64,000 nucleotides of DNA from Hydractinia symbiolongicarpus (taxonomy: Eukaryota > Cnidaria > Hydrozoa > Anthoathecata > Hydractiniidae): assembly GCF_029227915.1 (NCBI RefSeq), contig NC_079880.1:18000001-18064000 (forward strand). Direction: 5' to 3'. Under the pieces are notes generated by a model, which worked only from the letters and a program-made list of their open reading frames with translations, was not told the DNA's origin and searched no databases. The position numbers and the translations under genes are program-made. This document shows positions 1 to 64,000 of the stretch, one piece after another (within the stretch, counting starts at the first letter, position 1; the number at the start of each line of letters is the position of its first letter).

Positions 1-1221
1 CTTTTTCTCACTGAGTGACTTTCTTATACCCGGTCCTTTTTTTTGAGGGGGGGGGGGGATTACTGAATTTCGAAAATTTTAGGTGCAGCTTGTGGTCTTT
101 CTTCTTCCTGTCAGTCGGTTAACTCCAGGCTGACCCAACGAAAATTAAAATTTTGAGGAATTTTTCGTTCAAGAAGATCTCACAAATCAATTTTGCAAAA
201 TAACTGCGTAGTGCGTAACAAATATTATTGCCTGTCCGAATAGCAAAATATGTCGTGTCTAACTTCGTAACAGAAATCACAATTTGATAGACAGCTTTTT
301 ATAAACTTTCTTCGCGAGGTTGTTTACGTGTATCATACGTCTTGTTCATTTTTATTTTGCCTCAGTGGATTTTTCCACGGGATTTATCGACTAGTAATAA
401 TAATAATAAAAAAATTCAAAGTTACTCATCTTAAGTAAGCTCTGAGCTAAGATTTTCTAAGTCCGTACGTAGAAATGATTTTTCGGTGGTTAAGACTAAT
501 CAATGACAACTTATTGCTGCATGATAAAATCAAAGGCTGGCCGGCGTCAATGTGCAACAATCAATACATCCTATAAAAACGCTGTGCTATGTACGTTAGA
601 TATGTGGTTCTTACAGAACGTACAGAAAACTAGGTTGGAATGCTACACAGGAAGACTAGTTCTTTTCACTAGATTGTGCTTCACAATTGTGGTTCCAGTA
701 AAGGTAAACCATACTTTTGGCAAAGCAACCAGCGGAATAGGTTAAGCTTGTGTAGGAGTACGCCGGGAAAAGTTTGCTCTTTCCATTTCATCCAATTTTT
801 CACATGTGACTGTAAAATTGTGTCAAATAACAATACGTCTTTTCTTACCATTCATTGTGAAAATACACCAGATGTGGATTCAGCTGAATCTTGTTGGAGA
901 AAATGTGACCGTCAATGTATTGCACCTAAAATTAATGTTGTGCGCTAAGTAACTAGTTGTAAATGCGACAAGTAGAGTTGCTACCCCAACACTGATCTTA
1001 CATCTATATACACTTTTTGTAAAAACCATCTAGCAAAAGTTGTAGTCAAACATTAAGAACTATAAGAGCATTCCAGGATTCTTCAAACACATCTAGAAAC
1101 AGTTATTTGATTTTTTTGTTATTTCATCTGATGACATTTTACAAATAAGATGGGGACAAAATTAGACTTTTTTGAGAGTTGTTGCCTATTCCGCAAATGT
1201 TCGCTCAAAATTATTCCACAA
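1..1221. other. non-coding stretch, probably intron of the TXNDC5-like gene
   Basis: No exon or element is recognised here. A run of G lies at about 47-58. Two overlapping short plus-strand reading frames (503-745 and 676-948) contain scattered cysteines but match no family I know and show no splice context. Because the TXNDC5-like gene still has an open donor site at 4711, this stretch is most simply part of its next intron. Confidence 0.5.
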
Positions 1222-1246
1222 ATCATCATTCATCATCATTCTCGGC

Positions 1247-1951
1247 TTAACGTCCGTTTTCCATGCTAGCATGGGTTGGACGGGGTATATTAATGACCCT
1301 CTTCCAATCTGATCTAGACTGTGTTAGATCTAAACTCAACTTCCTCTGTATCAAGTCTGTCCTTATAACCTCCTGCCAAGTCTTTCTCGGTCTGCCTCTG
1401 GGCTTTGCCCCAGGAACTATCAAGTCACTACACTTTCTTATCCAATTATCCTCCTCCATTCTTTCCAAGTGCCCCAACCAATTCAATCTTCTTATATGGA
1501 TAACATCTTTAATACTACGGAGACTTAGCCTGCTTCTTAGCTCATCTGAACTCTTTCTGTCTCTCAGACTGGCGTTACACATCCACCTAACCATTCTCAT
1601 ATCATTCCTTTTTAAACGGTCAAGATCTTCCTGCTTCACTGCCCATGTCTCACTACCGTACAACATAACACTTCTTGCACAGGCCTCATACAACCTACCT
1701 TTTACCTCAATTGACAGGACTCTTCTAGTCAACAAAGGAAGTAACTCTCTGAACTTTTTCCAAGCAGAACCTATCCTGTAAGTAACACTTCTTCCAACAC
1801 CCCCTTCACTGCCCAACATATCACCTAAGTAACAGAAGTTCTCAACTATCTCCAACGAGCCACTGTTGTACACCATTAAAGCTGGAAATACTTCATTCTC
1901 CATAATCTTACCTTTGTAACGCTTGCATACAAACTGAATGTCAGCTCTCAA
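1247..1951 (-). pseudogene. LINE reverse transcriptase C-terminal domain
   Basis: The frame contains FCYLGDMLGSEGGV, the conserved strand after the reverse-transcriptase thumb. It then has MLYGSETWAVKQEDLDRLKR and RRLNWLGHLERMEEDNWIRK, typical of invertebrate LINE C-termini. Just upstream, around 1960-2060, a C-x2-C...H...C cluster (CQTCKHWVHKKC) forms a small zinc-binding motif. The last about 190 bases recur almost unchanged at 41914-42112. Confidence 0.85.
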
Positions 1952-2139
1952 CCTTCCACTAATACTACTGCACTTTTTATGTACCCAATGCTTGCAAGTC
2001 TGACAAAAAATTGAGTTACTACCAACCCCTTACCTGCAAACTCTACAAGGCCACTTTCCAACTACAAGGTCACACTTGGCTGTAATGCTACTAATCATGA
2101 CTTTAGACTTTGCTGTGTTTACCTTTAGCCCTTTCTCTT

Positions 2140-2917
2140 CTAGTCCTTTCTTCCACTTCTCAAACTTTTCAACAATTCTTCCATCGACTCTGCTATGAGA
2201 ACCAAATCATCTGCATACAATAACTCCCATGGACAACCTGTTCTGAACATCTCCATCGACAGCGCTTCTAAGACTAGAACAAACAACAAAGGACTAAGTA
2301 CAGAACCCTGATGTACACCAACATTTACACTAAATTCATCACTAAGTGAATCGTTAATCCTGACACGACTTCTAGCATTGCTGTACATAGACTGTACCAT
2401 CGTAACTGGCCACTCATGTACACCTAATTTTCTCATAGCCCACCAAATAACTTTACGTGGTACTCTATCAAAAGCTTTCTCTAAATCTACAAAGGCAAAA
2501 TAGAGATTCTTTCTCTTTCCTAAATACTTTTCCTGAAGCTGTCTGACTAAAAATCTGTAGTGCTACGCCCTGGAACAAAACCAAATTGCATCTTATCTAT
2601 ATTAATTCTTTCTCTAAGTAACTTATCAATCACTTTTCAATAACTTTCATTACTTGATCAACCAACTTCAAACCTCTATAGTTACCCCTTTCTAATGCAT
2701 CACCCTTGCCCTTGAAACAATTCACTATTACACTCGACTGCCACTCACTCGGAATAGCACCATCCTTTATAATCTGGTTAGCAAGACTTGTAATAAGCTT
2801 AACTCCAATATATCCAGATGCTTTTACCATCTCTGCAACAATACCTGATACTCCTGCAGCCTTGCCAATCTTCAATTTCCTTATAGCCTCCACTACCCAT
2901 TCTGTCTTGATCTGCAT
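2140..2917 (-). pseudogene. LINE reverse transcriptase core, two frames
   Basis: The upstream frame (2917-2630) carries the opening motif KIGKAAGVSGIVAEMVKASG and GNYRGLKL. The region around 2460-2580 encodes PGRSTTDFIF and FAFVDLEKAFDRVPR (motif A with the catalytic aspartate). The lower frame (2436-2140) carries VHQGSVLSPLLF and LLYADDLVLIAES, the YADD active site. The catalytic residues are therefore intact, but the pieces lie in different frames. Confidence 0.85.
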
Positions 2918-2928
2918 AGCTGTCCCTT

Positions 2929-3870
2929 CTACAACATCATATCAGACAAATTATCCTCATCCCAATCAAACTCAGTGTTAAGCAACCTCTGATAATAATT
3001 CTTCCAAGCTACCCTTTTTTCCTCCTCTGTGCTAGCCAAAACACCTTCATCATTACGTATACACTTCTCACCTACAACATCTTGGTTAGTCTTCTTCATT
3101 TGCTTTGCTATCTTGAATACCTCATTGCGCTGGTCTTCCCTTCTTAACACATCTGCAAATCTGTTTCTCTCTGCTTCTGATTTTGCCTTATACACTGCTG
3201 TACGAGCACGACGCTTAGCTTCTAAGTAAATATTTTTACTACCACCCGACTTCCACTCTTTCCAAAGTTTCCTCTTTTCCTTTATACACTGGTCAACCTC
3301 ATTATTCCACCACCAGGTCTGTCTATGTCTAGCTGGTCCTTTCGTCCACCCACAGGTATCATCAGAAGTTTCTAGAAGACAATTCTTCAAAGTAGTCCAA
3401 GTACTTTCAACATTGTCACTATCACATTGACCATTGTGGGCTAACTGCTGAACTTTTGCACTAAATTGTCTTGCTACAATCTCTTCCTTCAGCTTCCAGA
3501 CTTTACGACGGAACCTGTACTTTCCCTTGGCTTCTTTAACACTCTTCAAGATATTATCACAAACCAGCAACCTATGCTGGGAAACAAACTCTTCCCCTGA
3601 TATAACTTTCACGTCCTTCACCACTTTCTTGTCTGATTTTCTAACCAGGAAGTAATCTATCTGTGTCTTACAACCACCTGACACATATGTTATCAGCCTA
3701 CTTTGTCTCTTACGGAATGATGTGTTGCAAACCACCATGACCGTTGCCATTCTAAACTCAAGCAATCTCTCCCCTTCCCTATTTCTGCTCCCAAATCCAT
3801 AGCTTCCATGCACACCTCTATAACCTTCAGATGACTTCCCAACATGACCATTAAAGTCGCCGTCCACCAT
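2929..3870 (-). pseudogene. LINE endonuclease C-terminal part and linker to reverse transcriptase
   Basis: It begins with the catalytic GDFNGHVG motif of APE-type endonucleases. It then shows a TQIDYFLVRKSD strand and an SQHRLLVCD motif in the position of the usual catalytic S-D-H, with glutamine in place of aspartate. A basic, tryptophan-rich linker (WWWNNEVD) and an alpha-helical stretch lead to the reverse transcriptase. The domain order matches APE-endonuclease LINEs. Confidence 0.8.
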
Positions 3871-4046
3871 GACAAGTTCAGTGTCTCCAAACTTTGATGT
3901 GACTGCTATTAACTCATCATAAAACTTATCTTAATCTTCCTCACTGAGTCCACACTGTGGAACATAAACTGACAGAAAAGTGACAATCCTATTACCTATC
4001 AAAAACTTTATCACTATAATACGACTATTAACACGCATAACATCTA

Positions 4047-4406
4047 TTACTTTTCTACCCACTTCTCTGCAACGAATATGCCAACTCCTCCATATCCATC
4101 ACTATTATCAATCCAAAAAAGCTTATACCTTGCCCTCCTACCTTCCACAAATCTCACTGAAGCTCCTCTCCACCTGACTTCCTGAACACAACACATATCA
4201 ACAGATCTACGTTCTAACATTTCAACTACTTTACCTGCTCTACCTCTCAGAGTACCAACATTTACACTAGCCATTCTCAACCTAGTGTTATCTACCTTGT
4301 GATGTGATAGCTGGGGAGCATCTGTCCTACCGTGCGCGACACCTTCACTCCTTAGAGTTCCAGCCCCGTTTACGCAGTTTGTCTGATCAACTATTCTTAC
4401 GACCAT
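4047..4406 (-). pseudogene. LINE endonuclease, N-terminal part
   Basis: The frame contains the opening of an exonuclease/endonuclease/phosphatase fold: a NVGTLRGR start strand, then CCVQEVRW, whose glutamate is the usual metal-binding residue, then a DGYGGVGIFV strand. The rest of the domain continues in a different frame from 3870 downward, so at least one frameshift lies between. The 5' leader runs on to about 4600. Confidence 0.8.
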
Positions 4407-4608
4407 TAATAAAGAGTTTTGGCATTGTTTTACAGCTGGATGCCCTTCCTAGCGCCAACTGTTCACAGACCGGACTGGGTGTTTTTTAAAGTGACACCAT
4501 CACTATGTGGCATTTCATGGGACTTCCACAATCGCCCCTTTAAACTAAGGTATGGTGGAGGACGTTCAACTCCTCTCTTGTCTTTTAATGAGACCCTTCA
4601 CCATAAAT

Positions 4609-4672
4609 ATTCGCACAAAATTATTCCGCAAATATTCGCACAAAATTATTCCGCAAATATTCGCACAAAATT
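4609..4672. repeat. 25-bp direct repeat, about 2.5 copies, at LINE 5' flank
   Basis: The unit begins ATTCGCACAAAATTATTCCG and is repeated head to tail. A diverged copy lies on the other side of the LINE at about 1197-1222. The LINE may have inserted into a pre-existing short tandem repeat, or the repeat may be its target duplication. Confidence 0.75.
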
Positions 4673-4711
4673 GTTTCGAATAGTCTAAGTGAAACACCAG
4701 TATATGCTTAC

Positions 4712-7700
4712 AATATGATTGCTGTCTTCTCCTTCAACGTCTTCTGGTTCGATGGGGAGAAATTCTTCCATTGGAACTGTTACATCATCCTCGCCAACTG
4801 AAGCTGACTCGACAAATTGAATGAGATTTCCTAGATCACGTGAATGTTGGTAACTGGATATCTATGGTGACAAAAATAGCAGTAGATTTTATTTTCCAAA
4901 AAATGAAGCAATTCATTTTAAGCGTATTATTATTGGCAAATATTAATTCTTTAAATTTCATGTACTGTGAGTAAAGCCTCGAAACTATTACACGAAAAAA
5001 ACATCGCAAGATTTCACTTTCGGTTTTTTCTCATTAAAACCATACTGACGAGTAGATAATTACGAAACTACGTACATATTTTGTCTTATGCAAAAAACGA
5101 AGACAAAAAAAACACCTTCTGGCCATTTTTATATAAATTCAATGATGGATAAGCAGTTATATCTTCCCTCTGACATAAGTCTGGTTCTGCTGTACAATCC
5201 ACCTAAAGAAAAAATACATTAATGTTCAATAAGAGCCATATGTTATGGAAATAACAAGAAAAGAACAAGAAAAAAAGAATTCAATCACTAGAAAACAGAT
5301 TAGATATCGTGTGTACAGCACATGAAGAGTAACGTCTTATGAGAAGTCGATCAGAAGACAACTTTATTGTATGATATTTTTACCTTAGCAATAGTAATTG
5401 CAGACTCGTATTTGAAATGCGTGGCTAACTCATTCCACACCGGTTCAAGTTGAACACAATGAGGACACCTAAAATGATACATATTGGAAATTCCGTACGT
5501 GGTAAACAAACCAGCTAATTGGTTTTTTGGTAATAAGTGACCAACAATTTTTAATAATAACGATATATTTCGACTTTTAAAGAAATTTGTTGTCCGTGAT
5601 GTAATTCGCGCTATATCGGTCAATCAAGTTTGCATTTTATCACCCGCATAAAGAAGCATCCTAGAGTTTCAAGTCCAGTGGACTTACATTTTAATAGCTG
5701 CGAATGTATACTATCAATGGAAACAGTTAAAATTTTGTCGACATCGAAGTCTCAACGACACTTATGATTATGGAAGCCCTTTTTATATGTGAAATTAAGG
5801 CATCGTTAAATATAAAAAACGAGTTTAAAAACCATACAAGTTTAAAAGTCATACATATAGCCATTTGATAAAATTTTAATATCATTTCAATATTTTTTAG
5901 TTTAGTGAACGTATGTTGTAGACACTTTTGTTTTAATCTGTATTAACTAATTTTACTATTATTTTAGATTTTACCTGATGATGACTTTAAAAGTCCAACT
6001 ATATCATTATTATTAAAAAATGTTGGTCACTTATTACCAAATAATACTGCTGCCATAATTGGTTAATGTTTAATCTTCTGCAGTGAGACATTATACTTTT
6101 AATACACAAAAGTATTAACTATAGTTACGATTTTGAACCTACCATGGTGCATAGAAATCAACGAAGGCCAATTTTTCTTCAATCTCTTTTTGAAAAGTAT
6201 CACTAGATAATACTTTCGCTTTGACAGGTCTGTTCACTTCAGCTTTAATCTCATGATCGGCACGTTCAGAGTTGATTGGAACCTATACAAATAAAACTCA
6301 AATGAACGTTGCATGTGTTTCACATAATCGCAACGTCAAACGTTTTACTGTTTTAAGCTTTGTTTACTTAAAGCAAAAAATTAAGCTTAAGATATACCTA
6401 AACTGTATTATTTAAATAATCATTGATCACATATCTCAATAGGGAAATTAACTTTCGTGAAGACGCGAAAATCGATTTATGCTTTATTCTCAGTTCAAAT
6501 TTCGCCGTTTGCTATGCTCACAATACTACACCCTAATTGATGGAATTACACTAAAGACTTAAAATGAGCGTCAATGTACATGCAAACGTATTTCTCATTA
6601 CATATATCAAGGATGTTCATTTCTATTGGTTGAATTTGACTAAAAGAAAGTAATTTCAGGCATAAGTCCTTTATAGTATTTCTGCAAATTAGACAATCCA
6701 AAATTGTCCTCAAGACTAAACACTAAAATAAGGCTTTTTTACTTTTGAAAGGGGTTGTATCTATATCAAGACACTAAGCCAGTAGATTAAAAAAATTACA
6801 GGGAACACATATGGCATTCCACAAACACCATACCACACACACAAATCTTTGGCAGAGGCCCTGAACTAAAGCTTAAGTTCTATTAATGAAACAAATGGAG
6901 AAAATTTGTGTTGCGGTTAAACCTTTCAATCTCATTTATAAAGGTATGTAAGAATGATAATGTGAACATGTAAGCAAATAGTTCCTCACCTGCCAATCTT
7001 TGATGCTTTTTATGTTCATATTCACAAATTCATTAAGGCCGGCAATATTTCGATTTCCTTTATATGTGTACTTCTTATGGTCGTTAAATAAACGGAATCT
7101 ATAAAAACAACAACCCTCCTATGTAATCCCTGAAAAAAAAACTATATAAAAGTTATTTATATTACCAAAAATAATAAATAAAGGCATAAACAGCAACGAC
7201 AACAATAATACACAACATAAACTTACGTTGGATATGCTTTTATACTTTCACTTGCACACAATGGTGTCGTTTGTGTACAGTCAACCTAAATACGGTATTT
7301 TACAACTAAATGTATCAAGTGCTGCTTAAGAAATTTGGTTTCTTTTGAAAAACAATATTTTTTTGGCTTAACCCTATTAACACCAGACTTTTTTAGTCTA
7401 GTGTAACACGTGCCCACAGGGCACAAATCCGAAGACTTGTATGCTTGTAGAAAGTCTTACTACAAACAGATTTCAGGTCAAAAATTAATTTGATGATGTC
7501 ATTGGGATCAGAAATAATGTCACACACATCACAAAATAGGTCATTTTTGCAACTTCACAGTAAATTTATAGTTCTTAAGCGTTACTGATGATAGAGTTTT
7601 AATTCTTAGTAGACTTACTGAGTAAAAAAATTGATTTCACGGAAATGAACTTTAATGTCATTAGGATTATTCATGATGTCATACTTGTATGAAAGTGTCT

Positions 7701-10700
7701 TCTCTGTTTTACCAGAAATATTGATGTTTATGTCATTAAACTTGGTACATGTTTATGAATTCTTTGGGATAAAAATTCTAAGTTCTGGCTAACCAAGCTG
7801 TTACAATTTATAAATTGTAAATGCAAAACAAAGACCGTACTGTTGTACTGTTTTATGTACAAAAGACCATGAAGCAATATTCCTTCATATGCAAACAAAC
7901 AACATTATTTTTAGAAAATATTTTGTTATTAACATGTCCTTTACTGCATTGACTTATTAATTTGCATGATTAAAGTTCTAAGTACATCAGAAGCAACTTG
8001 CATAATTAAAGTCATAAGCATATTGGGGCCAAAGCACACCACAAACAATTTGCATAATTAAAATCCTAGCACATTAGAAACACAAAGAACATTAAAAGAA
8101 CATCAGAACAAATTTGTGTAATTAAAGTCCTAAGCACATTAGAAACAATGTGTATTATTGAAGCTACATGTGAAAAATAAGTGCTATTTTATATTTTTAA
8201 GGTGTGTTCTTTTTGTTGAACACAAAGAAGAAAATTGCAATGAAGACAACGCGCTTTTTTATCTACCTTTGCAACTTTAAAGCGTCTTCTGCTATGATTT
8301 TCTTCAGCAAATTTATCCCACAATGTTTGGATACGTTTACAGTGACCGCACCTAAATGTTAAAAAAGGTTTGAATTTAAAGTAACTCAGGGTTTGTATTA
8401 AAAAAAAAATAATTGATGAAACCACGTTAAATTTACAGAGAGATATTCGTATTTGTGTCAATTTCAAGGAAAGCTTAAAAAGAAGTATAAGAAGCAAATT
8501 TGTTTTAAATTTGTTTGAACTTAGTATACCTGCAAGGAAAGACTATAGTTTTGGTTGAGGGAGAGACTTTAAAAATTTATTTTTGAGATCGAGGTGGGAG
8601 CAGTGGATGGAATCATGAATTTTTCAAAATTGAAATGTTAAGATCACCTATTTAAAAACCATGCAATATTATTGTTGGTTGTGTTTTCAATGTTTTTTCT
8701 TTTTCTAATTTATCAAAATTACAAGCAGAAGGGGAGGGAAATTAGGGGTCATCCATTAAGTACATACATACACACTAAATTGTTCATTTTCTGACTCTGA
8801 CCAGCCTCCCTTGTGCACATACACATATATATATATAGGTGTGGGGTACCTCTACATAGAGTAAATAATTATGAAGAACAAAACCAAAATAATTTTGTTT
8901 TTGTTTACTATGTGGGTGTTAAAACAAACTCACCCGAGCTTATGGTCAAAATTGTGTGAAATTTGTTGTGACTATGCAATAAAAGATAGGATCCATGCTG
9001 ATATTCTTGTTATGTTTCAGGGTCGATTAAAAGTCGAGATATGAATGGATCAAATCGTTACATAAATGAATACAAATTGAAGGGATGCTGCCATCTTGGA
9101 TCTAAGAATTGGAAGAGGGAACTTGCACTGACTCAGCAAAACAAATAAGTAAAGATGGCAGCTGCACTGCGGGATACAACAACCCTCCCCAAATGGGATT
9201 CTGCCCAGAAGCAAAGAGCAAGACAAAGAGGCTGTCGCAGAAAAACAAATGTAAATATATCGTAAATATAACCATGTAAATATAACCGTGTATATATGTC
9301 GTGAAAATAAAAATGAATTTCAATCTCCAACTTTGAAGTCGTTTATGTATCCAGGAAGTCTAATAGCTCTACCCGATCTAGTAAAATATGCTGGATCATG
9401 TTCATGATCTGAGTCTTCTTGATATGCAATAGGTTCAAAAGATTCGTCTAAGTTGATTTCTTCATCTGTAAGTAATGTGAGTGTCGGTGTCGGTGTCTTC
9501 GGCTATATTGGATGATCGACTCGGTTGATAATGGAAGTCGTAACGATAGGGCTTGATGTGACTCTTGTGTCGAATTGTCGTTCTATTCTTCTGGTCGATC
9601 AGGGTGGCGGTGTTTCTATGATTTCTCTCGACACGGTATGGTGTTTCTTCATAAAAGCTTTCAAGTTTTGACTTGAATTTATTGCGTTTGACTAAAACCG
9701 TTTCATTTTCTTCGAAGTCTCGATGTTGTGCATTTCTTGCGGCATCGGTATACATCTTGGCTTTTCTTTTCTTTTCCATTTCTTGTGAAGTGTTCTCTAT
9801 AGCTGAAGGTGGTTCAAATGATGGTATACCGTTGTTTGGTTTGTGCTTGAGGAGCATATCAGCTGGTGAAACGCCGATGATAGAGTGCGGTGTGGTTCTG
9901 TACATGAGAAGAAAGTGGTTAAGTTCTTTCTTCCAGTCTTTCTGTTCAGTGATTGCACATTTTATGACTTTACTTAGCGTCCTATTGAATCTCTCTACTT
10001 CACCGTTACCTTGTGGATTATAGGAAGATGAACGTTCATGGTGAATGTTCTGCTCTTTAAAATATTGCTCGATTTCTGCTGATGTAAATTGAGGACCGTT
10101 GTCGGAGCGAATTTTGCGAGGATATCCAAACATAGAAAAGGTTTTCTCGAGACAATTGATAACATGTTGTGTTGTCGTTGATCGGATGGTAATGGCTACA
10201 GGATATCGAGTTTTATAGTCTATGATGACAAGGATTGACTCGTTGTTCGGCGGAAGCGGTCCTTTAAGGTCAATTGCTAGATGTTCCCAGTTGTTTGTTG
10301 GTGGTGATGGTATTTCCATAGGCTGATGTTTTCTGCTGCTGGGAGTGTTCACTTGACATGCATGGCATGAATTAATGAGGTCTTTAATTTCTTTGTTGAT
10401 TGTTGGCCACCAGACTTTTTCGCGTAGTAGACTCTTCGTTTTGACGATGCCTTGATGTTGAGAATGCGCAATGTCAAGGACTTTTCTGCGTAGTGATTTA
10501 GGTATCAGGATTTGATGGTTTTTCATAATTATGTCTTGACACGTACTAAGTTGGTTTCTGATACAGTAAAAGGCGTTGTTCTTGGACCAATTGTTTTATT
10601 GAATGGCTGTGTATAGCTGTTGTAGGTCAGGATCTTCAAGAGTTGCTTTGGCGATTTCTTGAGTGGACATCGATTTCGGTATTGTGTCGGTTGTCAACAT

Positions 10701-13700
10701 TCGCATGTACTGCTCCACATCGTTGATGGTATCTGCGGTAGCAGGAAGTGGATGTCTTGAGAGGTAGTCTGCTGGATTGTTCTTTCCTGGTTCATACTTT
10801 ATGGTTGTGTCATATGCTTGAAGTTTAAGCAACCATCTTTGGATACGCGGTGGTGGATTTGAAGTATCGGACAGCATTTTCTCAAGCCGCTTGTGATCGG
10901 TGACGATAGTGACAGCGTTGTCGTAGATGTAATAGTGAAAGTGTTGACAAGCCCAGAGTACAGCAAGGGCTTCTCTCTCTGTTTGGCTGTATCGTGACTC
11001 TGTATCGGTCAATGCGCGAGAACCATATGCTATCGATTGGTAGGATTGGTCACTCTGTTGTGGTGTGAGGATACCACCCAGACAATGCGGACTAGCATCG
11101 ACATAGACTTTGGTGTCAGCTTTTGGGTCGTAGAATGCTAATGTTGGTGCTTTTGTGAGTGCTAGCAGAAGCTGTTGGTACGCGTTTTCTTGATCATCAC
11201 TCCATACGAAAGGTGTGTCGTTCTTTGTTAGATCTCTGATTGGAGCTGTGATTGATGAGTAATTTGGAATGAAGCGGTTGCAAAAGTTGACCATTCCAAG
11301 AAGCGATTTTACTTCGGTGACGTTGCTCGGTGTTTTCATCTGCTGGATGGCTGAAATTTTAGCAGGATCAGGTGAGATGCCTTTATCTGACAAGACATGA
11401 CCGTTGAATGTGAGGGTAGTAACAGCGAATCGGCATTTGCTTCGGTTGACTTTGAGGCCATTTTCGTCTAGTCGCTGGAACACACGTTCAAGGTTCTTGT
11501 CGTGGTTCTCGATGGAGGTACCCCAAATCAAGATGTCGTCACTGATGTTTTTCGCACAGGGGCAACCACTGATCGCAACTTCAATTCGTTTTTGAAAACT
11601 TTCAAAAGCACTGTTGATTCCATATATCAATCGTTTATATTGATGTAAGCCTTTATGTGTCGCAAAGGCGGTGATGTGACGGCTTTCTTCATCGAGTTCT
11701 ATTTGATGGTAGCCTTCGGTCAGGTTGATCTTTGAGAAGTACATGGCACCATGGAGTTCGGTTAAAATGTCCTCTATCTTTGGTATTACATGACGTTCAC
11801 GTATGATTGCTTTGTTTGCCTGTCTCATATCCAGACAAAGTCTAATTTTTCCAGAGGGTTTGGCCACAGGTACGATTGGATTGAGCCGTGTGAAACCTGA
11901 GTCGATGATGACTTCGACGGTGCATCCATTGATGGTGACAGGAAATGTTGGCGATTTTTTGTCTAATTTGAAAGAAGCAAACATCGTCCTCATCTTCTGA
12001 GCTGTCAATTTCTGTTGCACGGGCATGTTGACGATTGTGGTATCTTTTTTCATCGAACTTTTGGTTTTTTGGAAGCAGACGGTTGCGAAATGTCCGATTT
12101 TCCCACAATGATTACAGGTAGTGTTTCTGCTGCGGCGGCATTCTTGAGCTCGGTGACCACTAGCTCCACATCGTGTAAATGCGGTGTTGCTGTTCCGTCG
12201 ATTGTTGTTGTTGCTATGCCCATTGTTGTTTTGGCGGTTGTTGCTGTTTTGGCGATAGTTGTTATTCTGCCTGTTGTTATTGTTACGATGTCTCCTGTTG
12301 TTTTAACGCCCATGATCGATGTTGTTTGTTGATTCAGCCGTGGAAGATGATCCAGAAGCATTGTTGTTATTTTCTTCTATGGTCTTGTTGAAGTGACTGG
12401 CATCTTCCATTGCTTTGGATAATTGCTGTAGTCTCTCTAAGGTTAGGTTCGGTTCTGTTAGGAGGCGTTTTCGTAGTTTTGATGAATGGCATGTGGCAAT
12501 TACTTGATCACGGATGTTGTTGTCGACTTCATGCTCATATTCGCAATACATTGCCAGTTGTCTTAGGCGCGTGACGTATTGTTCTATCGATTCTGTTACG
12601 AGTTGCTTGGCTCTGCGGAAAAGTGATCTTTCAAAAGGTATATTCTTTTTGACACTAAAATGTTCGTCTAATGCAGTGATTGAATTTAAGTATAAGTTAC
12701 CTTCTTCTTCTTGTTCTACGTCCAGAGTTTCGTATATGTCCTGGGTTTCTTGACCCACAAGGTGTAGCAAGAGTGCATTTTTTCTGCTGTCATTGTTGAT
12801 GCCTGATGCGATAAGGAAGTATTCAAACGCTTTCTTCCATTTTTTCCATCTTTGACTGAATGTGTTTTGATCGCCGTTTGGATTGAAAGCCGGTACTGCA
12901 GGGATTTGGAGAGCCATTTTGTCTTCGATTTTTCCTGTGATTCGGTGGCTTTGTCGATAAAATATAACTGGATATAGTGAATTCAGTTATTCCTCTACCT
13001 CGTCGCCATTTGTTATGTTTCAGGGTCGATTAAAAGTCGAGATATGAATGGATCAAATCGTTACATAAATGAATACAAATTGAAGGGATGCTGCCATCTT
13101 GGATCTAAGAATTGGAAGAGGAGACTTGCGCTGACTCAGCAAAACAAATAAGTAAAGATGGCAGCTGCACTGTGGGATACAACAATTCTATTAGAAGAGG
13201 TAAATCTTTTAATGAGCCTTTAGACAATCATAGCCTAATTTGAGTTTACTGCACACTGTCGAAGGTGCCGACTTGCCACAAAAACCACAGGGCTGTCGAA
13301 CGACTTCCAGCATTTAAAAAAAACTTTTTTTTGCTGGAGAAACCCGAATCAACCCGAAACAACATTTTTTTAAACATTTATTACCGTGTGAAATTTATTC
13401 TTTTAATGTCGAGCAATGGTAAGTGGAAGAGTTCTGAAAAAAAACTGTTTTTTATATTATTTATTCCATAAATATATAGGTAGCTGTAATAAAATCCTAC
13501 CAATAATAAACGAGAGTACAACGACAGAATATAGCTTTCTTCTCGACAAAATTTAAATGAAAACAATGAGCTTGCGTGCCTTGCATGAGCCGTATATGTG
13601 TATTTCAAGCACATATACGCCAGTGAGTCGTCCATCCTCATGCACACACTGTGTGTATATATACCTTTATTTTATTATTTTCTTGATACAATTTGGCGAT

Positions 13701-14575
13701 ACACACTGGTCAATGTAAAGGCATTAGAATAAAATTAACCAGACTTAAGATTACATAACAAAATAAGAACATTGGAGACTAGCTAGCTAGCTAGCTAACT
13801 AGAAAAAATTATTTATTTGTTTTCATAAATCGTGTTTTATCTTACGTTCCTATTTTCAAATCAACAGCCTGTTGTTGTAGTTCCTCTTTCTTATGATTTT
13901 TATCCGGTACCAAGTAATATTTTCTGACAATTTTTTGCTTTTGGCAACATATACTATCACTGGCATCACCCTTCCTTATGTACAAACTGTATAGCTAGAC
14001 CACTTTCTGTGTGATGTAGTTATTTTTATTTTATTTTGAGAACAATGGGCATGCGCGCACTTTTGTGTAGGCAAAAAAGCAGGACTCGCACAGGGTAAAA
14101 TAGTTATTAATGAAGATTAAAGACTTTTTTAGGCAGAATAAGATTCAAGATGAACTGGAATTAAATTTTAACTATATATATTCTTCTAATTCTTCTTAAA
14201 AAATTTCACTAATTTTGAGCGAATATTTCTTTTTTGGATGGATTTCTTTGATTACTGTGGTCTGTTGTTTATAATTTCTGCCTACAGAAATGCTTGCGCA
14301 TGTGCAAAAAAAGCGCAAACTTTTTAACTTTTGTACACATTGGCAAGTCATAGATATTTTGTATTAGAATCACTGTAGTGTAGCGTCACTAAAAATCCTT
14401 ACCATGGAGCATAAAACATCACGAAATGTGGATAAGAGCTGGATCTAACACTATCAAAATTTTGCATTGTATACAACTCAGCTTTATTTGAACTTACTAC
14501 AACAATATTTATTAAAGTGAGAAATGCAATTTTTGATGGGCTAGAACGTCGTAGCATGCTTAGGATGGTCGCCAT
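4712..14575 (-). CDS. TXNDC5: TXNDC5/ERp46-like endoplasmic reticulum protein disulfide isomerase, 5' eight exons
   Basis: Eight minus-strand exons join in frame: 14575-14403, 8351-8267, 7285-7227, 7098-6990, 6282-6143, 5468-5384, 5202-5116 and 4861-4712, all with AG and GT borders. They give 296 residues. Residues about 1-31 are a basic then hydrophobic signal peptide. Thioredoxin domain 1 has FYAPWCGHCK and KVDCTQTTPLC, ending in AYPTF. Domain 2 has FYAPWCPHC and KVDCTAEPDLC, ending in AYPS. An acidic linker follows, then an open donor at 4711, so a third domain, as in animal TXNDC5, should lie beyond the left edge. Family members form and rearrange disulfides in secretory proteins. Introns fall at matching places in both domains. 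The second active site is CPHC rather than CGHC. Other multi-domain PDIs are possible, but the VDCT and CxxxxxxxYPT spacing favours TXNDC5. No KDEL is visible because the 3' end is missing. Confidence 0.88.
5523..6042. repeat. intronic inverted repeat (MITE-like), arms 5523-5582 and 5984-6042
   Basis: The left arm contains TGGTAATAAGTGACCAACA followed by an AT-rich stretch and CTTTTAAAG. The right arm is its reverse complement with a few changes, giving arms of about 60 bases separated by about 400 bases. It lies in the intron between exons 5 and 6 of the TXNDC5-like gene. In the pre-mRNA it could fold into a long hairpin. A clear target duplication was not found. Confidence 0.7.
9008..9181 (-). 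repeat. gypsy 3' LTR (174 bp)
   Basis: This copy is preceded on the minus strand by a polypurine tract (GGGGAGGGT, about 9182-9193), where plus-strand DNA synthesis would start. It matches 13011-13184 except for about four bases. Confidence 0.93.
9462..10526 (-). CDS. gypsy integrase (3' part of interrupted Gag-Pol)
   Basis: The 354-residue frame starts with the HHCC zinc-binding region (HSQHQG ... SCHACQ). The catalytic core follows: AIDLKGPL (first Asp), KIRSDNGPQF (second Asp) and NPQGNGEVERFNRT (Glu), the D,D-35-E triad. The basic C-terminal part has no chromodomain that I can see. The frame is the same as the upstream polymerase, separated only by the stop codon at 10596, so the methionine start is not real. 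Confidence 0.92.
   Translation of the reverse strand: MKNHQILIPKSLRRKVLDIAHSQHQGIVKTKSLLREKVWWPTINKEIKDLINSCHACQVNTPSSRKHQPMEIPSPPTNNWEHLAIDLKGPLPPNNESILVIIDYKTRYPVAITIRSTTTQHVINCLEKTFSMFGYPRKIRSDNGPQFTSAEIEQYFKEQNIHHERSSSYNPQGNGEVERFNRTLSKVIKCAITEQKDWKKELNHFLLMYRTTPHSIIGVSPADMLLKHKPNNGIPSFEPPSAIENTSQEMEKKRKAKMYTDAARNAQHRDFEENETVLVKRNKFKSKLESFYEETPYRVERNHRNTATLIDQKNRTTIRHKSHIKPYRYDFHYQPSRSSNIAEDTDTDTHITYR
10596..12053 (-). pseudogene. gypsy protease remnant, reverse transcriptase and RNase H
   Basis: The frame is 485 residues. A protease active site EVIIDSG is followed at once by RLNPIVPVAKPSGKIRLCLD, the opening of the reverse transcriptase, so most of the protease and the connecting region has been deleted in frame. 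Motif A reads FSKINLTEGYHQ, with asparagine replacing the catalytic aspartate. The YxDD box reads ISDDILIWG, a form known in some gypsy elements. RNase H is intact-looking (YVDASPHCLGG, YSQTEREALAVLWA, VTDHKRLEKML, NNPADYLSR). The TAA at 10596 is a single nonsense codon; the same frame continues into integrase. Confidence 0.92.
12050..12917 (-). pseudogene. gypsy Gag with Asn-rich linker and zinc knuckles
   Basis: The N-terminal 200 residues are a capsid-like helical region (RWKKWKKAFEYFLIASG, LLHLVGQETQDIYETL). A TAA at 12303 then interrupts the frame; beyond it the same frame continues with an asparagine/arginine-rich linker. Two knuckles follow: the first reads FTRCGASGHRAQEC, with phenylalanine where the first cysteine belongs, and the second is a complete CNHCGKIGHFATVC. 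The frame then runs straight into the protease. Confidence 0.88.
13011..13184 (-). repeat. gypsy 5' LTR (174 bp)
   Basis: It lies at the element's 5' end, since the genes run minus. Just inside, the minus strand reads TGGCGACGAGG, the expected place of the tRNA primer-binding site. I cannot name the tRNA by eye. Confidence 0.93.
13190..14402. other. rest of intron 1 of the TXNDC5-like gene
   Basis: AT-rich, with no coding frame recognised. It holds a GTATATGTG...CACATATAC hairpin near 13589-13616 and an AGCT microsatellite near 13778-13802. Confidence 0.6.
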
Positions 14576-16027
14576 ATTTGTTTTTATTTTAGAATGACGT
14601 GCCGTAAACGCTCAATACAGCGTCCTTTAAAATTAGCGCCCTTGTGGCGGTTAGTTGCATGATGTTGGGGTAGACTTGCGGCAGGGGATTTCTTTGGAAT
14701 TTCGTTTGTCTTACAGATGCGAATAAAACACCTCCATAATTCGTAAAAAAAGACGAAAACGTTTATGGATTTGTTCTAAAACCTTGTGTAGTTTCTGTTT
14801 ACTTTTGATTAATTCTAGCGCAATATTTATTTTGCGAAAAAAAATAAAATTACAGTTTAGAAACAAAATTTGTTTTATTAAAAGTCTGGGATTGTTTTGT
14901 GCGACAAATTTTCACAAAGGGGGTAAAATTCACCACAATTGATATCCGCCAAAATTCATTACATTGACGTAGAGAACATTACGACGCATCTTCGCCCCGT
15001 TTTTTGCCCAAATCCTTGTTTTAGGGGAGGGGGCAAAGTTGTCGCTGTTATGAAGTTCACTATTATGTCAAAATGCCCTGAGAACGAGGTTGGTTGCATC
15101 ATAGTCACGTGAACAAGTTGCACTTTCGATATTATGCGTCACTGATTTTATCAAAAATAAAAAAATTATGCGGAAGTAGTTAAAATGGAAAGAGGAAAGA
15201 ACTTGATTGACTTTGTGCTTGTGTTTAATTTTAATTGGAATATAATGAAAAAATAAAAAATACGCCGATTCATGCAGATTCGATTACTTTTGGAAAGCAC
15301 ACTTCTGGAGTAATTTTCGTCAAATGCTAAATAAATAGTTAGTTGGTTGTACCCTAAATTCTTTCTTTTATAATTTATCTTCTTATTTGTACTTCAAATG
15401 AAAATAATTTGTTTATTATTGACTTTACTTCTTTATCACTTATTGTAGAGCTGTTGTGAAGTCGGTCCAGAAAAATAAAGCGAGTGTCATACAATATCTA
15501 ATACAAAATATACTGTGCATATTCCTTTCCTTAATATATTTTTTACAAACGTAATTCTAATTTAATTTTAAAAACCCTATCATTAGTTATTTTAATGCCT
15601 TTTTCTTTCTCTCTTTCCTTTCCTTTCCCTTTTAGGGTTGATGGAAGGGTTAAACCTATCGACTTGTGATAAAATATAAAACGATACAAATATAAAAAAC
15701 TAGGATAAGTGGTGATAAACACGCGCTATTTTTAATTGCACAAATTTATATTTCTTTACTTTTATTTACACGCAAAAGTCACCACTGACAAAATCGTTGT
15801 TCCTTCCTCTGGTTTTAATTTGATTTTAATAGCCCAATAATTAGGCCCTCCATCATTGGAGTTGGTTTTTGACACAATGTTGTAATATGCAAACACTCAA
15901 TGATAAAAAACACGAAGTAAAAAATGAGCACTTTCCCGCCAGCGGACGCATAACAATCCTCGCAAAGAATCAGTACATAAAATTTTCATACTAATACTTT
16001 ACTTTACTAATACTGAGTACTAATACC

Positions 16028-16072
16028 CACCCCCCCCACCCACCCCCCCCCACCACCCCCTTACACACACAC
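16028..16072. repeat. C-rich tract (G-quadruplex potential on the minus strand)
   Basis: Several runs of five to eight C are separated by single A or AC, ending in a short AC microsatellite. The complement has at least four G runs close together, the usual quadruplex pattern. Whether it forms one is not shown by sequence. Confidence 0.7.
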
Positions 16073-16241
16073 AGTTTTTTGCTAAGTAATAATTTTTTAT
16101 TTTTTACCAATAAGTGTCTCTATCATCGCCTGAAAATTGATGTTATCCAACCAGAGAACCTACAGGCTATCTAACTTACAGCGCCTCCTGGACCCCAAGG
16201 TATAGCTGTTTTGCGTGTTTTAGGACTGCAAAAATGCGTTG

Positions 16242-16257
16242 GACCCCAGCTGGGGTC
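16242..16257. repeat. perfect 16-bp palindrome GACCCCAGCTGGGGTC
   Basis: The palindrome is perfect. Related half-sites GGACCCCA occur at about 16190 and GGACCCCAGCTG at about 16279, so this is a small cluster of the same motif. Confidence 0.8.
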
Positions 16258-17065
16258 AAAGGGGCTTACAGCTTCCCTTGGACCCCAGCTGTTTCGGCAC
16301 TAGCTTGGCTCGTTGATTGTCACTAAAATCTCACACTATGCCTGAGCCCCCTCACTTTGGAAATTGTGGCGCCGCCCCTGTATATTTATTTAATGTCTGA
16401 GCACCTACCCAAGCAGGAAAACAGACACCATGTTTTGTCTAGATTATGAATAAATCTCAGCCCACTCTGTAAGCATTAGTGATGGAATTATTGCACGTAT
16501 AGGTAAGCCTACTCCATAGTTACCATTTTACTGAAATCCATCTACGCAGGAGTTTTTTTGTAAAGTCATGATGAAGCTTAAAAACAATAATTAATACACA
16601 TCAGAACACTAGCAAATCAATGAAACTTTGATGCCACATGAATGTTCGACTTCGTGGTGTATAGTCAAGATTGTGGTATAAAGTTAAAACAGAAAGTCCT
16701 CTATGTTAACTTTAGTATTTATTTATTTGTTTATATAGTTTATCAAATCAAATATCATGTCTGGAAAGCTTTATATTTTTCTTAAAAAATCATTGTCGTC
16801 AAATATAGTTTGTAATCTAGCATAAAATTAGAACGCTGAAGTTCCTTCTTCGTCAATTTATCCTTCCTTTGCGTTTCCACTCCCAGATTTTTATATGTTA
16901 CTTTGTATAGACATGTAGGTATTTCATAATTTTTTTGAACACGTTAAAAAGCTTTCAAAACAGCTATTATACTTTACCTTACCATGAGTTATGATTTTTT
17001 AGATTGCATATTAGTAATATTGTGATAGCCAACATAAAAAGAAGCCTCTGTTAGGAGGAAAGAGA

Positions 17066-18768
17066 ATGTCTCAGGCTATTGCTGAGCCTAAAATAAACGA
17101 GGCAAATTTTCATATGAAGTCTAAAAATAACACAGGACGTGATAGAAACCATGAAATTCATATGAACGTGGTAGAAGATCGAAGTTCAGAAGGTGCTTCA
17201 AATGAAAATGGTGTGGTAGAAACTGGTATTGAGAGGAACAATTCAGAAGAAGGTAGTTTTATTGTTATTCTCCCAGATAATGGCGATAACGAAGTTGAGG
17301 AAAGTATTGAAATTGAAGAAAGTATTGAAGTCGAGGAAAGTAATGCAAGCGAGACGCACAGTGGCTGTTCGTGCAATTGTCATGGAGAGAACGCTGGAGT
17401 AAATGATGCATCAGCACGTGCAGATTTCAATGGTAGCAACGAAACTACAAGTAGTGGCAGTGACATGAATAACCCTGTTGAACAAAAGATATCAACATTA
17501 AATACTGAAGAAAAGAAAGCATTTTACGTAAACGCGTCATTTGCTTCAGGAAAATCACTTCCGTCTTACGATAGTTTGGGAGAGTATATACTCCAAGACG
17601 AGCCACCTAAATATCAAGATGTGACTGGAAAACAAATTCGAGATCTTGTAAGTATGTTTCGATGTTATTATATTTGACATCATACAACAAATCATTTTGT
17701 ACCATAGTTCTTAAATATCGTCCCCAGGGCTTCTTTTTGCAGTGAAGTTGCGTAATTGTAAGATTTTAAAAAACATTGCGTTGATAGTAATAATTTCAGT
17801 AGCTCAATTAAGAATATTAATTTCATATTTCTATAAACGTTATGCGCTTTGCGTTTATAAATTATTGCGAAACAAAGAAAACCGCTTTTTCACTTTAAAT
17901 AATTGTAGCAAATTTTACGTGAATAATTCCCGTGATTTAAAGAAAAATTGGGTGCAACTTGCAAATTGTATCTAAACGTGGTTTTTTTAGTCCACGATAT
18001 CAAGAAAGTACCTTTTTCATGGATAACTTCTGGCAAAAAATGTACAACGTTTGCGAATATTACGGTTTGTTAGATGACAGTTTATTCTGCATACATATGT
18101 ACAAACCAAGACGTAGTCGAAATATTTTTTTTCTTCTTTTTTTTAGGAGGAAAATACGACTCCAGCAGCAGCTGTTCAAGCAGAAACACCATGGTCAAAA
18201 GCAAAACGAAGAATGGCATGCTTTCTGATAACATTGGCCATTTTAGCAGTGACGTCTTTGTTGATATACCTTTCAATTACGGGACGCACTCCAACAGAAG
18301 TGTAAGTAAGCTGTGAAATACCAATTATATTTTGGTTTAGGAAATTAGGTCCTGCAAAGTATTAAAATAAAATAAGAACATCTAAAAATGTACAATTAGA
18401 AATAGTATATAACTCACTTACTGACGATGTAAGAAGCTTCGTATTTTTAATTGTACATTTTTAGTTGTTCTTATTTTTAACAGATTTAACATGACAAAGA
18501 AAACATTCTTATTGGAACTATACGTGTTTCTTAGCACGAGTTTGCCTCACAAGAAGTGTGGTGACATAGCAAACGTGCATAGATGTTTAGAATGTTTAGA
18601 AAATTAATCCTTGAATTTTAGAAAACGACAGGCTCGTTAATTGCCGTAAAAATTTAAGATTGGTCTTCGAAACTTCCAAAAGTATAATTTAGTTCATTTC
18701 TATCTAGATTTAGTAAAACACCAATCGTAGATCCTGACGAAGGAATGAACGGTCGTCCAAGGAGATAA
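17066..18768 (+). CDS. single-pass membrane protein with LPSY and PPKY motifs (candidate NEDD4-type ligase adaptor)
   Basis: Three exons join in frame: 17066-17647, 18147-18301 and 18708-18768, with GTAAGT donors and pyrimidine-rich AG acceptors, giving 265 residues. The first about 150 residues are acidic and serine/asparagine-rich, with a repeated EESIEIEE/EESIEVEE stretch and a CSCNC cluster. LPSYDSL and, a dozen residues later, EPPKYQDV follow. Exon 2 encodes a basic stretch (SKAKRR) and one membrane helix of about 22 residues; exon 3 adds a short tail. The basic residues before the helix place the N-terminus in the cytosol, where PPxY motifs bind WW domains of NEDD4-family ubiquitin ligases. 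The LPSY plus PPxY pair recalls Drosophila Commissureless and PRRG4, but overall similarity is not evident, so orthology is not claimed. The start is the first ATG of the long frame; the context AGAGAATGT is unremarkable. Confidence 0.78.
18369..18477. repeat. intronic inverted repeat, 36-bp arms
   Basis: Arms 18369-18404 and 18442-18477 are reverse complements with about two mismatches and enclose 37 bases. The arms include AATGTACAATTA. It lies in intron 2 of the LPSY/PPKY gene and looks like a small MITE or hairpin element. Confidence 0.8.
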
Positions 18769-21700
18769 AGATTTGCTCTGAAGATAAATTCAACTTTTAT
18801 ATCTACTGCTTTTAAAGATTTTTAATTCTAAGTTAAAAATAACGGTAGCAATCTCAGTTTCTGCAAATGCGATGCAAATGCGATTTCATGAATATGTTGT
18901 GGCAGGCTATATGAAGTTTTAACTTTAACGAAGTTGTATTTGGAAACTTTCTCAAAATTGAATGTTTGTTAAAGGGATAATTTTTACACAACAATTTGCA
19001 CAAAAGTGAACGCACGAAGATTTGTAAAAAATATTTTATCCTGATTATTAGATGTCTTTTCTTTATTATATTTGTCAGAAATATTTCCGACTGTACAGAG
19101 TCGCTACAAAAGCAGTAAACATTAAAAATGCAACACATTATTGAAACCTTTTTTTTTGAAACCTTTTGCTAGTAAGTGATAAGCTCTTCAGGTCTTCAGT
19201 CATCTCAACACAGTCGTCTTGTTGTTTGAGATTTTATTTTGTTAAAAAAACAAATGATAAACCTTAGCAAAGAAATTCTTCTTTTTTGATAAAAACTTTT
19301 CCCCTTTTATAACTTTGTGTAAAAAAGTAAATATCCTATATCTGATTTTCACGTTTTCACAAAATCCTTCACAAGATTTGTATATACGAATTTAATCATC
19401 AAATTTCAACAACAAACAAACAAACAAAATTTGTGATATTTTCCAGCAAGTGTGTGCAAACTAACGGAGTAAACCCTAACTTTAAAAATTCAAAACAAAT
19501 AACAAAAACATGTATTTTTAATGTATTTATTCATTTTTGTATATAGTATTATTAGTTAGTACTTATATTGTAAATATAAATATTGTAAATATTTTCTTAT
19601 AAATATATTCTTATTAAACATATTTTCTCATCCTTTTTTGGCGCTAAATATATTTCATTCCATGCGCCATATTGAAATGTACGCTTCCACGAATGAAATG
19701 TTGCATATCACAGTCTTCTAACGTGCTGCCCATCCTACTGGAAGTATAATTTTCAAAAATTTGGTGTTATGGCAAATATTAGACAATATTTTCACTTGAA
19801 GTACATTGCTGCACTAGAGAATAAAGAAGAATCCTCTTAGATAATAATCAGCAGATGCCCCTTCTTGTTGAATATCAATTTTATATCCACTCCACTTAAA
19901 GTATTTCTCGGAACACAGCTTATTATCGTAAAACTTCTAATCTAACGCGCTCTCTACAAGCAGGGGTCATTTTTTGACAAAAATCGTAATTTATTTTCCT
20001 CTTATTTTACGCGCGTGTCCAAAATCTTTTCCATTTTATTTGACTCTAATGATTAACGCGCAGCCTATAAACAACAAAGGCGATATTCACGAGACCTCAA
20101 TAACAACATGCGCGGAAAATTAGAAGAATATTTTTTTTTATATTAAATTTTCTTTGAGATAAAAGCAAGCTTTCAGCTACCCTATTTGGTGGCTAGAAAT
20201 CAAAGGTGTTACTTGACCAGTATTTTTAATATTTCAAAAATTGACGTGCCACTAAAACCTTGGCGCATTTTACTTGAACATTTTTGTCGAAAATGGTAGA
20301 TTATACTGATAAAAATTTCCTCATGGAGTTTTTGGTGGACAGGGCAAATTAGGAATTTCCTGCGGGAGGTTAATGTTCAGTTTCACGATTTTTTTTTATG
20401 TACTGATTATGTAATGATGCATGATTACACGACTTCAAACAATTCACAAGTTTAGTTTTTAGATTTCACAACTTTCTCAGATTGTTTGTTAATTGTTTAT
20501 GTAGCTGATCATAAACGCTTGTTTCAGCCAAAAAATGTTTAATTATAAATGTGGCATAAACAAACTTAACTACCCTAATACTTTGAACTAGAGTCCAATA
20601 TTTGTTAAGCACACTCATGTAAAAGTTCAATAAGCGTCCATATTCGAACAAGCGCAACCCACCTACGGTTAACTCCCAGGTTGGGTAGGGGAAGAATATA
20701 AGTGCCCGCGGGCCTCTTTGACTAGGCACAAATTAATTGACCATGTGATTCGATGCTAAAATCTTTTGACGAAAAAGAAATTAGTGGTGAAATTTTGGGA
20801 CTTTCGGATATTGATTGGTTGCATAAATAATAATAATTACATGTATGCTGATTACCAGGTAGATAGCTTTTCTACGGAGATAAACAGATAGTGGGAAGAG
20901 AACAGACGATATAAGAGGTCCATCAAAACGAGGTCATATATGAGGACGCTATTATGAATTTACAATGTAAAAGACACCCTTTTAAAAACATCACAAGGCT
21001 AATTGTTGGGGGGACAACAACAAAAAATTACTTAAACGGAAAACATTTTATTTATAACGTTTAACTGTTAATACAATATGACTTTTTAATATTTTTTGGT
21101 TTTGAAATTGCTCATTGATGTTATCTACGTTCACTCTGAAAATGCTTGATGAGAGAATGAAGAAAGGTTATTAAATGTCAAATATACTTCTTACATTACA
21201 ATTGATAGCCCGTATTTTGCAGAAGCGGCCTAAATTTTATTTCTGTGATGATGTCAGCATTTCTTTATTGAATTTCAAAAAAAAAAAAAAAATATGCAAA
21301 AACTGTCCTGTTTTTGAACATAGGATAGTTTTCTGTTGGCGAAATGTCAGATGGATGTAAATGCACTCAAGAACATTAAATCACGCAACACTGCCATCAG
21401 AAATGTTTTAAGACTTCGATCGTTCTATGAGCTATCAAGATAGAACTAACATGTTCATTTCACTTTTCTGCAAAAAAGTTAAAACTATTTGCTGGGTGTA
21501 GCAAAGGCGAGATCTTTGCGGGAAATTGATGTTTAATTATATGCAATGTTTTTCTACACTGAGAAACCTTACAAATCTTTCTACTTGGAAACTTTATTTT
21601 TTAAATTCTCAGAGTATGTTTTATAATTTGTAACAAGAAAAATTAATTTTGGTTGTTCGCCCTTGTCTTTTTTTTTCAGTGGCAACTGTTCTTATTTTGT

Positions 21701-22899
21701 TGTCTGCAACTAGTAAAATGAAATAATAATAACATACTGCCAAAACATCTATAGGCAATGTCTAATCTTGGAGGAGTAAGAAGACACTTTTTTAATAAAC
21801 GCCCCTCTTAAACGAACCCTTTCTCCAGTTTGTCATGCGCTTCAATTTATACCGATCCATCAGTTGTGCTTTTTTTTGTCTCTCTTGTTCTATTTCTCTC
21901 AATATAATATTGTTTATATCTTATTTTTAATATATGTCTTGTTATTTTTGTTAGGATGAACAGCCATTTTATTGTAAATTGGTACGCCCTAAAAAGCATT
22001 TTACACACCATTCCATGATGAAAGGTGTCTATTCTTTTTTTGTGATCCACAAGTAATACTTCACTATATTAAAAGTTTACAAAAAATCGCTCGAAAAATA
22101 AACTTTGAAACTTCGTTAGTTAGTATAGATTTTATATGCAACGTAACATGCGAAATAAAAAAAATCTTGCTTAACAAGGTACAAAAACGTTCAACATCGT
22201 CTCTGCTAAATATGTTGTTTAACTATTTCAAGACTTTCCCGCCATTTTTTGGTCACATACACAAAAAACATAGTTGAACACAAGAAATTTAATAAACGCC
22301 AAAATCTATCTTGCTGGACATTCAAAACTATGGAAGATTTTAAAAAGTTAAAACAAAACTGAGAGGTAATGTGTCATAGACAGATGTTTTTCGAAATATT
22401 GATGTTTCAACGTTTCCAGATGTTTGTGTGGAAAATGATGGATAATACAGGTTTTTAAGGTCCACCAGACGCTCTTCAAAGTCAATTGTAGAAAACTTAA
22501 CAGCTACGAGTACCTGAAAATATTTTCAACATTCTAAAGACATCACTCCAGAAACGTTAAACCATTGTTCAAAGTTTTATCTTGTACTATGACTAATTAA
22601 TCTCGCGCATTTCTCAACTTCTCCGCATTTTGTTTTTCTTCTGTCACAGCTTCCACTCCTCAGGTATAAACCACACACACTTTTTTCATTAATACGGATT
22701 GGAATCGATCTTTAAACATTGTAACCGAGCTGGGTAGTTGGGCGGGACTCTAGAGGTGCACTTTACAATTATCTTATCCACGTATATCTTTGAGTCAATC
22801 AACGTCTCTGTGTTAATATGCAGGCTACATCATGCGTACGATTTATTCGCTTAGTCAACGCGCACGATATCTAAACAAGATAAAGTAAAAACCAACACG
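18769..22899. other. intergenic region between two convergent genes
   Basis: The LPSY/PPKY gene ends at 18768 and ADAR ends at 22900, so the two converge here. The short reading frames inside (for example 20466-20729 and 21847-22050, minus) show no domain, splice or codon signal and are taken as chance. Near 21800 a stretch with AAACGCCCCTCTTAAACG resembles the repeat family at 54.6 kb. Confidence 0.6.
22842..22847 (-). promoter_or_regulatory. candidate polyadenylation signal of ADAR
   Basis: The minus strand reads AATAAA about 55 bases after the ADAR stop codon at 22900. The position is close for a 3' UTR, so another signal downstream could be used instead. Confidence 0.45.
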
Positions 22900-25800
22900 T
22901 TAATAACCGAACATGTCGTGTTCGTAAGGCTTTCCAATCCATTTACCACACGTGGTATCATTCAACGCCTTGAAAAAATTCTCTTTAGCCTTTTGGTGAT
23001 CGCACGCCAGAACTTTCGCAGCATGGTATGTTTTTGGATTCAATTTTAGCCTGAATGCTTTTATAAGCTGCATAAATTGGTCGTAAAAATTCAATTTACA
23101 AAGTCTCGAAGGCGATTGGACGACAGTTTTTCCTGTCGTTGCATTCACTGCCTCCACGTTTTTTTGCTCGCTGTACCAGTTAAAACTGTTGCTGTTCGCT
23201 TTTGAAGTGTCGCGATTTATATCTGCATTTGTCGGCGTCCCTAAACATGGTTTGTTCAGTGCGTAGGCTTCGGGACAATCCTTCATCCTCCCAGCTCTTT
23301 TATACAACGCTCTATACAACGCCTCGTAATGGTAGTGCAATCCTACCACAATACCTTGCAAGTAAATAGGTTCGGTGAAATAGCTAAGTAAAGCACCTTG
23401 AACACCCAGGGCATTCCACTTAAGAATCTTATCGCTGCAAGACATTGTGCGCAACCGCTCTCCCTCCAAGATGCCATCCGATGTTTGTATATTGTTCTCT
23501 GGCACAGGTATTGTCCCTAAAAATAGCCAATTATAGCTACACACAAAATCGTACAAGTTATTTATTCGGGTGAAGGGAGATTAGCAAACAAAAGTAAACC
23601 TGCAGCGCAAACCTTTTGAAAACACAAAACAAGGTGATCGTTATCGGTTAACACAACAAGAGTAAAACAAGAATAGACTTACCTTGTCCGTTCTCAATCT
23701 TCGTTCTTAACAAGCCAGCAGTTTTGTTTTTCGCTCCTTGCTGATGAGTTTGTAATGTAAACACCCTTCCATCTCCACAAGGAGCCGTGTTCACAAATAA
23801 ATAGACATGTACAGACGGTTTCAACGCAAATTTACCGTTAGGTTGTCGTGCAAATATCGTACTCGATTTGTTTCCAGCAGCTAAAAAAAGTTCATTGTAT
23901 AAATACCGTCGAAATCCCCGACAAGCGATGATCTCCCCGTGACAATCGTTTAACGTCTGTCCTTTATGATCCATCTGGTCACCAGTTACGCACTTTGTAC
24001 CGGTACCGATACTTACTACCTGCAAATCAGGAGTAGAATTTGTATCCTCGCATTTTGCCAACACAAAGGCGGCAATCACTTTGCACTGGGTTTCTCCCTG
24101 AAAAACATTTAAAAATTTTTCCTGTACAGCTTTCGTGATCATGTTACACAGCCCAGGTGCAAGCTCGTATTTAGGCTCGTCGTTTTTAGGACATTCTACC
24201 TTTACTCCCTCAGTGTAAATGTCTGGATTGATACCATACAGGGTATTTAGTGCCTCCCGCGCAGCTACTGTTTTGGCTGTTTTCTTGTTAGGACCTTCCC
24301 CGATAAAGTCTCTTTCTCCCACGTAGGCGGTCGCTTTAAATTTAACGGATGCATTACATTCGCAATCTTCCCATACTTCGAAGCGGGTTTGTGGATTTAA
24401 CTTCAGCAAAAGAACAATAGGATGATTGGTCGCAGGATTGCTGGTCGATTTGTTTTCGAAAATATCTTTTAAGTCGATTGCCGTCCACTCGTTGACGTCG
24501 ATGTTTTTCAACTCCTCCAACACCGACAACGCTAGTCTGAGTTTCGCTCTCTTTTTTGAAGAGCCTTTCGCTTTAAACACCTTTCCTTCGATTTGTGTCT
24601 TGATATGGTACTCTGTGATCCCAAGTGCAGTCTTTTCCTCACTTTCATCTAATTTAATGTCGCGAAAAAGTTCGTAAAACACCATTGTCGGATGTCGAGA
24701 CGTGTCGATAGTTTTAACTTTAGTGCTGCTCTCTGCATCTTCATATGCGGCCATGCCATCCTTCTTAGGACGTATCACATCAAGAGCCTTCTTAGCAGCT
24801 CGCAGTTTGGCTAAGTTCCGGTTTTTACCGACACCTTCGTACGCCACGCCCTTTATCACAATAGTAGCATGGTATGATTTTTCTTCGCTGTCTGGCTCTG
24901 CTTCTTCCTGGATAACCTCGATGTTAAGATCTTCACCTGTAATTTAACCAATATCAACAAATAAATTTCAGTGTAAAAAAGGGGGAACTGAGCCGTGGCC
25001 AACGCAAAATTTACAAGTGGAAAATAAAAATTATATACTCGTCACAAAGATATTTAAATTTTACTGGATTGGTTAAAATGATTGAATTTAAAACGTAATC
25101 AAACCCTTGTGAAAAAAAAGTCATATACACACTAGCGCGTTCAGAAATTCTATTAATATTAGTACATACGGAGGAGTTCTTTGAGCTGCGTAAGAGGAAA
25201 CTTTTTTTCTAGTTGAATCTCTTCCGGTTTTACTTTGGGGGATTTTTTTGTGATTTCCGCGTCTTTAAAGTCGTGAATATCATATATGCACAAAAGGATA
25301 GTCTTTGCAAGATTAAGTTTGGCTGTTTTCTTGCTTCGTCCCTAAACAGAAGAAACAAAGAGAAGTGAATAAACGTAACAACTGCTTTAAACAAGCACTT
25401 TATTTTACAATATTCCCTAACGCGAATGGTGAACTACCAGTTTCCCTGCAAAAAGGGTTATTAACAGATATTTGCTATACAAAATGCAGACGATATAAAC
25501 AATTTATATTACAACTATTGTCAGTTAATGTCAATAATACCTTATTCACCCCTTTGTCATTTTTTTTAATAAATCTTTTTTTGCTATGTTGAATGGTTAA
25601 TACTTACTAAGTTTCTATGTTTAAATTGTTACATTTATCTATTGCACCGCAAATTTTTATATCCTATACCTCTCAGAACCTTAGATGTTGGCCATTACCC
25701 GAAACAACGAAATCCTTAAAATCAGGAAAATAAAAAAACTTTCGTTAAGATTACTCTTAAAACTTGAAACTCACAACACAACTTTATTTCATCAAGAGGA

Positions 25801-26747
25801 ATCAGTCTATAAATTTAATATGACGTACTTACAAGTGTACCAAATTCGATTCAAATTAGAAAAAAATCTCCAAAGTTATGGATTCCGATCCCACCCCGTC
25901 ATAATGAGTTTCCCGGACCGAATAGGGTTAAGAAAATTAAATCTCGCGAGAACGTTTTCGACATACAAGTTAATTAATAAGTCAAGATACTTCGGTCTAT
26001 TTCATCACTTCACTTTAGAACGAAAAAGACGGAATACAAACCTCTCCGAAGAATCTTTTGCTCTGCACATCAGCTTCGACCTTAAACTGCCGATCGCCTT
26101 GTCCGGAACCTTCACACCAATTCAATCTCATATTGGGAAAGATTTCCGACAACACCATAACGGGATAACAACGCGCTTTTTCAATGTTAATAGCAGGAGG
26201 GTTAGTAAACAGTTCCGGAAAGCCCCGCCCGACAGCCTGATGTGGAAGTAAGGCACCCGGGCGTCGGAATGGATTATCAGGCGGCGGGTGTGTAGGACTG
26301 CGGACACTAGGTGGGGCGTACAAGGGACGGTCTCTGTCGTGACTAGGCATTTCTTCGTCAGATGTGAAATCAATATACTTCCCCTCCACGCCAGAAGTTG
26401 ACTGATCTGAAAAACAAAATAAAAAATACAACTTTCCTACTAAATTTGAGATACCACGTTGCAGGAGTAAAAGGATTTTATTAAAAATTTTATTAAAAAT
26501 TTTTATTAAATGTTTGTATTACGATATATGGCATACTCACATAGTGTATGGTTAAGTGGTTGGTAGTGTTCAAAAAAGTATTCGCTCTCCTCCCTCTCAG
26601 TTTTGATAACTTCCTCTTTACCACCAAGCTCTTCCAAAGCTCGAGTTGCTAAATCAAGCTTTGCCTTTTGTTTGGTCGTCCCACTTCCTTCAAACGATTT
26701 TTCGTTGAGAATTGTGTAAGCTTTAAACGTAGGCTCGTGTACTGGCC
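22900..26747 (-). CDS. ADAR: ADAR double-stranded-RNA adenosine deaminase, at least five dsRBDs (5' end missing)
   Basis: Minus-strand exons 26747-26541, 26406-26042, 25341-25170, 24936-23683 and 23516-22900 join in frame to about 870 residues. The first exon is the C-terminal half of a dsRBD (KSFEGSGTTKQKAKLDLA), so upstream exons exist. A proline-rich linker follows, then dsRBD2 (PVMVLSEIFP...GRSKKTAKLNLAK, split by an intron), a weaker dsRBD3 (GVGKNRNLAKLRAAKKAL), dsRBD4 (SSKKRAKLRLALSVLEEL) and dsRBD5 (GPNKKTAKTVAAREAL). The deaminase domain has NDCHGEI (zinc His and catalytic Glu, 23933-23941), PCGDG (zinc Cys, 23777-23779) and MSCSDKILKWN (zinc Cys, 23437-23439). ADARs convert adenosine to inosine in dsRNA. 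The usual HAE is HGE here; all catalytic residues remain. Vertebrate ADARs have two or three dsRBDs. ADAT1 and ADAD proteins were considered and excluded by the many dsRBDs and intact triad. Confidence 0.95.
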
Positions 26748-27477
26748 CTGAAATAAGAAAATGGGCGAACTAACACGTGAATGATGTAACTAAAACTTGA
26801 TGATGGCAGTAAGAGAAGATGAGAAGGAAATTGATGTGTGTACAAAACTTGTAACAATCAGATAAAATAAGAAAAAACAAAGCTAAACACTATAAAGCAG
26901 AAAACACACATACATATAGGGTCGCATAAGAAACATGCAAAAGAAAATGTAAAATCATTAAAAATTGAAGAATTCCTTTTTTTCTAATTTCTCCTGTGAA
27001 AAAAATATACATAATTCAGAAGACGCAAAACACACAAACGTTGCATGAGAACATCTGTCGCAAGGTGTTACATTGTTACAAGGGAACGGAAAAACACACC
27101 CGTTAACTTGTTGTCCCCAGCAAAGTTCGAGACGTCAACGTTTATTGGTTATTAATGTCACGTGACACCTATCACATTGCACACAAACTATCGAATATAA
27201 TTTCAAATATTCACACCCTTTAGTTTTAATAATTCCGGTTTTCAAAAATTATTGAAACTGAAAGAAGAGCTGCTAATTAAAAACAGATGTGGCTTTTTCG
27301 TGTCATTTCTTACATCGTACTCAGTTCTGATCAGCCTGTCTACCTTTATATCTGGAAGAGGAAAAACTCAAAATTTTTTCTGAGAAGCCGTGCTAACAAT
27401 CACTTTATGCACGTTTAGTTTTATAAGGAAATTCACAAATACGAATAGACTTTGAGTAGAATTTTGAGCCTTATAAA

Positions 27478-27496
27478 TGTGTGAAAGTTTCACACA
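27478..27496. repeat. 19-bp palindrome TGTGTGAAA-G-TTTCACACA
   Basis: Nine-base arms flank a single central G. It lies 62 bases from the longer hairpin at 27558, and the two may belong to one small element. Confidence 0.75.
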
Positions 27497-27557
27497 AAGA
27501 GTGAATTTCCTTATTCAGTCCTGGACATTTATTACTAAAGTTCCTTGAGGTTTTCTT

Positions 27558-27594
27558 GACAAAACAACACGGTGAGACACCGTGTTGTTTTGTC
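27558..27594. repeat. perfect 17-bp-stem hairpin with 3-base loop
   Basis: GACAAAACAACACGGTG is followed by AGA and its exact reverse complement. Such a tight perfect hairpin is rare by chance. No element ends or target duplications were identified around it. Confidence 0.9.
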
Positions 27595-27955
27595 CTTTAT
27601 AAAAATTTTTCATGTAAAAAATGTTTATCTAAAGTAGATAAAAAAGTCGTATAATTCTTGTTATTGTTATTGACAACGCAGAGCGCTCCTGGTGATGATA
27701 ATTCCACAGCAACTATTTAACACTTAACACTTTTCATAATTTTACCATATTGAAGTTACCATCCCATTTCTTGCACGTTGATTTTATTGAATTTCCGCGC
27801 CCGAAGGCGTAGGAAATTCTTTAAAACCGTCGTTTTTTTCTTTCGGAGCATTTTTTGAGAAAAAATCGACCCTGGGATTTCACGTTGGTCAATCACAGAT
27901 GTAAACTTCGTACCCAAGCTCCTTAACTACTGGGAAGTCTAGTATTGACGCTTCA

Positions 27956-28740
27956 GGCCAAAATTGGTATTTGTTTTCCACAAAATTTGGCACAGTTAAC
28001 AAAAAAAGTATGCTGAACATAATGGTGACATAATAATTTTGATTTTTGTCACCTAAATGTCATTTTAGGCCAAAATTAGTCCAAAAATTAGAACTACTTT
28101 ATTTTCAACAAAACTTGGAACAGTTAACAAATAAAGTATGCTGAACATGATGGTGACATCAAAATTTTGATTTCTTCTTACCTAAATGTCATTTCAGGCC
28201 AAAATTGGTCCAAAAATTAAAACTACTTTATTTTTAACAAAATTTGGTACAGTAAACAAATAAAGTATGCTGAACATGATGGTGACATCAAAATTTTGAT
28301 TTCTTGTTACCTAAATGTCATTTTAGGCCAAAATTGGTCCAAAAATTTAAACTACTTTATTTTTGACAAATTTTGGCACAATTAACAAAAAAAGTATGCT
28401 GAACATAATGGTGACATCAAAATTTTGATTTTTGTCACCTAAATGCCATTTTAGGCCAAAATTGGTCCAAAAATTAAAACCACTTCATTTTCGGCTAAAT
28501 CTGGCACAGTTAACAAATAAAGTATGCTGAAAATGATGATGGTACAAAAGTTTGATTTTTTGTCACCTAAATGTCATTTCAGGTCAAAATTTATCCAAAA
28601 ATTAAAACTGCTTTATTTTCGACAAAAATTGACACAGTTAATAAAAAAGTATGCTGAAAATGATGGTCACATCAAAATTTTGATTTTTTGTCAACTAATG
28701 CCATTTAAGACCATAAACGTTTCAGTCGCAAGACTTTCAA
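27956..28740. repeat. 128-bp tandem satellite, about six units
   Basis: Units start near 27956, 28068, 28197, 28326, 28454 and 28582. Each contains AGGCCAAAATTGGTCC, AACTACTTTATTTT, CACAGTTAACAAA and AAGTATGCTGAACATGATGG. The spacing is 126-129 bp except for a shorter first unit. Reading frames across it are by-products of the repeat. GAATTTCCGCGC-type sequences in inverted orientation lie at both sides (about 27790 and 28945). Confidence 0.92.
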
Positions 28741-29586
28741 CCATGAATGATAGGCTGTATTTTTTGTTAGCAATTTCTTTTAAAATGTGAGTTTACTATG
28801 ACACGTTTCGTTTTTTTTGCGTTTGTTGTAAGATATAATGTCACTGGTGTGCTTTATCTTCAGAGGTTCATGCACCAAACCCCTTCCAATGTTTGGCACA
28901 ATAACACAACGAATTAGCAGGTTTTCATCAAATATTTTGGTAGCGCGCGGAAATTCTTAGAGTCCCCAGGGCTTCTTGTTTTTTTATTTTTTTGAGCAGT
29001 GGGGACAAGCTAATTTACAACAAAACACTTTTTAAACAAATGTCAATTAATTTAATACTACTACAGTTTAAAAATAAATTCAGTTGAGAAATTAATTAAA
29101 ATGAAGTTGTAACTTCATCAAATTTTACAAAGAAAACAGCGAAAAGTTGAACAGCAAAAATAGAAATCTTCGGGTGTTAGGATGATTTTCATTCAAAACA
29201 ATTCACTTCACATCAACATCAGATTAAAATCGGAATATTCTTTTATGCGCTTCGCAAATTGTAGTGTATTCCGCCAAGTCAGTCCTTGCAAAAATTAAAA
29301 AAACTCTGCCGGGGAAATTAATTACGCGCATGTAAAAATATGAACAATTTTATGTCGAAAATATTTGAGCATTAACTTTTGTCGGCCATTGTAAAAAGAA
29401 ATATAAATATTGCATAACTCGTTAAAGCTTTATCATAAAACAACGGGACCGATGAAATTGTCGGCTTAGTTTAAGGAGTTTAAGTATTTAGAGATTTTTT
29501 AACAAAAGTCAAGTTCGATCAAAATTTCACAAAAATTTTTTACAGCTTTAATCGGCGTTCCTATATATACATATATATCTATATCT

Positions 29587-29617
<31 letters not shown>

Positions 29618-29883
29618 CGATTGGATCATCTATTTTCGTGACAAATTAACACACAGCCGCAAGAAAACACGTTGTATATTGTATATGAAATGCAATGCCT
29701 AAAACGTTAATATATTAAACACGAGTAATTTGCTTGTAATTTAAATCGCTTTTGTGAAATCTTTCAAGAAGAACATCCGAAAAGGTATTTGACGTTATGT
29801 CGAAACATCGACCTTATTTTTGTGTTATTTTATATCTACGTAAAATAATAAAGTTTATAAAAAATTCAGGCTATAAACTGTTT
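28741..29883. other. AT-rich non-coding DNA between two tandem arrays
   Basis: No coding frame is recognised. GTCCCCAGGGCTTCTTG at about 28961 is a dispersed motif seen also at 17727 and 62313. A TATATC/TATA microsatellite fills about 29560-29618. Confidence 0.6.
29560..29618. repeat. ATCTAT/TA microsatellite
   Basis: The six-base unit ATCTAT is repeated about five times within flanking TA repeats. Confidence 0.9.
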
Positions 29884-30585
29884 AAACTTCAAGAGCGATA
29901 TACAAGCTTAAACTTCAAGAGCGATATACAAGCTTAAACTTCAAGAGCAATATACAAGCTTAAACTTTAAGAGCGATATACAAGCTTAAACTTCAAGAGC
30001 GATATACAAGCTTAAACTTTAAGAGCGATATACAAGCTTAAACTTTAAGAGCGATATACAAGCTTAAACTTCAAGAGTGATATACAAGCTTAAACTTTAA
30101 GAGCGATATACAAGCTTAAACTTCAAGAGCGATATACAAGCTTAAACTTCAAGAGCGATATACAAGCTTAAACTTTAAGAGTGATATACAAGCTTAAACT
30201 TCAAGAGCGATATACAAGCTTAAACTTTAAGAGTGATATACAAGCTTAAACTTCAAGAGCGATATACAAGCTTAAACTTTAGGAGCGATATACAAGCTTA
30301 AACTTCAAGAGCGATATACAAGCTTAAACTTCAAGAGCGATATACAAGCTTAAACTTTAAGAGCGATATACAAGCTTAAACTTCAAGAGCGATATACAAG
30401 CTTAAACTTTAAGAGCGATATACAAGCTTAAACTTTAAGAGCGATATACAAGCTTAAACTTTAAGAGCGATATACAAGCTTAAACTTCAAGAGCGATATA
30501 CAAGCTTAAACTTCAAGAGCGATATACAAGCTTAAACTTCAAGAGCGATATACAAGCTTAAACTTCAAGAGCGATATACAAGCTT
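29884..30585. repeat. 26-bp minisatellite, 27 units
   Basis: The unit is AAACTTYAAGAGCGATATAC plus AAGCTT, 26 bases without spacers, in 27 near-identical copies plus a degenerate 28th ending near 30620. Variation is almost confined to two places: C or T at base 7, and GCG or GTG (once GCA). Each unit carries a HindIII site. The uniformity implies recent expansion. Confidence 0.96.
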
Positions 30586-32260
30586 AAATGTAAAGAGCGA
30601 TGAACACGCTAAAACTTTACCCCCTTAAAAAACTTTGTTGAGTTTTTCTCACACCGTCATTAAAGTTCATTAATTTTCTTCTACTCTTAATTTTAAACAA
30701 ATGTCACTTTCCCAACAACAACAGCGACGAAAGATCACTCGATCAATCTTGTTGTCAATTCAGATTAATATAGAAGTTAAGAAGAATCCTCACTAAAAAG
30801 TGTTTGAAATAACTTTTCGAACGCGCACAAATTTTTGAAAACAAAAGTTTCAAAATTTGTCTATCCGTTAAACCAATCCAAGTATCGGAATCACTTATTT
30901 TCAATATTCATGAGTAGTTATCACGGAATTTCCATTGAAACCACGCCGCAAATCTCAAATTACAAAAGCTTTTTTGAAGTTAATGTTTCAAGCGAAAAGC
31001 GAATTCCAATTTACACAAAGTAACAGTGTAATTTTTTGTTCACAGATGGAAAGTTACTAGCGGTACCAAATGTCTGACGCCAATAACGTCAAACATTTTG
31101 CAACTTCAATGTTCAATACGATAGAGTACTCTTTTTTTTGTCGAAAAACGAGCCACGAGAACAATTATTTGATATGACATTTATTTTTGGGATAGAAAAC
31201 AAATAATGTCCCAAAAGACATATGCATGAGTATAAAGAGTGCAACACAATTTTTAATCAAAAGTTTTTATACAAAAAAGCATGAACGATAAAAAACATCT
31301 TTATTGTTTCCACACAGCCGTAAGTCACTATTATTTTTACTTTAAATTAAATGACAGTTGTTTTGAATATAGCACGAGTGTTCATAGGAACTAGCTTGAA
31401 GAATGTGCAAGAACAAACGAAATAAAAAGTCGACAATGATCTTATAGCTACAGATGGTTTTTAATAACGATGCAACGTAATTTTTAAACTCTGCAGGAAC
31501 TTACTATAGGTGCAAAAAAGAGAGAAAGTCAATATTTACTTTGAGTATCAAGAAGAACTGTGTGTATCAAACATGCTTTTCGTTTGGCACAATCTAATAG
31601 CACATAATTTTTATGGGTAGCGTATACCAGGAGCGGATACAGGAGAATTACTGAGCGAAACATTCAGCTAGGGTGGTGTAGAGAGGCGCTGTAAGCCTCC
31701 ATAGTGAGGTCAGAAGCATTCACTTATTTACCTACTTCAACACTGAAAAATACCTTAGCAGGACCGAGTGTAAAAAAGTACATTTGTTATGTCAAATCAG
31801 GTTTTTGAAAGACCCTCTAAAATATAAATATGAAGCGAGCAAATTTTCTTTCTCTCTTTCTTTCTTTCTGATATTTTAAAATTAAACTCACAATTATTAC
31901 TCTAAATAACCTGTATTTTTAAACCACAGCTAAATTCCATACAATATAATCAAATAAATAAAAATTACATTTTTATATACATATAGCATTCTGAATTCCT
32001 TGATGCAAATTCTGTCACGTAAAATTGATGAAAATTTATCGCACAGTACAAATAATAACTTTTAAACAAGTTTAATGAACCAAGTTCAACAATTAATTTG
32101 TTCCTCTATGAAGATACTAGCATTTGAGTGTTTCAGCATCTAGGGTTTTTCACGGTTGTAGCGAAGTGGAGATCCGTGTTTCAAATCCAAGCTTCTGCAA
32201 CTACGCTATTCGCAGTTTTGGGAGTTTAGAACACAGTGTAAGTGACTCACGAAATTTGCT
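30586..32260. other. non-coding DNA
   Basis: AT-rich with no supported gene. A short TTTC repeat lies near 31848-31868. Upstream of the RPA-like remnant, 32150-32200 shows a weak tRNA-box-like sequence, considered and not called. Confidence 0.55.
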
Positions 32261-33060
32261 ATGCGGAAACCAATTTATTTTCATCGAATAGACCATGATT
32301 TCGTAAAGTTGGTTAATTATAAACCCAAAGCGAACTGGAAAGATAACAGCCTCCAGGACATTGAAGTCAATAGAAAGACCACATTGGAGGAGTGTAAAGC
32401 TCACAAAAACATCAAAAAAGATGTTGCCAAACGTCAAAAAATCAAAACTGTGCTTGATAGTGGTTATGATAAACAGATGGTTACTATAATAGGATATATT
32501 GACATTGATAATGTAGCTATTTCAACTATGGATTCGTCTGCAAAAAGAACTGATACATTCGTTAACCATAACAGTGGGATTGTTTTGGTTTCCTTTTGGA
32601 GTAAAATCGCAAATCAGCTGAGCACGAGTGGTACCTATGAATTACAAAATCTTTCCGTACGGGAGTTAAATTCAACCCCTGTTGAAACTGTTATCACTAC
32701 AACCAGCGAAAGGTAATGCAATAAAACAATTGTTTCCACCATATCAGCTAAAGAAGTCCTTGCATTTCCCCTCGGTGTTTTACTCAAATTGAAGAATCCA
32801 CGCTTGGACAAGATTTTTTTCGTTGCGCCAAATGTAAAAATAGTACAAAATTTTCTTCGTTGTCATCAAATGTTACGATCCAGTTAATAACGAATGAAGG
32901 ACAAGAAGTGGTTATGTATAGCACTCAGCTTAACCAATATCTCCTAGCGAAAAGGGAAAGTGTTGAAGTTGACGATGAAGACCAAGTATGCAAGGTTTTG
33001 CTGTTAGATGAAAAATCTGTGATTTCTGTTAATCACCGTAATGTTGTCATTGCCTTCTAA
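32261..33060 (+). pseudogene. RPA70-like OB-fold and zinc-ribbon protein, partial
   Basis: The first frame (32261-32716) holds an OB-fold pattern: VTIIGYIDIDNVAI, then GIVLVSFWSKIANQL and GTYELQNLSVRE, as in RPA70 DNA-binding domains. The second part (about 32754-33060) has C-ISPR-C, 15 residues, then C-AK-C, followed by VTIQLITNEGQEV. This matches the C-x4-C...C-x2-C zinc ribbon inside the RPA70 C-terminal OB domain. The two parts lie in different frames. Either a 41-base intron (GTAATG to AAAG, 32713-32753) or a small indel separates them. RPA70 binds single-stranded DNA and is about 600 residues; this covers less than half. It could be a host paralogue, a retro-copy, or the RPA-like gene that some Helitrons carry. 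No Helitron ends were seen. Confidence 0.6.
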
Positions 33061-35197
33061 ACTTTAAATATAAACATTGCTTTTAAATTTCGATGCACTG
33101 CAAGCTTTGAAATTAACTATTGTACACCACATATATGTAGTACATTCTGTATAGTTGCTAGATATGAACTGGAAGTTATAGATACTTACACAGAAAGATC
33201 AGTTACTTCAAGTCTTGCAGTGCATATGCATGTTACTGGTTAGCATTGAATTTTGTTACATTTTGTTACTTTTTTTTTCTGTTCATACATATGAACAAGC
33301 CTGCAGAAAGTTCAGTCATTCATGGTTGATGTCTAACAAATATTCAAGGCTTGTTCATAATGTATATAACTATAGTTTCACGACTTGCTTTGTTTTGTTT
33401 ACTCCTTGCACCTGTGATTGAGTGTACTTTTTCTGTATATAGTTTCCCGCCTTAAAGCAAAATATACACTCTCACAAGTGACGTCTAACAGTTATTTCAA
33501 GGCTTATTTAAAGTAGTAAATGTGGAGCAGTAACTAACAAACAAAGTAACAAGACATGCTTTTGGCTTGCTTTGTATTAAGCCGTGAATATATTTGTTTT
33601 ATGCTATACACATATACTAGTTATATAAGTGAAATAATCATCAATCATCACTGTTGGGGAGAGATTTTTCGAAGCATTTTTATCCTCCATATTTGTCTGG
33701 AAATTCCTCCTCAGTGATTATCAACAGTTATTTCAAGCCATCCATCTTTTTGGCATATTTTTGTATATAACCTTCAGCTGTAAAGCATTTTCTTGACAAA
33801 AACAGCTATATTTTTACTAGAAGTCATAATTCTAAACCCTATACAAATTTGACTGTTTCAGTCTAGCTCCAACAAGTCAGTCTTTAAATTTAAACCCCAA
33901 TTTTCCCGGTTTTGATAGTTCGGCAAAACCTCTGAATCACGTCTGGGCTTTTAGATGTCATAATGCTAACGCCTATACAAAATTGGTTGTCCTGGTCTGG
34001 CTCTAACATAAATCGGTCCGTAAATTTAAAACTGGATTTGATAGCCACGCCCGGGGCTTTTATTTATCACACACAATTGACTCTTACCCAGGTCATCTAT
34101 GACGTTTTTTAAAATTTAATCCAAATGTCCAAAAATGGTCACACGCACGATAAACACTTCTGCAGCCTTATTGTGCGCATGACCATTTTTGGACAAGTGC
34201 ACTAACTTTTTGCGAATGCACAAATTAAATTTTTGCCGTGTTTTGCTCAGATTAAATTTCGGTGGATCGGGATATTTTGGAAGTTTGCGTGTTTTCGCGA
34301 ACATGTGCAATGCATCATCACTTGCGTAGTAACATAAGTTCAAAATTTTTCGACACACACTGCGATTTTGGTAAAAAATTATACCAAATGCTGAACGTGC
34401 CAAAGAAGATCATGTGCGTGCTTCAACCGTGTTCGCGCCATAAGGCTCTTGTTTAACTTACTCTCTTACTCGAGATTTTTTGGAAATGTTGACGGTGGCT
34501 ATTGTGGTCACAGCTGATCTACAAAAGAAAGAATTCTTAAAAATGAGGAACAAGAATACAATTTCAGGACAAACTTTGAAGCTGGTGCTATATATATATA
34601 TATATATATACATACATATTTATCTAATCACTCAGGAAACAAGTCAGTGACAAAAGACGCAATATTTGCTACATTGAATGCAATCCCTTTTTGATAACTT
34701 TTGACATCTATTTAATGTTAACATATTGAATAGTGAAAAAACAGTGAGTTGACTTAACCACAGTAGCAATTTAGCCATGACTGTATTTTATCAGGCCCAT
34801 TTCGTGAAAGTAAAAAGTGAAATAACTCTGGTACAAAAAGAGATATTGACTTAAAATTAGCCACCACGTTTTGTTTAGACCTGTCTGTTGGAATTAGCAT
34901 AACAAATAATTTTGCATTAAGTAAATATTTTAAATTTTAGAATTTAGGCATTTTTAAAAAGGGTGAAAATTTTTTCAAATAAAATTTTAAATTCTACAGC
35001 AGTAATGGGCGAACGATTTTTTTATAACTTGTAAGAAAAGTAATTTAAAATTTTTAGGTACGTTTGCTAGCTAGATGCTGAAAATATTTCGTTAATGCTT
35101 CAGATTAGAGGCCAGAAAGTGCTTTAAATTGTAATAAAATGTTGCTCAAACTAACTGGCTGTTCGTAATACTTTTCAACCTACCTAAAGAATGCTTC
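33061..35197. other. non-coding DNA
   Basis: No coding region is supported. A TA microsatellite occupies about 34589-34612. A minus-strand piece at about 34477-34520 has AG and GT borders but no recognisable coding content. Confidence 0.55.
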
Positions 35198-35199
35198 TA

Positions 35200-35593
35200 C
35201 TTTAATTGGAGAAACTTTCGCGAGAAAAAAAATTCGCGAAATTTTTTGGATAAACTTTCGCGAATGAAGAAATTCGGAAAATTTCGCGAGATTAACTTTC
35301 GCTAATGAAGAAACCCGCAAATTTTTGCGAGATAAACTTTCGCGAACAAGAATTATTTAGTTAGAAAAAAACTTCAAAATTCTTAGCATAATTCTTGAAA
35401 TAAGATTTTTAAGTATTTTGTGCGTTTTTGGTAAAAAATGATAAAATAGGCTTACTAGGTAAACTTTCGCGAATGAAGAAATTCGGAAACTTTCGCGAGA
35501 TAAAGTTTCGCGAATGAAGAAACTCGCACATTTTCGCGAGATAAACTTTCGCGAAAAATCAAGTTTCTCTCGCGAAAGTTTCTCCAATTAAAG
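35200..35593. mobile_element. 394-bp MITE with perfect 26-bp terminal inverted repeats and TA duplication
   Basis: The ends are exact reverse complements over 26 bases starting CTTTAATTGGAGAAACTTTC. TA lies on both sides (35198-35199 and 35594-35595), the duplication made by Tc1/mariner-type transposases. The interior repeats AACTTTCGCGAATGAAGAAA and related CGCGAA blocks several times and has no coding frame, so it is non-autonomous. Confidence 0.92.
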
Positions 35594-35595
35594 TA

Positions 35596-36490
35596 TACAA
35601 GAGATAACATTTGATAATCATCACCCAAAATATTCTGTCTTGATATTTTTCTAGCTAGCTAGGTACCCAGCTAGATACCTAAGCAACAAGCTTATATTGA
35701 ATCATGCTAAGGTATAGCACACATTTCTCAATATAACCTAGCAAAAATAGTTCTTACCTGGATGTTTTGGTGATCAAACTACACCATAAAGCAAATGCTT
35801 TGCCTTCTGTCCTTGCTCAGCTGAAGCCATAATGAACAGAAATAAATAAATTGAAGAAGAGCCAGCCTCTTTTACTAAGATTGCCAGTTGCTACGATTAA
35901 TGGTGGTATTCACCAATGTGTAAATCTAATTTTTAAAGGTGCTGAAACTTGTGTAATTTACGGAATGGACAGGTCATACAATAAGAAAATATGTGCACGT
36001 TAGGGCATGACATTTTAATATATTGTTATCTTTTTAATTTGTCATTAAATATATAAAAGACAAACCTATATTTTTGGAAAAACTTTTTATTGCTCTTATT
36101 TTTATTGATCTTTCACAGATACATTAATTCTCTTCCAAATATTCCTAATAGCGATTTTCGAAGCAGTCTGAGCTGCAAGTGGGCAAGTTTTGCAACCATT
36201 TTAATAATAAACATAGTATTTTATTTTTCACGTCAATTGTGACTTGTTTACCGCAATCCAGCGATGCTCGTGCTATTATAGCAACTTAAACTGATCTCGG
36301 CTCTCATAAACTTGTTCTATTTTTCGTATTTAAAATTTTAAGTAACTCCTTCTTTTAAAATACAAAAGACGACAGGACTAGGGAATAAAAACCGTGTATC
36401 AGCATTTAAAATATAACACAGTCTTAGTTATTCTGTGATTCGCTTATTTAAGCCATATTAGACTAGCGTATACCGTTCAAATTATGTGAA
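35596..36490. other. non-coding flank of the second gypsy element
   Basis: A stretch near 36025-36230 (TATTGTTATCTTT ... GCAACCATTTTAATAATAAA) is similar to 45270-46310 on the other side of the gypsy element, interrupted there by about 780 extra bases. It is probably a dispersed repeat family rather than a gene. Confidence 0.5.
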
Positions 36491-36523
36491 TGTGAGATGG
36501 CTCACATGAAGTTATAACACATA

Positions 36524-38536
36524 CAGTACAGTCCAGATGTAAGCGTACGCGTACGCTCAAGTTTCACACCTTTTTCTCGGAGGCGGTAGTTGTTTGTCTT
36601 TTGTTCTTATTAATTATCTTGCGAGTCTTATAAGTCATTAACTTGCGCGTAATAAACAAAAGATTATCGAAGAAAAAATAGCTTATTATAACTGCGCGTA
36701 ACTATTGTTAAATAGTGTTAACATAACTATTCCCAATAGCATAATTGCAAATGTTATCAACTCTATCAATGTGACACGAAGAGCCATTGTTTAATATTTT
36801 TATTAAACAAATGTTTTGCGTGGAAACTAAATAAACTAGCGAGAAGGCATTGTTGGTTGCGCGGGTTAAATAAAGCTTTTAAGAGATAGAAATTATTATA
36901 TTTTAACAAAGATTGAAACTTTAATTTTAATAAAAATGTTTTTTTAGATTGCATTTTAAAAGTTTAAAAACGAAAAACGGCGATAGAAATGTTTTTTTAG
37001 ATCGCATTTTAAAAGTTTAAAAAACGGAAAACGGCGATAGAAATGTTTTTTTAGATCGCATTTTAAAATTTTAAAAACGAAAAACGGCGATAGAAATGTT
37101 TTTTTAGATCGCATTTTAAAAGTTTAAAAAACGGAAAACGGCGATAGAAATGTTTTTTTAGATCGCATTTTAAAATTTTAAAAACGAAAAACGGCGATAG
37201 AAATGTTTTTTTAGATCGCATTCTAAAAGTTTAAAAACTAAAAACGGCGATAGAAATGTTTTTTTAGATCGCATTTTAAAATTTTAAAAACGAAAAACGG
37301 CGATAGAAATGTTTTTTTAGATCGCATTCTAAAAGTTTAAAAACGAAAAACGGCGATAGAAATGTTTTTTTAGATCGCATTTTTAAAGTATAAAAACGAC
37401 AAACGGCGATAGAAATGTTTTTTTTAGATCGCATTTTAAAAGTTTAAAAACGAAAAACGGCGATAGAAATGTTTTTTTAGATCGCATTTTAAAAGTTTAA
37501 AAACTAAAAACGGCGATAGAAATGTTTTTTTTTAGATCGCATTTTTAAAGTTTAAAAACTAAAAACGGCGATAGAAATGTTTTTTTAGATCGCATTTTAA
37601 AAGTATAAAAACGACAAACGGCGATAGAAATGTTTTTTTAGATCGCATTTTTAAAGTTTTAAAACGAAAAACGGCGATAGAAAAGATTCGTTATATCACA
37701 TTTTAAAAGTTTAATAACGAAGAGCGGCGATAGAAATGATTTTTTAGAAAGTTAAAGAACGAAGAACGGCGATAGGAAAGCTTCGTTAGATAGTGTTTTA
37801 AGTATTTAAAATGTTATCAACTCTATCAATGTGACATGGCGATCCATTGTTTGATAGTTTTATAAAATAAAAGATTTGCGCGAAAACTAAATAGACAGCC
37901 AGATACATTGTTTAAATCTTTTAAGAGATAGAGCTGTTGCGCTGAAAAAAAACAAAGACAATGTTTTTAACAATAAAATGTAGGTGATACTATAAAACGT
38001 CAAAAGTTATATTTTTAGATTTTTTCTTTCTTCGGTATTAAAATTTAATTTGTTTTCGAAATCTTATCGCGAAGGGAAAAGTCCCGAACGTAGGGTTTTC
38101 ACGTTTGCGTTGCTAAGCGTTGCTTTTTATAAAAAGAACTTTTAAAAGTTTCGCATGTTAAAAAATATATTTCGACGATAAAGAAATATTACTAAAAGTT
38201 TTAAAAGTAGCATTAGTTTTTTTTTAAATATTTAGATCATTGCATTTCTTGTTTTTTAAAAGAGCTTGTGTTTTTTAAATATATCAGATTAAAATCGCGT
38301 TACTATAATTAGTTTCGTTTTGTTAAAAAAAAAAAATTCAATGGCCTTCGCGTTTAATTTTTTCTCGCGCAGAGTATTGTTTTTAAACAATGTTTCTTGC
38401 TATGCTTTTGTTTTTAACACGAAGCAATTATTTTCGCGCAATTTGAAAGGAACTCGCTATCCTATTGTTTTTTTTAATGAAAGCAATTATTTTTGCAAGT
38501 TGAGCGTACGCGTACGCTTACATCTGGACTGTACTG
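36524..38536. mobile_element. 2-kb terminal-inverted-repeat transposon inserted in the LTR, filled with satellite
   Basis: The ends are perfect reverse complements over about 37 bases (CAGTACAGTCCAGATGTAAG..., including the palindrome GCGTACGCGTACGC). TA lies on each side, as expected of a Tc1/mariner-like element. Comparison with the uninterrupted 3' LTR (AACACATATGC) confirms insertion, although the TATA context leaves the exact duplication ambiguous. No transposase is encoded. The interior is two direct repeats of about 130-180 bp (from 36751 and from 37811, both ATGTTATCAACTCTATCAAT) flanking a 53-bp satellite. Confidence 0.9.
36932..37800. repeat. 53-bp satellite inside the TIR transposon, about 16 units
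   Basis: Each unit contains AACGGCGATAGAAATGTTT, a T run, TAGATCGCATTTTAAAAG and TTTAAAAACGAAA. The spacing is 53-54 bp. Units become degenerate after about 37690. Confidence 0.93.
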
Positions 38537-39239
38537 TATATGCTTTAGTATATTTATATATGTAGTATGCAGCTGGGGGTACCATGTTTGTTTACCCTCT
38601 TTGAGTATGGTTAGTGTGGACATGAAGTCTTGGCCCCAGCTGCTTTTTGTTCTTATCTTCTTTGTTTTGTTTTGTGCTGCCCCTCCCCTATTCTAATGTT
38701 GTTTAGGAATATGACCAATGTATTGAACTTATATATAAGAAACTTTGTACAGTATACAAGGTTGGTTCCAATTGATACATAGAAGATATACATGTGAGAT
38801 TACTTATTATCTATTCAATTTTATTTCACATGTGATAGACCCCACCTAACATTTGATGGCCAGTGTGGGGCCACTTATTTGTCAACCAAAAGAAGAATTG
38901 TCTTGATCAACTAGTGGATTGTGGTGCTGTGCTGTGTTATGTTGGTTGTGGCTTGCTGTTTGGGTGTGTGCTGATAAGGATTGGATGTGGTGATGTAGGA
39001 AGACTTGATTGACTTTGTACAAGAGGAGAAGTAGAGAAGAATGATAAAGAAATCTTGGGTGAATTGATGGGTATGTACTCTGTACTTACCTTGGACGACC
39101 TCATACGTGTAGCCTTGAGATTGGACATCCAGGTACCTGATGAAAAGCGAGGTAATCATACTTTTGTCCTTAGACTTGTGTTGAGACACTTAAATTCTGA
39201 AGAACTTGAATCTAACCCAGTTGCAGGCATCTAAGATTT

Positions 39240-40318
39240 TCAAAAACCCACACAACTCCATATCACGACTACTAAATCCGAACCTTCCAACCATTTCGTG
39301 CAACCTATGTTTTAAAACCTTTAAACCTACCTAATGAAATTGCTTCCAAAATTAATCAACACAATCCTTTTACAACGTTTGCTACATCCACATCATTTCC
39401 AAATCACCACTCTCCAAACTTTAATCTTACAAAAAAAGAACGTTTAACTTTTGAAGATGATATCCCCAAACCTGTTCTTAAAATAAGAGAGTTCAAAATC
39501 AGTGGATCGATAGGAACACCAGGACAAAAGGACCGTTTGACATATCAAATTAATAGTGCAGATAAACAAGGATTTTCAGAAACTTAAATTGTCAGTGGCT
39601 TTATTAAAGCTATAAACACTGGAAACCCACTTAGAACCTATCTAGAGGGTGGAACCTTTTTATCAGTAAAACAGTTGTTAAAAATTTTGTACTTGAAGGA
39701 AAAAAATGCAGCAACCCTATTTTCTAAATTTACCAATGCATCACAAAACCTTAACGAAAGTGCACCTGAATTTGTTGTGCTTTTAATGAGCTTAAGATAA
39801 AAAGTCATTTTAATTTCGCAAGAGGAAGATTGTCCGTTTGAAGAGTCAATGGTTATGAACCGATTTTTGCATACCATATTGACAGGTCTTAGAAATGATT
39901 ATGAAGACTCGAACTGAAACCGCTCTTCAGACAGTATCCACTACTAACAGATGAGGATATTTTACAAAAATTAAACTAAATCGCTTCTGAGGAAACTGAG
40001 CATCTAGAAAAAACATCTACTAAATGAAAAATTGAAATTGCTGAAATATCCAATGATCCATCCAAAACAAAACTTTTGTCTGAGATACAAGAAGTCAAGG
40101 CACAACTGGGAAAACTCTTACTTGTAAACAATGAAGTCGAAAAACTAAGAGCTACTGTTTCAAATTTCCAAAATCAACAATTTCGTCCAAGGTACCAGTG
40201 TAAAACTTGTCGTAAAAAGAATTTATCTGTACGTTGTAGTCATTGTTTCCTGTGTGGTTCAACTGAACACCGTAAATCCTTTCGCCCACAAAACAAATGG
40301 GAAGAAAAAACTAGATAA
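39240..40318 (+). pseudogene. gypsy 2 Gag, broken
   Basis: A frame with stop codons encodes VLKIREFKISGSIGTPGQKD, then LRTYLEGGTFLSVKQLLKIL and KEKNAATLFSKFTNASQNL, a capsid-like helical pattern. The last part (40076-40318) has a coiled-coil-like stretch and a C-x2-C knuckle, CFLCGSTEHRKSFR, in which the final cysteine is replaced by arginine. Confidence 0.75.
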
Positions 40319-41074
40319 GGCTCCAGTCGGGAGGTCAGGAGCTGAATTTGTAAAGACCTCCAAAAATTGTTGTGTTTGTAAAAAGAATGTAAAATATAGA
40401 TGTTCAAATTGTCGTTGCAGGTTGCATTGTTCCAAAGAGTGTCAATTGCAAGACAGAAATAACCACAAAGCTATATGTCGTGCCATTAAGGAATTAGAAT
40501 TAATGGAAAGAGAGAAACATTTTAAAAACTTTTATGTGTCTCAAAATTCCCCCATTTCCCCAAAAATGGCCAACAAACTTGTAACGTTGATTGGAACACA
40601 ACCCATAGTGAATTGTGAAATAAACGATGTTTCTTGTCAGGTTTTATGGGATACCGGTTCCATGATAAGCCTAATTAGTCAACGCTGGGTAGACAACCAC
40701 GCGCCAAACGTAAATTTTGTACCTATCGAGAAATTCACAGAGCATGCAAACGGCATATCGTTAAAAGCGGCAAATAATACGGAAGTATGTGTAGCCGGTG
40801 TTTTACCATTAACATGACAATCGCAGGAGCCAAGACAATTTCCGTACCATTTTTAGTTACACCAACCAATATCGCGTTACCCCTTATCGGATATAACGTT
40901 ATGGAGCACGTTGTTTTAAACTGGGAGTTACCGTTGCCACTCTTATTAAATGCTGCATTGCCGTGTCTCAATCATAAAAAAGCGGAAGCCGTCATTGACC
41001 TGATTCATGAACTCGGAGATGTCCTAGGAGATGTTAAAGTTAGAACCAAAACAATCCTACCGCCCAACCACTGA
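40254..41074 (+). pseudogene. gypsy 2 MYND zinc finger and aspartic protease
   Basis: The frame contains CCVCKKNVKYRCSNCRCRLH then CSKECQLQDRNNHKAIC, which fits the MYND spacing C-x2-C-x7-C-x2-C-x5-C-x3-C-x7-H-x3-C. About 70 residues later comes the retropepsin active site VLWDTGSMISLIS. A frame change near 40800 leads to the protease flap and C-terminal part (PFLVTPTNIALPLIGYNVME). MYND fingers normally bind proline-rich peptides in chromatin factors; in a Gag-Pol protein the role is unknown. Confidence 0.85.
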
Positions 41075-41124
41075 GTTTCAGTAAAATGTAAAACCAAAAT
41101 TGTAATGGATGGAAATGAACTAGC

Positions 41125-41913
41125 ATGTTGTTCGAGCCAAATGTCACTGGTGATTTTGATGAGGAGTTATCATTCAAGGATTTATTAGTGAGAGTTAAAA
41201 GAGGAAAAACCCAAATCGACACGGTGTTTGTTGAAAATCCTACGAACCATGAAATAATTTTAAAAAAAGAAGTTTTGATTGGTATCGTTAATCAGCCATC
41301 TGCCATACCCAGGGTACAGGACATTATTTATGGATTAGGAGGTCAGTCCTGGTTTACAACCCTTGACATGACTAAAGCCTATCATCAGGGTTTTATGGAC
41401 GAGAATTCGCACCATTTTACTGCATCTGCAACAACTTGGGCCCTTTATGAATGGCTAAGGATCCCATTTGGTTTAACCAATGCTCCACCTGTGTTTCAAC
41501 GTTACATTAATGAATGTCTAGAAGAGTTATTGTTTGTTCTGCATATCTAGATTATGTTATAGTAGAACATTTTAGGACCATCTTCAAAATGTCAGATCTG
41601 TTCTTCAAAGAATGAAGGAAAAGGGAATCAAGCTGAAAGCAAACAAGTGTAATTTCTTTAAACGAAAAGTTATATATCTAGGACGTGTCATCAGTTCAGA
41701 TGGGTATCAAGCAGATCCAGCATCTAAGAAAGATATTCATAAATTTCGAAATCCACCATCTACGGTTGGAGATCTAAGGAGTTTACTGGGCTTCTTAGGT
41801 TATTACCGTGGTTTTATCAAAGACTATACGAGAAAAGTTAAACCGTTATATGATCTACTAAGAAGTGTAAATAAACAAGACAAAGGTGGAAAGAAATCAA
41901 AATGTAAAATAAT
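41125..41913 (+). pseudogene. gypsy 2 reverse transcriptase, broken
   Basis: Visible motifs are WFTTLDMTKAYHQGF (catalytic Asp kept), LRIPFGLTNAPPVFQRYINE, then after a frameshift AYLDYVIV, where the second catalytic aspartate is tyrosine. IKLKANKCNFFKRKVIYLGR and LRSLLGFLGYYRGFIKDY follow. The start of the domain is missing: a leader (LIGIVNQPSA) is joined directly to PRVQDII. The frame is then cut by a LINE fragment at 41914. Confidence 0.88.
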
Positions 41914-42112
41914 ATAGTTCCTGGGGCAAAGCCCAGAGGCAGACCGAGAAAGACTTGGCAGGAGGTTATAAGGACAGACTTGATAGAGAGGAAGTTGAGT
42001 TTAGATCTAACACAGTCTAGATCAGATTGGAAGAGGGTCATTAATATACCCCGTCCAACCCATGCTAGCATGGAAAACGGACGTTAAGCCGAGAATGATG
42101 ATGATGATGATG
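41914..42112 (+). mobile_element. 5'-truncated LINE copy (3' end only) inside gypsy 2
   Basis: This 199-base segment is the reverse complement of about 1224-1410, with a single base difference that I can find, and ends in the same GAT repeat tail. It separates reverse transcriptase from RNase H of the gypsy element. 5' truncation is typical of target-primed reverse transcription. No clear target duplication is visible. Confidence 0.93.
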
Positions 42113-42611
42113 GTGAACACCACGTTGTTTTAGACATGATGGTAACAATTTTACCATCACCTGCAGTCATGACATTTCCTGATTTCAATTTCCTTTTATT
42201 GTCCACTGTGATGCTTCTCAGAAAGGTTTGGGTGCTGTACTATATCAAAAGCAGGAGGGTGAGATGAAAGTTATTTGTTATGCTTCCCGTCCTCTAACCT
42301 CAAGTGAAAAGAATTACCATTTGTACAATGTAAAACTGGGGTTTCTAGCTTTAAAATTGGCAATCACCCAACGTTTTAAGGATTATCTTGGTTGTGAACC
42401 TCCGTTTGAAGTATATACGGATAATAATCCTTTAACTTATGTCATGACAACAGCTAAGGTCCATGCCACAGGTTTAAGATGGATATCAGATTTGGCAAAT
42501 TACCAGTTTACTATAAAATATCGTAAAGACAAATCAAGTACAGACTGTGATTACTTATCCAGGAATCCCGTTAATTTTGAGGATATTGTAAATACCTGCA
42601 CAAGCTGTTAA
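42113..42611 (+). pseudogene. gypsy 2 RNase H
   Basis: The motifs IVHCDASQKGLGAVLYQKQ, ICYASRPLTSSEKNYHLYN, VYTDNNPLTYVM and KSSTDCDYLSR are the standard gypsy RNase H series with the catalytic acids present. Its 5' part is cut by the LINE fragment. Confidence 0.88.
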
Positions 42612-42659
42612 AGCTGATACGAAACCCATAAGACCAAATAAATTCCACTGAAGAACAAG

Positions 42660-43480
42660 AATAATCATCAAAGACTTCAAGAAATTCCAAATTAAAGATG
42701 GTGTATTAGTTCGAAATACAAGCAATTACGGGCACCAAACCGTGTTACCAAAAGAATATCACAAAACAGTGTATAACGAGTTACACAGTAAAATGTCTCA
42801 TCTTGGTTCAGAAAGAGTCCTAGAATTGGCTAGACAAAGATTTTATTGGCCCTGTATGGCAAAGGATATTACCTTTTTATACAGAAGCAATGTCGCTGCA
42901 TAAAAGACAAGAAACCAAACATTGCTGATAGAGCTCCACTAGTTCCAATCATTTCTACTCGACCCTTCGAAATGATCTCAATCGATTACCTCAAACTTGA
43001 CAAGTGTAAAGGAGGCTATGAATATGTATTAATGATTTGCGACCATTTTACCAGATTTACCCAAGCATTTGGAACCAAAAACAAATCAGGCAGAAACGCT
43101 GCTGATAAAGTCTTAACAAATTTGTTTCAAAATTTGGTTTTCCAGAACGTCTTTATCACGATCAAGGTAAAGAATTCAACAATGCTCTTTTTAAACGATT
43201 ACATGAATTTTCAGGGGTGAAAGCTTCACGAACCACACCATACCATGGACAAGTCGAGAGGATGAATCGTACTTTTATTAACATGCTGAAAACTCTACCA
43301 TCAGAGAGCAAACAGAATTGGAAGCAAGAATTGCCAAAATTAGCATTCGCTTACAATAGTACCATTTGCAAATCTACTGGCTTTACACCATTTTTTTTTT
43401 AATGTTTGGCCGACATTCACGTTTTCTCATCGACCTAATATTTGGTCTAGATGATATTGAGAATGAGGAAACTTTCAGAG
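42660..43480 (+). pseudogene. gypsy 2 integrase, frameshifted
   Basis: The HHCC region (ELHSKMSHLGSERVLELARQ ... QKQCRCIKDKKPN) precedes the core. MISIDYLKLDK gives the first Asp, YHDQGKEFNN the second in another frame, and TTPYHGQVERMNRTF the Glu. At least two frame changes separate them. It ends near PFFFMFGRHSRF. Confidence 0.88.
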
Positions 43481-44172
43481 TTTGTTAAGAAATGGAAAGA
43501 ATCCATACAATCTGCCATTCAAATTGCATCAAAATCTTCAAGATCTGGAAAAAATAGCTACAATAATAAAAACACATGGTAAAGAGATAAATGAAGGAGA
43601 TAGAGTTTTAATAAGAAATTTGAGCCAACAAGGTGGCACAGGTAAACTTAGATCACACTGGGAAGAGCATGTCCATGTAGTAAAATCAAAATCCATGGAA
43701 ACTCCTGTGTTTGAAATTGTTCTGAAAATGAAGAAGGAAAACCAAGAAAAGTTTTCACCGGAATCTATTGTTAAAGTGTGACTTCTTACCACTAGAAATT
43801 CCAAAGAAGAAAAATCACGGAGCTTTGACAAGTTCGGAGGGAGGAGAGGAAGGTACTGAGCAATTACATGAAGGTGTTGAAGATCTACAATTAAATGAAA
43901 GGAACGGAGATCTCGCTGAAAGACCATCTAAAGAAACAGAAGTATTTGAAGAAGACGATGTTGAAATACAAGGCGAAAGACAACCGGAAGAATAAGAAGT
44001 ATTTAAAGATGATGTCCAAGTACAAACAGACGATCAAATAGCAAAAGTTGATGACGAAAAACATAATTCAACGAGTGATGTTCAACAACACATACGAAAT
44101 ACAAGATCCCAACGTCAACGACGAGCACCTAGAAGAATGACGTTTGACAATCTTGGTGGCAAAATCACATAA
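43481..44172 (+). pseudogene. gypsy 2 integrase C-terminal region and acidic tail
   Basis: EGDRVLIRNLSQQGGTGKLR is the usual integrase C-terminal SH3-like fold. An acidic stretch (EVFEEDDVEIQGER) follows, broken by a stop near 43993. The frame finishes with TRSQRQRRAPRRMTFDNLGG at 44172. Confidence 0.8.
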
Positions 44173-44776
44173 GTACCTTTGTGTTCAAAGTATTTCTGTT
44201 GTGTGAATAAAGTTGAGTTTAAATCTATTGTAAAGTCAACAACAGTATCTTGTTAGTTTTACTACAAGGACATAGTTATTATCTTTGGGGAAGTCAACAA
44301 CATGCTACACAAGTTTCTTCTATGAAAAAAATATAAAAACACTGCATAAAAATCGAATTAAATATACACTATTTTGAACAACTTTGGCGAAGTTTTGGAA
44401 AAGAAGGATTTTCTAAGAAGTCTTTATATAACTGTTAAGCTGTTTGGCTTGACATCCGATCTGCCGGAATTGATCCTCTGTCAAATGTGATCTGAAAAAT
44501 GTCTGATTCTGAAAAATTTTTAAATTTGTTTAGTTTGGTTCTAATGATTTTTGTATTTTTATGTAATCTGTGGTGGTTAAATCTTCCATTCCTTTGGAGA
44601 AGACTGTCAAGTTGGTCAAGTTGATTCCACGTTGGTCAAAACGATTCGAATACGAGTTGGTTCAAATAACGATTATGGTAACATTGAAACATGAAACAAT
44701 ACGTTATAAGATCCATAAAATCAAGCTTCGTTAAATCATTGAAAACATCCAAACCCTCTTTTAAAGCAGGGGTGAG

Positions 44777-45111
44777 TGTGAGATGGCTCACATGAAGTTA
44801 TAACACATATGCTTTAGTATATTTATATATGTAGTATGCAGCTGGGGGTACCATGTTTGTTTACCCTCTTTGAGTATGATCAGTGTGGACAGGAAGTCTT
44901 GGCCCCACCTGCTTTTTGTTCTTATCTTCTTTGTTTTGTTTTGTGTTGCCCCTCCCCCATTCTAATGTGGTTTAGGAATATGACTAATGTATTGACCTTA
45001 TATATAAGAAACTTTGTACAGTATACAAGGTTGGTTCCAATTGTGACACATTGTGAGATATACTTATTATCTGTTCAATTTTATTGCACATGTGATAGAC
45101 CCCACCTAACA
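44777..45111 (+). repeat. 3' LTR of gypsy 2 (335 bp)
   Basis: It begins TGTGAGATGGCTCACATG after a purine tract and ends CCACCTAACA. It is the uninterrupted counterpart that shows where the 2-kb transposon entered the other LTR. Confidence 0.9.
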
Positions 45112-47429
45112 TGTGATTTCACCTTTCTCAGTTACTTTCTTTTTCCTCTGGCAAGAACAGATGGCCTTGACATGATATCCTGAGCCTTATATCTATGATA
45201 TACCATATTACTATTTTCACAGGCACTTTACACAACACACTCTAAACATTGCTGGGACATTTCAATCTATTGTTATCTTTGTAATCATTCATTAAATACC
45301 AAACAAACCTATATTATTAAGAAACTAGACAGGCTGGATATCATTTTTAAGAAATATTTACTTTGCTCTCCTTCACAGATCCGCTTTGGCAGGCCATTTC
45401 TTGAATAAAACTATGCCAGAGCTACGAAAAGCACCCGCTAAAAAATTACGGTGCTATGGTGTGCGAAAAATCGCACTCGTAAGCAAAATTTACAAGTGCG
45501 ATGTTAATATTTGCAAGTGTGATTCACACTTAACTATTTTTTGTTTACCGTAACGTTATATGTTATTTAAGCTGTATAGAAATGAATTTTTTAAAACGTA
45601 TTAACCACAAGTGCAAGGTTGAAACACTGTTGAACGCGATGATGTGTTGGCAGATTCGCTATATGTTTTTGGCATTAAATATATTTCTTTCCCCTTTTAG
45701 AAAGATTTTTTAAACTTTATTCAACATGTTTTTTCTTTGGTATTACATCACGAAATCATTCGTCCGAAAGCTGTATTAAGGCACATGACACCTAACCTCT
45801 CCCATGTTCTGGTTATATTTAACTTGCATGGGTGGGCACGCTTCTCGCAGTATTCTGTGACGATGAAGGTCGGACCGACTTGTGGCATGCTTCCAAATGG
45901 TCTTCCGTCTTTCATTTGAGTCTCAGTGTAATGCACCAGCCGAGCATAAGAGTGTCGGCATGAAGGAAAGGGTCTGACTTTAAAGTTCTCTATACTTTTT
46001 AAATAAATCAAAGAAATGAATGTTATGTAATCAGCATAATAGCCTTTTTCATCACTAAATAATATTTTAGAAAAAGAAAAAATTCACAAGTGCGATAAAA
46101 AGCACTCGTAAATCTTTTTACGACTGTGCGAGTGAGTGCGCGTGAGATCACACTTGTTTCAATGAATGGCCTGCATTGGTAATTTGCTTCACCAAGTTTT
46201 CCTAATGTCATGTTAGTTTTTTTTAGAATCAGAAAAACGTACATGGCGATGCTTAAAGCAGCTACTAACTCCATCTAAGACAAGTCGCCAAGTATTGCAA
46301 CCATTTTAATCATAAAAAGACTTTAGAAATAATTCCAGTGGATCTTACATCAGAAAAAAAACATCACGGAATTAAGACATAAATTACAGAAATAGGACGT
46401 TTTAGTCGATATCTTTTTTGCTCGACCTTGTTCACTGCATTTTTGCAGTCTTTTCTAGGGATAACTTATAGTCAAAACCATGAAGTTATGCGGCAAGCAG
46501 AGTTGCCAGATCATTACTAGAGCTGTTTGTTTAGATAATTACGTAATTAGGACTGCATACGCTAGCATACTAATAGATAAGTCAGTCTTTTTCAGGAATA
46601 TTTGAGTAGGTGTGCGTTGATTCGCACGTGTAAATCAAGTAACGCCTGCGATGTGAAACGCATATGCAAAGAATGTTACGCCTGCGATACGGGCTCCAAG
46701 GTTATTTTTGCTGCGCAATTATTTTGCGGTAGAAAAGTGGGGGACGTTTTAAATTGTGAACCCCAAACACGATGATCGAGCGTCTACTGGTATAGCGACT
46801 CTCTCAATCTTAACTTCCTTTTCTATATGTCCGAAATAGTATGCATGACTATACTGTCATTTTCATATTTATTGTTTATTTTTCAGGTCATCACAAGCAA
46901 ATAGGCAAAAAATATGCTTTGTTTCCAAATTAAAAAAAAATCTTTATCCACGTGGCTTAAATAAAACTTCAAAATTCATTCAGAAAGATCAGCTACACTT
47001 TAACAAAGTTTTTACAGAAAAATTTATACCGCCCATGGGTTTCGTTTTTACAGGCATAAAGAAAAAATCCATTAAATTCGGACCTGCTATTGTTTCCAAT
47101 TATTTTGTCAAATGAAGAAATTATCTACAATTAAATCCATGATAAAATGTCTATTCCGCCTGTAAGTGCAGTTTTGCAGACTTCCTTTATCCGTGCTCCG
47201 TCGGTGTTCACCTCTGCATTAGTTAAGAATCGCATGGCTGGATTTCTTGTGTAAGACCTGGTTACCAACGACGAAGGGCCAGGCGAAACAGATTTATGTC
47301 TACGTAGTTATTTTAACTAAGTCAGGAGTCAGTGAATTAGCTAGGTTAAACAGGTTGGTTATGCTCGTGGATTAAAAAACACAGGACTATTCAATAATTT
47401 CTGAGATCTAAAAGTGTCCGACCAAGACG
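45112..47429. other. non-coding flank, with a possible 780-bp inverted-repeat element
   Basis: GCAGGCCATTTCTTGAA near 45389 and its approximate reverse complement near 46158-46175 bound a segment with repeated GCACTCGT/ACAAGTGCG motifs near both ends, suggestive of a non-autonomous hAT-like element. No matching target duplication was found. A minus-strand frame inside (45748-46011, with YARLVHYTETQMKDGRPFG) is not recognised. The rest holds nothing I can identify. Confidence 0.4.
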
Positions 47430-47434
47430 GATAA

Positions 47435-47500
<66 letters not shown>
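47430..47500. repeat. TAA microsatellite
   Basis: About 23 TAA units with one interruption, directly before the GGATAGATTTGCATC repeat. Confidence 0.95.
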
Positions 47501-47518
47501 GAATATGCTTTTTCATTT

Positions 47519-47642
47519 TCGGATAGATTTGCATCACTTTTCGGATAGATTTGCATCGTTCGGATAGACTTGCATCGGTACCGGATAGATTTGCATCGCT
47601 ATCGGATAGATTTGCATCGCTATCGGATAGATTTGCATCATT
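47519..47642. repeat. six copies of GGATAGATTTGCATC, spaced 19-22 bp
   Basis: Copies start at 47521, 47543, 47562, 47583, 47604 and 47625. Five contain ATTTGCAT, the octamer bound by POU-family factors, and one has ACTTGCAT. The same 15-mer appears reversed at 62803-62817, and a variant with one change is in every unit of the array at 49.9-51.0 kb. Confidence 0.85.
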
Positions 47643-49859
47643 TCCGGCTGCCGTGTAATTTTTTACATTTCTAAAATGGCACCTTGAGGCGGACGACGAG
47701 CAAGAGCAGATATATAAACTGCTACTGCTTATTTATTTTGGTAAGTAGTACACGAAGGTCATTAGTTGATGTGGACTTTTATATTATTTAGCTAAGCCAT
47801 ACATATATTTGTTTCTGTTCACTGTCAAGTCTTTTAACCTAGCTAGCTAGAGCTAGCTCATATATATATTTCTTTAATCTCGTGGCTACCCACAAGTTTC
47901 TTTATCTCGTTGGTAAATGGAAGCAATTTATATTTATGTTATGTTATCCAGCTAGCTGAGCTGTGCCTCTGGCTTTCAGCTCTAGCTGCTGGATGAGTTT
48001 TGCTAGGAATTGGAAGTGGGTAGGCTGAATGCTTTGAGAAATATATAGCTAGCTAGCTAGCTAGCAATATGGCTAGTAAATGATACTTCAATACTAACTA
48101 GAGCTAGCTATAGAGTTATTCTGTGGCAATATAATGATGACTGAAACATTGTTATCTGTGTATAGATTACTTTAAGCCTGCATACATTTTGTTGAGCATA
48201 CAATTTTTCATAAAATGTGCTTAATCAGTGTAACTATAGACTTATTCTTTCATGTTACCAGTAGAAACCATCATAAGTGGGTCATGTGTACACAAGTTAC
48301 AGTACCGCTTAAATTTATTCTTACGTGTACGCAAAGTTTTCAACCTTGCATAACAAACTCAAATCTACATAATAGAACTTCACATAGAACCTTCACATAT
48401 CTTTTGTTTACATATCAACTTAAGGATACTTTGAGGGTATAAATATATTTTTTTACAAAAAATTTTATGTGTGAGTCTCACTTTGAACATTCTACAAGTT
48501 CTAACGATCACGGTGTGGATATTATCTAAACAAGCTATATTATTCAGCATACTTTTTAAACTTTTTTCGTAGATTTAATGTCGCAAGAAAACCTTTTCCT
48601 TGATCAGTTTTCTTCTAGCGTGTTCTAGAGTCATTTTTTTATTCTGTTTAATTTTACTTTGTTTTGAAAGTTTGTTTGTTTTTTTATACCAACTGACATT
48701 CAGCACAACAGATTTTTTTTTTAACAGGTTATATATATATATATATATCTATTGTAGCAAAGGTCATGTTGCAAAAAACTCTTTTACGAGGAATTTTAGA
48801 TGTTTGTTTTTCACGATGTATACATGACGTAAAATGTCAAAAACTCCCCTCCACTTTGCACACGAGCTCATCGATTCCTGCTGCAAATGACTTTGTCACA
48901 TTTTATGTATATTTTGATTATTTAAAGAAAAAGTGAGGTTAAAACACAAAAGATTCATTTTTTCACATTTTTAAAATGGAAAAAACAAACGACACGCTTT
49001 TTTAAAAAAATGTGACAAAGTATTGTTGCTATGGTAATGCTATAATGATTGATTAATATGACGCAGAAAAAAAATAAAACGGACGGGGAAAAAATTCAAA
49101 TTTTATATTTATATATCCTATAGACAATTTAATTTGCTTTTATATTCAATAAATAATTTTGAAGAAAAAGATAATTTTTGAGAAATAATGAATATACTGA
49201 ATATGTGTCTATACCCTTATAGTATCCTTAATTGTTTTCTATTGTTATCATCATGCGTGAACCATAACAATAAGACATGATGAAGCCTTTTGTTCTTGTA
49301 ACATTCAAGCTAAAAAGCGCTAACGATCACGAAAGCTATTGAAAATTTATGTTTTTTATAATAAACGGACAATAATTTTTTACCACGATTTAGTTTCAAT
49401 TGCTATATTTTATATATAACACAATACAGCGATCTTAAGCTATACTTTCTTTGTGTACCGAAAGATTATGGCACATCTCTATTTTTCTATTTCTTGGTTG
49501 TAAAAGCCAATAAAGTCTAAAAAGGTATGGTTTTTTTGTATATAATTATCTGGAGTAATATTAATCCACTGTTAATTTTTGTTTTTGGCGGGTAACTATT
49601 ATTTCACAGAGCAGAGACTGCTTTGGTAATCTAGGCTTCTACAGGAAAGCTGATCAAATTGAAAGAAAAAAAGCAGTAGCTATATATTTCCTTTCTCAAT
49701 CAGTTAAATTTGTTTTTCAACCTTCAGAAGACACAAGATAGATGGTATTACGATTCATAATTAAAGCATTTACTTTTGTAAATGGAAGACTTCTCCGAAA
49801 TATTGTGACGTTTATATATTTACCATGAAACACTTTATAGTGACCTCAGCCTGTTATAA
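47643..49859. other. non-coding DNA
   Basis: AT-rich with AGCT repeats (about 47845-47875 and 48046-48064) and a TA microsatellite (about 48730-48748). No coding frame has support. Confidence 0.55.
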
Positions 49860-51038
49860 TCTTATTATTATTTTGGATTAATCCAATTAATTATACAATA
49901 TACTGAGTCAATTGTGATATTATTATTCTTTTAGATTTATAGGATAGAATTGCATCACTCAGTATTTGTTCTTCTAGATGTGTGATACGATATACTGAGC
50001 GAGTTTTGATCTTGTTAATATTTTGGATTGATAGGATAGAATTGCATCACTCAGTATTTGTTCAGATAGATATGTGACACCAAATACTGAGTGAGTTGTG
50101 ATCTTATTATTATTATGGATTGAAAGGATAGAATTGCATCACTCAGTATTTGTTCTTATAGATATGTGACACCAAATACTGAGTGAGTTGTGATCTTATT
50201 ATTATTTTGGATTGATAGGATAGAATTGCATCACTCAGTATTTGTTCATATAGATATGTGACACCAAATATTGAGTGAGTTGTGATCTTATTAATATTTT
50301 GGATTGATAGGATAGAATTACATCACTCAGTATTTGTTCTTTTAGATATGTAACAACAAATACTGAGTGAGTTGTGATCTTATTATTATTTTCGATTGAT
50401 AGGATAGAATTGCATCACTCAGTATTTGTTCATTTAGATATGTGACACCAAATACTGAGTGAGTTGTGATCTTATTATTATTTTGGATTGATAGGATAGA
50501 ATTGCATCACTCAGTGTTTGTTCTTAAAGATATGTGACACCAAATACTGAGTGAGTTGTGATCTTATTAATATTTTGGATTGATAGGATAGAATTGCATC
50601 ACTCAGTATTTGTTCAGATAGATATGTGACACCAAATACTGAGTGAGTTGTGATCTTATTATTATTTTGGATTGATAGGATAGAATTGCATCACTTAGTA
50701 TTTGTTCATATAGATATGTGACACCAAATACTGAGTGAGTTGTGATCTTATTATTATTATGGATTGAAAGGATAGAATTGCATCACTCAGTATCTGTTCA
50801 TTTAGATATGTGACACCAAATACTGAGTGAGTTGTAATCTTATTATTATTTTGGATTGATAGGATAGAATTGCATCACTCAGTATTTGTTCATTTAGATA
50901 TGTGACACCAAATACTGAGTGAGTTGTGATCTTATTATTATTATGGATTGAAAGGATAGAATTGCATCACTCAGTATTTGTTCATTTAGATGTGTGACAA
51001 CAAACACTGAGTGAGTTGTGATCTTATTATTATTTTGC
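49860..51038. repeat. 92-bp tandem array, 12 units, each an inverted repeat
   Basis: CACTCAGTATTTG recurs at about 49956, 50048, 50140, 50232, 50324 and so on to about 50968. Each copy is followed about 20 bases later by its exact reverse complement CAAATACTGAGTG. Each unit also contains GGATAGAATTGCATC and GTTGTGATCTTATTATTATT. So every unit can fold as a hairpin with a 13-bp stem. A decayed unit lies at the left edge. Confidence 0.95.
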
Positions 51039-54000
51039 TTGAAATTTCTGTTTTTGTCAAACGAATTTTTTCTGGAGAAAGGACAGAGAACTTCTGGAAG
51101 CTCCTTTATTTTTTTGGAAATAAGTGGCCACTCTGGAGTAACTTAAATACGAGAAGATCAAATAGAATGTAAATTATTAAATGTAGGTTTAGAACTTTTA
51201 CGTTTTATTATCCATATTTTGCAGGTCTGCTTATGCATTTTTTTTCTTCATTTTTTAGTGTACCCTCCAAATGTTTTAACCGTTCATATGGAAATTGGTA
51301 GAACCGTTGGAAATTGTTAAAAATATGTCGCCATTGTTACGTCAGCGTGCAGCAAGATTAATTATACTTGAAAAAAATGGCGTCAAATACTATGACATAT
51401 TGAAAACTGTTTTCAATAAACGAAGAAAGTTTCCAAATTGTTGCATATTTTTTCCATAAAAGCCTTCTTGCTTGTCAACTACAGTGTCCGACCAACAATA
51501 CGTACGAAAACTCATTTGCAATCCTGTTTTTATGCAGCTACTTGTATTATAGGACGACAGATTTATGTAAATTGACAGGTAGACCTAATTGCAACGCACG
51601 ACATGGTCTACAGACGGTATCCTACATTGGAGCAAATTTGTGGGATGTGCTTCCGGTATAAAGGAAGCTGAAAGTATGAACTCATTTTCTTCACAGTCTT
51701 ATTATTTTTATTAGATCTATTTATTTTTATATCGTCAATTTAGCCAAGTGTAGTCGTACTCTTCTATCAAATCCTATACATGACTTCATACAAGAGGTGA
51801 CATTTCCATTTGTATCCTTTTAATTGACGTTAAATAAATTTATGTCTGTTTACTCTGTTATACCTGGGATTCTGTGACACAACTCGGTTGGCACAATTTG
51901 CACGCGTAAATCCAGATGCGACAACGTCAAATGTGTTGAGTCCTCAATGTATTCGTTTAGGAAGTTATAGAGAAAAAAATTGACGAGGATATTAATAGTT
52001 ATTCCTTTCTAGGCAAAATATGAGGCTCAACGCCAAACCAAATAGCTGAATAACACGGCGCGTTTTCGACTTTTAATGTTTCTCAAGCGTCGCGTGTGTG
52101 GATTAAGCAAAACGAATTTTTTAAGGCTGAATCATCTTCCAGGGAACTGATGCGAAATTTCTAGGACGAGTATAAGGGCGAAATTCAAGGGAAACCATCG
52201 ATTTGAAAATCGGTTCTGCTTAAAAACTAGGTGGTACACTCACCTGCAATTGTAAAGTATAAGTGTTTTGATCTTAAGATTTCCTGTTTTACGGGATTTC
52301 CGAACTTAAATGGCAAAAATTTTTGACTTGTGGTGCGACAAGGTGTGTACGTCAGCAATATTTGAAGATGTCATCGTATAATTAGCGTAATATATTAAGA
52401 GCCTCGATTCCATGCTATTAGCCTTTTCGGAATTAGCGCAGCTATACTTAATCTTTTTCGTAAGTGGTGCAAGTTTGACTTTGCCTAACTTACTGTTCTT
52501 GGTAGTGAAGCATAAAAGAAGATCTAAAAAGGAGTTTTGAGAGATTTATTGCTTATCTCGACAGGTTTTCGTCTACATTTGGGCACCAGTATTAAATTCT
52601 AGACCTAGTATCCTGTTATAATTCGCGAATTTCCGAAATACCTTGGATTTGGCATGTTTGGAACTTATATAATTTTGCTATAAAACAAGACTTGAGAGGC
52701 TTAAATGAGATGCTGATATATAAGAAAAAAACATCCCAAGGTAAACTGTAATTCTCTAAAAAGAGTCTCTACATTTTAGCCTTTACATTTTAGCACTTTT
52801 TGTAGGCTTTGCTACCGAGAACGGTGGGTCATTGTCCTGCCTTGCTCCACTTGCGGGAAAATTAAATAAGGCCGTGCTATTCTTAAAACGCGTATTTCAG
52901 TTGAATGGAACCCGTATTTCAGTAGATGTTATACAATAATTTCTATTTAATGGTAGCATAATATCGTAATTAGCTCAATTCCAGGCTATTTCGGTGAGAC
53001 ATTTTAGAATCTATTAAATGCTAAAGTAACGTATTATCGCGACGATATCGATTAAGGACTATTCCAGTAGACGCAAAGTATTTAATTCTTTCAGTAAAGT
53101 CTTAATAATTGAATTCTATCCTCGCAGTAATACTTATAGGACGCAACTACTTTCAGAAGACATCGACCGATAATTCAAATATTTTTTTGCCGCGGTCAAA
53201 AAAAGACGTTTACGTTCACTCAGACTTAAATGAACGGCTTGTTTTGGTTATCGTTACATATTATGTCATCCTATGTTAGATTTTCTACGGGCTAAAGATT
53301 AGTCTCCTTACTAAAACCCGTACTTTGTCTGTCTGAACGTGAGTCGAAAGTCATGTCTGAGGCGATATATTTTTTCACTTTAAGAGAGCGAATTTCGCTC
53401 CCGTGTGTACTAATCGAAGTTTCCACAACGTGTGCTTTCTCTTGAAGAAGATATTCCCTTCTTTTCCAATAAAGTAGTCAGTTTATATTTATTACTTTCT
53501 TCCACGTCCTTGTTTTTTAATCTCTAGCTTGTTTAATCTCCATTTTGCAGGCGCCATCTTGCACATCATTAAACACAAGAGTTGGTTGTTTTGTTTTAGT
53601 TTTGGTTGCTTTGACAATGTTTTCAAAATCGAACGATTTGGAAACATTTGAATGTTCGAATTCTAGTTAAAAAGACTTATAGAGAGAAATTCCTCCGATA
53701 GACGGACAAATTTGTTCTACCAACCGAGATGTTCGAGTTTTCGAGTACTCGAGTTATACTGATTATATTATTGCCCTGTTAAATCTATTCAGGCCAAGGG
53801 AACATTAAAACGGGTAACTCAATGCCGTGGAACCTCCGATAGCTATCTCTTTATCTCTTATACTAATACGGAGCTTTTGTCTGTCTGTCTGTGACTTTTT
53901 CAAAGGCGATATTTTTTAATTTTAAAAAAAGGACGAAATGATGTTTTTAGAAAAGCAGGAAGCAGGTGGTACGGCAAGCATACGGTATAACACGCCCGTT

Positions 54001-54590
54001 ATTAATAGCACTATCTCAAAATGTTTCTAATTTTTTGATATATCAGTGCTTTCATTCATGGTACTGTGCAAATACTTCAGAACCATTACACATTTTGCTA
54101 ATAACACCCATTTACCCCACAGTGCCCTAATATTACCCCTAGTTACGCTCCACATTTTTTTTCGAATTTTCCCCCGTTATCGCTGTTTTTCAAGTATTTA
54201 ATATTTTCCATTTTGTGCGTTCTTGTCAAAATTCATTTAGAATGAGAAAATTAGTGCTATGGGAGATTTTGCGTTTATAACACAAAATAAGCAATAAGAT
54301 AAAAACTATATCATGAATTTTTCCGTCCAAAATTGAGTGTACGTTTTTGAAGGACTGGTAGGTAGACTTTTGTTACTGAATTCAGTCTAGATTTTCTTAC
54401 AATTTTTTCTTGACTAAAGAATTTACTCACGTGCTAATGGTGTGATATGTTTTTGCGTGATAGATATACTGATACATTAGTATTAAAAACTTAATAAAAT
54501 GTTTACGCCAACTTTGAAAAACCTCGCTTGTTTGTCGATTTTTTTCCAGAAGACTTCTTCCAGAACGAGGGCACGTGTCTTTTTGTTACT
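51039..54590. other. non-coding DNA
   Basis: No gene is supported. Two related sequences with ACTAAWACnnGnnCTTTGTCTGTCTG and a following GGCGATAT (about 53307-53370 and 53860-53915) belong to one dispersed repeat. Confidence 0.55.
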
Positions 54591-54597
54591 TACCGTC

Positions 54598-55112
54598 GAT
54601 GTTCGAATAAGCGACCCCTCCCTAAAAACGCCCCTACTCGAATAAGCGCCCCCAGGCGGTTATTTCAGTATGAAATTAGGAACAAAAGAGGGCGCTTATT
54701 TTAAATTTTTATTAATTTATAAAATAGAAAATAGCATTTATAAGTACACAGCTCTCTTTTTTATCTCTATTTGATAGTCAAAATTCATCTCAAAATGGTT
54801 ACGTTTTTCCTTTTTTTTGAGTTTATTGTTTTGAATGATTTCTTTGTTTTCTGTCATAACACTGTACATGGCTGGCACAACAAGTCCAACCTCCCTATTT
54901 CTCTTTCTTTGGCCACACCAAGAAATTGGACATTCTAAAGTGATAATTGGAATGTGTCCGAAAAGTCCCCCTTCGGTGTTACAAATTCTGATATAGAAGA
55001 GGCTGGAAAAGAGATATTTGTTTTAGCAAAAACATTTAAACAATAAAATTTCAATTTTTTAAATAAGCGCTCCCTTATTCGAATAACCGCTACTTTCGAA
55101 TAAGCGCCCTTA
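54598..55112. repeat. inverted-repeat element with TTCGAATAAGCGCCC motifs
   Basis: The left end carries TTCGAATAAGCGACCCCTCC and CTCGAATAAGCGCCCCCAGG, then GGGCGCTTATTTTAAA. The right end carries AAATAAGCGCTCCCTTATTC and TTTCGAATAAGCGCCC. Similar GGCGTTTATAAGAA sequences occur at about 61655-61950. It looks like a MITE family; exact ends were not fixed. Confidence 0.6.
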
Positions 55113-55292
55113 AAATCTTAAAAAATTATTTACGCTATTTTAATCTTGTGTTTTTTAAGGCAAACATTTTAATTGTTGTATATTTTTTTTGTTCTTGGGT
55201 GAGAAATTATGCAATTAGGCCATGGAGGGATACACTGTTGTCAGACGGAAGTGGATTTGTCCATTATCAAATCGATTCTCTCATAGGTATGA

Positions 55293-55500
55293 TTGAATAA
55301 TGAAATACTTCTTATTAAATTAAAGTCAGGCGTCATTTACAAATATAAGTGCATTGTCTGCACCGCCACTTATATAGGTGAGACGTCGCGTCATCGTAAC
55401 AACTGGTATTTGCTAGAGATTAAAGAGAGTTTGTTCATGATAGTCCCCAGTTTAATAACAACATTAGATCTACTCCATTGTATTTATACAATTAGTATTT
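55293..55500 (+). pseudogene. Penelope-like element fragment (GIY-YIG endonuclease and C-terminus)
   Basis: The frame encodes SGVIYKYKC-IVC then TATYIGETSRH, the GIY-YIG core of Penelope-like elements with its preceding zinc cysteines. It then jumps to LLEIKESLF and, after a frame change, SPQFNNNIRSTPLYLYN and a stop, which resembles the usual Penelope C-terminus. About 60 residues between are missing. No reverse transcriptase is present. Confidence 0.75.
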
Positions 55501-57075
55501 AATCTGTAACTATGGTTACTGTTAAACTTGTATATACTTAGGAGAACTTTGTACTTCGTCGCAAATAATGTAGTTTTTTTGTTGTCAAATACTTCTTAGT
55601 TCAGCCAACTGCAAATTCCCTCCACTGCGATGCGATTCATATAAAGAATATTTTTTATATCATATGAAGTATTTATGTATTATACTGAACAGTTCTTTTT
55701 TCTCAATCGTTAGTGTACGTTAGCCCTAATTCATTTGGATTTTTTTATCAAACTATCTCCAGAGAAAACTAATGATAGGGTAATAATGTGATGAAATTTA
55801 GTGAAATGATTAAAATTTATAGGAGCAACAAAATTGCGGCAAACGCTTATGTTACTTTATCTATGACGTCATCAAGATTCCGAAAAATAACGAGAATATA
55901 TGTGTTCACTTAAGTCCTCGAGTTCTGAATCGAAATTTCTAGTTCTAGTTAAACACTCAACTGAGACGAACAAAAGTTATACGATTTTTTATTTTACAAG
56001 GATTCCCAAAGAAGTATATCAATAGTTCTAAATAATGGCTAATAAATCAAGGGCAGGAAGGCCTGGGAACTAATCAATTCACAGCATCTTGTTTAATTAG
56101 ATTTTAGTAAAACTCAGGTAGCTTACTTTATCAATCCATGGTAGCAAGAAAGGTAACATAAGACGGGGAATGTGCCACCCCCTTCGTTGATAAAGGATTA
56201 AGTGAGTTACATAAATTATTTGCGTGATCTATTAAGTTAAATCCACGTAAAAAAAATGAAAAAACTAGAGCCTAAAATGAAAATGAACGAAATCAAAAAA
56301 AAGAAATAAAAAAATAGAGATCCTGTTAGTAATATTTAGTAAGGTAAGGGAGCGAAAAATACTTTTTTTATTAAACTAACCTACAGAAAAATAATATTTC
56401 GCATATATGATCCATGAAACACGCAAATGTTTCAAAAATCCGCAGTTTTTTCATCTCCGAGGGCACGACGGATTCCGCCTCTCCTGCTGGTTTATTCTTA
56501 ATCACTTCTTTTTGCTAGGCTACAAGGTTATGATACCTCTGAGTTGTTATATTTATCTATTTACCACCTGCATACCAAAATTTTAGGTGCCATACCTTTT
56601 AGAGCTTTGGATATTAGTTATTACTTGAACCCACCCCTTAAATTTCTATTAAATACTTATAAACTGGAACTGACAAGTCGCAACACAATTGTATTCCAAT
56701 AAGGGGAATTATTCTTTGAAGTTTGGACACGTGATTAATCCGATTTTCCGATTACTTCAGATTTCACCTGAAATTTTAAACAGAGTATTATAATTTGTTC
56801 TAAAAGTAAAGTAATTGCATTTAAGCAGATAGTGGTATTTTGGACAAATTTCAAGCTTCTGGTGATGTCACAGAAAAAGTGCTGACATAAGCAAGAAGTT
56901 ATTGCTGCCATTTTGATTCTTTTATGACGTGCTATGTTTCAGTGTGCCAAGTTGATCTAATTTGGAAAAGCCTATAAAAAGTTTTGGAGGGGGTGGAATC
57001 CACCCCGCCCCTCCCCTTTCATATGTACAAAAAAACCTGGAGCGAATAGGGTTAAGTAATTATAAGTTGTAGTCA
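55501..57075. other. non-coding DNA upstream of the SET/recombinase locus
   Basis: No coding frame is supported. A pyrimidine-rich stretch ending TCATCACTTATAG at about 57140 could be a splice acceptor for the SET exon. Confidence 0.5.
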
Positions 57076-57605
57076 TTGCTTATTGTAAGAAGTAATGCCT
57101 GTACAATAGGAGCAACAATATCATTATCATCACTTATAGGACATGGTGTATTTTCATGTCAAACGTACAGAAAAGGAGATGCCCTCCTAACATACCGCAG
57201 TGCTTTATTAAGTGCAACTGAGGCAAATGAAAGGGCAATGGCATACGCAGACGACGTTGGCAGTTATTTGTTTTACTTCAAGAACGGTAATAAAGAAAAA
57301 CGCATAGACGGTCCTGGATCGGACTGTGTTGCCAGATTTGTGAATGACTCGCCATCGCAATACGCAAATTGTAAAATGATGTTGAAATTGAGCGACAACA
57401 GACCACATCTTTGCCTGATTGCCGTTAAAGATATATCACCGAATACAGAACTGAGGTACGACTAAGGTGAACTGAAAAAGTTTCTGCCATGCAGAAATAA
57501 CAACAAATATAAAAAGCCATTTAAATTAGTCATGCTAAAAATGAAAACTTCTGAAGAACCGTTTAAAGCTAAAACAACAAAACTGTTACTGCTGGAGAAG
57601 TATTG
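57076..57605 (+). pseudogene. SET-domain methyltransferase module
   Basis: The frame shows GHGVFSCQTYRKGDALLTYR, then DCVARFVNDSPSQYANCKMM (the RFxNDS pseudoknot equivalent of RFINHS) and LIAVKDISPNTELRYD. These are the ordered SET motifs, similar to the KMT5A/SETD8 group. The next codon is TAA where the conserved tyrosine of ELRYDYG is expected, so the domain is cut by one nonsense change. The frame then continues with GELKKFLPCRNN. SET domains transfer methyl groups from S-adenosylmethionine to lysine. The first residues before GHGVF may be intron. Confidence 0.82.
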
Positions 57606-58800
57606 AAAGGTGTATTGAATTCAGAAGGTCCGTACAGACAAGAAGATACAATCCGATCCGGCCGGGAAAGAAATATTTAAAGTAAATCCCTCTGTTTCTC
57701 CTGTTGCCAAAAGAAAGCTCTTTAGGTCCATCGATAGTTCTGCTGAGATGCTTCAAGAACCGTACTTGAAAATAGAAGACAAGTCTAGAGCATATCGACC
57801 GCAGGTGTATCGTTACTTTGCCATTCCAGATTTTAACTTTGACGATGAGAGTAAAGAAGTTATTTTCCATGCAAAAGGAGAAGAAAGAGGAATTTCAAAT
57901 ATGCTGTGACCCTGTGCCTAAGAAGTATTGTGAGATTTGCGACCAATCTTCCTTAGATCATGAAAAACATCTACAAACTGAGATAAAGATAACAAAAGTA
58001 AAAATTTTCATGTAAAAAAAAATTGCCCGATTGATAATTGTCTGCAAGTAAGAACAAATATGTCTGAACATTTATCAACAAAACATAAAATCCCTAGAGG
58101 TCCGCTCTACTACGACTTGTTGAAGAGTGCTGTTAGATATAACATGGAAATAATGCCAGAAAACCTCTTGGAGTCTCCAAGAAAGTTAATAATGGCGCAC
58201 AAAGAACAGAGCTTTGCGGTATCACACACTGTTACAACGTTATTATATAGACCTGCAAACTTGACCAATCATACTGTCGCCAAGCAAGACAACCAAAAAC
58301 CAGAAATTTCGAAGAAAGATATAGAAAATCCTTCCTCACAAAACACAATGGTAGATAAGAATTTGGAAACAACTGGATTTTTACAGCTGTGCTTACGGAA
58401 CATCGTCTCATCACACACTGTTACAGCACCATTAAATAGATCTGCGAATTCAACAACTAATACTGGTAATACTGATGTAGAACAAGTCGTCAAACAGCAA
58501 ACCAGAAATCTCTAAAAAACATAAAGAATAATCATCTGCTCAAAACATAACGATAAGTTTGAACACAGAAACAACTGGACTTTTATATTTGCATTTACGA
58601 CGCATGAGGATCAACCCCGGTAAAAAGAAGGACTCCAGAAATGAAGAAGGTATATTTTCACAGAGTTCACCCGATAGTTATGAGAGTTCAGGTAAGGAAT
58701 GCACATCCAGCGAAAGTGAAGAAGAATACGATTGGTAGATTGACGAAAATACCGATTGGAGCCTTGCAATTAGTCTGGGACCACGTTTAAAAAGTATTAG
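57606..58800 (+). pseudogene. linker with zinc-finger-like motifs and acidic serine-rich region
   Basis: Frames encode KKYCEICDQSSLDHEKHLQT and, in another frame, CPIDNCLQVRTNMSEHLSTK followed by HK, which fit Cys2-His2-like fingers. A repeated low-complexity section (58220-58480; SHTVT with a nearby NRSANSTTN) and SSESEEEYDW follow. Several stops interrupt. No enzyme is recognised. Confidence 0.6.
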
Positions 58801-58809
58801 CCTTATTTT

Positions 58810-60300
58810 TCAACTACATGATTGGTCCTGACAGAAACCGAAAGGAGAGTTCAATATCCGTTATCTTTGGTGACATGCGGCAAATTTTTGTTGCCGTTGG
58901 AGTGAAAGATGACTTGGATATCGTTTTTAGAAACGGATTTCCATGATCTGTATATCGTCAAACATTGCGGTGCTAAAGGAACTAACCCCTCAAGTATCAA
59001 TTAATATCTGTACTCGCTGATAGACTTCTGCGAATTTTTACTTGCAGAAGACATAGTCATGGCGAATGTAAAGAGGAGAGACACGCACACATTAATTGAA
59101 AAAATTAAACAGTGGAGGAAACATTATAAAAGGCAGGAAAATATTTTAAAACATAAAAGTCTGTTGAAAATTTTAAGATGCTTGTTGATGAAGAACAGGT
59201 AAAACGCTATAATAATAGTGAAAATGCTGTTGCGGTCTTTGAAACATTATAAAACACCGGGAGTATTGCCTCATCAGGGATCACTTGTACACAAAGATCC
59301 ACTTTACAAGTGCACCACCCTCAGGCGTAACGTCAAACATAACAATCGCAGAATTCAAAAGTTCAGAGTTGCAAGAAGATGGGAAATGGCTCATAGAAGT
59401 GTGGGATCATAAGACAGTTGAGCACTACAGTCCGGCTAAGGTGATTTTAACAACAGAGAACTACGAACTGTTGAAGATCTACGTCATAAAAGCAAGACCT
59501 CAAACATCTCCAAAATTTGAGAATGTTTTTGTAACTTGGTCAGGACAGAAAATTAACTCTGGTGACGTAAGTAAAAGATTGCATTTAGCATGGAAGAAAG
59601 CAGGAAACTTTGAGAGCAAAGAGGCACCAAAAAATCTAACTGCGAACATCATAAGGAAATCCACAAGCACCGGATTAAGAGAAAATAAAAGCAAATTTAC
59701 CGCTGAAGTTGCCAACCTGATGGCGCATAGTAAGAGTACGGCGGAAGATCATTATTACATAAGAAATATGAGAAAGTCAGCCAGTATTGGGACGAATGTG
59801 GTTACAGATCTATTCTACGGGAGTGATTACCATGACAAAAACCGACCAATAACTACTACACCTGATAAAACAGCAACTTCGCAATCAGTATGCACCCCTA
59901 CTTCGCAAAACAAACGGAAGTTATGGTCTGAAAAAGAAGTGAGTGAAATAGAAACCGCTTTTAAAATTGAGGAAATTAGTTATGGTTTTGTTAAGTAGAA
60001 ATGTGAGACAATTAGTTCAATAGATGCTTCACCGAGACAAGTATATGTCAAACTCAGAGTGATGAACAAATGAAAAGGTCTCCGTCTCAGCGTCGTTGCT
60101 TGTTTTCAGAAAGTGACTTAGATGTGTCGGTATCTCGAGGAAAGAAATTAATCAAGGGCGGAAAGCTTACTGAAGATAGAGTGGACGAATGTTTTGACGG
60201 TACAGGACTTCTAGAAAAGTATTCTTTCAGCCAAATCCGAACTAGATTGTCCTACGAAAGAACAAGAAAGAATAAAAAATCTAAAAGAAAGGTAAGTTGA
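58810..60300 (+). pseudogene. tyrosine recombinase (phage-integrase fold) with Myb-like C-terminus
   Basis: The core-binding part includes DFCEFLLAEDIVMANVKRRD, IKQWRKHYKRQENI and VKRYNNSENAVAVFE. The catalytic part (59285-59998) has SNITIAEFKSSEL, a beta hairpin WLIEVWDHKT, FENVFVTWSGQKINSGDVSK, NIIRKSTSTGLRE (arginine of box II) and LMAHSKSTAEDHYY (histidine and tyrosine nucleophile). The first catalytic arginine, expected just before SNIT, is not seen, in a place where frames change. KLWSEKEVSEIETAFK then resembles a Myb/SANT helix. A basic tail ends with KNKKSKRK at a possible splice donor; a strong acceptor at 60482 would add only a few residues and a stop. Confidence 0.75.
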
Positions 60301-62800
60301 TCGACGATTGTCTTTTTTATTAGTCTATAGTGTGTTACAGTGGCGAATTTGATTGAATACTTCCATACCCATTGTCATGAAATTGGGATTTGTTTTGATC
60401 CTTACAACAGATGGCGGTTACTTTTTACCTGTCTAAGTTGTGCTCATATAAAATATACTGTTGGATCACAATTTTTTTTTTCAGCACCAAGAGATGTGAC
60501 AAGCCTACTACTTTGCGTTCAGCTTCATAATGGCCGACAGATGTTGTGAAAAAAGAACTGAGTTACGAATATCTTCTTGTAATTTATTAACCATGACTTT
60601 TAAGTTAACTTTTGTTTAGACAATACTAATGACAGTAAGTCAAATATCGGTTACATGTAGAAATTTTTTATTGATTTAAATTATCTTTTCATGTCATTGT
60701 ACTTTGAAAAACACTTTCGTGCAAAATTTTCTGCCAGAAATGTCCTTAAGGAACTTTCGACTATTATTATCCGTACGCTTAAAAATTTTTTAAATTATCG
60801 TCAAAATTTGATTGTGACTTCTTTAATGCTACGACACTAATTCCATTAAGGTATCATCGAAAAAAAGTTACCGGGCGTCTCTATTTTATCATATTATTAA
60901 CGAAAAGCTAAATTTTGCTGTTGTAACGGATCATATTTTAAAGAGGTCATACAATTCCCAGCAGTAAAAAGATGTCTTGTATTTCGGGAAAGAATACGCG
61001 TAGGCTGTATGGGAGTAAATGTCAATTGTGACGTCACTGTTTTCTAGCACTGGTTCACAGTTTGCATATTTAGGATGGCGTCATTAAATTTTGATCCATA
61101 AGTTTGTTCACATATCGGCATTTGTGTTATTTTATTTTGTTTTTTAATGTTTTTCTCATTTTTCTATTTTGAGATGAGACTGTATGAGATTTATTATTAG
61201 TCGTACCATATACACGAATACCTGTTCACTACACCTGTACTTTTGACAATTTTTTTATTTTCTATTCATTCTTACATTATGTTCTAGAAGATAAAGAAAT
61301 GCGAATTTTTTTGACTCTCTGCGACAAAAAAGTAGATTCTTGCGAATTTTTAACCATTACTCTAAACGTCGATAGGCTGCAGAATTAGATTTTTCTCACG
61401 AGCATAGGTCATGTTAAGAGCGCTGCATTCACCACTCGCGCTTTTTGCGATGCTTGCATTACCAAACAATCTTTAACATAACCCGCGAAGGTACAAAATT
61501 AGAAGAAAAATGGCTGTGCTAACTTTATCCGAATTTGTCAACCTTTTGAGTTTTTCTTGTAAAGATATAATCGCAGATCCTAATGCCCGTGTGGACCGTA
61601 ACTCTTCGAATCAACACCTGGGGTTTTTAATAAATTTTCGATTTATATAGGGGCCGTATTAGAAGGGGGCGTTTATAAGAAAAGGCGCTCAATAAATGTT
61701 TGTATTTTTTTCTTTTCTTTTCCCGATGGAATAAATATATTTTCACATAATATCTACATCATTATCAATATCGTCATCGCCAATTATATTAAGAGCGTTC
61801 AACGTCGGTGATATCTTCTTTCCATACTTCATATAGTATAGGTATTTATCTTATCGGTGAAACTTTCGTTTCGAAAAAAGGCCCTCTGAAGGGGCAAGTT
61901 TATAAGAAGATTATTGAAAGAGGGGGCGTTTAATCAAGTGTGGGGCGCCTAAAAGAAGAAAGCGATTAACCAAAGCATAACTAATTCTCTTTGAAAGTAA
62001 TACCCTGTCGCCGGCTGAGAAACCTTTCTCAGGAATAAAACGAATATCACCGGGTGTCTGCGAAAGCCGCCGGCATCTTCTTTTTTACTTAATGCTTTTC
62101 AAAATATACCGCCTGAACTCCGGAGTAAATCATGGTAAATAATTAAAAATCAGTTTTCATATGGTAAATCTGATTACACGGTAGTAACTTGTATATTTTC
62201 TGACATCGGGACGAACTTTTTCCATCCTGATATAAATAAAGAAAAAACAGGCGTTTGGAACGTGATTGGAAGGGGCTAATTTCGGTACCATCAACCTCGT
62301 CCCCAGGGCTCTTTTAATTATTAGTAATGGGATGGCCCTGGGGACATAGCTGTGGTGCCACTTTAGTATACCAATAACAAAGTGGCAATAATTTCACCTG
62401 CACGCCTGTAATTTTTAACCTTAACTACTCGCTATATTTGAATTGGTTGGCACCAATACCTTTTATTTGATATGGTATTAATGCAAATCCGTGGTCGAGT
62501 CAACAGTTATTACGAAATTGTCAATTATTATGAAGTTGTCAACCATTATGAGGCCGGTTGCCGTTAGGCGAGTCGCTCATATGTTGACAAATAATTGATA
62601 ACAATTTGGAAAATTATTATCAATTATTATCAATTATTATCAATTATTACCAAAAAGGAAAACACACCAATAACCAAATAACGCAGCTCCAAATAAATGA
62701 GATTTTTATTCGAATAATCGGTATTTATCCTAATCTTGTCCAAATAATGACAAAAAAGCATTTCTAATAAGGATATGAAATCCTACGGTAGCAAAGAAAA
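60301..62800. other. non-coding DNA
   Basis: No coding frame is supported. Sequences with GGCGTTTATAAGA (about 61658-61950) belong to the repeat family seen at 54.6 kb. A direct ATTATCAATT repeat lies at about 62610-62650. Confidence 0.55.
62313..62347. repeat. short inverted repeat GTCCCCAGGGC...GCCCTGGGGAC
   Basis: Eleven-base arms flank a short AT-rich spacer. Single arms with the same core (GTCCCCAGGGCTTCTT) occur at 17727 and 28961, so this is a dispersed short element. Confidence 0.75.
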
Positions 62801-62802
62801 AT

Positions 62803-62817
62803 GATGCAAATCTATCC
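62803..62817 (-). repeat. single reversed copy of GGATAGATTTGCATC
   Basis: It lies 14 bases from the long ATT microsatellite. At 47.5 kb the same 15-mer also adjoins a TAA microsatellite. Confidence 0.8.
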
Positions 62818-62829
62818 GAATATTCATAT

Positions 62830-63114
<285 letters not shown>

Positions 63115-63318
63115 TTTAAAGTGGCTAGCCCAGAAAATCACAAAAACCTATAGTTAGTGGATTGTTTCCACTGGGGGCCACTAGAACAAAAAAGAAACAA
63201 AAAATGATAAACCTTAGACTGCCTCAGCTCAATCAAACAGAGTAACATTTATAATCTGTGAAAATTGAAAAGAAAAAGAATAAAAAACAAAAATTAAAAA
63301 GTTAAAAAGTGATCTCCA

Positions 63319-64000
63319 TTAGAATTTGCCAAATACATTAGAGATGGAAGTCTTAAACGAAAGCAGACTTCCATCACAGGTCACTTGGTCTGGAAGATTA
63401 TTCCACACTTTTGCAGCTCTAAATGGGAAGGCTTTTTTGCCAAATTCCGTGTTGACCAAGGGAAGTGTGAACCTGTTTTTTGAAGCTCCTCTTGTTTGAT
63501 GATTATGACAGTTTTTTGTCAAAAGGAATTTTGAGCGCATGTAATCAGGAGCAATGTGATTCATGGCTTTGAAAACTAATATGGCATCGTTTTTGATGAG
63601 TAAATTATTCATTGAATATTCCCTCTCTTTCCCAAGAAAGGTACGGACACATTTTAATCGTTTTTCTAGTTTTCCCAATCTACCTTGGGTGGCACAAGCC
63701 CATGCCGAGAAGCAGTAGTTGAAATATGGCATGACAAGTGCATTAATTAAAAGGTTTTTTGTGTGAGGTGTTAAACAGGATGCAATGGTTCTAATTTTAG
63801 AATATTTAATTAGTATTTTTCTATTTATGTCAATAATGTGCTTTTCCCATTGCATTTTTTGATCAAATGTTACCCCAAGATATTTAACTTTTTCGCTCCC
63901 CTTCAAAGGAATACCCATATAGTTGATAGTTTTGTTCTCAACTTTTTTTAACTGGCTGTGGTTGCCGAAAAAGATTGTTTCAGTTTTGTCCGTATTAATA
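63319..64000 (-). CDS. LINE reverse transcriptase C-terminal part (partial)
   Basis: The open frame extends to the window edge without a stop. The stretch before the first internal methionine (DKTETIFFGNHSQLKKVENK) belongs to the palm and thumb. KYLGVTFDQKMQWEKHI is the conserved strand of CR1/Jockey-type polymerases. NALVMPYFNYCFSAWACA, KRLKCVRTFLGKEREYSMNN and KVWNNLPDQV are typical C-terminal motifs of such elements. The last residues are FKTSISNVFGKF. The catalytic FADD lies outside the window. This part shows no break, so the copy could be intact. Confidence 0.88.
   Translation of the reverse strand, partial: INTDKTETIFFGNHSQLKKVENKTINYMGIPLKGSEKVKYLGVTFDQKMQWEKHIIDINRKILIKYSKIRTIASCLTPHTKNLLINALVMPYFNYCFSAWACATQGRLGKLEKRLKCVRTFLGKEREYSMNNLLIKNDAILVFKAMNHIAPDYMRSKFLLTKNCHNHQTRGASKNRFTLPLVNTEFGKKAFPFRAAKVWNNLPDQVTCDGSLLSFKTSISNVFGKF

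Follow-up and report, generated by a model that had tools for sequence, protein, structure and literature searches.

Several described systems resemble, in one part or another, the locus that we analyze here. SETMAR is a single host gene in which a SET domain is joined to a mariner transposase of the DDE type. Iteron plasmids and the oriP/EBNA1 system of EBV each place a protein of their own on an array of repeated sites, where it recruits host replication factors. Ciliate Tec elements have inverted ends, and the methyltransferase (MT) domain of DIRS, Ngaro and PAT retrotransposons is DNA methylase-like and not a SET domain. In the parts of the literature used here, an MT domain is described for some of these tyrosine recombinase (YR) retrotransposons (PMC4157794), and Tec1 and Tec2 are described as encoding a DDE transposase besides their YR (PMC3212892). 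Cryptons are presented, in the parts of the 2011 Crypton paper drawn on here, as lacking terminal inverted repeats and having short direct repeats or none, and the terms "SET domain" and "methyltransferase" have 0 mentions in its main text (PMC3212892). An element joining SET or DBF4 to a recombinase was not described among the matches listed by our full-text literature search.

We analyzed a 64-kb window (C6:18000001-18064000) of the Hydractinia symbiolongicarpus genome, in which the first-pass annotation had marked 57076..60300 as a SET methyltransferase joined to a tyrosine recombinase. This + strand gene is real, and its parts (SET, C2H2 fingers, acidic stretch, core-binding domain, YR and SANT-like tail) stand in the order that had been read. 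Its extent had to be revised, as it is one part of a 15.3-kb mobile element, present here as a broken copy, and not a 3.2-kb gene alone. The KMT5A-like SET domain (57073..57465, +), assigned by its Pfam and KMT5A matches, has a stop within its YDYG motif. Between SET and the fingers lie two Cdc7-binding motifs of DBF4, M and C, that were absent from the annotation. Motif M (EPYLKIEDKSRAYRP..., 57757..57840, +) was placed by the reading frame, at a position where relatives match the DBF4 chain 4f99_B. The motif C zinc finger (57926..57979, +) is shortened by a deletion; it is matched by the relatives P0002 and P0004 and has a zf-DBF match under the cut-off (E 0.008). A C2H2 finger (57985..58092, +) is 84-89% identical to P0004 residues ~589-626, and the counterpart of P0004 residues 204-590 is absent at 57979-57985. 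Further along the same strand are an acidic serine-rich stretch (58640..58738) recognized in the sequence, a core-binding (SAM-like) domain in two frames (58794..59154; P0002 match, Phage_int_SAM_1 weak in 4/8 relatives), the YR catalytic part with a first SANT-like tail (59243..59995; Arg I is Pro, whereas Lys, Arg II, His and Tyr are kept), and a second SANT-like helical tail in another frame (60052..60258; P0002 match 49%). The low-complexity linker ahead of the acidic stretch holds an internal duplication of ~190-200 bp (58221-58599). Single-strand folding of 60300-60400 gave no notable hairpin. As judged from these letters, the window copy is dead, and the YRs of other copies look able to act.

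The whole element spans 47502..62830 (+, 15,329 bp) and is flanked by (ATA)n tracts, which Tandem Repeats Finder reports as microsatellites of 25 copies on the left (47431..47505) and 93 copies on the right (62831..63111). It is bounded by short imperfect inverted repeats, set in (TAA)n tracts, that have AATATG and one 17-nt block (CGGATAGATTTGCATCA) in common; the left end at 47502 is placed on the basis of the window itself and of an analogous element on C2. This C2 element (C2:13171310-13186730, 15,421 bp) starts with GGATGTTCCTA directly after (TAA)n and finishes with TAGGAACATCC directly before (TAA)n, and its inverted repeats are identical at 31/36 positions. The similarity of the C4 copy to the window extends through the right end and the adjoining (AAT)n and stops there.

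A 15-bp end motif, GGATAGANTTGCATC, occurs 19 times in the window with one mismatch allowed, all within the element and none outside (expectation 0.00 in 100 dinucleotide shuffles of the window). Six copies form a left-end array of 21-bp units (47519..47639, +), twelve lie in a 92-bp tandem array of 12.4 units (49900..51037, +), and one is inverted (62803-62817) in the right end (62803..62830, -). The C2 copy has a diverged form, GGATAGCCTGACATC, found 35 times with two mismatches allowed and 0 times in each of 10 base shuffles. Seven of these are at the left end, five at ~4.2-4.6 kb, one at 6782, twenty in an 89-bp array and two near the right end. Within each subfamily, one motif variant is common to ends and arrays, as expected if a single protein binds both, and we infer such binding here. 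Our preferred reading, to which we give a probability of about one half, is that the locus is a ~15 kb YR DNA transposon whose SET8 and DBF4/Cdc7 modules are brought to its own repeated motif, which would act as the element's own origin.

The other coding regions of the window include a host-like ADAR gene (22903-24943, -; A_deamin E 2.5e-53, dsRNA-binding motifs E 2.6e-20) and two retrotransposon copies, one at 9465-12986 (-) with reverse transcriptase (RT), RNase H and integrase domains, the other at 40028-43778 (+) with an RT match at 41119-41547 and other frames that are RNase H- and integrase-like. The frames at 1250-4448 (-) resemble a non-LTR retrotransposon by eye, and their sole Pfam match is a PHD-finger at 1250-2029.

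We found at least 75 matches to P0004 when the species' own genome (480.9 Mb, 76 contigs) was searched (70 of 174 candidates were scored), and the copies include subfamilies whose members lie on different chromosomes. The first-pass annotation had asked whether relatives are multi-locus and encode both domains in one frame; both are the case. On C4, a single open frame of 1272 aa (C4:6127807-6131622) contains a complete SET domain, DBF4 motifs M and C, fingers, acidic stretch, core-binding domain and the YR up to its second catalytic Arg; past one frame change, 205 aa carry the His, the Tyr and the tails. The part of this copy within locus L001 gives Pfam matches to SET (5.6e-14) and zf-DBF (9.3e-12) and no integrase match. 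In the C7 copy, of subfamily SF2, a gap of 547 bp, probably an intron, separates two stop-free frames. The first (517 aa) has SET and zf-DBF (E 5.3e-12); the second (826 aa) has fingers, acidic part, YR and tails, and its Pfam output is a weak SAM-like match only (E 0.0034).

Co-occurrence was sampled at 35 distinct places (45 loci), the window included. SET is present at 27/35, and SET and YR share one stretch at 23/35, or 24/35 counting the C7 extension. All three of SET, DBF4 part and YR are seen at 10/35 places, namely nine window-like copies (among them the window) and C7, and three further SF2 stretches have SET and DBF4 and end ahead of the expected YR position. The fusion is widespread, and its architecture and multi-copy nature are plain from these copies. 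One might suppose that a SET pseudogene came to lie next to a recombinase by chance, and the broken window copy, taken alone, does not decide the matter. This explanation is refuted by the C4 frame that is open through both, and the joint presence at 24/35 places and a fusion in Hydra also speak against it, so that we attach practically no weight to it.

The modules come and go among copies. Eight places are without SET (two partial window-like copies, five SF3 copies and L044); in the SF3 copies and in L044 the DBF4 part is present and no SET is seen within ~1.5 kb and 2.4 kb upstream, respectively. SF4, which has at least 11 copies, is without ~1.2 kb of SF2 that contains the DBF4 part, and at L043 SET and YR are present and the DBF4 part is not seen. 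This argues against each module being needed in every copy, unless there is help in trans. It also bears on another account of the same transposon, in which the SET and DBF4 parts form no origin but work on chromatin or timing, by tying recombination to S phase, directing where the element inserts, or shielding it from silencing. That subfamilies without DBF4, or showing no SET, still have several near-identical copies favors it, as does the fact that KMT5A marks occur beyond origins and are not confined to them. On its own, however, such a role in chromatin or timing leaves unexplained both the double capture of replication-initiation parts and the internal end-motif arrays, and we consider it somewhat unlikely, while keeping it as the closest competitor to the origin that we favor.

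The copies within subfamilies are very similar. In SF2, L009, L011 and L012 are 97-99% identical to L010 on different contigs; the SF3 copies (L025-L029) are ~98% identical, also on different contigs; and the SF4 copies (L031-L041) are 97.5-98.7% identical to L040 over their longest matches, on which measure L042 reaches 97.7% and L045 93.5%. The right end is present in 11/13 SF4-type loci (in the other 2/13 it is not reached or not shown) and is directly followed by (TAA)n in 11/11, in agreement with the defined ends that the first-pass annotation had asked for. The flanks beyond these right ends, compared among themselves by BLAST, gave no alike pair (the L045 flank was too short to enter). 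Near-identical copies on different chromosomes, with shared ends and unalike flanks, argue for mobility; fixed ends and many copies show it without telling which enzyme is responsible. The full left end is seen only in C2, in the C7 neighbor of an SF4 copy and in the window, and target duplications are indistinguishable within (TAA)n. The (TAA)n itself may be part of the element or may have expanded once the element was in place, which we count against the preferred reading. A provisional SF4 left end at C2-local 4788 was dropped, since C7 and L045 extend further left. In the C7 SF4 copy (L034, ~7966-8145), a right end is followed head to tail by (TAA)n and then by a second copy's left end, an arrangement to be expected if a copy inserts at an end already in place or if a joined circle is involved.

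A protein search returned nine relatives (P0001-P0009). The YR can be aligned in 8/9 of them, P0004 stopping ahead of it; zf-DBF is found in 3/9 (P0002, P0004, P0006) and SET in 2/9 (P0004, P0006). Several relatives start downstream of SET, so its absence there says little. SET and YR are together in 1/9, the Hydra protein P0006 (LOC124814412, 1036 aa), which has the C-terminal half of SET and zf-DBF, with fingers, YR and tail by homology. Searching proteins with P0006 returned itself and five chordate DBF4-type proteins, and no further fusion; searching with the SET region returned P0004 alone. No relatives were found in IMG/VR viral contigs, prokaryote genome contigs or phage records. The distant P0009 (932 aa, 25% identity) has fingers, acidic stretch, YR and tails and no SET or DBF4 match, and may represent the family's state before capture.

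The occurrence of the fusion in a predicted Hydra protein would also fit a domesticated host gene with pseudogene copies. The shared ends, the (TAA)n and the near-identical copies on several chromosomes stand against this, and so do the catalytic residues that the element's relatives retain, unlike domesticated Crypton YRs, which in the parts of the Crypton paper used here are described as losing most of the tetrad (PMC3212892). We find this explanation very improbable.

The window SET domain (PF00856, E 1.4e-10) has KMT5A as its nearest solved structures (E 1.4e-13), and in C7 the KMT5A match reaches E 4.8e-21; KMT5A chains are the top structure matches, with MLL and others far behind. The NHS motif reads N-D in 6/6 sequences (window, C4, C7, C2, L045 and Hydra), which leaves methylation by this domain putative and counts against the preferred reading. 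YDYG is kept in C4, C7 and P0004, is YNYG in Hydra and is broken in the window.

In the DBF4 part, the chain 4f99_B, solved with CDC7, matches both motifs in P0006 (E 1.1e-12), P0004 (3e-5) and P0002 (4.4e-4). Taken by itself, motif M is matched weakly (i-Evalue 0.62 in P0006), though in the right order, ahead of motif C. We take both motifs to bind Cdc7, as in DBF4, in part on the strength of the 4f99 match. For the N-terminal BRCT-like motif N there is no Pfam match in P0002, P0004, P0006 or the C4 and C7 frames, and SET occupies its place. Hydra P0006 lacks a conserved stretch after motif C that P0002, P0004 and C7 have in common (P0004 residues ~215-400; C4 and C7 copies). No family matches the region from motif C to the fingers, and the P0004 model has a mean pLDDT of 35.5, too poor for use. 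The first-pass annotation had suggested that the element may methylate chromatin at its target or donor; the DBF4 motifs point to replication control instead.

The window YR has a weak PF00589 match under the cut-off (E 1.4e-4), NCBIfam gives weak XerC/XerD matches in P0002 and P0009 only, and DUF3504 had no Pfam match among 8 relatives. Searching the PDB with a profile of the YR alignment gave nothing at E<=5, phmmer with the window YR nothing at E<=1, and PHROGs nothing useful. These weak profile matches count against the preferred reading. The predicted structure of P0001 (mean pLDDT 61) resembles XerH, Cre, XerA and XerD most closely; its tail is helical and is named by no profile. When the window and seven relatives are aligned, Arg I is Arg in 7/7 relatives, Lys, the second His and Tyr are kept in 8/8 rows, and Arg II is kept in 7/8, P0005 having Trp there. 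At the first His of HxxR, 8/8 rows have Asn or Thr.

The YR could also be a resolvase or a passenger, with another transposase acting in trans on the inverted ends, as in ciliate Tec elements. The inverted-repeat ends, which described Cryptons lack, would suit such a transposase (31/36 positions in the C2 copy). Against it, no RT or DDE enzyme, nor any Pfam family, was found in the 10 flank ORFs of the window gene, and the 10 other ORFs of the C2 element have no RT or DDE, their only matches being two sub-threshold RDM matches inside the tandem array. There are no stop-to-stop frames of >=90 aa between 47733 and 54740, no RT was found in P0001-P0009, and the YR catalytic residues are retained in relatives. 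We judge this explanation improbable, and from the sequence it is likely that the YR itself cuts the ends and joins them at TAA repeats, perhaps via a circle.

Under the preferred reading, the fingers, tails and YR would bind the repeated end motif. The SET module, brought to this motif, would place H4K20me1 on nucleosomes and so allow pre-replication complexes to assemble, which would then be fired by Cdc7, recruited and activated through the DBF4 motifs. The array would then serve as the element's own origin, from which an excise-and-reinsert element could gain copies. In a review, PR-Set7 (KMT5A) tethered to a locus is described as promoting pre-RC assembly, and the Dbf4-dependent kinase as phosphorylating MCM (PMC10968542). 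Where a protein with both modules binds a repeated site, replication would be expected to be licensed and fired, and on this ground SET and DBF4 may have a role in replication. More tentatively, and with clearly less than even confidence, we propose as a serious hypothesis a self-licensing transposon, in which the array-bound YR protein would supply the element with a SET8-type methyltransferase for licensing and with the Cdc7-activating DBF4 part for firing; the element, still resident or already excised, would then fire, maybe more than once per cycle, and outpace the once-per-cycle rule of the host. How excise-and-reinsert elements gain copies is a standing question. The capture of parts from two replication-initiation regulators, together with an internal array of the end motif, makes element-controlled origin firing testable. 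If true, it would be a case of the Cdc7-activating motifs of DBF4 working in a protein other than DBF4. The combination of lysine methyltransferase and recombinase is itself a new one.

Like SETMAR, the element couples a SET domain with an enzyme of transposition, but it is multi-copy, its enzyme is a YR, and its SET is KMT5A-like whereas that of SETMAR belongs to another subfamily. The SET structures closest to it in sequence are those of KMT5A (SET8, PR-Set7), with E values as low as 4.8e-21; the element's SET differs by having ND for NHS and by its fusion to a YR. With DBF4 it has motifs M and C in common, both Cdc7-binding, whereas no other DBF4 part is detected in it and SET lies ahead of the DBF4 part. 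The likeness to iteron plasmids and to EBV oriP/EBNA1 would be functional if the model is right, with putative binding and a putative origin; we claim no homology. DIRS, Ngaro and PAT likewise have a YR and differ by their RT, none being found in the element's ORFs scanned. Tec elements share inverted ends and a YR, but have a DDE transposase, for which the scanned ORFs of the element gave no match. As in Cryptons (animal CryptonA), the YR is the sole recombinase found and the scanned ORFs have no RT. Of the R-H-R-Y tetrad by which Cryptons are defined, most relatives keep Arg I, Arg II and Tyr; the first His of HxxR is replaced in 8/8 rows and the second His is present in 8/8. Unlike Cryptons, the element has inverted ends in (TAA)n, a length of 15 kb, end-motif arrays, and SET and DBF4 parts. 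Terminal inverted repeats set it apart under the Crypton description, and so we do not file it as a Crypton, though it is to Cryptons that it stands nearest.
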